The notes beneath the pieces are model-generated. The model searched no databases and was not told the DNA's origin. It saw nothing but the letters and a program-made list of their open reading frames with translations. 43,354 bases of DNA from Chloroflexota bacterium. Lineage in GTDB: Bacteria > Chloroflexota > UBA6077 > FW602-bin22 > JAMCWG01. Location: positions 1 to 43,354 of the forward strand of contig JAMCWG010000065.1 in the NCBI GenBank assembly GCA_023475235.1, in the 5' to 3' direction. Every line of letters starts with the position of its first letter. Positions within the stretch are counted from its first letter, which is position 1. This document shows, one piece after another, positions 1-43,354 of this stretch. The position numbers and the translations under genes were made by a program.

Positions 1-1319
1 CGCGTGGTGCCGTCGGCGTTTTCGGTCTGTGACAGCAGCATCCCCTTCCTCCGGCCGATTTCGCTGTTCACCGCACCCACGTACTGACTGTCGACGTCGA
101 TGGTCAGCTCCTCCAGTGGCTCGGACAGGACGCCGTCGATTGACCTGATGATGACCTGCGGCTTGCCTACCTGCAGCTCATACCCTTCGCGGCGCAGGGT
201 CTCGATGAAGACCGACAGATGCAGCTCGCCACGGCCGGAGAGAATGTACTCACCGTTCTCCCCCATTTCCAGGCGAAGCGACACATTGGTCTCCAGCTCC
301 CTGCGGATGCGCTCCAGGATCTGCCGTCCGGTGACGAACTGGCCTTCCCGGCCGGCGAAGGGAGAGGTATTGGCCGAGACAGCCATCTTCAGGGTCGGCT
401 CGCCGATCTCGATGGTCGGCAGGGCCTCCGGCGCGGCCGCGTCGGCGATGGTGTCGCCGATGCCAGCGTTCCTGACACCGGTAAGGGCCACGATGTCGCC
501 GGCCTGGGCCTGTGGCACCTCCAGCCGCTTCAGCCCGCGGCTGACGTAGACCGCTTCGATGCGGGCTGGCTCGAGGGCACCGTTCCTGCCGATGAGGGTT
601 ACCCCCAGGCCGGGCCTGGCCACCCCGCGCTTGATCCGGCCGATGGCGTACTTGCCCCGGAAGCTGTCCCAATCGAGGGCCGCGACGAGCATCTGGAACG
701 GCCCGTCCTCGTCCGCCTGGGGCGGCGGGACGTGCCCCAGAATGCCCTCGAAGATGGGCGTGAGGTCGGCGGGGGCCGATGGATCATCCGGCACCTCTTC
801 CCAGGCCTTGCCCTCGCTGGCTATGGCGTAGTAAACCGGGAAATCGAGCTGCGAGGCGTGGGTCGCCAGGTCGAGAAAAAGGTCGTAGGTCTCCTCGAGG
901 ACCGCCTTGATCCGGGCGCCGCGCCGGTCGATCTTGTTGATGACCACCAGCGGGCGCAGGCCGAGCTCCATCGCCTTCTTCAAGACGAAGCGGGTCTGGG
1001 GCATCGGGCCCTCCTGGGCGTCGATGACCAGGATGGCGCCGTCGGCCATGTTGAGCGTCCGCTCGACCTCGCCGCCGAAGTCGGCGTGCCCCGGCGTATC
1101 GATGATGTTGATCTTCGTGTCCCTGTAGGTGATGGCCGTGTTCTTCGCCAGGATGGTTATGCCCCGCTCCCGCTCCTGCTCATTGGAGTCCATGATGAGG
1201 GTCTGGGACATAATGCTCTCGTTTTCCCGGAAGGTATTCGATTGTTTGAGCAGCCCGTCGACCAGGGTGGTCTTGCCGTGGTCGACGTGCGCGATTATGG
1301 CAACGTTTCGTAATTCCAT
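1..1319 (-). CDS. typA: GTP-binding translational regulator TypA/BipA (3' part cut by window edge)
   Basis: Reverse-strand reading from ATG at 1319 gives [117 protein letters not shown]1 (AHVDHGKT), G3 (DTPGHADF) and G4 (NKID) motifs; open to the window edge so absent from the ORF track. Confidence 0.95.
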
Positions 1320-1562
1320 TAGAGTGGCTCCCTGCGGCGCGGCGCACCGGCCGCGGTTGGTCTTGATCGAAGGACCGGTGCTAGCCGCAGACTTTCAGTC
1401 GTTGGCGATGGCGAACGTGGTGCCTGTCACGGCAGCGGCCGGAGCAGGTGCGTGTGGTCGCACATTTGAGGTTATTTTGGTCTCTTCTTTCCATCGGCCC
1501 ATATATTCTAACCGATGCGCCGCGATATGTATAGTGCTGGGGCAGCGGCATTCCCGCACACG

Positions 1563-3254
1563 TTACGGCCTCCCGGAGCGCCAGATGCTCCACGACAGCC
1601 AGGCGCCGAAGACCAGCGAGAACAACACGGCAGCCCCGAAGAGCCAGTTGCTGTACTGCTCCCAGCCGAACGGACGGTACAGCACCGCGATCATCCCCAG
1701 CACAACGACCAGGGCGGCAAACAGGAGCGAGAGGGCCAGCCGGTTGACGGCCCGGTGAAGCTGCCGCGTGAGCTCGTGCACGTCCTCAATGTTGACCCTT
1801 ATCCCGACCTCTCCCCGCTCGAGCTCGGTGAGCAGGCGGGAGGCGCGGCGCGGCAGCTCCAGGCTGAGCTCGGTGGCATCCGTCGCCGCTCGAAAGAATC
1901 TGGACGCCGTGGCCTGCGGCGACCGCCGCTCCTGCCAGAAGTCCCTCAGGTACGGCGTGGCGAACGCGAATAGCCGGAAGTTGGGGTCGAGGCGGGCGCC
2001 GATGGACTCGCTCACGCTGATCACCCGGAACAGCATCACCAGCTCGCTGGGAAGCTGCAGCTTGTGATGCAGTGCGATTGACATCACCTCGCCGGTCGCC
2101 TCCGACGCGGCGAGGTCTTTGATCGACCCTTCGGCGTATCGGCCCAGCAGGTGACTGAGGTCCCGCTGGAGGGCCAGGCGCTTGGCGCGGCCGCCGGCAA
2201 CCCCCAGCAGGTATAGCTCGTCGGCCAGCGCCTCGGCGTCCAGCCGGACCGCGGCCAGGCCGATGCGCAAAAGCGCCTCCTGCATTCGCTTGTCGACGCG
2301 GCCGACCATGCCGAAATCGATGAGGGCGATCGAGCCGTCGGGGCGCACGAAGAAATTGCCCGGATGCGGGTCGGCGTGGAAGAAGCCGAACTCGAACACC
2401 TCGAGGAGCATCAACCGGACGGAGTTCTCGGCCACCCCGTGCCGGTCGATGCCGGCCCTGTCCAGCGCCTCGGCGTCGGAGACCTTGATTCCGCCCACGC
2501 GCTCGAGGGTGAGCACTTTGCTGGTGGTGAAGCGCCAGTGCACGTGAGGGACGTAGATCCCCTCGTCGTCCGCGAAGTTCTGCCGGAAGCGGTCGGCATT
2601 GCGTCCTTCGAGGTTGTAGTCCAGCTCGTTGCGCAAGGTGTAGGCGAACTCGTCTACCAGGTCCGCCAGGTTATAGTATTCGCCGATGGGAGTATTGGCC
2701 TCGGCCCACTCGCTCACGCCGCGCAGAATCTCCAGGTCCTGCTCGACCTGCGCTTCGATGCCGGGCCGGCGCACCTTCACGATGACCTCGCGCCCGTCCT
2801 TTAGCCTGGCCGAGTGGGCCTGGCCGATGGAGGCGGAGGCCGCGGGCTCGGGATCGAACGCGCCGAAGACGTTCTCTGGCCACTCCCCTAGCTCCTCGTA
2901 GATCGTCTGCCGTACCTGCTCGAACGGCACGGGGGGCGCGGCGTCTTGGAGCTTCGACAGCTCCGCGATGTACTCCGGCGGCAACAGGTCGGCCCGCGTG
3001 CTGAGGACCTGCCCCAGCTTGATGAAGGCTCCTCCCAGCTCGCCCAGGGCCATGCGAAGATGCTCGGCCTGAGTGTGCGGAGTCCCGCCTATCACGCGGC
3101 CGAACAGCCGGCGCTGCCGCGGGCTCAAATGGCCTACCCCGAACTGCGCCAGAAGCCAGCCCAGCCCGTGTCTGGTGAGCACGGACACGATCTGGGTTAT
3201 CCGATGGCGGAGGTGAGGGCGGGCAAACCAGGGGACAGGCCAAAGGCTAGACAT
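1563..3254 (-). CDS. ABC1/UbiB (AarF) family atypical kinase with C-terminal transmembrane segments
   Basis: [30 protein letters not shown], AxASIGQAH and [28 protein letters not shown] motifs; hydrophobic C-terminus. Confidence 0.93.
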
Positions 3255-3828
3255 AGACTGCTCTCAGCTCGATCCCGCAAGTCCCTGCAATACTGCCAGG
3301 TGCGGGACTTGGTGCACTATTATCGACCTCGCCGCGGGGCCGGCTAATACCTTGAATGGTGGATAACAATAACATCCCTCTATAAGCATTTTGTCAGAAG
3401 CAATCGGGCTTGTCCACTGTATACGGGGCTCGATGCGGGGACCGCAGGGCCGGCCTGTCGGCCACGCTGCCGCCCAAAAAGTATGCAATCAGCTCAACCT
3501 CTAACAGTATTATAACCTTTCTTACCTAAATCTGATATTGGTAAGAGCGTATAATAAATATTGATAAGCCACACTCATTTCGACAGCAAAGTAAAGGCTG
3601 GATGCCAGGCCGTGTCGCTGCTGCCGAACGCTTCATAGCTATGCGGTACCACTAGACTGCTCGTCCAAGAATTCGTGAGGTGAGATAGGCCGCGCCGCCG
3701 GTCCATGAGGGGAGATGGGGAGCAGGAGAGCCGAGGAAACCGACGGCGAGATGATATAGGAACGCGCAGCTAAGCAGGAGGCAGCAGGCGAGGAGCACGC
3801 CTACGGTACGGAGCATGGAGGGGAAGCC

Positions 3829-5271
3829 GTGCTCATAGCGAAGGGTCCGCTCAATCGTGCCAGCACGCCGTTGGTGCTGTGGCCACTGGGCCTCGCCTCA
3901 GTCACGATTCTGGCCCGTTTGCAGACGCCGCCGGGCTCGCTCGCCGCTGCCTGCTGGGGATGCGTGTACCTGCTCCCCACTTGCATCGCCGCCTGCTCAT
4001 TCAGCCTCGGTGCCGGCTTGGCCACGGCAACCCTCGGCATCCTTTCCCTTGCGCCCGCCATCTATTCGTTGATGTCGAGCCACCAGGTCTCTTCGTCAAG
4101 CCCCATCCTGCTGGCCTCAGTGGCACTCTGCTACGCATCTGCCGTCGTGATTAGCGAAACGAGCACTGTGATCAGGAAGCCCCCTAGTCCGGAGCGGGTC
4201 CAAGGGCGGCTCGACGGCCTGGTCAGGTGGATTCCCCCCATAAAAAGGTCGCCTCGCGGGGGAAACACGGAACGAATGCTGGCCCGAAGGCTGGAGCAGC
4301 TCTCCAGGCTTCACGAGGTCGCTAAACGACTTAACGCCGCCCGCAGCCTGGAGGAGGTATGCAAGGTGGTGCTGGCCAGCGCGATGGAAACGACCGGCGC
4401 TACCAGTGGGGCGATTATCCGGCTCGGCCGTGAGCCGTCGAGGGCATCGGCGGCACTAGCCGTCTGCGACGGCGCAAGCTGGCGGCTCAAAGGGGAATCA
4501 CGTTTGCCCGGTGTGTGGGAAAGCCTGGTGGATAAAGTGGTGCAGATGCGGCAACCCGTGTTGTACATTAATCCGAACGGTGCGGCCGCCGGCAAACAAG
4601 CTCCCTCGCCCTTCAGCGGACCGGTACAAATGGCGGTGCCTATTTTCCACCCCAGCAGCGCGTCCGCCGGTGGCACTTCTAACAGCGAGGCGGATGTCAT
4701 CGCTATCCTCTATCTCGACCTGGCCTGGGGGAAGGACCCAGCCGAAGGCGATGCCGACGACCGAGCATTCCTGGTGCTGCTCGCGGAGCAGGCGGCCGCA
4801 GCCATCGAGCGGGCCTCTCTCTACGACGCTGCCACTAGCGAAAGGCAGCGAACGGAGCGCGTCTTGAGCAGCCTGACCGCCGGTGTGTGCACCACGGACC
4901 GCGACGGGCGCATTCTGTCCCTCAATCCGGCAGCAGAAAGGATGCTCGGGTGGAGCAGTGAAGAGGCCCTGGGCAAGCTCTGCTGTGATGTGCTGCGACG
5001 GGGAGCGCCGCGCAAGCCCGACTGCCCGTTGTTGCGGGCGATGAGCACCGGCTCCACCCTGCAGTGCTGGCCCCTCGACTGCGAGCTAGCAGCCTGTCCG
5101 TCGGAAGGGATTCCCATCTCGCGCAGCATCGCCCCTCTTCTGGGAGGGGATGGCGAAATCTTGGGAACGGTATCCCTGCTGAGGGACGTTTCCGAAGAAG
5201 AGAAGGTGATCCAGCAAAAAAACGGAGTTCGTCAGGCTGGTCTCCCACGAGATACGCTCGCCGCTGACTAA
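3829..5271 (+). CDS. Sensor histidine kinase, N-terminal part (membrane segments, GAF, PAS); frame ends just upstream of the H-box
   Basis: Several hydrophobic helices, then a GAF-like region (LEEVCKVVLASAMETTGATSGAIIRLG...AEQAAAAIERASLYDAA) and PAS (VLSSLTAGVCTTDRDGRILSLNPAAERMLGWSSEEALGK). Stops right after the A7 tract at 5216-5222. Confidence 0.8.
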   Translation: MLIAKGPLNRASTPLVLWPLGLASVTILARLQTPPGSLAAACWGCVYLLPTCIAACSFSLGAGLATATLGILSLAPAIYSLMSSHQVSSSSPILLASVALCYASAVVISETSTVIRKPPSPERVQGRLDGLVRWIPPIKRSPRGGNTERMLARRLEQLSRLHEVAKRLNAARSLEEVCKVVLASAMETTGATSGAIIRLGREPSRASAALAVCDGASWRLKGESRLPGVWESLVDKVVQMRQPVLYINPNGAAAGKQAPSPFSGPVQMAVPIFHPSSASAGGTSNSEADVIAILYLDLAWGKDPAEGDADDRAFLVLLAEQAAAAIERASLYDAATSERQRTERVLSSLTAGVCTTDRDGRILSLNPAAERMLGWSSEEALGKLCCDVLRRGAPRKPDCPLLRAMSTGSTLQCWPLDCELAACPSEGIPISRSIAPLLGGDGEILGTVSLLRDVSEEEKVIQQKNGVRQAGLPRDTLAAD

Positions 5272-5935
5272 TATCAAGGCCGGTGTCGAGCTGCTGCTGA
5301 CGTCGCGGGTCCCGCGGCCCCTGCAGCAAGAGATACTCCAGATCATCTCCACCGAGAACGTCCGGTTGATGGACTTCGTCGAGCGGATGCTCGACGCGAG
5401 TGCGCTGGAAGCAGGTAAGATGGTCTTCGATAGAAGGCCGCTCAGCTTGCTGCCACTCATCAAGAGCAAGGTCAAGTTCTTTGCCAGCAGGTCGAGTGTG
5501 CACTACTTCCAGGTGCGCGTGCCGGCCAGCCTGCCTCTTGCGTTCGGCGACGAGAACAAGACGGGGGTCATCATTAACAACCTTCTGGAGAATGCCATCA
5601 AGTATTCGCCGGAGGGCGGGAACATAACGATTGAGGTCGATAGGTCCAGACAGGATGGATACCTGGAGGTCAGCATCAGCGATGAAGGCATCGGCATACC
5701 GGCCGAGTACAGAGAGGAGGTCTTTGAGCGCTTCTTCCGCCTCAACGCGGGAGCCGGCTGGAAGACCGATGGACAGGGTCTGGGCCTATATATCACCAAA
5801 GCCCTCGTCGAGGGGCAAAACGGCCGCATTTGGGTGGCAGACCGGCCGGGCAAAGGCGCATGTTTCACGTTTACGATCCCTCAGCTAACGGAGGAGGTGG
5901 ACAGTGAAGTCGAGCGGGAATATGGAAGTAAGTGA
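5222..5935 (+). CDS. Histidine kinase C-terminal part (HisKA + HATPase_c) in the +1 frame relative to the upstream ORF
   Basis: Frame opened at 5222 reads TEFVRLVSHEIRSPLTNIKAGVELLLTSRVPRPLQQEILQIISTENVRLMDFVERMLDASALEAGKMVF (H-box), then INNLLENAIKYSPEGG (N-box), ISDEGIGIP (G1), GQGLGLYITKALVEGQNGRIWV (G2). Confidence 0.85.
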   Translation, partial: TEFVRLVSHEIRSPLTNIKAGVELLLTSRVPRPLQQEILQIISTENVRLMDFVERMLDASALEAGKMVFDRRPLSLLPLIKSKVKFFASRSSVHYFQVRVPASLPLAFGDENKTGVIINNLLENAIKYSPEGGNITIEVDRSRQDGYLEVSISDEGIGIPAEYREEVFERFFRLNAGAGWKTDGQGLGLYITKALVEGQNGRIWVADRPGKGACFTFTIPQLTEEVDSEVEREYGSK

Positions 5936-6620
5936 CCGCACAATACTCGTCGTTGACGACGATGCCACGCTGGTCAAGATACTTCTGGTTGCCCTGCGGG
6001 CTCAGGGCTATCAGGCGATCGGGGCAAGCAGTGGGAAAGAGGCCCTGCAACGGGTGTACGAGTACCGCCCGGACCTCATAATCCTGGATGTGATGATGCC
6101 AGAGATGAATGGCTTCGACATCTGCCGGCGCATCCGGGACCTGTCCAACGTGCCAATATTGATGTTAACCGCCAGAACGCGCGAGGATGATATAGTCAAG
6201 GGACTGGACTCGGGCGCAGACGACTATGTGACCAAGCCATTTGCCATCAAGGCTTTGCTGGCCCGCGTGCAGGCTTTGTTGCGCCGGGCGGAGCTTCCGG
6301 CATACAGCAACGGCAGGTTGACCACCAAGCTGATGTGCGGCGATCTCGAGATGGACCTGGTGTATCGAAAGGTGACCATCGGCGACAAGCCCGTTAAGCT
6401 GACCCCCACAGAATTTCGCCTGCTTACCTGCCTCCTGCAACGGCCAGGCGAAACGGTGAGCCGGCGAGAGCTGCTGACGCGAGTGTGGGGGCCCGAATAC
6501 GCCGACGAGACCCAGTACCTCAAGCTGTACATCGGCTACCTGCGCCGGAAGATAGAGGCGAATCCGCAGCGGCCAGTGCACATTCTCTCGGAACGAGGGG
6601 TTGGCTACTACGTAACGTAA
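5904..6620 (+). CDS. OmpR/PhoB-family response regulator
   Basis: Receiver ILVVDDDATLV, PDLIILDVMMPEMNGFDICRRIR, SGADDYVTKPFAIKALLARV; winged helix PVKLTPTEFRLLTCLLQRPGETVSRRELLTRVWGPEY...LRRKIEANPQRPVHILSERGVGYYV. GTG start overlaps the kinase 3' end. Confidence 0.95.
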   Translation: MKSSGNMEVSDRTILVVDDDATLVKILLVALRAQGYQAIGASSGKEALQRVYEYRPDLIILDVMMPEMNGFDICRRIRDLSNVPILMLTARTREDDIVKGLDSGADDYVTKPFAIKALLARVQALLRRAELPAYSNGRLTTKLMCGDLEMDLVYRKVTIGDKPVKLTPTEFRLLTCLLQRPGETVSRRELLTRVWGPEYADETQYLKLYIGYLRRKIEANPQRPVHILSERGVGYYVT

Positions 6621-6635
6621 GCGCGAGGATGTGAG

Positions 6636-7466
6636 ATGCAGAGATGCGCCTTGGTAATCAATGCCCGCAATGATAGCGATGATGGGCCTGTGAGCAGGGT
6701 GGTCGAAGCGGGCCTGGCGCAGGCAAGATACAAGCTGGTTGCTTCGCGGAATGGCGAGACGAACGCCCATTTGCTGCTCTCAGCCCAGCCCGACCTGGTC
6801 GTCCTTGAGGTGTTCCGGCCCGATGCGAATTCCCGGCGCATTTGCCAGTCCATCCGGAGGGTATCGAACGTGCCCATCCTGGTGTTGGGGTCGATCCTCG
6901 ATGCCAAAGGAGTAGTGCAAGCTCTGCGAATGGGAGCCGACAACTATGTGGCCGGCTGTTTCTCGGCCAGGGAGCTGGGGGCTCGCGTTAAGGCGATTGC
7001 CCGGCGAGCCGCACTGCCTTCAGCAGGGAGCAGGAAAGGGCGGCCGACCGGAGCGGGCCTGGAGCTGAGCCGGACACATTGCGAGGCATGGGTAGGAGGG
7101 AAGAAGGTCAAGCTCACACTCAGGGAGCACAGGCTGCTCGCCTGTCTGCTGACGAGCGGCGGCGCGGCCGTTTCGCACCAGACGTTATTGAGGGAGACTT
7201 TCGGGCCGGAGTACGGGAACGATATCAATTACCTCCGGCTGTACATTCGCCGTCTGCGTCGCAAGCTGGAGGAGGACCCCAGCCATCCATGCTTCATCCT
7301 CTCCGAATGGGGCGTCGGATACCGCGTGGTCTGCGCTGCCCCTCTCGGGTCGCTCTCTTCGGGATCTGAGGATCTTCCCGACCCCTCGCCTCATCCTGTC
7401 CGTGCCTACTCGGCCGGCAGCACCGGTTCGGGCCCCAATAGCAGGGTATCCCTGCCCTCGAATTGA
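6636..7466 (+). CDS. Atypical OmpR-family regulator with degenerate (pseudo-)receiver domain
   Basis: Winged helix KVKLTLREHRLLACLLTSGGAAVSHQTLLRETFGPEYGNDINYLRLYIRRLRRKLEEDP...GVGYRV parallels the upstream regulator; receiver has PDLVVLEVFRPD and DNYVAGCFSARELGARV in place of the catalytic Asp and Lys motifs. Confidence 0.88.
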   Translation: MQRCALVINARNDSDDGPVSRVVEAGLAQARYKLVASRNGETNAHLLLSAQPDLVVLEVFRPDANSRRICQSIRRVSNVPILVLGSILDAKGVVQALRMGADNYVAGCFSARELGARVKAIARRAALPSAGSRKGRPTGAGLELSRTHCEAWVGGKKVKLTLREHRLLACLLTSGGAAVSHQTLLRETFGPEYGNDINYLRLYIRRLRRKLEEDPSHPCFILSEWGVGYRVVCAAPLGSLSSGSEDLPDPSPHPVRAYSAGSTGSGPNSRVSLPSN

Positions 7467-7942
7467 CAGCCGTTGGCGAGCGTGCCGCCGACGAAAACCC
7501 TCGCCGCCGTTCTTCCCTCAAGCAATCTGATGACTTCGTCTTGCCTGAATGTCACGTGCAGCTCTGACGCGCTGTAGCCCCCGTGGCGCTGGAGTCGCAC
7601 GGAGCTGAGATCGGGCTTGACGCCTGGCGTTCCCCCCTCCACGTATAGTTGTAAGGTCGATGGGTCGATGTTCTCGATGTCGTAGCCCGTAGGCAGGCTT
7701 GGCGCAAACCGAATGCGGGCGGTGATGGACGGCCTCCCGCCGGCCGGGTCCAGCGTGCGGACGTCGAATCTCAGAGTGGCGGAGAGAGGGCACAGCGGCG
7801 CCGAGCTTGCCATGTCGTCTAGCTTGAGCCTGTCCAGCCAGAGGCCGGAGATGATGAGCACCTCCATCACGGTGATCACGATGATGGCGATGATGCCCGA
7901 ATTGGCAGGCAGCCGGCGCGGCAGCGAGGAAATGTATCGCAT
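7406..7942 (-). CDS. Hypothetical secreted/anchored protein with N-terminal TM segment
   Basis: MRYISSLPRRLPANSGIIAIIVITVMEVLIISGLWLDRLKL signal-anchor-like N-terminus; adjacent and co-directional with a SipW-like signal peptidase. Confidence 0.7.
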   Translation of the reverse strand: MRYISSLPRRLPANSGIIAIIVITVMEVLIISGLWLDRLKLDDMASSAPLCPLSATLRFDVRTLDPAGGRPSITARIRFAPSLPTGYDIENIDPSTLQLYVEGGTPGVKPDLSSVRLQRHGGYSASELHVTFRQDEVIRLLEGRTAARVFVGGTLANGCQFEGRDTLLLGPEPVLPAE

Positions 7943-7972
7943 CGCAGGTAAGACCCGATCCTTCGGTGTCCG

Positions 7973-8590
7973 CTAAGACAGGCGGTCGATGAGATGCTTT
8001 ATGCCGATGACGATCCATCCGATCTTCGGCAACAGCAGCACTACTTTGCCTTCGAGCTGGCTTTCGTCCACCGGTTCGTCCAGCACGTCGTTGTTATCGC
8101 CCTGCATGGTGAAGGTGTATCTGCCTCCGCGTGGCTCCACTTCGACCACGCGGTGCACGATGGACACCCTGTCCACCCTGAACCTGACGACGTCGCCCAC
8201 CCTTATGTCGCCGGCAGGCACCTGCCGGGTCAAGATAATGTCGCCGGCCCACATGCCGGGCTGCATGCTGACGCCGGTGACGAGGGCAGGGCGGATGCCG
8301 AGGGGCCCGACGCCGATCAAGATGAAAGAAGCAATAAGCGAGATGGCGATGATCCAGCCAAGGGCCGGCCGGGCTGTCCTTTTCCCAGCCGACGCGACCC
8401 ACGGCGCCAGCAGCCTACGCGCTATCAGGGCGCCCAGCGCCGGAGCGAGCGCGCCCAGGAGGGTGGTGAGCATCCATTCGGGATTCGGCAGCACGGAAGA
8501 GAGCAAACCAGGAGCCGCCAAGGTCCCCTGGTGTGCTGTAAGTGGCAACAGCCCACCAGCAGCTACCGAACAATGCATCACCGTTGACAC
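7973..8590 (-). CDS. Signal peptidase I, SipW/ER-type (Ser/His)
   Basis: TGVSMQPGMWAGDIILTRQVPAGDIRVGDVVRFRVDRVSIVHRVVEVEPRGGRYTFTMQGDNND: catalytic Ser box and His (IVHRV) box typical of S26B-like enzymes; flanking hydrophobic helices. Confidence 0.88.
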   Translation of the reverse strand: MSTVMHCSVAAGGLLPLTAHQGTLAAPGLLSSVLPNPEWMLTTLLGALAPALGALIARRLLAPWVASAGKRTARPALGWIIAISLIASFILIGVGPLGIRPALVTGVSMQPGMWAGDIILTRQVPAGDIRVGDVVRFRVDRVSIVHRVVEVEPRGGRYTFTMQGDNNDVLDEPVDESQLEGKVVLLLPKIGWIVIGIKHLIDRLS

Positions 8591-9108
8591 ACCTTTATGC
8601 TCGGCAGGCTCGCTACCCCGGGTTTCAGAAAAAGGAGAGGCTTTGTCACCCCTCCCTTGCTCGTTGCGTGTAATGCATGGCTCGGATTAGAGCCGTCGCC
8701 CGATGGGCGGCAGCCAAAGGCTGACTTTCCAGGGAAGGCACGGCCACGTTGCTGGTTGTCCTGAGCCCGGATGAAGGGCGCTCTCAGGACTCATCCGCCT
8801 GTACGGTGAGAGTGAACGGGCTATGGACCCTTCGAGCGGTCGGTGCGAGCAAAGAAGAGCGGGGGAGCCGGGAGGGGAGAAACCTGGACAAGCAGAATTC
8901 GATGAAGGCTGCGGCGTCCTTGCCAATCTGCTTCCCGCGCTCCTGCCTCCCCCAAAATCTCTTCCTCCCTGTAAGCGTACTACGGAATAGGTATGTAAGT
9001 CAGGTAACAAAGGATAGAGAATGGTTAGAGAATCGCCTGGCTGGCGCCCCGACGACAACGCACCCAACGTCCATAATCGAAAAGAGCCTGGACGCGCTCG
9101 AGGGCCTC

Positions 9109-9136
9109 TTGACATCTGGCGAGCAGTAGATATGAT
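9109..9136 (+). promoter_or_regulatory. Putative sigma70-type promoter TTGACA-16-TATGAT
   Basis: TTGACA at 9109-9114, TATGAT at 9131-9136; upstream of the SBP gene at 9419. Confidence 0.55.
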
Positions 9137-9418
9137 AAGCTCGCGCGGTAAAGTGCCACGCTCTCTCTCACTGTACATCAGAAGATCCCGCACGGACCGG
9201 CTTGCGAGCCGAAGACAGTCTTTTCTTGAGGAGGTGCCGCAAAGAGTAACTGCCAGCATAGGTCTCCTGTTGCCATTACGGACGCGGTGGAAATGGCAAG
9301 AAACGGCGCGGTCTCACTGTCAGAGAACCTTATCAGGTTAGAGTTCGACTTGGCGCACACTCAATTCTGGCGATGCGCACAGGTGCTCGTTCGCTAAGAG
9401 GAGAGAATAGGAGGAAAG

Positions 9419-11122
9419 ATGAACGCCACAGGAACTTATCTGCGTCGGATGATACCCGTAGTAGTTGTGTTGGCCCTGATAATAACCGCGTGCGCTGCCC
9501 CGGCGGCCCCCACGGCAGCGCCAAAAGCGCCGGCTACGGCCGCCCCGGCAGCCCCTGCGGCAACGGCAGCGCCGAAGGCAGCGACGGCGGCGCCTGCTGC
9601 AGCCCCTACCGCGGCCGCACCGTCCCCAACGCCCGCTCCAAAAGTCAAGCGCGGCGGCACCATCAGGACCACCCACGCCAGCGACTGGGCCAGCGCCGAC
9701 CCCCACCTGGATGTCTGGACGCGCTTTGACCAGACCGTGCACAACGAGGCCTTGGTCTTCGCCAGGATGAACGACAGCACCAAGCGCTTCGAAGTGGCCC
9801 CCAGGCTGGCCGAATCTTGGTCGCAGCCCGATCCGAAGACCTATATCTTCAAGCTGCGCAAGGGCGTGAAATTCCACGACGGAAGCGACTGGAATGCAGC
9901 CGTCGCCAAGTGGAACCTCGACCGGATGAAGACCCACCCCAAGTCTTCCAGCAAGGACAGCGTCGCCGCGATGGACTCCGTCGACGTGGTGGATGACTAC
10001 ACCATCAAGTTCAATATGAAGGGCCCGTCGGCGTCGGCGCTGTGGCTGCTGTCCGAATCGGCCAACGGCCGCTCGGTGGTGACCTCCAAGGCCGCTGTGG
10101 ACAAGTACGGCGAAGAGTATCTGGCGGACCATTATGTAGGCACCGGCCCCTTCCAGCAGGCGGAATGGCAGAAGGGCAACCGCCAGACCTTCAAACGCTT
10201 CGAACAGTACTGGGACATGGGCGTGGACGGCAAGCCCAAGCCGTACGCCGACGGCGTAGATATCCGCTGGATCCAAGATGCTGCGGTGGCAATGATGGAG
10301 ATGCGCACCGGCAACTTGGACGTCATCACTGAGGTGCAACCCAGGGACGTGGCGGCCGTCAAGTCGAACCCTGACTTGGTGCTGCAGGATATGCCCTGGG
10401 CCGGCAACGTTCGCGTGCTGGGCCTCTTCCCCGATGGCGGCCCCTTCACGAACCTGAAGCTGCGGCAGGCGGCCCAGTACTCCATCGATCGCGAGGCAAT
10501 GGCCAAGACGATGGGACAGGGAATCGCCGGCAGCCCGGCCAAGTACCACGTCGCTCCGGGCCAGATAGGCTATAGCGAATCGGTGCCTCGCTACGAGTTC
10601 GACCTGGCCAAGGCCCAGCAATTGGTGAAAGAGGCCGGTTACCCCGACGGCGCCGAGTTCAAGCTCACCGTTATCTCCCGCCAGCCCGACCTGCCGCAAG
10701 CGGAAGTGGTCAAGGCAATGATGGACAAGGCGGGAAATTCCACGACGATCGACACCATCGAGCGTGTCGCCTGGTCGTCAAAGGTCCTCTCTCACAACTA
10801 TGACGCCACGACCTACGGCGTGGGCTATGAGGTCGATCCCTACCAGACGCTGCGCCGCCGGATGGGCTGCGAAGGAAACGCCAACTGGGCGCAGTGGTGC
10901 AGCAAGGAGTTCGACGCCTGCCTCGCCGAATCCGAGGCGGCGAAAAACGACCAGGAGCGCGGCCAGATCCTCGAGAAGTGCCAGAAGATCTCCTACGAAA
11001 GTGCGGCCTACGTGCACCTGTGGGTGCTGGACAGCAACAACGCCTATAGCAAGAAGTTGAAGGGTTGGATGCCTTTCGTATCAATTGTCAACTTCTGGCC
11101 TGACCTCTGGTTCGACCAGTAG
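9419..11122 (+). CDS. ABC transporter substrate-binding lipoprotein, family 5 (peptide/nickel type)
   Basis: Lipobox ITACAAP, long Ala/Pro/Thr linker, KRGGTIRTTHASDWASADPHLD, LAESWSQPDPKTYIFKLRKGVKFHDGSDWNAAVAKWNLDRM; SD aggagg upstream. Confidence 0.93.
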   Translation: MNATGTYLRRMIPVVVVLALIITACAAPAAPTAAPKAPATAAPAAPAATAAPKAATAAPAAAPTAAAPSPTPAPKVKRGGTIRTTHASDWASADPHLDVWTRFDQTVHNEALVFARMNDSTKRFEVAPRLAESWSQPDPKTYIFKLRKGVKFHDGSDWNAAVAKWNLDRMKTHPKSSSKDSVAAMDSVDVVDDYTIKFNMKGPSASALWLLSESANGRSVVTSKAAVDKYGEEYLADHYVGTGPFQQAEWQKGNRQTFKRFEQYWDMGVDGKPKPYADGVDIRWIQDAAVAMMEMRTGNLDVITEVQPRDVAAVKSNPDLVLQDMPWAGNVRVLGLFPDGGPFTNLKLRQAAQYSIDREAMAKTMGQGIAGSPAKYHVAPGQIGYSESVPRYEFDLAKAQQLVKEAGYPDGAEFKLTVISRQPDLPQAEVVKAMMDKAGNSTTIDTIERVAWSSKVLSHNYDATTYGVGYEVDPYQTLRRRMGCEGNANWAQWCSKEFDACLAESEAAKNDQERGQILEKCQKISYESAAYVHLWVLDSNNAYSKKLKGWMPFVSIVNFWPDLWFDQ

Positions 11123-11174
11123 CCTGGCAATCTGGTCGTTCCTTCCATAGTCCGGCTGACCTGTTCGGTACTCA
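11103..11174 (+). terminator. Rho-independent-like terminator hairpin after SBP gene (stem 11174-11186 / 11191-11203)
   Basis: AGGCTCACTCAGC-accc-GCTGAGTGAGCCT, perfect 13-bp stem with 4-nt loop, followed by a modest T tract (tcttc). Confidence 0.75.
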
Positions 11175-11250
11175 GGCTCACTCAGCACCCGCTGAGTGAG
11201 CCTTCTTCAGGAATCTGCGAGCATGGTCTTTCGGCTGTTAGACGTAACCT

Positions 11251-11330
11251 GTAGGAGCCGACCCGCGTGTCGGCCCTGGAGAGAGTTGGGCTCGATTGGC
11301 GCCAGGGCGCACACGCGGGTGCGCCCCTAC
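11251..11330. repeat. Inverted pair of 26-nt palindromic intergenic repeat units
   Basis: gtaggagccgacccgcgtgtcggccc (11251-11276) and gggcgcacacgcgggtgcgcccctac (11305-11330) are inverted copies; each also folds internally. Confidence 0.8.
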
Positions 11331-11510
11331 AAAAACGCGGCATCGATCGCGATAACTGAAAGACGCCGAATCTGCGTGCAATCCTGCGTGACGGGCGGCG
11401 CAGCATAGTGGTATGATGCGTTGCCGCTGGCAGCATCGCAGCCTCGGCCAAGGGTGGCCGGCCCGGAGCACACTCACCGGGAGAGCTGCCTGCAAGAGGA
11501 CAACGTTATC

Positions 11511-12830
11511 GTGCAAAGAACGGGACCAACACCCATATCACGGGCCCCGCTGGCCGACCGGCTGCCATTCTTCTATGGCTGGCTGATCCTCGGGATGGGC
11601 TGCCTCGCTACCTCGATCGCTTATGGCATACGGGGCAGCTTCTCTGTGTTCTACGTGGCGATCCTGCAGGATTTCGGCTGGAGCCGGGCTGAAACGGCCC
11701 TCATCTTCTCCACCGGCGTCGCCGTTTACGGCTTCACCGCTCCCATCTCGGGGGCACTCATCGACCGGTTCGGGCCGCGAAAAGTGATGCCCGTCGGCTG
11801 CATGCTCATCGCCATAGGGACGGCGGCGTCCAGCCAGGCCAATAGCATCTGGCAGTTCTGCCTTTTCTTCGCCCTCCTCTCGATGGGGGCCTGCCTCACT
11901 GCCTTCGTCCCCTATTCGACCGTGGTCTCTCGCTGGTTCGTGCGGCGGCGAGCGTTCGCCTTCAGCATCCTCAACGCCGGGTCGAACACCTCGTTCAGCT
12001 TCCCGCTGATGTCCGAGCTACTGATTGCCAGCGGCGGCTGGCGGCTGGCTTACCTCTGGCTCGCCGGACTGGTGGCGATTGTCCTGCTGCCACTGGAGAC
12101 TCTGTTCGCGCGCCGCCATCCCGCCGACGTAGGCCAGCACCCGGATGGCGTCCCGCCTGACCCGCGGCCCATTGCATCAAGGGTCGTCCCTGCCCTCTCC
12201 GGCGTCGTCGACCGGCAATGGGCTGCTACCGACTGGACGCTGGGACGTGCGCTGCGGACCTACCGGTTCTGGGCTGTGTGCATCGCCAACCTGACATTGT
12301 GGGGCCTGGGCCAGAATCTGCTGGTGGCCCACCAGGTCGCCTTTGCCGTGGACATCGGCTTCAGCGCCACCCTGGCCGCCACCGTGGCCTTGGTCTACGG
12401 CCTCAGTAGCTCAATCGGCGCTGCGGGCGGCTACATCTCGGACCGGATCGGCCGGGAATGGACCTTCACCATCGGCTGCTCAATGGCCATCGTCGGCGTT
12501 GCGATACTGATCGCCGCCCGCTACGTGCCCTCGGTGTGGATCCTGTACGCGTATGCCGTCATAATGGGCACCGGCTTCGGATTGGCCGGGCCTGCCCTTA
12601 CGTCATCCCTGGCCGACCTCTTCGCCGGCCCCAACTACGGGGCTATCACCGGGGGCATGGTGATGGGCTTCGGGGTGGGCGGCGCGGTGGGCCCCTGGCT
12701 CGGCGGCCTGATCTACGACCGCACTGGCCAGTACGTGCCGGCCTTCATCTTCGTGATGGCGGTCATCGGTGTGGCCGTAGTGTCACTGTGGATCGCCGGG
12801 CCGCGCCAGGTCCGCCGGCCGGCGCGCTGA
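11511..12830 (+). CDS. MFS transporter
   Basis: Multiple TM helices; LPFFYGWLILGMGCLATSIAYGIRGSFSVFYVAILQDFGWSRAETALIFSTGVAVYGFTAPISGALIDRFGPRKVMPVG. The track ORF starts at 11421; GTG at 11511 is another plausible start. Confidence 0.92.
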   Translation: MQRTGPTPISRAPLADRLPFFYGWLILGMGCLATSIAYGIRGSFSVFYVAILQDFGWSRAETALIFSTGVAVYGFTAPISGALIDRFGPRKVMPVGCMLIAIGTAASSQANSIWQFCLFFALLSMGACLTAFVPYSTVVSRWFVRRRAFAFSILNAGSNTSFSFPLMSELLIASGGWRLAYLWLAGLVAIVLLPLETLFARRHPADVGQHPDGVPPDPRPIASRVVPALSGVVDRQWAATDWTLGRALRTYRFWAVCIANLTLWGLGQNLLVAHQVAFAVDIGFSATLAATVALVYGLSSSIGAAGGYISDRIGREWTFTIGCSMAIVGVAILIAARYVPSVWILYAYAVIMGTGFGLAGPALTSSLADLFAGPNYGAITGGMVMGFGVGGAVGPWLGGLIYDRTGQYVPAFIFVMAVIGVAVVSLWIAGPRQVRRPAR

Positions 12831-12922
12831 CGCGACCCACCTCCCTCTGAATCCAGTCTCCTCGAAGGGCCAGGACTTCCTCATTGTCCAAAGCGACAGC
12901 CCCTCCATGACCAATAAGTCTC

Positions 12923-12989
12923 ACCACTGAGACACAGAGGCACAGAGAGCACGACAACTAGGGCCTCTGTGTCTCTATGCCTCAGTGGT
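12923..12989. repeat. Imperfect inverted repeat (MITE/REP-like) downstream of MFS gene
   Basis: accactgagacacagaggcacagaga ... cctctgtgtctctatgcctcagtggt; arms about 26 nt, short loop. Confidence 0.7.
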
Positions 12990-13063
12990 TGTCGGACCAA
13001 GAGCGCCCTAGGATGGTGACGTGTAGGAGAAGGAAAAAGACCCTATCGAAGGGGACGGCGGCC

Positions 13064-13091
13064 TTGACAATGCACCATCAGAGGTTATGAT
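13064..13091 (+). promoter_or_regulatory. Putative sigma70-type promoter TTGACA-16-TATGAT
   Basis: TTGACA at 13064-13069, TATGAT at 13086-13091, just upstream of the DUF362 gene. Confidence 0.6.
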
Positions 13092-13143
13092 TACGCCGTA
13101 CCGTCGTTGGGCCGGTAGCAGGGAACTCAGGAGGGATGGGCCT

Positions 13144-14478
13144 ATGGCGCACGAGGTCTTCTTTATGGACGATCGAGCGGCGTCCATCGAGACCAGCCTG
13201 GTCTCGAAGATGCTCAGGGTGTTCGACGAGGCGGGGCTGCCGGACCTGGTCCGGCCCCACGACCTGGTGGCGATCAAGGTCCACTTCGGCGAGTACAACA
13301 ACACCGGCTACCTGCGGCCGGTTTACGCGCGAGCCCTGGTCGACAAGGTCAAGGAGCTGGGCGGAAGGCCGTTCGTGACCGACACCACCACTGCCTTCTA
13401 TCACTACCACAGCGCTCGCTGCAACGCCCTGGATGCGACGCTGACCGCCGAGCGCAACGGCTACACCTCCGCCAGCCTGGGCTGTCCCCTTCTCATCGCC
13501 GACGGCTTCCTGGGCGACGACGACCTTCGGGTGGACCTGCCCGAGGGCACCATCCTCAAGGAGCAGTACGTGGCCAAGGCCATCGCGATGGCCGACAAGC
13601 TGCTGGTCCTCACCCACTTCAAGGGCCACGGCGCCGGCGTCTTCGGCGGCTCCATCAAGAACGTCGGCGTGGGCTGCGCCTCTAAGCGCGGCAAGTTCAA
13701 CCTGCACTTCGGCGGCCACCCGATGGGCTTCCGGCATGCCCCCCTCTTCGAGCATCTGGCCGCGCCGTCCCACAGCCGTGAGTGGCTGGAGCAACTGCGC
13801 GACTCCTGTCCCTGGGGCCTGTTCACCATCAACGAGCATACCTTCGAGTGGGACCAGAGCCGCTGCATATGCGGGCCGGGAGGCGGCGGCCCCTGCAACG
13901 ATATCCTGGGCCGGATGCGCGGCTATCACGAGGATGCCTTCGATGCCAACCCGGTCACCATCTCCGATTCCGCCCTGGCCTGTCTGAAGATGGTCGGCGC
14001 GGGCAGGGATGCCGGCAACGCCGGGTTCATCAACATGGCCGTCGACATCACCCCGCTGTGCGACTGTGCGCCGTACGCCGACCGGCCCATCGTGCCCAAC
14101 ATCGGCGTCTTCGCCAGCAGGGACATCGTGGCCATCGATGCCGCCTGCGTGGCGATGGCCAACGCGGCCGGCGGAATGCCCGGCTCGCGGGCCTACGAGG
14201 ACGGCGTGATGGGAGCGGGCGTCCCCAAGTTTGCCGCGGCGGCCTCCCGGACCGGCTCCAGCCAGGAGATACAGTTGAACAACGGCACGAAGATCGGCCT
14301 GGGCAACCGCGACTTCGAGCTCGTGACCTGCCAGCCGGGGCCGCGCTCCCACGCCGTGTTCCACTGGGACCGGCGGCCGGTCGCCGTACGCATGCGGGAG
14401 ATGATGAAAAAGGACCCGGTGTATCCGGAAGGAGGTTTCAAGCGGGAAAACGACGTGGACCTGGAGGCTTTGCGATGA
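13144..14478 (+). CDS. DUF362 domain-containing protein
   Basis: LVAIKVHFGEYNNTGYLRPVYARALVDKVKELGGRPFVTDTTT ... THFKGHGAGVFGGSIKNVGVGCASKRGK ... ASRDIVAIDAACVAMAN pattern of DUF362 proteins. Confidence 0.85.
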   Translation: MAHEVFFMDDRAASIETSLVSKMLRVFDEAGLPDLVRPHDLVAIKVHFGEYNNTGYLRPVYARALVDKVKELGGRPFVTDTTTAFYHYHSARCNALDATLTAERNGYTSASLGCPLLIADGFLGDDDLRVDLPEGTILKEQYVAKAIAMADKLLVLTHFKGHGAGVFGGSIKNVGVGCASKRGKFNLHFGGHPMGFRHAPLFEHLAAPSHSREWLEQLRDSCPWGLFTINEHTFEWDQSRCICGPGGGGPCNDILGRMRGYHEDAFDANPVTISDSALACLKMVGAGRDAGNAGFINMAVDITPLCDCAPYADRPIVPNIGVFASRDIVAIDAACVAMANAAGGMPGSRAYEDGVMGAGVPKFAAAASRTGSSQEIQLNNGTKIGLGNRDFELVTCQPGPRSHAVFHWDRRPVAVRMREMMKKDPVYPEGGFKRENDVDLEALR

Positions 14479-14541
14479 TTGGCCTGACTCCGTGGAAGGG
14501 GAAGCGGTGGGGTCTTGCAGCATAGTTTTGGAATACTGAAC

Positions 14542-14664
14542 GACGATGCGAACTTCGCACTGCTGTGGATGGCCAGCAAGTACGACGCGTACAGCAAGAA
14601 GCTGCACGGCTGGCAGCCTTACGAGGAGAACATGCATTTCTGGGGCGAGCTGTGGCTTGAGTAG
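14542..14664 (+). pseudogene. C-terminal remnant of a family-5 ABC substrate-binding protein
   Basis: Frame ending TAG at 14662-14664 reads DDANFALLWMASKYDAYSKKLHGWQPYEENMHFWGELWLE*, matching the C-terminus of the SBP at 9419 (HLWVLDSNNAYSKKLKGWMPFVSIVNFWPDLWFDQ*). Confidence 0.8.
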
Positions 14665-14685
14665 CGAGGGAGTCGTAGAAACGAT

Positions 14686-14713
14686 GTAAGGGCGCACGGC
14701 CGTGCGCCCTTAC
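14686..14713. repeat. Perfect 28-nt palindrome between convergent units
   Basis: GTAAGGGCGCACGGCCGTGCGCCCTTAC is its own reverse complement. Confidence 0.9.
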
Positions 14714-14734
14714 GGTGCCAAATGGACTGAAAGG

Positions 14735-15964
14735 CTACTTCAAGGCCGCGGCCTTAGGAGAAAGGCTGATCGGTCCCATCGGCACCAGGTTGACGACCGG
14801 GCTCTTGTGGCGGGCGGCGATGGCGGCGACTGCCTCATCGATGTTCTTGAAGAACGGGAAGTCCGCAGGGATCTTCATCCGCACTTCCGCCTCGCTCAGG
14901 TTAGGGGAGCAGACCGCACCGTACCGTCCGGCGCCGACGCGGCGGCGAATCTCGTTGATCGCGTCCGGGTTCTCGAAGCGGTGCCTGTCGCCCAGACGGT
15001 GCCAGCCCACGCCGTCCACGGCAGCCGATACGAACAGGATGCTGCCGTCCGGCTTGACGGTGCTGCCGATAAGGCCGGGGGACAGCGCCTTCATCGATTC
15101 TCCGAACTCCCGGTCCATCGGATAGCCGCTGATGATGGCGGCGTCGGCGTTGGTAGCACAGGGCACAGCATACAGCTTGCGGGCCAGCTCCACGCCCTTG
15201 CGGTGGGCAGCCACCAGGTCGCCCACGAACAGGCCGGCCACTCGCCGCTTGCCGTTGATCACGGCGTTGATGATGACGTCGAGCTTGGCCATCCGGGCGA
15301 TCTCCTCGATGTCCAGGCGGAAGCCGTTGTCCTCCAGCCCTCCGATGCAGCACTTCGGTCCGCGGTTGTGGGCATGGTGGTAGTCGATGGTAGCCATGCT
15401 GCAGACGCCCGGCAGGATGAGCTTGCCGCCGCCGCCAAAGCCGGCCGAGCCGTGGGGAATGATGCCGCCGGCGGCGATGCGCAGGTCGGCCTCCACCACG
15501 TCCCTGTTCACCGAGACGGGGGTGCCGCGGCTGGTATGGCCCAGATGCACCAGGTTCTCGTAGATGCTGTGGTTGATGGTCCGGCAGCGTCCCACGGCCT
15601 CGTCGCCGATCTTCTGGCGAAAGTCCGGGCCGGAGAAGACCCGGTGGCAACCGACCCCAGCGACGAAGGTGATCCCCGAATCCGGGATACCACCCTTGTT
15701 GAGCTCTTCGAGGATCAGGTGCGCGTATAGGTACGTGGGGGTGGGCCGGCCGTTGTCATCGATGATGATGACGGCGGTCTTCTTGCCCCTGGCCAGCTCC
15801 TCGATAGTTGGTGTGCCAATGGGGTTGGCGAAAGCCGCTCGCATCTGGGCCTCGGTCAGGTCCGGGGTATCGGGCAGGGCAGACCAGGTCACCTGCCAGT
15901 CGTCGGGCACCCGCACGTCCAGGAACTTGTCATCAGCGCCGAACGGGAACTTGTAGGTTTGCAC
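14735..15964 (-). CDS. LarA/DUF2088-family (nickel-dependent lactate racemase-like) protein
   Basis: From GTG at 15964 (SD aggagga at 15971-15977): VQTYKFPFGADDKFLDVRVPDDW ... FVAGVGCHRVFSGPDFRQKIG ... GSAGFGGGGKLILPGVCSMATIDYHHAHN. The ORF-track upstream extension is probably untranslated. Confidence 0.85.
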   Translation of the reverse strand: MQTYKFPFGADDKFLDVRVPDDWQVTWSALPDTPDLTEAQMRAAFANPIGTPTIEELARGKKTAVIIIDDNGRPTPTYLYAHLILEELNKGGIPDSGITFVAGVGCHRVFSGPDFRQKIGDEAVGRCRTINHSIYENLVHLGHTSRGTPVSVNRDVVEADLRIAAGGIIPHGSAGFGGGGKLILPGVCSMATIDYHHAHNRGPKCCIGGLEDNGFRLDIEEIARMAKLDVIINAVINGKRRVAGLFVGDLVAAHRKGVELARKLYAVPCATNADAAIISGYPMDREFGESMKALSPGLIGSTVKPDGSILFVSAAVDGVGWHRLGDRHRFENPDAINEIRRRVGAGRYGAVCSPNLSEAEVRMKIPADFPFFKNIDEAVAAIAARHKSPVVNLVPMGPISLSPKAAALK

Positions 15965-16061
15965 TTCTACTCCTCCTAAAAACTCTACAAGGGACAGCCT
16001 GGTTGCCGGCAGGCTTTGTCTGTAGGCCACACTTCGGAGCCGCGGCTGCCTCAGTGCGCTG

Positions 16062-16123
16062 AGTTTAACGCAACCTTCCAAGGGGGTCAATATGTTGACG
16101 ACTGGCCTGTCTTGGGCTATATT
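16062..16123. promoter_or_regulatory. Divergent back-to-back sigma70-like promoters (LarA-like gene - / VOC gene +)
   Basis: Plus: TTGACG 16095-16100, 17 nt, TATATT 16118-16123. Minus: TTGACC (16085-16090) with TAAACT about 17 nt away. Confidence 0.5.
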
Positions 16124-16215
16124 TGCCCAAAATGTTGCCTCTGTGCGGTGCCAGGTTCGGGCGATGGTTTCGCGTATGTCTGGCGCTCTGGAGCTCGGGG
16201 CAGGAGGAGTGTCCG

Positions 16216-16641
16216 ATGTTTGCATTCGTGCACCATGTTGCCGTCGTGGTCCCTAACATCAACGAGGCCATCGACCTGTTCCAGAACCGCTTCCGACTTA
16301 AGCTGCTGCGTCGAGAGACCATCGCCTCCTCGAATATGGAGCTGGCCATTTTCGCCGCCGGCGCTACCCACGTCGAAGTGATGCAGCCCATCAAGCCGGA
16401 GGGCAGCCTGCAGGCATTCCTCGACAAGAACGGGCCCGGCATCCAGCACGTGTCCTTCGCCGTGCACGACCTCGACGGCGAGGCGCCAGGCTTGCTGGCC
16501 ACGGGGCTGCGGTTCAGCCAGGGAGAGAAGGCCACCGTCACCTCGGTGGGGTGGAAGAACCTATCGGTCGTGCCTGGGTCGGCATACGGTATCAGCGGCC
16601 TGGAGATGACCGAGCCAGCGCTCGACAAGCGGCCGACCTAG
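16216..16641 (+). CDS. VOC-superfamily protein (methylmalonyl-CoA epimerase/glyoxalase-like)
   Basis: MFAFVHHVAVVVPNINEAIDLFQNRFRLKLLRRE ... GPGIQHVSFAVHDLDGE; SD aggaggag upstream of ATG 16216. Confidence 0.85.
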   Translation: MFAFVHHVAVVVPNINEAIDLFQNRFRLKLLRRETIASSNMELAIFAAGATHVEVMQPIKPEGSLQAFLDKNGPGIQHVSFAVHDLDGEAPGLLATGLRFSQGEKATVTSVGWKNLSVVPGSAYGISGLEMTEPALDKRPT

Positions 16642-16767
16642 TGCCTGAGTACTGCCTTGCCCGCAGGCAATCGCAGCGCCCAACGGTCCGGCAAGGGGAC
16701 GCAGCAGTCCTCTACCAAAGGGTGAGGCAGCAATCAGGTGTGGGATGTATATGCAAGGAGCTACGTA

Positions 16768-17664
16768 ATGTCTAAGGAAATCTACGGCGTCTGCCCAATC
16801 CTCGCTACCCCCTTCGACGAGCAGGGCCGCATCGACGAGGATAGCATGCGCTCGCTGATCGAGTTCGAGCTCAGGGCCGGGGCCCACGGCCTCACCCTTT
16901 TCGGCATCGCGGGCGAGGGGTTCAAACTGTCCGAGGCCGAGCGCGACCGCCTCACGCAGATCGTGGTCGAGCAGGTGAACGCGCGGGTGCCGGTGATCGT
17001 GGGCAGCGGGGCCACCGGCACCGACACTGCCGTCATGCTGGCCCAGAAGGCGGAGGCGGCAGGGGCCGGTGCCCTGCTGGTCCTGCCGCCGTATTTCGTC
17101 AAGCCCGCCGACGATGGGCTGGTGCGTTACTATCGCCGCATCAGCGACGCCGTTAACATCCCCATCATTGTCCAGGACGAGCCGCTGAACACCGGCGTCA
17201 CGATGTCGCCTGGCCTCATCGCCCGCCTGTCCGCCGAGGTGCCCTGGTGCCGCTACGCCAAGATCGAGGCCCGGCCCAGCACGACCAAAATCTCGGCCCT
17301 GAAGGCGCTGGCCGGCGACCAGATCGGCGTCTTCGGCGGCCTGGGAGGCATGTATTGCCTGGAGGAGCTCCTTCGGGGCGGGGTCGGCATCATGACCGGC
17401 TTCGCCTTCCCCGAGGCCCTGGTGCAGCTATACCAGCACTTCGCGGCCGGCGACCTGAACAAGGCTACCGAGGTGTACCTGCGCTACCTGCCGTTGCTGG
17501 TGTTCGAGGGCCAGGCCGGGATCGGCCTGGGCATTCGCAAGGAGACACTGCGCCTGCGTGGGGTCATCAGCTCCTCTTATGTCCGCCATCCAGGGCCGGC
17601 CCTCGACGAGACAACATACCGCGAGCTGCATCGCCTGCTAGACTGGATGGGCATCCCGAACTGA
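16768..17664 (+). CDS. Dihydrodipicolinate synthase (DapA)/N-acetylneuraminate lyase family aldolase
   Basis: GVCPILATPFDEQGRIDEDSMRSLIEFELRAGAHGLTLFGIAGEGFKLSEAERDRL, VIVGSGATGTDTAVMLAQKAEAAGAGALLVLPPYFVKP. Confidence 0.92.
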   Translation: MSKEIYGVCPILATPFDEQGRIDEDSMRSLIEFELRAGAHGLTLFGIAGEGFKLSEAERDRLTQIVVEQVNARVPVIVGSGATGTDTAVMLAQKAEAAGAGALLVLPPYFVKPADDGLVRYYRRISDAVNIPIIVQDEPLNTGVTMSPGLIARLSAEVPWCRYAKIEARPSTTKISALKALAGDQIGVFGGLGGMYCLEELLRGGVGIMTGFAFPEALVQLYQHFAAGDLNKATEVYLRYLPLLVFEGQAGIGLGIRKETLRLRGVISSSYVRHPGPALDETTYRELHRLLDWMGIPN

Positions 17665-17812
17665 GTTGGCTCGCGTTGGACCTTGCCCGAGGGGGCGATA
17701 TAGTGGTGCGCAACTGGGAGGCTCAGCCTGACCGCTTCCCCAGGATAGCGCTGGACGGCATTGCGAGGAATCAGGCAGAGGATAGATCAAGCAGACTGAA
17801 TGGAGGACTGAA

Positions 17813-18922
17813 TTGGCCAGAAGATATGAGCCGAATTTCGAGCGACTGAGGACCGCCCTGACGGGCGGCAAACCCGATCGGGTGCCCATCTATGATTCAC
17901 CGCGCCCCGGCTTCATGAGCAACTACATGGGCAAGCCGGTGGAGACCATCGAGGACGTCATCGAGTTCCGCCTGGCGGTGGGCTACGACTACGTGTCGGT
18001 GCGCACGGAGATCGACTTCAAGGGGGGCGTGGCGCCCAAGGAGGGCGTGCGCCTGGGACACGACCCCGACGGCGCCGAGCGGGAGTGGGCGCCCGAGGGA
18101 CTGGGCATCATCACCAGTTGGGCCGACTTCGAGAAGCACCCCTGGCCGAAGCCGGAGGACATCGACTACAGCGAATGCCTGGCCGCTGCTAAGGCATTGC
18201 CCGAGGGGATGAAGCTCATCGAGGGCCGCGGCCACGTCTTCACCGGCGTCTGCCACCTGATGGGCTTCGAGACCTTCGCCATGGCCGTCTACGAGCAACC
18301 CGATCTGGTGCAGGCAATGTTCGACAAGGTCGGCGCGACAGTCTACAACCTCTTCGAGAACCTGACCAGCATGGACGCGGTGGGCGCCCTTCACTTCAAC
18401 GACGACCTTGCCTACAAGAAGGGGCCGCTCGTGTCGCCGGAGGTGTACCGCAAGTACCAGTTCCCCTGGATGCGCAAGATAATCGACCTCTGTCACCAGC
18501 GGGGCAAGCCGTTCATCTTCCACACCGACGGCAACAATGCCAAGCTGCTGGACGACATCATCGACATCGGCGTGGACGCGATACATCCCGTCGATCCGAC
18601 CGGCATGGACATCCGGGCGACCCGGGCGAAGGTGGGCACCAGGTTGTGCCTGTGCGGCAACATAAACCAGACCTATCCCCTCGGCCTGGGCACGCCGGCA
18701 GAGGTGGAGCTGGAGGCGCTGCGCCTGCTGCGGGATGTTGGTCAGGATGGCGCGTACTGTCTCGGCTCGGGCCACTCCGTGCAGGACTATGTGCCGGTAG
18801 AGAACTTCAAGGCGATGGTCGAGACGGGGCTGAAGTGGGGCAAGTATCCCATCGAGATCCCGGACAGCGTGATCGCCGACGCCGGGCAGCGGGCCGAGGC
18901 CAGCCGGGCCAAGATAGCGTAG
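17813..18922 (+). CDS. Uroporphyrinogen decarboxylase (URO-D)-family protein, methyltransferase-like
   Basis: RYEPNFERLRTALTGGKPDRVPIYD ... MRKIIDLCHQRGKPFIFHTDGNNAKLLDDIIDIGVDAIHPVDP ... GNINQTYPLGLGTPAEVELEALRLL; TTG start after ggagg. Confidence 0.85.
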   Translation: MARRYEPNFERLRTALTGGKPDRVPIYDSPRPGFMSNYMGKPVETIEDVIEFRLAVGYDYVSVRTEIDFKGGVAPKEGVRLGHDPDGAEREWAPEGLGIITSWADFEKHPWPKPEDIDYSECLAAAKALPEGMKLIEGRGHVFTGVCHLMGFETFAMAVYEQPDLVQAMFDKVGATVYNLFENLTSMDAVGALHFNDDLAYKKGPLVSPEVYRKYQFPWMRKIIDLCHQRGKPFIFHTDGNNAKLLDDIIDIGVDAIHPVDPTGMDIRATRAKVGTRLCLCGNINQTYPLGLGTPAEVELEALRLLRDVGQDGAYCLGSGHSVQDYVPVENFKAMVETGLKWGKYPIEIPDSVIADAGQRAEASRAKIA

Positions 18923-18934
18923 TAGTAGCACACA

Positions 18935-19023
18935 TAGAGACGAAGCATTGGCTCTGGTAGTAGCGACTTGAGTCGTTACTACGTGTTCTCATCCTGAACG
19001 GCAAGGCAAATGCTTCGTCTCTA
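18935..19023. repeat. Nested inverted repeat (MITE-like)
   Basis: Outer perfect 15-bp arms tagagacgaagcatt (18935-18949) / aatgcttcgtctcta (19009-19023); inner GTAGTAGCGACT-TG-AGTCGTTACTAC (18957-18982). Confidence 0.85.
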
Positions 19024-19101
19024 CGCTTGAAAAAAGCCTGCCAGCGTTCGCCCCCGTGCACGTCGGCGCGTAGCGTTATCGGAGCGGCGCCAGACTTTCT
19101 G

Positions 19102-19869
19102 CTATCCCCCAACCATATGGTAGCCGGCGTCGCAATAGAGGGTCTCGCCGGTGATGCCGCGCGATAGGTCGCTCACCAGGAAGAGGGCCGCGTCGCCCAG
19201 TTGGGCGGTGTCGGTCTTCGTGGCCAGGGGGGCCTTCTCTCGCAGGTATTTCGCGAAGTCGGTGAAGCCGGGGACGCCGCGCGCCGCCAGGGTGTTGATG
19301 GGCCCGGCGGAGAGGGCGTTCACCCGGATGTTGAGCGGCCCCAGGTCTGCTGCCAGGTAGCGCACGTTGGCCTCCAGGGCGGCCTTGGCTACGCCCATCA
19401 CGTTATAGCCGAGCATCGCCCGCTCGCTCCCCAGATAGGTCATCGTCACGATGCTGCCGCCGTTCGGCATCAGCGCCACCGCCGGGCGGGTCACCGCGAT
19501 GAGCGAATAGGCGCTCACGTCCAGGGCGAACTTGAAACCCTCCCGCGACGTATCGCGGAACTTGCCCGCCAGGTCCTCGCGGCGGGCGTGGGCCACACTG
19601 TGGACCACGAAGTCGAGCGTGCCGAACTCCTCGCCCACCCGCCGGTACACTTCTTCTATCTGCTCGTCGTTGGTGACGTCGCACTCGAGCAGCAGCGGAT
19701 TAGCGATGTCTTTAGTCAGCTCCGCCAGGTTCTTGCGGAAGCGCTCGATCTGGTAGGTGAAGGCCAGGCGCGCCCCGGCGGCAGCCGTCGACTGGGCGAT
19801 GCCCCAGGCGATGCTGTGCTTGTCCGCTACCCCGAAGATGATCCCTTTCTTGCCGGACAACAATCCCAT
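19102..19869 (-). CDS. fabI: Enoyl-[acyl-carrier-protein] reductase, FabI type
   Basis: MGLLSGKKGIIFGVADKHSIAWGIAQSTAAAGARLAFTYQ ... SVAHARREDLAGKFRDTSREGFKFALDVSAYSLIAVTR ... ERAMLGYNVMGVAKAALEANVRYLAADLGP. Confidence 0.94.
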   Translation of the reverse strand: MGLLSGKKGIIFGVADKHSIAWGIAQSTAAAGARLAFTYQIERFRKNLAELTKDIANPLLLECDVTNDEQIEEVYRRVGEEFGTLDFVVHSVAHARREDLAGKFRDTSREGFKFALDVSAYSLIAVTRPAVALMPNGGSIVTMTYLGSERAMLGYNVMGVAKAALEANVRYLAADLGPLNIRVNALSAGPINTLAARGVPGFTDFAKYLREKAPLATKTDTAQLGDAALFLVSDLSRGITGETLYCDAGYHMVGG

Positions 19870-20000
19870 AGAATATCCCCTCAGCCCAAAGTTGTTAGCA
19901 GGCGGGCCGCACGGTGCCCCGCCAATGATGCCGTGGAATCTCACAGTTTTTAACACCTGAGAGACAAGAAAGCAACTGATTTGGAAACAAGTGCGCGCTG

Positions 20001-20029
20001 TTGTCGCCAAAACGCGTCGCGCGTATAAT
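20001..20029 (+). promoter_or_regulatory. Putative sigma70 promoter TTGTCG-17-TATAAT
   Basis: TTGTCG 20001-20006, TATAAT 20024-20029, SD ggagg and GTG/ATG start 20061/20067 shortly downstream. Confidence 0.6.
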
Positions 20030-20066
20030 AAGGGCGTTAACCACTATCGCCTGGAGGTATGTGCAT

Positions 20067-21986
20067 ATGCCGTACGCCTACAACGGAAAGATATTGAAGG
20101 TGGACCTCTCCACCGGGAAGACGTCGGTAGACGAATTCGATGAGAACTGGTACCGCACCTACTGGGGAGGCTCCTGCCTGGGCGCCTGGTATATGCTGAA
20201 CGAGCAGCGCCCCGGCGTTGATCCCTTCAGCCCGGAGAACCTGCTGATCTTCGCCACCGGCGTGCCCACCGGCATACCGGCGCCGGGCTTCGCTCGCCAC
20301 TCCATCATCACCAAGTCCGCTGCCTCCAACGCCATCGCCGACACCGAGGCGGGCGGCTTCTTCGGCCCCGAGCTGAAGTTCGCCGGTTACGATGCTGTGG
20401 TAATCAAAGGCAAGGCAGAGAAGCCGGTGTACCTGTGGATTAACGACGGGAAGGTCGAGATACGCGATGCTGGGGCTCTCTGGGGCAAGTCCACCGGCGA
20501 GGCGCAGGCCCTCATCCGGGAGGAGCTCGGCGACAGGCGCATCCGCGTCGCGGGCATCGGGCCGGCGGGCGAGAACCTGGTGCGCTTCGCCTGTGTCATC
20601 AACGAGCTGAAGCACGCCAACGGCCGCACCGGCACCGGTGCCATCATGGGCTCCAAGAACCTCAAGGCCATCGCCGCCCGCGGACACAACCAGCCGCCCA
20701 CGGCCGATGGGAAGACCATACGCGACCTGGCCAAGTGGTTCGCCGATCACTGCATGGAGAACCCGGCCAACCGCGGCCTGCGCATCTATGGCACCGGCGA
20801 GATACTGGCCCCCTATTCGAAGGACGGCCTGCTCCCGACGCGCAACTTCCAGACCAGCACCTTCGAGCACGCCGAGGAAATCTCCGCCGAGAAGATGAAC
20901 GAGACCATCCTGGTGGAGGGCGAGGGCTGCTACGCCTGCGCCGTCCGGTGCAAGCGGGTGGTCAAAGCGGACGAGCCGTTCCAGGTCGACCCAGCCTACG
21001 GCGGGCCGGAGTACGAGACGATGGCCGCCTTCGGCTCAAACTGCGGCGTGTCCGACCTGGTGGCCGTGTCCAAGGCCAACGAGCTCAGCAACAAGTACTC
21101 CCTGGACACCATTTCCACCGGCTCGGCCATCGCCTTCGCCATGGAGTGCTACGAGAACGGCATCCTCTCGCAGCAGGACTGCAACGGTCTCGATCTCCGC
21201 TTCGGCAATGGCGCGGCGATGGTCCAGATGGTGGAGGATATCGCTCACCGGCGCGGCCTGGGCGACGTGCTGGCCGAGGGCGTGAAGCGGGCCGCCGAGA
21301 AGATCGGCCGCGGCGCGGAGAAGTTTGCCATCCACTGGCGAGGCGTCGAGGTGCCGATGCACGAGCCGCGGGTGAAGGGAATGCTGGGCATCTCCTACGC
21401 GACCGCCCCCATCGGCGCCGACCACGTCGTGGTGGAGCACGACACCGACTTCGACTTCAACGCTCCGCAGGTGTTCATGGACCAGGCCCGGTCCCTCGGC
21501 ATCCTGTGCCGCCTGCCCACCCACACCATCGACGAAGACAAGCTGCGGATGTACTACTACCTGGAGCAGCACTTCTCCTTCATCGATACGCTGGACATCT
21601 GCGTGTTCACCCTGGCGCCCGTGCGCGCCTACACGATGGACCAGGTGGTCGACCTGGTATCGGCGGCGACCGGCTGGGAGTGCAGCCTGCACGAGATAAT
21701 GAAGGCCGGCGAGCGGCGGGTGAATATGTTCCAGGCCTTCAACATCCGCGAGGGCTTCCGGGGCAAAGACGACTGGCTGCCCCAGCGCTTCTTCGAGCCC
21801 ATCCCGAATGGGCCGCGCGCCGGCTACAAGGTGGACCCGGAGCAGTTCCGAAAGGCGCTGCGGCTATACCGGCGGATGCACAACTGGGACCCGGAGACAG
21901 CCATCCCCTACCGGGCCAAGCTGGTGGAGCTGGACCTGGCCTGGGTGGCCGACGAGTTGGCGAAGTACACGGAGGTGCCGGAGTAG
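20067..21986 (+). CDS. Aldehyde:ferredoxin oxidoreductase (tungsten AOR family)
   Basis: MPYAYNGKILKVDLSTGKTSVDEFDENWYRTYWGGSCLGAWYMLNE ... GRTGTGAIMGSKNLKAIAARG ... GCYACAVRCKRVV (Fe-S Cys motif) ... GLGDVLAEGVKRAAEKIG. Confidence 0.94.
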   Translation: MPYAYNGKILKVDLSTGKTSVDEFDENWYRTYWGGSCLGAWYMLNEQRPGVDPFSPENLLIFATGVPTGIPAPGFARHSIITKSAASNAIADTEAGGFFGPELKFAGYDAVVIKGKAEKPVYLWINDGKVEIRDAGALWGKSTGEAQALIREELGDRRIRVAGIGPAGENLVRFACVINELKHANGRTGTGAIMGSKNLKAIAARGHNQPPTADGKTIRDLAKWFADHCMENPANRGLRIYGTGEILAPYSKDGLLPTRNFQTSTFEHAEEISAEKMNETILVEGEGCYACAVRCKRVVKADEPFQVDPAYGGPEYETMAAFGSNCGVSDLVAVSKANELSNKYSLDTISTGSAIAFAMECYENGILSQQDCNGLDLRFGNGAAMVQMVEDIAHRRGLGDVLAEGVKRAAEKIGRGAEKFAIHWRGVEVPMHEPRVKGMLGISYATAPIGADHVVVEHDTDFDFNAPQVFMDQARSLGILCRLPTHTIDEDKLRMYYYLEQHFSFIDTLDICVFTLAPVRAYTMDQVVDLVSAATGWECSLHEIMKAGERRVNMFQAFNIREGFRGKDDWLPQRFFEPIPNGPRAGYKVDPEQFRKALRLYRRMHNWDPETAIPYRAKLVELDLAWVADELAKYTEVPE

Positions 21987-22009
21987 GGGCGGCACGCATA
22001 AGCACGTAG

Positions 22010-22233
22010 TGTCGACGGCCACGGAAATCACCCACTTTAGGGCATCTACGGCCAAGTAGTTCACCCACCGCCGGCGTGCGGCAAGAACCTGTGTCATTAT
22101 GGCCCTATCTTCTGACCAAGGAGTGGGGCAGTGGCAAGAGGGAGCTTTGCCGTGCGTGATGTCACCGAAATCCTCATCCACTGGCAGGCCGGCCGATCCA
22201 TATGAGAGATCGCCCGTCGCGTCTACTCCATGA
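22010..22233 (+). mobile_element. Remnant of IS21-family element: left end plus N-terminal fragment of istA with in-frame stop
   Basis: End-like TGTCGACGGCCACGGAAATCACCCAC...AGTAGTTCACCCACC, then frame from GTG 22131: VARGSFAVRDVTEILIHWQAGRSI*EIARRVYSMK, resembling the IstA N-terminal HTH; no istB present. Confidence 0.6.
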
Positions 22234-22297
22234 AGTTCGCTCCGCTGCTCTCCCCATTGTCTAAAGGCTTCATCAGGGTCAATATATCTTCGACGTG

Positions 22298-23515
22298 TCA
22301 GATAGCTCCATCGGACCGAAGCTCTTGTATCTGGGCCTCAGTCATCCCAAGGATGATAGCCAGAATCTCGTCCGTGTGCTCCCCGAGCAGCGGGGGAGGA
22401 GTATAGGTCGGGTTGGGATAGGTGGACATCTTGATCGGACTTCCGACGAGCTTGACCCGACCTGCCACAGGATGCTCGATCGCTATCAGCATCTGCCGTG
22501 CTTTCACGTGAGGGCATTCGACAACCTCGGCCAGTGTCTGGACCGGACCGGCAGGGACATTGTGCCCCAAGAGTACCTCAGTCACCTCCTGCTTGGTCTT
22601 GTCGGCAGCCCAGCCCTCGATGATGGGCCGCAGTACCGTCTCCAGGTTGCGGCCGCGGTCGGTGCCGTGCTCCAGCCCCGGGTAGTCCACGAGTTCCGGC
22701 TTGCCGATGGCGTCACAGAACCGACGCCACAGCGGCTCCGAAAAAGCCGAAATGGCCACATAGCCGTCTTTCACCCTGAACAAGCCGTTGGGGGCCGAGC
22801 CTCCCTGGCCCCGGGCTGGTATGTTTCCAGTGACGATGTAACTCGTCATTTGGGTGGTCATCATCGATACCATCGCATCGTACATCGACACATCGATCCG
22901 CTGGCCCAACTGTGTATGCTGTCGTTGATAGAGGGCAATGAGGATGCCCACCACGGCCAAGGTGCCGGGGAAGATGTCGCCGATGGAGGCTTGAGCGGTG
23001 ACGGGCGGGCCATCCTCTTCGCCCGTACCGTCGGCCAGACCACTCATCGCCTGCACAATGTAATTGAACGCAGGCCGATTCCAGAACGGGCTGGGCAGAA
23101 TGTCCAGGTGACCGAACCCGCTGACGGAGGCGTAGATAATAGCTGGATTGACCTGCTTCAAAACGGCATAATCGAGGCCCAGTTCCAGCATCGTTGGCGG
23201 GGCAAAGTTCTCCAGGACCACGTCGGACACCTTAACCAATTTTAGGAAGATCTCCTTCCCTCTTTCGGACTTTAGGTCCAGGGTCATAGCCTTCCGGTTG
23301 CGACAGTAGGCCAGAGCAGCGGCGGTGATGCTCTGGCCCTTCTCGTTTGTTATCCTGGTCCCTACTCCGCGGCTAATCTCGCCCGTGCCGGGCCGCTCGA
23401 TCTTGATGACCTCGGCGCCCGCATCGGCCAGCAACATAGCGGCACACGGCCCCGCCACCATCTGGGTCAAGTCAAGGACGCGAATGCCAGACAGAGGGCT
23501 ATTATTAGTAACCAT
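22298..23515 (-). CDS. Class III CoA-transferase (CaiB/BaiF family)
   Basis: PLSGIRVLDLTQMVAGPCAAMLLADAGAEVIKIERPGTGEISR ... RNRKAMTLDLKSERGKEIFLKLVKVSDVVLENFAP. Confidence 0.94.
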   Translation of the reverse strand: MVTNNSPLSGIRVLDLTQMVAGPCAAMLLADAGAEVIKIERPGTGEISRGVGTRITNEKGQSITAAALAYCRNRKAMTLDLKSERGKEIFLKLVKVSDVVLENFAPPTMLELGLDYAVLKQVNPAIIYASVSGFGHLDILPSPFWNRPAFNYIVQAMSGLADGTGEEDGPPVTAQASIGDIFPGTLAVVGILIALYQRQHTQLGQRIDVSMYDAMVSMMTTQMTSYIVTGNIPARGQGGSAPNGLFRVKDGYVAISAFSEPLWRRFCDAIGKPELVDYPGLEHGTDRGRNLETVLRPIIEGWAADKTKQEVTEVLLGHNVPAGPVQTLAEVVECPHVKARQMLIAIEHPVAGRVKLVGSPIKMSTYPNPTYTPPPLLGEHTDEILAIILGMTEAQIQELRSDGAI

Positions 23516-23523
23516 TGGGCACA

Positions 23524-24630
23524 CTACTCTTCGGGGCGCATCGGGCTGCGGATGGGCTCCCTCCAGGGGCGGATACAGCCCTCGTACACGTCCTGGCCCA
23601 GCTTGAAGTGTTTCGCCTGCTCCTGGGTCTCGATGAAGGGCAGGTCCATAGGGTACCATCGGTCCCTGGTCATCGGCCGCGGCCCGGCCTTGGAGACGTG
23701 GCCGGGGGTCGGGCGACCGATTATCTCCTCCAGGAGCCACACGCAGTCGATGAGCTTGTCCATATCCACACCCGTGTCGATGCCCATACCCTCTAGCATA
23801 TGCAGAAGATCCTCCGTGGGGGCCATCCCGGCGGCCCGACCATTGCCGCAGTAGGGGCAGCCGCCGATGCCGCCAATGGTCCCCTCCAAGAGGAGGGTGT
23901 CCTCTGGCCCCAGCACCCGCAGGGCCGCGTAGATGTTCGTGAGGGCCAGGCCACGGGCGTCGTGCAGATGGAGGTGGAAGTACCTGATATCGGGCCACTT
24001 CTCCTTGATGGCCGTCAGGGTCTCCTCTACCCGGTTGGGGGTTGCCCAACTCATCGGGTCGGCTGCCCCGAAGCGGGTGACCGCGATGCCGGCCTCGTCC
24101 CACACTCGGTGTTCCTGCTCCAGGGCGCCCATTTGGTCCGCAAGGCTGAACTCGCCCAGCCAGTTGGAGCCCCAGGCCGCACCGAGAAATATGCCGGCCT
24201 CGGCAGCTCCCTTCCCCTTCGCGCGGGCCACCGTCGCCGGCCAGGCGGCGATGAGCTGTTCCTGGCTTCGATTAATGTTGCGCCGGGCAAAGACGTCGCA
24301 CAGCCAGTACCGCATCGTGGGAATTTCCTCTTTGATGGTCAGGGGAGGGCAGTACTGCCTGGCGCGCTCCAAGCCCCGCTCATTCATCGTCAGGGCGACA
24401 TACTTCACCCCTGGCTTGGGCACGAACCGCTGCATCAGCTCGTCTATGCAGGCCATCTGCGGCGTCCACTTAGGACTCACAAAGGACCCCACCTCGATGT
24501 AGTTCAGGCCTGTCTCTCCGACCGCGTCCAGCAGCCGCAGCTTGTCGTCCACCGATATGCTGGCATCCTCGATCTGCAATCCATCGCGCATAACTTGTTC
24601 GAGGTACTCGATCTTCGGATATCTGCCCAT
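23524..24630 (-). CDS. Hydroxymethylglutaryl-CoA lyase-like (DRE-TIM) enzyme
   Basis: MGRYPKIEYLEQVMRDGLQIEDASISVDDKLRLLDAVGETGLNYIEVGSFVSPKWTPQMAC ... HLHLHDARGLALTNIYAALRVLG ... EGTIGGIGGCPYCGNGRAAGMAPTEDLLHMLEGMGIDTGVD. Confidence 0.92.
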   Translation of the reverse strand: MGRYPKIEYLEQVMRDGLQIEDASISVDDKLRLLDAVGETGLNYIEVGSFVSPKWTPQMACIDELMQRFVPKPGVKYVALTMNERGLERARQYCPPLTIKEEIPTMRYWLCDVFARRNINRSQEQLIAAWPATVARAKGKGAAEAGIFLGAAWGSNWLGEFSLADQMGALEQEHRVWDEAGIAVTRFGAADPMSWATPNRVEETLTAIKEKWPDIRYFHLHLHDARGLALTNIYAALRVLGPEDTLLLEGTIGGIGGCPYCGNGRAAGMAPTEDLLHMLEGMGIDTGVDMDKLIDCVWLLEEIIGRPTPGHVSKAGPRPMTRDRWYPMDLPFIETQEQAKHFKLGQDVYEGCIRPWREPIRSPMRPEE

Positions 24631-24650
24631 GTCGTGAGCCTCTCTTTCCC

Positions 24651-26960
24651 TCAGCACAGGCTGTGCCGCACGCGGGCGATGTGGTTGTCCTGGTGCTCGC
24701 GGGTCAGGGCGGTGAAGTAGGCCTGCCAGCCACCCATCCGCACCCGCAGCCCGCGGTACTTCTCTGGCTCCGCCTGCGCCTTGAGCAGTGTCTCCACATC
24801 AGTGACCGTGATGGTCAGCATCGAGCCACCCATCTCCACAAAGCTGCGGACGAAGGCCATCAGGCGTTGAAGGCCCGCCTCGTCTCCGATACCGCTCGGG
24901 CTCATGCCCAGGTCCAGCGGCCCGCCGATAGGCAGCTCGCTGAAGTCAACCGTTGTGTAGGAGCGTACCGCGGCGGTCGGCCCCTCCAGGTCCCGTCCCG
25001 GCGCGGGAGTGAGGCCAGCGGTGATAGCTTCTCGATACGCTCGGCCATCTGGAGTAGCACCAACAATCTTGCCGAATGCCATATACGTCCCACCGATGGC
25101 GCCAGTGCCGGGGGGAAACTTGAACTGAGGATGCTTGCCGCCGTGCTTTCGCACGCTCTCCACGAAGAAGTGGGCTATCTCTCTGGCCAGCTCATCTACA
25201 TAGTCAATGCCGTTGCCGAACTTCGGACTGTGGGTGAGCAGAAGCTGGCGCAGGGGCTCCTGGTCGGCGTAATTGGATGCCACGGCGTCTGCTAGTTGGG
25301 CCATCGTCATCTGGCGCTCTTCGAAAATCAGCTTCTTGATGGCCGCCAGAGCATCTGCCGTGTGGGGTACGCCTGCCACGACCGGCGCGTAGAACATGTA
25401 CCGTGCGCCGCCCTCGGTCAGGTCCTTGCTCTGCTCAAGGCAGCCCTCGATCAGACAGGAAAGCAGCGGCTCGGGGGCGATGCTGTAGCGCGCGTCCCAG
25501 TATTCGGCGAAGTTATCGATGAAGCGACAAGTCTGGTAGTCTAGCTGCGCTTTGAATGCATCCATAAGCTCGTCGAACGATCGGAAAGCGGCGACGTCGC
25601 CCGTGTCCAAGCCTTCCTTCCGATCGCTGACCCGGCTCCGACCGCGCGTGAAGACGAGTTCAAGGGCCAGCAACGCATGGACCGGCCCCCAGCGGAAATC
25701 GGTCTTGCCCGGTATCAGTGTCTCCCAGCAGCCGTCGTGGCTGTACCCGTTCGCCTCCTCGAGGGGGAAGCCGAATTTCACTAGGGCATCGATGATCATC
25801 CGGTCGTTGTGTAGGGCCGGCATGCCGCCCCCGCCGCGAATGACCTCGCAGCATTTCCGCAGCAGCGCGTCGGGGAAATGGCGCGAAAGGCGCACGGATA
25901 CGGTCGGCTCGTGTACCTCGAAGTGCCCTGTGGACTCCAGGCAGAGGTAGGTCAGATCGTTCGTGGAGTCTTTGCCGTCGGGGCTCAAGCCGCTCAGGAT
26001 CAGGTTCTGCAACCAGTGGTTGTCGAAGGCCGAGTCCGAGTTGCCGCCCTGGGGGCCATCTTCGGGGTCGCGCCCGACGCCGGCCTTAAGGGGGGCTCGG
26101 TGGTACTCCCGATGTTCCTCCTTTATCTGTACTCGCTCGCTGAACTTGATCCAGAGGCAGTCCACAAGTTCCTGAGCATCGTCCAGGGTGGTGTCGCCGG
26201 CATCGAGGTCCCGCTTGAGGAAGGGGTACATGTAGTAGTCGAAGCGGCCAACCGGGGCGACGGTGAGCGTGCCGTTCAGGGAGGCGAACATGAACCAGAA
26301 GCTTTGCAGTGCCTCGCGGAAGGAACGCGGTGGATACTCGGGCACGTGCTGGCAGACGTTGGCAATCCCCAGCAGCTCTGCCCGCCGCTGCTGGTCCTCC
26401 TCCTGAGCGGCCATCGCGGTCGCCAAGTCAGCGTAGCGGTGGGCCAGGGCGATCACAGCGTCCATAGAGATCGTTGTCGCCTGGAGGAAGTTGCGCTGCC
26501 TTTCCGCAGCCGGGTCGCCGTCTGTGGTGGCGCTCAGCTTTGCCGCCACCTTCTGCTTTATTCCGTCCAGCCCCAGCTCCAGAACCTCGGCATAGTTCGG
26601 CACGGAGTGACCGTAGACAGAGTAAATGCTCAGGGACTTCTTCGCGGCCTCGCTTCGCTCACTCTCGGTGGCGTATTGCGGAAACACGAAGCCGGTCCCC
26701 AGGGAGCCCATCGGCATAGTGCCGACAACAAGCTCCTCCGGCTTAATCTCGACAGGCATCTCGGTGAGGACCTTCTCGATCGCCTTCGCCTTGCGCACGA
26801 TCAACGGCAGCGCAGCGACCTCCGGGTCGTCGAGGATGGTGAGTCCATCGCCCCACCATTCCCTTTTTGAGAGCATACCTTCCCACAGTCTGGCATAGAG
26901 CCGGGCTACGCGGTTGGTGTGCCTGGCTTCGGTCTTGGGTGGAACTGCGGTCTGAGCCAT
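24651..26960 (-). CDS. Glycyl radical enzyme (pyruvate formate-lyase-like superfamily), substrate unknown
   Basis: Active-site Cys motif NGYSHDGCWETLIPGKT; C-terminal glycyl-loop RGLRVRMGGWQAYFTALTREHQDNHIARVRHSL; PFL-like N-terminus. ATG at 26960 or 26966 after aaaaggagg. Confidence 0.9.
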   Translation of the reverse strand: MAQTAVPPKTEARHTNRVARLYARLWEGMLSKREWWGDGLTILDDPEVAALPLIVRKAKAIEKVLTEMPVEIKPEELVVGTMPMGSLGTGFVFPQYATESERSEAAKKSLSIYSVYGHSVPNYAEVLELGLDGIKQKVAAKLSATTDGDPAAERQRNFLQATTISMDAVIALAHRYADLATAMAAQEEDQQRRAELLGIANVCQHVPEYPPRSFREALQSFWFMFASLNGTLTVAPVGRFDYYMYPFLKRDLDAGDTTLDDAQELVDCLWIKFSERVQIKEEHREYHRAPLKAGVGRDPEDGPQGGNSDSAFDNHWLQNLILSGLSPDGKDSTNDLTYLCLESTGHFEVHEPTVSVRLSRHFPDALLRKCCEVIRGGGGMPALHNDRMIIDALVKFGFPLEEANGYSHDGCWETLIPGKTDFRWGPVHALLALELVFTRGRSRVSDRKEGLDTGDVAAFRSFDELMDAFKAQLDYQTCRFIDNFAEYWDARYSIAPEPLLSCLIEGCLEQSKDLTEGGARYMFYAPVVAGVPHTADALAAIKKLIFEERQMTMAQLADAVASNYADQEPLRQLLLTHSPKFGNGIDYVDELAREIAHFFVESVRKHGGKHPQFKFPPGTGAIGGTYMAFGKIVGATPDGRAYREAITAGLTPAPGRDLEGPTAAVRSYTTVDFSELPIGGPLDLGMSPSGIGDEAGLQRLMAFVRSFVEMGGSMLTITVTDVETLLKAQAEPEKYRGLRVRMGGWQAYFTALTREHQDNHIARVRHSLC

Positions 26961-27115
26961 GCCCATTGCCTCCTTTTCCCCAGCCTTTGGCTAAGGCGGC
27001 CGTTCCAGCGGGGAGAATGAGTATGTTGAGTTCCGGGGCACCCTCCGATTCTACCATCGACGCGATCGACGCTGCCGGAGGGCGCCACTTTCGAGGTGCC
27101 TACGTATTGATTGTA

Positions 27116-28780
27116 CTACTTATCCAGCCAGATACTGGTCAGATCCGCGTAGGAGAACTTTACCTGGACGCCCTGGACCTCCTTGCGGAACACCACCAGG
27201 GTGTCCGCGCGGTTGAGGCCGGCGATCTGGTCGTCTTCCTGCACGATCTGCTGGCACTTCCTGTAGGTCTCGTTCCGCTTGGCCGGGTCCATCTCCCGTT
27301 CGCCGTCGGCGAAGCACTTGTCGACGTCGGCATTGTTGTAGTTGATCAGTTGAGCGGAGCCATCGCTGACGAACATCCGGCTGGCATATGCTGGGTCCGG
27401 CGACGGGCTGTTATCCCACTGGTGCATATCGAAGTTGCCGGCCTTCATCTTCTGGCGAGCGGCGACAACTTCCAGGGCCTCCAGTGTAACCCTGATGCCG
27501 GCCTTCAGCCACATGCCCTGCAGCAGCTCGGCCTGCTTACGCTTGGTAGTGTTGTTATCGTGGGTCAGCAAGATATCGACGCCGTTAGGGAAACCGGCCT
27601 CTTTGACCAGGGCAGCGGCCTTTTCGGGATCGAACTTATAGACCGGGCCGAGGTTCTGGTCGTAGCCCGGCCAGTTGGTCGGCCAGCCCTGTATCCAGTC
27701 CGGGGTACCGGCTTCCAGATTCATCACCTTCGTGTAATTCTCCCGGTCGGTGGCGTACTGGGCCGCCTGACGGAGCTTGGCATTCTTGCCCCACGGTTCC
27801 TTCCACTGATTGAAGCCGTAGTAGCCGCGCAGAGGCGCCCACTTCATTTGGACAATGACCAGGTCGGAGTTCTGCCGCAAGGTGGGCAGATCGGCCGGTT
27901 TGGGCGCATGGGTCAGGTGCAGCGTGCCGGCCCGCAGTTCGGTGAACTGCACGGCCAGGTCGTTCATTGTGCGGATCTTGATGCCATCCAGGTAGGGGAG
28001 AGGCTGGCCGTCAGCGCCCTTCCCCCAGTAATTCTCGTTCTTCACTGTAGTGGCCACATCGCCCTGCTTGTAGTCAGTCAGCTTGAACGGGCCGGTGCCG
28101 GAGGCCTTGCCGTTGCCGAAAGCATCCTCCCCCACATTGTCCATCTGGGCTTTCGAGAGAATGACAGGGCCGACGGAGCCGGTGCCCCCCGTTCCTGAGC
28201 TCAAGTTGAAGAGGTGCAGGGCGGACGGCTGCTTGTAGATGATCTTCAGAGTGTAAGGATCGACCACTTCGAGTTTGTCGAAGTTCTGGCCATGGCGCTT
28301 GGCGAAGGACTTAGTGGCCGTGGCCATCCGCTCCAGGCTCCACTTGGCGACGCTCGCGTCGAAGTCGGAGCCGTCGTGGAACTTCACACCCTTGCGCAGC
28401 TTCAGCACGAGGGTCGTAGGGTTCTGCTGCTCCCAGGACTCGGCCAGCACCCCAACGAACTTGAAATTGCCGTCTTTCAGGTCGGCGGAAAGGTACTCAA
28501 CTAGAGTTTCGTAGACCCCCATCTGGCCGGTAACCGTGGACACTGTGTCGTAGATTGGGTCCATAGTGGCAGGTACTGCATTGGCGGTTACCAGGGTGCC
28601 GCCGCGCTTGATCTTGGCGGCGGTGGCGGGGGCAGCCGCAGGAGCGGCTGGCTTGTCCGCTGCCGTGGGGGCGGCAGTCGGCTTGGCGGGCGCCGCGGTC
28701 GGCATCGCTGGGGCGCAGGCGGCGATCACGACCAGAATGAGGACAACGATGACGATATTGGATCTCCCTAGCAGTCTCAA
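27116..28780 (-). CDS. ABC transporter substrate-binding lipoprotein, family 5
   Basis: Lipobox VVIAACAPA, Ala/Pro/Thr linker, KIKRGGTLVTANAVPATMDPIYDTVS, LAESWEQQNPTTLVLKLRKGVKFHDGSDFDASVAKWSLERM; TTG start. Confidence 0.92.
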   Translation of the reverse strand: MRLLGRSNIVIVVLILVVIAACAPAMPTAAPAKPTAAPTAADKPAAPAAAPATAAKIKRGGTLVTANAVPATMDPIYDTVSTVTGQMGVYETLVEYLSADLKDGNFKFVGVLAESWEQQNPTTLVLKLRKGVKFHDGSDFDASVAKWSLERMATATKSFAKRHGQNFDKLEVVDPYTLKIIYKQPSALHLFNLSSGTGGTGSVGPVILSKAQMDNVGEDAFGNGKASGTGPFKLTDYKQGDVATTVKNENYWGKGADGQPLPYLDGIKIRTMNDLAVQFTELRAGTLHLTHAPKPADLPTLRQNSDLVIVQMKWAPLRGYYGFNQWKEPWGKNAKLRQAAQYATDRENYTKVMNLEAGTPDWIQGWPTNWPGYDQNLGPVYKFDPEKAAALVKEAGFPNGVDILLTHDNNTTKRKQAELLQGMWLKAGIRVTLEALEVVAARQKMKAGNFDMHQWDNSPSPDPAYASRMFVSDGSAQLINYNNADVDKCFADGEREMDPAKRNETYRKCQQIVQEDDQIAGLNRADTLVVFRKEVQGVQVKFSYADLTSIWLDK

Positions 28781-28944
28781 CGGTCTCTCCCTTTCCTCCT
28801 CACTTCCCGGAGGTTAGTATGTTGGGCAGGCAGATTGCCTAGCCTTGTTACCGCCTAGACTATGGGTTCGCTAAGAATAAGATCCCCCGCACCTCTGTCG
28901 GCGAAAAATGCTTGGACACTCTGGAGTTAAGATGTTGATCAACG

Positions 28945-28980
28945 GAAAGGTAGTATCATACCGAAAGGTAGCATGATACT
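28945..28980. promoter_or_regulatory. Candidate operator: perfect inverted repeat plus overlapping direct repeats
   Basis: AGTATCAT (28952-28959) / ATGATACT (28973-28980), 13-nt spacer; direct repeat GAAAGGTAG at 28945-28953 and 28963-28971 (18-nt period). Confidence 0.5.
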
Positions 28981-29159
28981 AATCATGGAGAGCTTCGCTG
29001 TCAAGAGGGCGATCCGCCTCATAGTAAGTGTTACCGAAAGGGGTAAACTTGCTTCAGAATAACTGCTCTCTGATGGCCGTGGATGTGAGAACCATCTGGA
29101 TCGGCCTCAAACCAATCTGGGGCAAGGCTCAGGAGAAAGTGTACGGGGGCATGGAGAAC

Positions 29160-29330
29160 ATCCGTCGGGAATTGCCTTTCGCAAACTGCCAGGCGAGTCG
29201 CCTTTCGCCACAGGCGAACCTCGCCGCGGCGAGAGTCGCCTCGGACGTCAACTGGGCACAGAGGACGGAGTGTCGCCTGTCTCCGTAGGCGACTCGCCGA
29301 GGCGAGCGGCGACCAGGCTGGCGACCTCTG
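29160..29330. repeat. GC-rich palindrome cluster (CTCGCC/GGCGAG, AGGCGA/TCGCCT motifs)
   Basis: aggcgagtcgcctttcgccacaggcgaacctcgccgcggcgagagtcgcct ... gtcgcctgtctccgtaggcgactcgccgaggcgagcggcgacc; related block at 38801-38880. Confidence 0.7.
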
Positions 29331-29376
29331 GAGACTGGCGACATCGAAATCGAAACTGGTACCCGCCGCAGCGTGA

Positions 29377-29418
29377 GCCGTGGCGCCGACCATTTTACAG
29401 GAGCAAAGGGACTTGACC
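29377..29418 (+). repeat. 42-bp direct repeat, copy 1
   Basis: gccgtggcgccgaccattttacaggagcaaagggacttgacc; 41/42 identical to 36279-36320. Confidence 0.9.
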
Positions 29419-29575
29419 ATCCAAGCGCCTAGCATATTGCCTGACCACCATACCGGCAAGTACTAAACTACCTCTCTACCAAGGCCATTTTACTTCTCGA
29501 TCAGAGACCCTTTGGCCTGCATGAACATCATGGAAGGCTGTACCTTAAGACCCGAAATACCTTGAGACCCGAAAG

Positions 29576-30436
29576 ATGTATTCATCTTTCTGTTTACCAC
29601 AGAGCAGGGAAGCTAAGCATCTAAGAGCATGGAGGCATGAGGTGGTAGCTGTCAGTCTTGGGACAGAATTCAACAACGAGGAACTCTTACACCAGTACAG
29701 ACTAACCGGTAGCCTAGAGCTACGCCAACAATTGATCGTTCGCAATATACCGCTAGTAAAATACACCGTCGGCAAGATGGCCGGATATCTGCCTTCTATT
29801 CTCTCCTTTGATGATCTCGTCGGTCACGCAACCATAGGACTGATCGAAGCCATCGAACACTTCGACCCAACTAGGGGATCTAATAGCTTCATACCGTACG
29901 CGGTTCTCAGACTTCGTGGCAGTGTGATGGATGCGATCCGGAAGTACGGCTACTATCCCCGCGGAATGGCAAGTAAGCGAAGGCTGTTGGACGACGCAGT
30001 TGACACGCTGACCGGAGAACTGGGCGATTTTCCCACTGACGAACAAATAGCCGAACGTCTGGGAATGAGCGCCAGCACATACAGAAAGAAGCGGGACGCA
30101 GCTACCCTCGTATTGCTCTCTTTGGACAGCGAGCTGTCATCTCACGACGATGATAACGACTGCTCTCTCCTCGATACCCTCCAGGATGACAAGGTGTCTG
30201 ATCCGATCCGTGGGATGGAAGAGACAGAGATGCAGGTTGCACTATTCAAAGCGTTCAAACGACTATCCACCCGTGAGCGGACAGTCATAGCTCTCTATTA
30301 CTTCGAGGGCTTGACACAGAAGCGAATTGGCCAACTGCTTGGAATATCAGAATCGAGAGTCTCCCACCTTCGTCTAAAAGCGCTTATGAAGCTCAGACGA
30401 ACCCTCGTACAGGAAAACCTTATAGGCAAAGCCTGA
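29576..30436 (+). CDS. Sigma-70 family factor, FliA/WhiG (sigma-28) type
   Basis: LVKYTVGKMAGYLPSILSFDDLVGHATIGLIEAIEHFDPTRGSNSFIPYAVLRLRGSVMDAIRKYGYYPR ... DEQIAERLGMS ... LSTRERTVIALYYFEGLTQKRIGQLLGISESRVSHLRLKALMKLR. Confidence 0.92.
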   Translation: MYSSFCLPQSREAKHLRAWRHEVVAVSLGTEFNNEELLHQYRLTGSLELRQQLIVRNIPLVKYTVGKMAGYLPSILSFDDLVGHATIGLIEAIEHFDPTRGSNSFIPYAVLRLRGSVMDAIRKYGYYPRGMASKRRLLDDAVDTLTGELGDFPTDEQIAERLGMSASTYRKKRDAATLVLLSLDSELSSHDDDNDCSLLDTLQDDKVSDPIRGMEETEMQVALFKAFKRLSTRERTVIALYYFEGLTQKRIGQLLGISESRVSHLRLKALMKLRRTLVQENLIGKA

Positions 30437-30513
30437 CCCCTTCAACGCAGAATAACTCCCGCTTATCGTTATCGTTGGTTCTTACCTTAGTATCTGGAGG
30501 ATGATGCAGTCCT

Positions 30514-33500
30514 ATGCCTAAGTTCTCTTATCTGCGAAACCTCCGTACGCGTCTCTTGCTTCTGGCCTGCGCAATTGCTATTCCGCTCTTCGCCGTGTTT
30601 CACTATGATGGCCAAGAGCGGCAATTGCGGGAGGAGGCGGAGGCCGAAGAGAACGCTCTCCGGATCGTGCGTTCGGCAGCCCGCGTGGAGGAAGGCTCTA
30701 TTGACGCAGCACGCAAGCTGATGGCCAATCTCGCCAGCTTGCCAACCACACGGAGCAGCGATGCATCTGTCTGCAATGCTTTTCTTGCCGACATTCTGAA
30801 ACTTCAGCCAGAATATACTAACCTGAGTGTGGTCAGACCAGACGGAGAACTTCTGTGCAGTGCCATTCCGCCCAATGGCGCTCCCAATGCGATCGATAAA
30901 GAGTGGTTCCAGCGGGTTGTGCAGACGCGAGAGTTCGTGGTCGGCGACTACTTCGTCGACGCCGCCACCGACAAACCTTCTTTGAGCCTCGCCTACCCAG
31001 TCCTCAACGATTCTGACGAGGTCCTGGCAGTGGCCGTTGCTGCGCTCGACCTAAGCCGGCTCAGCGAGCTGGCTTCGTTTGTGCACTTGCCAGCAGGATC
31101 GACATTCACCGTCGTTGATCGGCAAGGTACCGTCTTGGTACGCTACCCCAATCCGGATGGACTGGTCGGACAAACGCTGCCCGGCAGCGTGGCACGGGAA
31201 GCGATGGCGGTGCAGAGGAACGAGCCGATGACACAGATCGAGGTAGAAGACGAGAATCGAATGTTGTTAATCGCCCCCCTCGGTCGAGACGTGGAACCGA
31301 GTGGACATATATTGATCGCCATCCCTGAGGAGGCTATCTTTGCCGAGCTTCGACAAGAGACAATTCGTCACTTCTTAATGTTCGGAATAACGTTCGTGCT
31401 GGTGTTGGGCGTAGCGTGGTACCTAGCCGGCGTGTTGGTGCTCCGGCCAGTAAGGGCCTTGATGACGGCCACCAAACGGCTAGGTACAGGGGACTTGAGC
31501 GCTCGCGCTGAGCTTGCCTACGAAACAGGAGAATTGGGTGAGTTAGCCGCGGCCTTCAACCAAATGGCCACCTCCATCGGACGGCACACCACGCAGATCC
31601 GTGAGAGTGAGATAAGGTTCCGCAAGCTGGCGGAGACGGCCCCAGCCGTCATTCTCATCTACCAGGGCGACAAGTTCGTCTATGCCAATCGGGCTGCGAC
31701 GCTTATCACTGGCTATTCCCAGACGGAATTGTTGTCTATGAACTTCTGGGAAGTCGCCAATCATGATGAGCGATTGCTCTTATGGGAGAGGGGCTTTGCC
31801 CGCCAACAAGGCATCGCCGTTCCTTCTCGCTATGAGCTCAAGGTGCTGACTAAGGATGGGGAAGAGCGCCGGGCTGATGTCGCTGAGGGTGTGATTGAGT
31901 TAGATGGTAAGACCGCGGTGATCGTCAGCGCGTATGACATCACCGAACGGAAACAAGCTGAGGAGGCACTGCAGGAAAGCGAAAGACGGTATAGGGAGCT
32001 AGCGGACTTGTTGCCGCAGACCGTGTTCGAGATTGATATGAATGGCATCCTGACCTTTATCAACAAGACCGGCGTCGAGACGTTCAGAGGCGCCCAAGAG
32101 GATATCGAACAAGGGATCGCGGTGCTGGACTATATCGCCAGTGAGGACCGTGCGCGGGCGAGAGACCGCATCCCGCGCGTCATACGCGGAGAAGTATCTG
32201 GAGGCTCTGAATACGCGTTAATTCGGAAGGACGGCAGCCGGTTCCCGGCGATGATATTCACAAGCCCTATTGTTCGCGAGGGGCAATGTGTCGGGGCGCG
32301 GGGAATCATCATCGATCTGACAGAGAGCAAGCGGGCCGAGGCGGCCCTGCGGGACCTGGAGCGACGGACCCGCGAGATGCTTCAAAATCTCGATGTTGCT
32401 GCCCTTATGCTCGATATGGAAGGAAACATCACCTACTGCAACGACTACTTGCTTGAACGGGCCGGCTGGGACCGCGACGAAGTGATGGGGCGGAGCTGGT
32501 TTGATACCTTCCTTCCCAGTGACATACGCGAGGAGGCGAGATCCAAGTTCTCGAAAGCGTGCGAAACTGGTCAGGTCACGGCCCACTACGAGAGTTATAT
32601 CCAGACCCGGCACGGGGAGCGCCACCTGATGTCCTGGAGCAGCACGTTACTCCGCGACATTCAAGGAGAGATCGTTGGTGTGGCCAACATCGGCGAAGAC
32701 ATCACCGAGCGCCAGCAGACCGAGGATAGGCTGCGGTATCGCGTGCGCTGGGAAGGGCTCATCGCCTCTATATCGACACGCTTGATTAATCTGGCGCCAG
32801 ACCAGATCAATAGCGAAGTCATTCAGGCGCTGAAACAAATTGGGGGGTTCGCGGGCATTGATCGCGGCTGCATCTTCACGTTGACCGATGACGGCAGGAC
32901 ATTGAGCAACACCCAGGGATGGTGTGTTGATGGCATCGAGCCACAGATCCATAACCTGCAAAGATTGCCCATCGAAACGTTCCCCCGGTGGATGGAGAAG
33001 CTCAACAACTTCGAGGTCATTTGTATTCCCAGGGTTGCCGACCTCACTGCGGAGGCCGACAACGAAAAGGAGTTGCTACAGGCTCAGGGCATCCAGTCCG
33101 TGATTGTCGTTCCAATGGTCTACGAAGGAGTGCTCAAAGGATTCCTCAGCTTCGGCTCGATTGCGGAAGAGAAGACGTGGGCCGGCGAAGATGTCGCACT
33201 GCTGAAAATGACCGGGGAGATTGTAGTCAGCGCTTTGGAGCGGGGTCGTGCGGAGGAAGCACTCAAGCGGTATGCAGATCAAGCCAGCATACTGGTGAAG
33301 ATCTCTCAGATCATCGCCCAGGCGGGGCTGGGATACCAAAGCGTGCTGAATGCGGTTGCCGAACAGATCGCTGTATGGCTTGGCGATCGATGTACTATTC
33401 GTCTGTTGTCCGAGGATGGCCAGCGGCTCGATCCGGTCGCCTTCCACCACGTTGACGAAAGCAAGATTAGCTTGATGGGTGAATTGTACAGGTCATCGCC

Positions 33501-34455
33501 AATGCGCTCGGACGAGGGCTTCAGCGGCCGTGTGTTCCAATCTGGTGAGGCCATGCTCATTCCAAACATCAGCCAAGAGCAAGCACTATCTTTGATCAAG
33601 CGAGAACACAGGCCGTACGTTGACCAAATTGGTATTTGCAGCCTGCTGGTCGTGCCCCTGCGCGCCCAAGGCAAGGTAATAGGCACCATTATCGTCTCAC
33701 GAGATAGGCCGGGACATCCATATACCGAGGACGACAAGGCCCTGCTTCAAGATGTGGCCGATCGGGCGGCATTGGCCATCACTAACGCGCGTCTGTTCGA
33801 GGCTGCCGAGCGAGAGCTCGCCGAACGAAAGCATGCCGAGCAGGAGCTTGAGCGGAGCCTGGCCCAATTGCGGATAGCAGTACAAGGGACCACACAGGCC
33901 CTGACGAAAGCGGCCGAAGCGCGTGACCCGTACACGGCCGGCCATCAAGAGCGCACAACGAGGATCGCGTGTGCCATCGCAGAGGCGATGGGGCTTCCTG
34001 GAGAAGTAATCGAGCAGATCAAGATTGGGGGGATCATCCACGATCTGGGCAAAATGTCCGTGCCAGCCGAAATCCTCAGCAAGCCCAGCAAGCTCAACTC
34101 CGCCGAAATGAGCCTCATCCGGACGCATCCTCAGGTGGGCTACGATATTCTGAAAGGGGTGGAATTCCCGTGGCCGATCGCGCAGGTCCTGCTGCAGCAT
34201 CACGAGAGGTGGGACGGCTCGGGCTACCCGAACGGCCTGTCTGGAGAAGACATTCTCCTGGCGGCGCGCATTCTGGCGGTAGCCGATGTCGTGGAGGCGA
34301 TGGCCTCGCACCGTCCCTACCGACCGGCCCTGGGCATAGACAAAGCATTGGAAGAGATCTCGCGGAACAGCGGTGTCCTCTACGACCCGGAGGTGGCCGA
34401 TACTTGCGTCAGATTATTTGCTGAGGGGAAGATTCAGATCGAGGATCTACAGTGA
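30514..34455 (+). CDS. Cache-HAMP-PAS-PAS-PAS-GAF-GAF-HD-GYP signalling protein (putative c-di-GMP phosphodiesterase)
   Basis: N-terminal TM and Cache-like sensor, HAMP (LRPVRALMTATKRLGTGDLSARAELAYETGELGELAAAFNQM), PAS/GAF repeats, HD-GYP motifs IGGIIHDLGKMSVP ... HHERWDGSGYPNGLSGEDILLAARILAVADVVEAM. Confidence 0.94.
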   Translation: MPKFSYLRNLRTRLLLLACAIAIPLFAVFHYDGQERQLREEAEAEENALRIVRSAARVEEGSIDAARKLMANLASLPTTRSSDASVCNAFLADILKLQPEYTNLSVVRPDGELLCSAIPPNGAPNAIDKEWFQRVVQTREFVVGDYFVDAATDKPSLSLAYPVLNDSDEVLAVAVAALDLSRLSELASFVHLPAGSTFTVVDRQGTVLVRYPNPDGLVGQTLPGSVAREAMAVQRNEPMTQIEVEDENRMLLIAPLGRDVEPSGHILIAIPEEAIFAELRQETIRHFLMFGITFVLVLGVAWYLAGVLVLRPVRALMTATKRLGTGDLSARAELAYETGELGELAAAFNQMATSIGRHTTQIRESEIRFRKLAETAPAVILIYQGDKFVYANRAATLITGYSQTELLSMNFWEVANHDERLLLWERGFARQQGIAVPSRYELKVLTKDGEERRADVAEGVIELDGKTAVIVSAYDITERKQAEEALQESERRYRELADLLPQTVFEIDMNGILTFINKTGVETFRGAQEDIEQGIAVLDYIASEDRARARDRIPRVIRGEVSGGSEYALIRKDGSRFPAMIFTSPIVREGQCVGARGIIIDLTESKRAEAALRDLERRTREMLQNLDVAALMLDMEGNITYCNDYLLERAGWDRDEVMGRSWFDTFLPSDIREEARSKFSKACETGQVTAHYESYIQTRHGERHLMSWSSTLLRDIQGEIVGVANIGEDITERQQTEDRLRYRVRWEGLIASISTRLINLAPDQINSEVIQALKQIGGFAGIDRGCIFTLTDDGRTLSNTQGWCVDGIEPQIHNLQRLPIETFPRWMEKLNNFEVICIPRVADLTAEADNEKELLQAQGIQSVIVVPMVYEGVLKGFLSFGSIAEEKTWAGEDVALLKMTGEIVVSALERGRAEEALKRYADQASILVKISQIIAQAGLGYQSVLNAVAEQIAVWLGDRCTIRLLSEDGQRLDPVAFHHVDESKISLMGELYRSSPMRSDEGFSGRVFQSGEAMLIPNISQEQALSLIKREHRPYVDQIGICSLLVVPLRAQGKVIGTIIVSRDRPGHPYTEDDKALLQDVADRAALAITNARLFEAAERELAERKHAEQELERSLAQLRIAVQGTTQALTKAAEARDPYTAGHQERTTRIACAIAEAMGLPGEVIEQIKIGGIIHDLGKMSVPAEILSKPSKLNSAEMSLIRTHPQVGYDILKGVEFPWPIAQVLLQHHERWDGSGYPNGLSGEDILLAARILAVADVVEAMASHRPYRPALGIDKALEEISRNSGVLYDPEVADTCVRLFAEGKIQIEDLQ

Positions 34456-36137
34456 GAGTAGTGTTCACCAATGTCCTCTGGCCGAAGATAAGCGGCATTC
34501 GCGAGCGAGGATTATCGCTAAACAGCATCCGGTGGCGCATCGCCATCGCTTATTCGATACTGATAATGCTGGTGATGATCTCTTTAACGCTCTACTTCCT
34601 GAACTACGTGCATTCCGTTTACTTGGACAACCAGCGGGAGATCCTATTGCACTATGCACACATGGTCGCCGATAGCGCGGAACAACACCTGAGGGTGTAT
34701 CCAGATGGTAGAGACCTGGATCAGCTAGCCAAGATACTGCGACCAGTGTTCGGCCGGCGCATCACTCTGATCAGTGTTGACGGCAAAGTGTGGGCTGATT
34801 CGGAAATGGATCCCCTCCAGATGGAGAATCACGGGGATCGTCCCGAGGTCCAAGCGGCATTGGAGTCCGGGGCAGGGGGAAGCATTCGAGAAAGTCGCGG
34901 CCTTGCCCAGGATATGTTGTACGCAGCGGTTCCAATAGTTGCGGCCGGGGAGGTGATTGGTGTATCTAGGACTGCAAGTTCATTAGAGGATATCGTCACT
35001 GAGGCGCAGCATGTACGAGGGCCACTGCTCCTGATGGCAACAACAGCTACAATCGCTGCGATCATCCTGGTCATCTTACTGTCGCAGGCAGTCACCAGGC
35101 CAATATCTCAACTAACGTGGGAGATGGAGCGTGTTACCGCAGGAAGGCCATTTCGACAGACCTGGATATCCACCATATGTGAGCTAGCGCCGCTGGCCCA
35201 AGCGTTCAACCGCATGACCGAATCGCTGGCCCAGCGCGAGGCGGAGGCGAGGCGGGCCCAGGAGGAGCTACGGCAGAGTGAGGAGCGCTACCGAACAGTA
35301 GTGGAAAGCATCGATGATGCGATAACTGTAAAAGATACCGAGGGCCTGTACATAGAAGTGAACTCAGCAATGGTTCATCGGCTAGGCCTGCAAAGGGGAA
35401 AGATCTTGGGGAAAACTGCTCGAGACTTGTACTCGGAGGACGTGGCCAATCGGATTATTGCAGACGACCGACGTGTCTTTGAGACAGGCAAGCCGTTAGA
35501 CAGCGAATATGAAATTCCTACTCCCTCAGGCCCAAGGTTCAGCCATACACGCAAGGCAGTCTTGCGAGATGAAGGCGGTAACGTAACCGGGCTAGTTACC
35601 GTCTCCAGGGACATCTCTGAGCGTAAGCGAACGGAGGAACAAGTCAAGTGGTTTGCGTACCACGATGCTTTGACTGGACTTCCCAACCGCCTGCTGTTCA
35701 CCGACCGTCTCAAGGTAGCTTTTGCCCAAGCTAAGCGTAAGAGCCGGAGGCTGGCAGTTATGTTTATAGACCTGGATAACTTCAAAGAGATAAACGACAG
35801 CTTGGGGCACGAAACTGGGGATAAAGTGCTACAGTGGGTCGCTGAGCGGTTGGTGGGGCAGTTGCGCAGCAGCGATACGGTTGCCCGTATGGGGGGTGAT
35901 GAATTTGTCATTCTTTTGCCCGAAGTTGACAGCATAGCCGATGCACAGCGGGCAACGAAGAGGATTCTGGAGGCCGTGCAGGAGCCGTTCGTTATTAGTG
36001 ATCGTTGTCTGAGAGTGACCACTAGCATAGGTATCGCCCTGTATCCAGATGACACGAGTGATGCTGAGGACCTGGTGAAGAAGGCTGATCGCGCGATGTA
36101 TGAGGCGAAGAATCAAGGAGGAAACAGAGGGTGTTGA
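34452..36137 (+). CDS. HAMP-PAS-GGDEF diguanylate cyclase
   Basis: HAMP and PAS, then WFAYHDALTGLPNRLLFTDRL ... FIDLDNFKEINDSLGHETGDKVLQWVAERLVGQLRSSDTVARMGGDEFVILLPEV. GTG start overlaps the stop of the previous gene (GTGA). Confidence 0.94.
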   Translation: MRVVFTNVLWPKISGIRERGLSLNSIRWRIAIAYSILIMLVMISLTLYFLNYVHSVYLDNQREILLHYAHMVADSAEQHLRVYPDGRDLDQLAKILRPVFGRRITLISVDGKVWADSEMDPLQMENHGDRPEVQAALESGAGGSIRESRGLAQDMLYAAVPIVAAGEVIGVSRTASSLEDIVTEAQHVRGPLLLMATTATIAAIILVILLSQAVTRPISQLTWEMERVTAGRPFRQTWISTICELAPLAQAFNRMTESLAQREAEARRAQEELRQSEERYRTVVESIDDAITVKDTEGLYIEVNSAMVHRLGLQRGKILGKTARDLYSEDVANRIIADDRRVFETGKPLDSEYEIPTPSGPRFSHTRKAVLRDEGGNVTGLVTVSRDISERKRTEEQVKWFAYHDALTGLPNRLLFTDRLKVAFAQAKRKSRRLAVMFIDLDNFKEINDSLGHETGDKVLQWVAERLVGQLRSSDTVARMGGDEFVILLPEVDSIADAQRATKRILEAVQEPFVISDRCLRVTTSIGIALYPDDTSDAEDLVKKADRAMYEAKNQGGNRGC

Positions 36138-36278
36138 ATGAGGACTGATGACCTGCAGATTCCGCTGGGTATGGGGCTGGCGCAGGTTCTGGGGACAATA
36201 GGGCTTCAGCAGCCGGTCAATAGTGGCGGGGCTGAGCTTCAGGAGTTGCTGGCGCAGCTCTGGGGCCAGGTTGAGCTC

Positions 36279-36320
36279 GCCGTGGCGCCGACCATTTTAC
36301 AGGAGCCAAGGGACTTGACC
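36279..36320 (+). repeat. 42-bp direct repeat, copy 2
   Basis: gccgtggcgccgaccattttacaggagccaagggacttgacc; one mismatch to 29377-29418. Confidence 0.9.
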
Positions 36321-36505
36321 TCTATCGGCCAGGGCAACTCTAAAGAGCCTAAACTTGCCCTGTTCCCAAGAGAAAACCCGACGGGGGATAAGAGATTCTC
36401 GACTCTATGCTTCTGCGCGAGTTGAGTTTCACGGGAACCTGTCGATGATATGAGCATTGAGTAGTTTTGGGCATGTCGTGCTACATGCCCAAAGGGGGAA
36501 AGAGT

Positions 36506-37348
36506 ATGTTCTGGCGCATACTGGTCACAACGACAGCCGTTATTGCGTGGCTGGCAGCGTTCAATCTGGCATCTGCTGCCCCGCCTGTAGATTTCGACAC
36601 TTCCGGTCTGCCGAAGCCACCCACCAACTTTGAAGAGCAGAAGCTCTGGGATTCTATCGAAACAGCCCGCCGCTACCCCGAGCTAGCCAGCGAAACCCAT
36701 AAGAAGCTGGCCGACTATTATGAGAGGCGCGGCCTCCTAGCTCTGGCAGCCAAGGAGCGGGCCGCAGCAGGCGGGGCCGTCTCAACGGCGCAGGGTGGCA
36801 ACCATTCGCAGCAGCCGGTCCCTCCTCCCGGACAGCCCTCGGCTCAGGGCGATGCACTCGACCCGGCGGTCTTCGATCTCTCAGCCTTCCCATCCAAGCC
36901 GACTAATTTCGAGGAGCAGCTTATCCAGGACAGCCTGCAGGATCCGAACACAATGACAACTCCTGTCCTGATGGCCTTTGCTCACCGCCAGCTCGGCCGT
37001 TACTATGCGGCACGGGGACGAGCCGATCTGGCCGCCGGCGAATATGCGCGGGCCGTGGTAGCCGTCCCTGAAGACCATCGGGGTTACGCTGGTCTGGCTG
37101 CACTCAGCGAGGGTATGGGTGTTGAGGCCACCGATGGCGCGGTAGCGCTGCGGGATGTGGCCGACCAGTTGCTGGCGCAGGGCTACTCCCCGGAGGGGCC
37201 AGATGAGGCGGAGCCGGTGGTTACACCGGATCCGAACCCTGGCCAATGGCAAGAGGTATCGGCCGAGTTCAACCGCCGCATGAACTATCTGTACAACTCC
37301 AATGCCTGGAGCAATATCAATCGTACGGTGTTCAATAGGCTGTACTAG
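36506..37348 (+). CDS. Secreted protein with internally duplicated helical repeat (TPR-like)
   Basis: Signal peptide MFWRILVTTTAVIAWLAAFNLASAAPP; two copies of FDxSxxPxxPTNFEEQ...DS...A...LxxYYxxRGxxxLAAxExAxA. Confidence 0.75.
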   Translation: MFWRILVTTTAVIAWLAAFNLASAAPPVDFDTSGLPKPPTNFEEQKLWDSIETARRYPELASETHKKLADYYERRGLLALAAKERAAAGGAVSTAQGGNHSQQPVPPPGQPSAQGDALDPAVFDLSAFPSKPTNFEEQLIQDSLQDPNTMTTPVLMAFAHRQLGRYYAARGRADLAAGEYARAVVAVPEDHRGYAGLAALSEGMGVEATDGAVALRDVADQLLAQGYSPEGPDEAEPVVTPDPNPGQWQEVSAEFNRRMNYLYNSNAWSNINRTVFNRLY

Positions 37349-37522
37349 ATCACTAGACAATAGCAGAGCAAACCGATCGGCCTCGAGGAATACCCGCGAG
37401 CCTAGAGACTGAGGCCGCGACGACCGAATCGGGCCCGTCGGGGTCCAGGTCGAAAAGAGATGATTAGTTGGCACTACAGCCGATAGGCTGATGCAGTATC
37501 TCAGAAAGGTGAGGACAAGCCT

Positions 37523-38698
37523 GTGAAATGCTATTATCGAAGGCTGCTTAGTGAGCGGTTTATTGAGGGGGGACCGTTGCGAGTCCTGATGGTCCTTGCT
37601 CTGTCAGTTTCTATGTTGGTGATGGCGCCTCTGCCTATCCAAGCCTTCGGGCTGGAGCTCGGGGCAAAATCTCCATCGGCGATCACACCAGAAGATCTAC
37701 TGGCCGCGGCGCTGAGCCCTGAGGACGTCCAAGGGCTCTTCTCCAACCCCGATCAGTGGTGGCCAACGTTTCCTGAGTTCAATGTGGGATTTAACGCCGA
37801 TCCCGCTGGTAGGCGACCCGGCGAACGCTTCTACATCGCTCGCAGCTACCAGTTGGTGAGCGACCAGAACGCGGCACGAGTGGTGACAACTCTGATCGCC
37901 TTCGGAGGTGCAGAGCAAGCGGCCGATGCCTTTGCGGCCTGGCAAGACACGCTCGACAATGGCGGAGACATCGTCGAGGGTACGCCCATCGGCGACGAGT
38001 CTCGGTACTTCACACGGGCCAACCCGGGGAGCGATTATCCGTATGAGGCGACCGTTCGCTACCGCGTGGGCTCTGTGATAGGTCGCATCTCCGTCCTCTC
38101 TGCCGATGCATACGAAACACCGGACACTCTCTCCAGCTACGCGACCCCCGTCGTGCAACGCATCGCTGCACTGCTTGACGGCAGCCTCGTTGCATCGCCT
38201 TTGCCGAAGGGGATTGCTGACCGTATGCCCCCTATCTCGGCTGGACCGGGTCCCATTCTGGGTTCAGCAGTCGTCCCGGCAGAGTCGTGGGCCGTGGTGG
38301 ACACTAGTGACAAGCCATCGCTGGTGGCAAACCAACTGCGCAGCCGCGGAGCTGCCGAGCTTGGCTTCCGCAGGTACGCGCTGTCGGCAGACCCGGACCG
38401 AGTGGTAGAGGTGGTGATGTTCCCGTTTGTTGACAAACAGGGGGCCAGCGACTGGGTACAGCAGTTCATTAAGCTGGCGTCCAAGCAGGGAACGCTCAAT
38501 GCCGGGAAAACCGGTGAGCAGTCTGCTATGACGAAAGACAAGGACGGATTGTACGAGCTGCAGTTCGCCAAAGGGCGTGTCGTCGGGGATGTGAGTTGCT
38601 TCGCACCATTCGACGCGGATGCGAAAGGGGCAGGCGTATGCGAGGCTGCAGTGCGCAAGCTGGCAGAGAGTTGGTTTGCGGACCTGGATGCCAATTGA
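37523..38698 (+). CDS. Hypothetical secreted protein
   Basis: Signal-peptide-like RVLMVLALSVSMLVMAPLPIQAFG; long ORF with coding-like composition, no family recognised. Confidence 0.7.
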   Translation: MKCYYRRLLSERFIEGGPLRVLMVLALSVSMLVMAPLPIQAFGLELGAKSPSAITPEDLLAAALSPEDVQGLFSNPDQWWPTFPEFNVGFNADPAGRRPGERFYIARSYQLVSDQNAARVVTTLIAFGGAEQAADAFAAWQDTLDNGGDIVEGTPIGDESRYFTRANPGSDYPYEATVRYRVGSVIGRISVLSADAYETPDTLSSYATPVVQRIAALLDGSLVASPLPKGIADRMPPISAGPGPILGSAVVPAESWAVVDTSDKPSLVANQLRSRGAAELGFRRYALSADPDRVVEVVMFPFVDKQGASDWVQQFIKLASKQGTLNAGKTGEQSAMTKDKDGLYELQFAKGRVVGDVSCFAPFDADAKGAGVCEAAVRKLAESWFADLDAN

Positions 38699-38800
38699 TT
38701 CCCAGTGATGGCCGGTCATTAGCCTCGTAATGGTCGGCTAGCTTCGACAACCACGTTCCATGGGCTCTGCGGAAGAGCGAAGATGATCCAAATCTGCCAG

Positions 38801-38880
38801 AGGCGGACCTCGCCACGGCGAGTCGGGCGACTAGCGTCGCCTCTGGCGACCTACGGAGACCGCCTATGGCGAGCCGTGGC
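38801..38880. repeat. GC-rich palindrome cluster related to 29160-29330
   Basis: aggcggacctcgccacggcgag (38801-38822) vs aggcgaacctcgccgcggcgag (29212-29233): 20/22; followed by gtcgcctctggcgacctacggagaccgcctatggcgag. Confidence 0.7.
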
Positions 38881-39060
38881 GAGAGGCGGGAGCGCCAGCT
38901 ATGAAAGCCTGGTCGTCGAGGCGATAAGCAGTAGTGCGGTCTCCTCCAGACGTCCGCAGGACCTATGGGGTCTCGGCCCTCCGGGTCTAGAGGAGACCTT
39001 GGATGGGGGCGGATGCGACAAGAGATTGCTGGCCGCTAGTTGTTTTTCGCAGTACATAAC

Positions 39061-39175
39061 ATTTCAATCCTCGCCCGGTCTTCCGCCAGTCACAGAGGGG
39101 AAGACCGGGTGCAAGTCAACACTGCTGGGCTTCTGCCGAACAGGTGTACTAGTATTTCAATCCTCAACCGGCCTG
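39061..39175 (-). CRISPR. Two degenerate CRISPR-repeat-like units downstream of cas7c (decayed array remnant?)
   Basis: atttcaatcctcgcccggtct (39061) and atttcaatcctcaaccggcct (39154); on the minus strand they end ...GAGGATTGAAAT, resembling the GGATTGAAA(C) 3' end of type I repeats. Spaced 93 nt, 3' parts diverged; not an intact array. Confidence 0.35.
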
Positions 39176-39259
39176 TCACGAGGACCTCGCGTCAACCTGA
39201 GGTCTCGGAAGGCCAGGTAGCTAGCGCCGCAAGCACCGTTGCACTCCCCATGTGCTTGT

Positions 39260-40174
39260 TCAGCCCACCAGCGCACTCAGGGTGATCCCTTGGGGTAGCC
39301 CTTCCTCACTCACGATCACTTTGTAGTCGGCAAAAGAGCGCGGGGTCGTTACGTCCATCCGGCGGGCAACTTGGACCAACTGGAAAAGCCGGTGGGCCGG
39401 AGCATTGCCCAGGCAGCTCTCGTGGCTGAACACATACAGTCCCTGGCAGGCCATCAGGCCGCGCGATGAGGAGCGGTCGGTATCCCACATCTTCTCCAGC
39501 GCCTGCCAGAAGAGCTCCAGGTCTTCCTCAACGACCCCGGTCCGCCGGGCAAAGTGCGGGTTGAAGAAGCCGTGCGCCCGGTAGAGGCCATAGGGGACCA
39601 GGGTCTTGTGACCCATCTCGGTCTGCTTACCGCCCTTCCCGTCGTTGCCGTTATCGGAGACCACTACTTTGACGTCTTCCTCACGCGTGACTGCCAGCCT
39701 GGTGATGGATAGGTCCAGCGGGGCGATGGGATCGATGGACCGGGCGAAGGTGATCTGGATGGGCCCGCGCACCTGGCCGCAGTTCACCCCCGTTGTCATT
39801 ACGGCGCCGAACATCTGGATGTCGTAGAAATTCCCGCACATCCAACTGCGAGTCTTGTCGACATCTTCCCTGGCCTGCTTGGTCCCGGTGGACGTCAACC
39901 CAAGGGCTTGATAGGCGCGCCCGTGGATGAAATTCAGTGCGTGGCCGCTCTGAACGTAGATCTTGAAGCGTCCCTCGTTCCCGCGGGCCAGGTCAACCCA
40001 GTCGCGTACCTTCCGTTTGATGGCGACGTCGGTGACCAGGCCCTGCATGGTCTCGGGGTCCACCCTGGGCAGGTTGCCAGCGTCGGGGTCGCCGTTAGGG
40101 TTGCCATCGGTGACGTCGAAGAGGAGCACAAAGTCGTGCCGGCGGGTGACGTCGAGGTAGGGAGGCTCGGCCAT
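39260..40174 (-). CDS. cas7c: Type I-C CRISPR backbone protein Cas7c (Csd2)
   Basis: RRHDFVLLFDVTDGNPNGDPDAGNLPRVDPETMQGLVTDVAIKRKVRDWVDLARG, FYDIQMFGAVMTTGVNCGQVRGPIQITFARSIDPI; ATG at 40174 is 1 nt after the cas8c stop. Confidence 0.95.
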   Translation of the reverse strand: MAEPPYLDVTRRHDFVLLFDVTDGNPNGDPDAGNLPRVDPETMQGLVTDVAIKRKVRDWVDLARGNEGRFKIYVQSGHALNFIHGRAYQALGLTSTGTKQAREDVDKTRSWMCGNFYDIQMFGAVMTTGVNCGQVRGPIQITFARSIDPIAPLDLSITRLAVTREEDVKVVVSDNGNDGKGGKQTEMGHKTLVPYGLYRAHGFFNPHFARRTGVVEEDLELFWQALEKMWDTDRSSSRGLMACQGLYVFSHESCLGNAPAHRLFQLVQVARRMDVTTPRSFADYKVIVSEEGLPQGITLSALVG

Positions 40175-40175
40175 C

Positions 40176-40637
40176 CTAGTTCTCCACGGCGTCTGCATCT
40201 ATCGGATCGTGATCACCAATCTCATCCGTGATGCCGCTGGCTTTCGTCGTTGGCGCAGGTGCGGTCTTATGATGCTCTCGGGCCTGGGCGCGGTCGAAGG
40301 CACGCTGGTGATAGTAGCCAAGGGCGAATACGCCCTGGTCCTCCAGGGTCAGGGTGCGGGGGAAAACCGCCAGGCCGGCCTGGATATCCTCCAGCCGGCG
40401 TTGCAGCCCATAGTATACGCCAGGCCGGTCGTGTTCCAGCTTGGTCAGATAAGGCTGGGCACCGCGCAACAGTCGTCCAAAGATCGTTGCCGGGGCCGAC
40501 GATGCTGTGCCGAAGAAACGGTCTACGACGGTGGCTCTAGTGCCGGGCGCGGCCAGGAGCTGCGCCCGCTCGATCACGGCGAGCAAGCGACCACAGCGAT
40601 AGGCAGGGCTCAAGTTTTCCGGGTCCAACTGTACCAT
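40176..40637 (-). CDS. cas11c: Cas11c small subunit from an internal in-frame start within cas8c (predicted)
   Basis: In-frame ATG at 40637 preceded by AAAGGAGGACAAG (SD AGGAGGA at 40642-40648): MVQLDPENLSPAYRCGRLLAVIERAQLLAAPGTRATVVDRFFGTASSAPATIFGRLLRGAQPYLTKL... Confidence 0.75.
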   Translation of the reverse strand: MVQLDPENLSPAYRCGRLLAVIERAQLLAAPGTRATVVDRFFGTASSAPATIFGRLLRGAQPYLTKLEHDRPGVYYGLQRRLEDIQAGLAVFPRTLTLEDQGVFALGYYHQRAFDRAQAREHHKTAPAPTTKASGITDEIGDHDPIDADAVEN

Positions 40638-41960
40638 CTTGTCCTCCTTTGAATTCGACTGCTGACTGCGCAGCACTAGTTTGATCAACGCCGCGCGTTC
40701 GCCGGGGAAGAACTGCCTCGTACCTTTCTCCCGGCCGGCCCGGTTGCGGCGGATAGCCTGGTAGAGCAGGCCCGTGGGAAGCGGCGAGCCGGTGAGGGCG
40801 GTTCGCCAGAGGGCCCGTAACAGGGGCTTGGGCAAGCCCCTGGCTGGGTCGCGCACCGTCGCCGCGGCGAGAGGATAGAGACCGAAGGGATGTGGCGGCT
40901 CACCAGACGGGCTTACGATGCGCTGCCCCTGGAACCAGTCCCTGAGATGGTCACGCACTTCGCCGACGGCGGTCTCGATCCAGTCGCACACGACCGCCCT
41001 TCCCCCGCTGCCCGAGAGGACGGTGGCATAGAACTTCGTGCTATCGGCCTCCGGTGGATGCCGGCCTGGGTCTGCTGCTCCAAGCAGTACCTCTACACGT
41101 TCAGGCTCCGGCCTGTCGAAGAAGTCGCGGAAAGAGAAGGGGACGGGCTCCTTCGTCCAGAAGACGAAAGCGAGGTCGCCCAGGACTATGTGGGTCGATT
41201 GGTCGGCCAGGAGCTCATTGGCAGCCCTGGTGAAGCTCTCGCCGCAGGCGGCGCACGTGGGCGCAACCAGCGATGCTTCCAGGCCGTACGACTCGAATGC
41301 CTCGGCATTTGCGGAGATGAGGGCCATCCCCGAAGTCTGGCCGCCGGGAATCCCTTTCACCCGCGCCTGCAGGCGTCCCAGGACGGGGCGCTCCCGCCCG
41401 CAGACCAGGCACTGCATTACCGGTGCCGGGTGGCGGGGGTCGGCGGCGGGATCGTTAACATCCGCCCAGAATCGCTGCACGCTGGGTAGATCGGTCGGGA
41501 AACAGCCGTCTACCCGGAAGGTGATATTGGCGCTGGGGTCGAAGTCGTCGGGCAGCGATAGCTGCGAAGTAGTATCGTGATGCAGGAATACGCACACCGC
41601 CTGCACGGCGGGCTCATGAGTGGCGTCAGCGCAGCGGTCCAGCAGGTCCAGGTACGCCTGATGGCAGGCGGCTACACGCTGCAAATTAGAATAGGGCCGC
41701 GGCAGCCCGAACGTGTAGTCGGCGTTGTCGGCCAGCAGCATCGGCCTGATGCCCGAAGAGCGCTGTACCTGGGGCATTGGCCGGCGCTGGCCCCGCCTGC
41801 TGCGCAGACCGGCGAGATTGGTGGTGTCGGTCAGCTCGTGCTTGAGCAGGCGGCCGCTCCCGTCCAGCTCAACTATGTACCGGACGGGTGCCTTGCTGTA
41901 GAGCGTCGGTAGGAGGGCCAACTGGTGGTCAGCGTATTCCTTCAAGCTCTGTAACAACAC
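40176..41960 (-). CDS. cas8c: Type I-C large subunit Cas8c (Csd1)
   Basis: MLLQSLKEYADHQLALLPTLYSKAPVRYIVELDGSGRLLKHELTD ... LLADNADYTFGL ... CLVCGRERPVLGRLQARVKGIPGGQTSGMALISANAEAFESYGLE; syntenic with cas5c and cas7c. Confidence 0.94.
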   Translation of the reverse strand: MLLQSLKEYADHQLALLPTLYSKAPVRYIVELDGSGRLLKHELTDTTNLAGLRSRRGQRRPMPQVQRSSGIRPMLLADNADYTFGLPRPYSNLQRVAACHQAYLDLLDRCADATHEPAVQAVCVFLHHDTTSQLSLPDDFDPSANITFRVDGCFPTDLPSVQRFWADVNDPAADPRHPAPVMQCLVCGRERPVLGRLQARVKGIPGGQTSGMALISANAEAFESYGLEASLVAPTCAACGESFTRAANELLADQSTHIVLGDLAFVFWTKEPVPFSFRDFFDRPEPERVEVLLGAADPGRHPPEADSTKFYATVLSGSGGRAVVCDWIETAVGEVRDHLRDWFQGQRIVSPSGEPPHPFGLYPLAAATVRDPARGLPKPLLRALWRTALTGSPLPTGLLYQAIRRNRAGREKGTRQFFPGERAALIKLVLRSQQSNSKEDKMVQLDPENLSPAYRCGRLLAVIERAQLLAAPGTRATVVDRFFGTASSAPATIFGRLLRGAQPYLTKLEHDRPGVYYGLQRRLEDIQAGLAVFPRTLTLEDQGVFALGYYHQRAFDRAQAREHHKTAPAPTTKASGITDEIGDHDPIDADAVEN

Positions 41961-41979
41961 GTCGTTTCATCCCTTCTGG

Positions 41980-42630
41980 TCACAACGCATGGACAAGATG
42001 GGAGACGCGGAGCACGCCGTGCTCTAACCGGGCATTGAAGAAACGCGGCCGGCCACGGCCTGGCTCGTCAGGGGAGTATTCAAGATCGAGAAGCATGGGA
42101 CCCAGGTCTTCCGTCAGGTCGATGGGCCGCTCGGTGCCGTCCGGCTCGGCGAAGGCGGCCGAAAACTCGCGGCAGCCAAGGTACGGTGTGGCGAAGCAGC
42201 GGCCGTTGCGCGCCCGCCGGCGGAACTGGTCGCGAAACCTGGCCGGGTTCTGCAGGACGCCGGGCTTGACCTCGACTTGGGCACGTATCAGGTAGCTGAC
42301 CTCGCGCAAGGCGAGGGTGTTTCGCGGTGTGTGGTCATCGGCGGCATCATAGCCGCCGCCGCTCTTCTCCCATCCGGCGGCAGCCCGCTCGCTGATGCGG
42401 CTCTTGACCTCGTTACGCAGTATCCAGAAGTAGCGGATAGGCTTGAGGACCCAGATCTCCTCGATCCGCCAGGAGAACTGCGGCTTCCAAAAGATGGCTT
42501 CCATTACCCCGCGGGCGGCAGATGGGGTCATCACCGGATAGGTGACCCGCTCCACCTTCATCTCCGGCCTGGTGAAGCAGGCGAGGTCGCCCCAAACACG
42601 CAGGTCGACAGGCGGGTAGAATGCACTCAC
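41980..42630 (-). CDS. cas5c: Type I-C CRISPR protein Cas5c (Cas5d)
   Basis: YPPVDLRVWGDLACFTRPEMKVERVTYPVMTPSAARGVMEAIFWKPQFSWRIEEIWVLKPIRYFWILRNEVKSR ... RNTLALREVSYLIRAQVEV. Confidence 0.95.
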   Translation of the reverse strand: MSAFYPPVDLRVWGDLACFTRPEMKVERVTYPVMTPSAARGVMEAIFWKPQFSWRIEEIWVLKPIRYFWILRNEVKSRISERAAAGWEKSGGGYDAADDHTPRNTLALREVSYLIRAQVEVKPGVLQNPARFRDQFRRRARNGRCFATPYLGCREFSAAFAEPDGTERPIDLTEDLGPMLLDLEYSPDEPGRGRPRFFNARLEHGVLRVSHLVHAL

Positions 42631-42726
42631 GAATCTCCTCCTCTCGGCCCCTCGGTCCGAGGACTGTGGCGGCCGGCCGGGTACCTCGTGGCAACTACAA
42701 GCATGTTACCGAGTTTGGATGGCTCC

Positions 42727-42755
42727 ATTATAGAACATTAGTTCGCAACGTACAA
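42727..42755 (-). promoter_or_regulatory. Putative promoter of the cas5c-cas8c-cas7c operon, TTGTAC-17-TATAAT (minus strand)
   Basis: Reverse complement of 42727-42755 reads TTGTACGTTGCGAACTAATGTTCTATAAT; about 100 nt upstream of the cas5c ATG. Confidence 0.6.
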
Positions 42756-42946
42756 GTATCATCCATACACGAATTCACCCATTTGGCGTATTGTCACCGC
42801 CGAAGCTAACCCAATTTCGTGACGACTGCCGCTGGCTTCCTGCCAGTTGGGGGGGACCATGATGAGTGGGTCAAATGGGGGTATGGGTGGCCTCTACTTA
42901 GAATCGTTCTTTCCGGGAAGGAGGGAAAGGGGAACCTGGCCCCCTT

Positions 42947-43015
42947 GGGGAGAGGGAACCCAGACCCGCTCCCTTATGGGAGAGGGAACCCACACTCTCT
43001 TCCAGGAGAGGGAAC
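42947..43015 (+). repeat. Three imperfect tandem units containing GGAGAGGGAAC
   Basis: GGAGAGGGAAC at 42949, 42979 and 43005, interleaved with CTCCCttatGGGAG-type inverted sequence. Confidence 0.7.
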
Positions 43016-43054
43016 TACAAGCGCCTTTTTTCGAGTAGGACGGCGCGTCGTCGG

Positions 43055-43354
43055 CTAGCCGAAGTCGAGGCCGGCCCTGGCGAACTGGTCCTTCACCTTG
43101 AGGTACAGGTCCCGATAGGCGGGCCTGGGCTGGTGGCGTACCAGATCGTAGCAGTCGACCACCATCTGCGGCCCCTCCACCGGCTTGCCATCCACCAGCG
43201 GCAGCAGCCGGAGCATCACTTCGGCGGCGCCGGTGCGGTCCAGGCCGGTGCGAAGAACAGCATCCGCTACCTCCATCGCCCACTCCGCCTCGAGGGGCGT
43301 CTGCGCCGCATTCATCTTAGCGCGGCCCTGGCGGACGATGTACAGCCCGGCGCC
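43055..43354 (-). CDS. Partial CDS, C-terminal end; possibly methylamine methyltransferase-like (uncertain)
   Basis: Open to the window edge: GAGLYIVRQGRAKMNAAQTPLEAEWAMEVADAVLRTGLDRTGAAEVMLRLLPLVDGKPVEGPQMVVDCYDLVRHQPRPAYRDLYLKVKDQFARAGLDFG*; the CYD...P.P.Y...Y.KVK tail vaguely recalls MtmB. Confidence 0.4.
   Translation of the reverse strand, partial: GAGLYIVRQGRAKMNAAQTPLEAEWAMEVADAVLRTGLDRTGAAEVMLRLLPLVDGKPVEGPQMVVDCYDLVRHQPRPAYRDLYLKVKDQFARAGLDFG

Follow-up and report, generated by a model that had tools for sequence, protein, structure and literature searches.

The 43,354-nucleotide stretch of Chloroflexota DNA analysed here (the window) encodes a protein that, judged by its sequence, is a genuine full-length homologue of the glycyl radical enzymes (GREs) and belongs to a new, small and so far unnamed GRE subfamily whose members all share the same loop change and which is referred to below as RMGGW after its radical loop. 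The reading that we favour, with a probability of about 0.72, is that this protein is an eliminase-type (CXE) GRE whose activase acts in trans or is encoded in the unassembled part of the genome, its gene forming one operon with those of an HMG-CoA-lyase-like enzyme and of a type III CoA-transferase. Among the reactions that GREs catalyze are some of the most difficult in anaerobic life, and a new branch of the family has often brought new reactions with it. In the RMGGW branch, the catalytic residues are kept and the radical loop is altered in a fixed way, the Chloroflexota members adjoin pathway genes untypical of known GREs, and the relatives include normal activase-linked GREs as well as GREs that, in aerobes, are coupled to a haem peroxidase.

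The gene and its predicted catalytic positions, the latter assigned by alignment, are as follows.

24651..26966 (-), GRE homologue P0001 of the RMGGW subfamily, 771 aa (Pfam PFL-like and Gly_radical, PDB GRE matches, tree)
26607..26609 (-), His120, aligned with the His that neighbours the CXE Glu in HypD and glycerol/propanediol dehydratase
25722..25730 (-), Cys413-Trp414-Glu415, CXE motif (the Cys predicted to form the thiyl radical, the Glu that of eliminases; aligned with solved and reference GREs)
24912..24914 (-), residue 685, Asp in every member of the RMGGW clade (Asp685) and Asn in most other GREs
24726..24740 (-), Arg743-Met744-Gly745-Gly746-Trp747, glycyl radical loop with Gly746 as the predicted radical site

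An AAGGAGG ribosome-binding site directly precedes the ATG of the gene, and its product exceeds the Pfam cut-offs for both PFL-like (E=1.8e-148; PF02901, 496.5 bits) and Gly_radical (E=7.2e-15; PF01228, 55.9 bits) and matches solved GREs in the PDB down to E=1e-130 (phmmer). In the phmmer alignment to glycerol dehydratase (PDB 1r8w), DGCWET of the window protein is paired with IGCVEP and VRMGGWQAYF with VRVAGYSAQF, placing C413 at the position of the catalytic Cys and G746 at that of the radical Gly; both residues are invariant in alignment A2, and the eliminase motif CXE is present as C413-W414-E415. The initial annotation had quoted the same two motifs, which are found as given, and had named a displacement of the Cys and Gly from the catalytic positions as grounds against its GRE reading; in the alignment, both residues fall on these positions. 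A single-sequence structure prediction (pLDDT 37) was set aside.

The Trp that follows the radical Gly is less unusual than had been supposed: the published GRE fingerprint, RVXG[FWY], allows Trp there (PMC11528403), and among 60 distinct GRE C-termini, in which relatives of the window GRE are over-represented, 10 have Trp, 41 have Tyr and 7 have Phe. The idea of an unprecedented Trp at Gly+1 was accordingly rejected. The R, G and W of the window loop fit the fingerprint, with Met in place of Val. At Gly-2, the same set has Val in 49 cases, Met in 7, Ile in 3 and Leu in 1, and Met at this position is a rarer change than Trp at Gly+1. The real departures of the RMGGW GREs, as read from the alignments, are Met for Val, the partner motif C-[W/Y]-E and Asp685. 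Where Trp follows the radical Gly, 10 of 11 proteins have Trp or Tyr in the middle of CXE, as against 0 of 37 proteins where it does not (Fisher 1.7e-9, a value that overstates independence, the sequences being related and representing perhaps two or three lineages), a co-occurrence of aromatic residues on the Cys and Gly loops that suggests contact between them. The aminoacyl radical enzymes (AAREs), GRE homologues in which Ala, Ser or Thr replaces the radical Gly, likewise have radical loops that depart from the standard of the superfamily (PMC11528403), whereas the window GRE keeps this Gly and is changed at Gly-2 and Gly+1. Strongly altered loops with the Gly kept were also observed in two further GRE homologues, namely ARMYGQSLYL (L019:400-2934; G010:C7) and ARLYGWSQYV (L101; G209:C13).

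A search with the DNA pattern for V-R-M-G-G-W-x-A-(Y/F)-F recovered five genes in 4 of 400 Chloroflexota genomes; GREs of any kind were present in 19 of 350. The four other proteins share 41-45% identity with the window protein, and all five carry RMGGW and C-W-E with no exception; the identity of the loop at this level of overall divergence argues that it is under selection. All five also have Asp where most GREs have Asn, together with a shorter N-terminal segment ahead of His120. The loop is found in addition in two plasmid-encoded GREs, from Hymenobacter and Asticcacaulis, and its known distribution comprises Chloroflexota genomes and plasmids; no RMGGW loop was found in the viral contigs searched, and a scan of genome contigs with the exact stretch MGGWQAYF and five other stretches of the window protein returned only one distant GRE. 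In a 25-row tree, the five Chloroflexota proteins form a clade with support of 100/100, with G001:C333 as its sister (98/97). In a 35-row tree, all seven RMGGW proteins, the two plasmid proteins included, form one clade (100/98), which grows to ten proteins once the nearest sisters join (99/97). Three features taken together appear to mark the subfamily: the RMGGW loop, C-[W/Y]-E on the Cys loop, and an Asp in place of Asn on the N-terminal side of the Gly loop. No literature on this branch was found in searches for links of GREs to Chloroflexota, to corrinoid clusters or to Dyp peroxidases.

The neighbouring features that bear on the pathway are listed below.

28951..29004 (-), candidate promoter TTGACA-17-TAGTAT, which overlaps with a 9+9 inverted repeat that may be an operator
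27116..28780 (-), peptide/nickel-type substrate-binding lipoprotein of an ABC transporter, encoded upstream of the GRE (NCBIfam matches)
23524..24630 (-), HMG-CoA-lyase-like enzyme, 368 aa (Pfam HMGL-like 8.4e-23; PDB HMG-CoA lyases 2e-37)
22298..23515 (-), type III (CaiB/BaiF) CoA-transferase, 405 aa (Pfam CoA_transf_3 1.5e-116)
20001..21986 (+), tungsten-type aldehyde:ferredoxin oxidoreductase (Pfam AFOR_N/AFOR_C; PDB 1aor 4.5e-131)

The lyase-like gene starts about 20 nt past the GRE stop with its own ribosome-binding site, and the CoA-transferase gene starts 8 nt past the lyase stop; this tight spacing and the ribosome-binding sites support the operon. The lipoprotein gene is separated from the GRE by a gap of 149 nt, and the candidate promoter is weak, promoter-like sites being no more numerous than in shuffled sequence. 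The lyase-like protein retains what we take, by eye, to be the GGxGGCP and HxH motifs, and the CoA-transferase, among whose PDB matches are formyl-CoA transferases and succinate-HMG CoA-transferase, presumably retains the Asp of its family. The aldehyde:ferredoxin oxidoreductase gene lies tail-to-tail with the operon, and its product is a possible pathway partner. Because the lyase and CoA-transferase pair also occurs without a GRE (L074), the tie of these two genes to the GRE is one of position, and the pair was dropped as a GRE-specific signature. In two sister loci (L045, L057), the neighbours are corrinoid methyl-transfer proteins instead, and the RMGGW branch may therefore not share one substrate. 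Elsewhere in the window, a LarA-like nickel-pincer racemase gene lies beside DUF362, VOC and DapA-type genes (14735-16225), and the CRISPR genes Cas7 and Csd1 (39260-41960) point to a type I-C system.

The CXE motif is a conserved mark of GRE eliminases, and in HypD (trans-4-hydroxy-L-proline dehydratase) both the Glu of CXE and a nearby His (His160) are needed, variants of either being inactive (PMC7077986). Because the window GRE has both the Glu and the His, as HypD does, it is placed as a probable eliminase, and each of its four residues Cys, Glu, His and Gly falls on its counterpart in eliminase GREs. In the proposed scheme, a radical-SAM activase would generate the radical on Gly746, from which it would move to Cys413; the resulting thiyl radical would abstract a hydrogen from the substrate, and Glu415 and His120 would deal with the substrate hydroxyl as the neighbouring bond breaks (1,2-elimination). 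The CoA-transferase may then activate the product, and the HMG-CoA-lyase-like enzyme would cleave it, an order of steps that we infer from the operon.

No radical-SAM activase is encoded in the window, as had been noted, and this extends to the whole of its contig (C16, 60,853 bases, i.e. 60.9 kb), on which the TIGR02494 profile found none. The search for activases elsewhere in the genome, which the initial annotation had proposed, identified two over the cut-off with this profile, one on C123 and one on C154, and each of these adjoins a GRE other than that of the window; the GRE fragment on C154 and a GRE cut short at the end of C147 could be two pieces of a single gene that the assembly broke apart. 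Apart from these two, no further activase was found in an assembly that is 75% complete, in which a missing activase is not proof of absence. An activase directly adjoins the GRE in three of the five Chloroflexota RMGGW members (G001:C225, G008:C8 and G328:C48), with which the window GRE is grouped in the 35-row tree (95/89). The absence of an activase, which had been taken as a sign of a divergent family, is thus not a family trait, and the proposition that RMGGW GREs lack activases was rejected on the same evidence. The three adjacent activases are 58-63% identical to one another, and the two of the window's genome share 37-47% identity with them, neither being orthologous. The activase of the window GRE would then be one of these two, acting in trans, or one encoded in the unassembled quarter of the genome. 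A dedicated activase is the rule for GREs (PMC8473560), and the lack of a matching one in the assembly counts against the favoured reading.

It is also conceivable, though quite unlikely, that the window protein is GRE-like and has lost its radical chemistry together with its activase. The lack of a matching activase would fit such a loss, as would the paralogue on C72 of the same genome, which has none on its 11.6-kb contig; against it, Cys, Glu, His and Gly are all retained, and the loop is invariant in those clade members that have an adjacent activase. A known GRE with a drifted loop, whether propanediol/glycerol dehydratase, HypD, CutC (choline trimethylamine-lyase), sulfopropanediol dehydratase or PflD/YbiW, is already disfavoured and equally improbable. 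In its favour, diol dehydratase is the best PDB match (440.7 bits, compared with 233.7 for MasD and 180.3 for TutD, so that X-succinate synthases such as BssA and MasD are not the closest solved relatives), and the GRE of a propanediol dehydratase locus is 36% identical. The window GRE shares with the B12-independent glycerol/propanediol dehydratases (1r8w, 5i2a), which are GRE eliminases, the fold family, Cys-X-Glu, the His before the barrel and the position of the radical Gly; it differs in having RMGGW, CWE and Asp685 where they have RVAGY, CVE and Asn, a shorter N-terminal segment before His120 and other substrate residues. Several of what we take to be the substrate residues of glycerol dehydratase (Asp447, Ser282 and Tyr339 in its own numbering) are not retained (phmmer, PDB), so that a dehydratase reading is not proven. 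HypD, whose known chemistry is activase-dependent (PMC7077986), has the CXE and nearby His in common with the window GRE, yet the two are 29-30% identical and the score is 401 of the 1100 bits needed (NCBIfam); CutC shares CXE and the GRE fold but is 30% identical, has Asp where the window GRE has His120, and scores 368 of 1050 bits. No curated NCBIfam GRE equivalog among those compared (HypD, CutC, sulfopropanediol dehydratases, PFL, and hydroxyphenylacetate and indoleacetate decarboxylases) fits the window GRE, all lying at or under 42% of the cut-off (best, 418.9 of 1000 bits), and with the other four Chloroflexota proteins, too, all equivalogs stay well short of their cut-offs. CutC, HypD, propanediol dehydratase, YbiW and PflD all fall outside the RMGGW clade (100/98). 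The differing active-site positions, the equivalog scores and the exclusion of these references speak against a known enzyme, and the latter two bear out the earlier proposal of a divergent GRE family.

A narrower version of the preferred eliminase reading, in which the GRE acts on a methylated or quaternary substrate and feeds corrinoid methyltransferases, is unlikely. It draws on an MtgC/MtbC-like corrinoid protein adjacent or near in both sister loci with corrinoid neighbours, one of which (L057) also has a URO-D-type methyltransferase, a homocysteine methyltransferase and DUF1638, and on a URO-D-type methyltransferase and an MtmB homologue in the window itself. These lie about 6 kb and about 16 kb from the window GRE, however, the latter at the right edge of the window; the operon of the window GRE has no genes of these kinds, and position 120 is not the Asp of CutC. 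In the L057 locus (559-8592; G328:C48), the RMGGW GRE and its activase are found near the DUF1638, URO-D-type methyltransferase, corrinoid protein and homocysteine methyltransferase genes. The MtmB (monomethylamine methyltransferase) homologue runs from window position 43058 through 43354 to C16 position 44698 (L058:59-1699) and contains a masked stretch. That a haem (Dyp-type) peroxidase, rather than a radical-SAM enzyme, can serve as activase for the RMGGW lineage is extremely improbable: a DyP and a GRE do share one chain in Asticcacaulis, a DyP gene does adjoin the Hymenobacter GRE, and no annotated activase is seen in either plasmid stretch shown, but three clade members have ordinary activases and no DyP gene was found in the genome of the window or those of its three relatives. 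Activation of the window enzyme by a DyP was rejected on the absence of a DyP from its genome.

The peroxidase-linked relatives themselves are encoded on plasmids.

L126:4636-8616, plasmid NZ_CP084912.1, DyP-GRE fusion of Asticcacaulis sp. AND118, annotated only as peroxidase
L066:4019-7358, plasmid NZ_CP095048.1, split RMGGW GRE of Hymenobacter cellulosilyticus, with separate genes for a Dyp-type peroxidase and a PLD-like protein after it

The Asticcacaulis protein (WP_226746392.1, 1326 aa) comprises Dyp_perox_C (206-377) followed by a GRE part (PFL-like, 575-1133) that has the Cys motif DGCYEP and ends in VRMGGWTEMF, and its gene adjoins DUF2278 and FGE-like genes. The Hymenobacter GRE has VRMGGWTEFF and DGCYET, with a frame change that splits the gene into two CDS. 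Asticcacaulis, Hymenobacter and Bradyrhizobium are genera generally regarded as aerobes, which raises the question of how a radical killed by oxygen could be made or kept there; the fusion offers a concrete protein for this question, and the unexpected DyP pairing in these relatives is the most novel lead and the one most worth specialist attention. No paper was found on a pairing of GRE and Dyp peroxidase. One speculative and very unlikely account is that the RMGGW radical site was rebuilt by the joint gain of aromatic residues on the Cys loop and the Gly loop, and that the DyP-fused member of the aerobe depends on peroxidase chemistry, not on a radical-SAM activase, to obtain or maintain its radical. 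As to the Chloroflexota, a haem-copper oxidase is present in the other three RMGGW genomes, and none was found in that of the window. A frame-shifted remnant of an RMGGW-type GRE C-terminus lies between a GMC oxidoreductase gene and a PLD-like gene on a Bradyrhizobium quebecense plasmid (NZ_CP088023.1; L130:6980-7160). Moraxella and Acinetobacter are likewise genera usually called aerobic, and plasmids of Moraxella osloensis and Acinetobacter towneri (L127, L128) carry a GRE with an activase near Tn3-family transposase genes.
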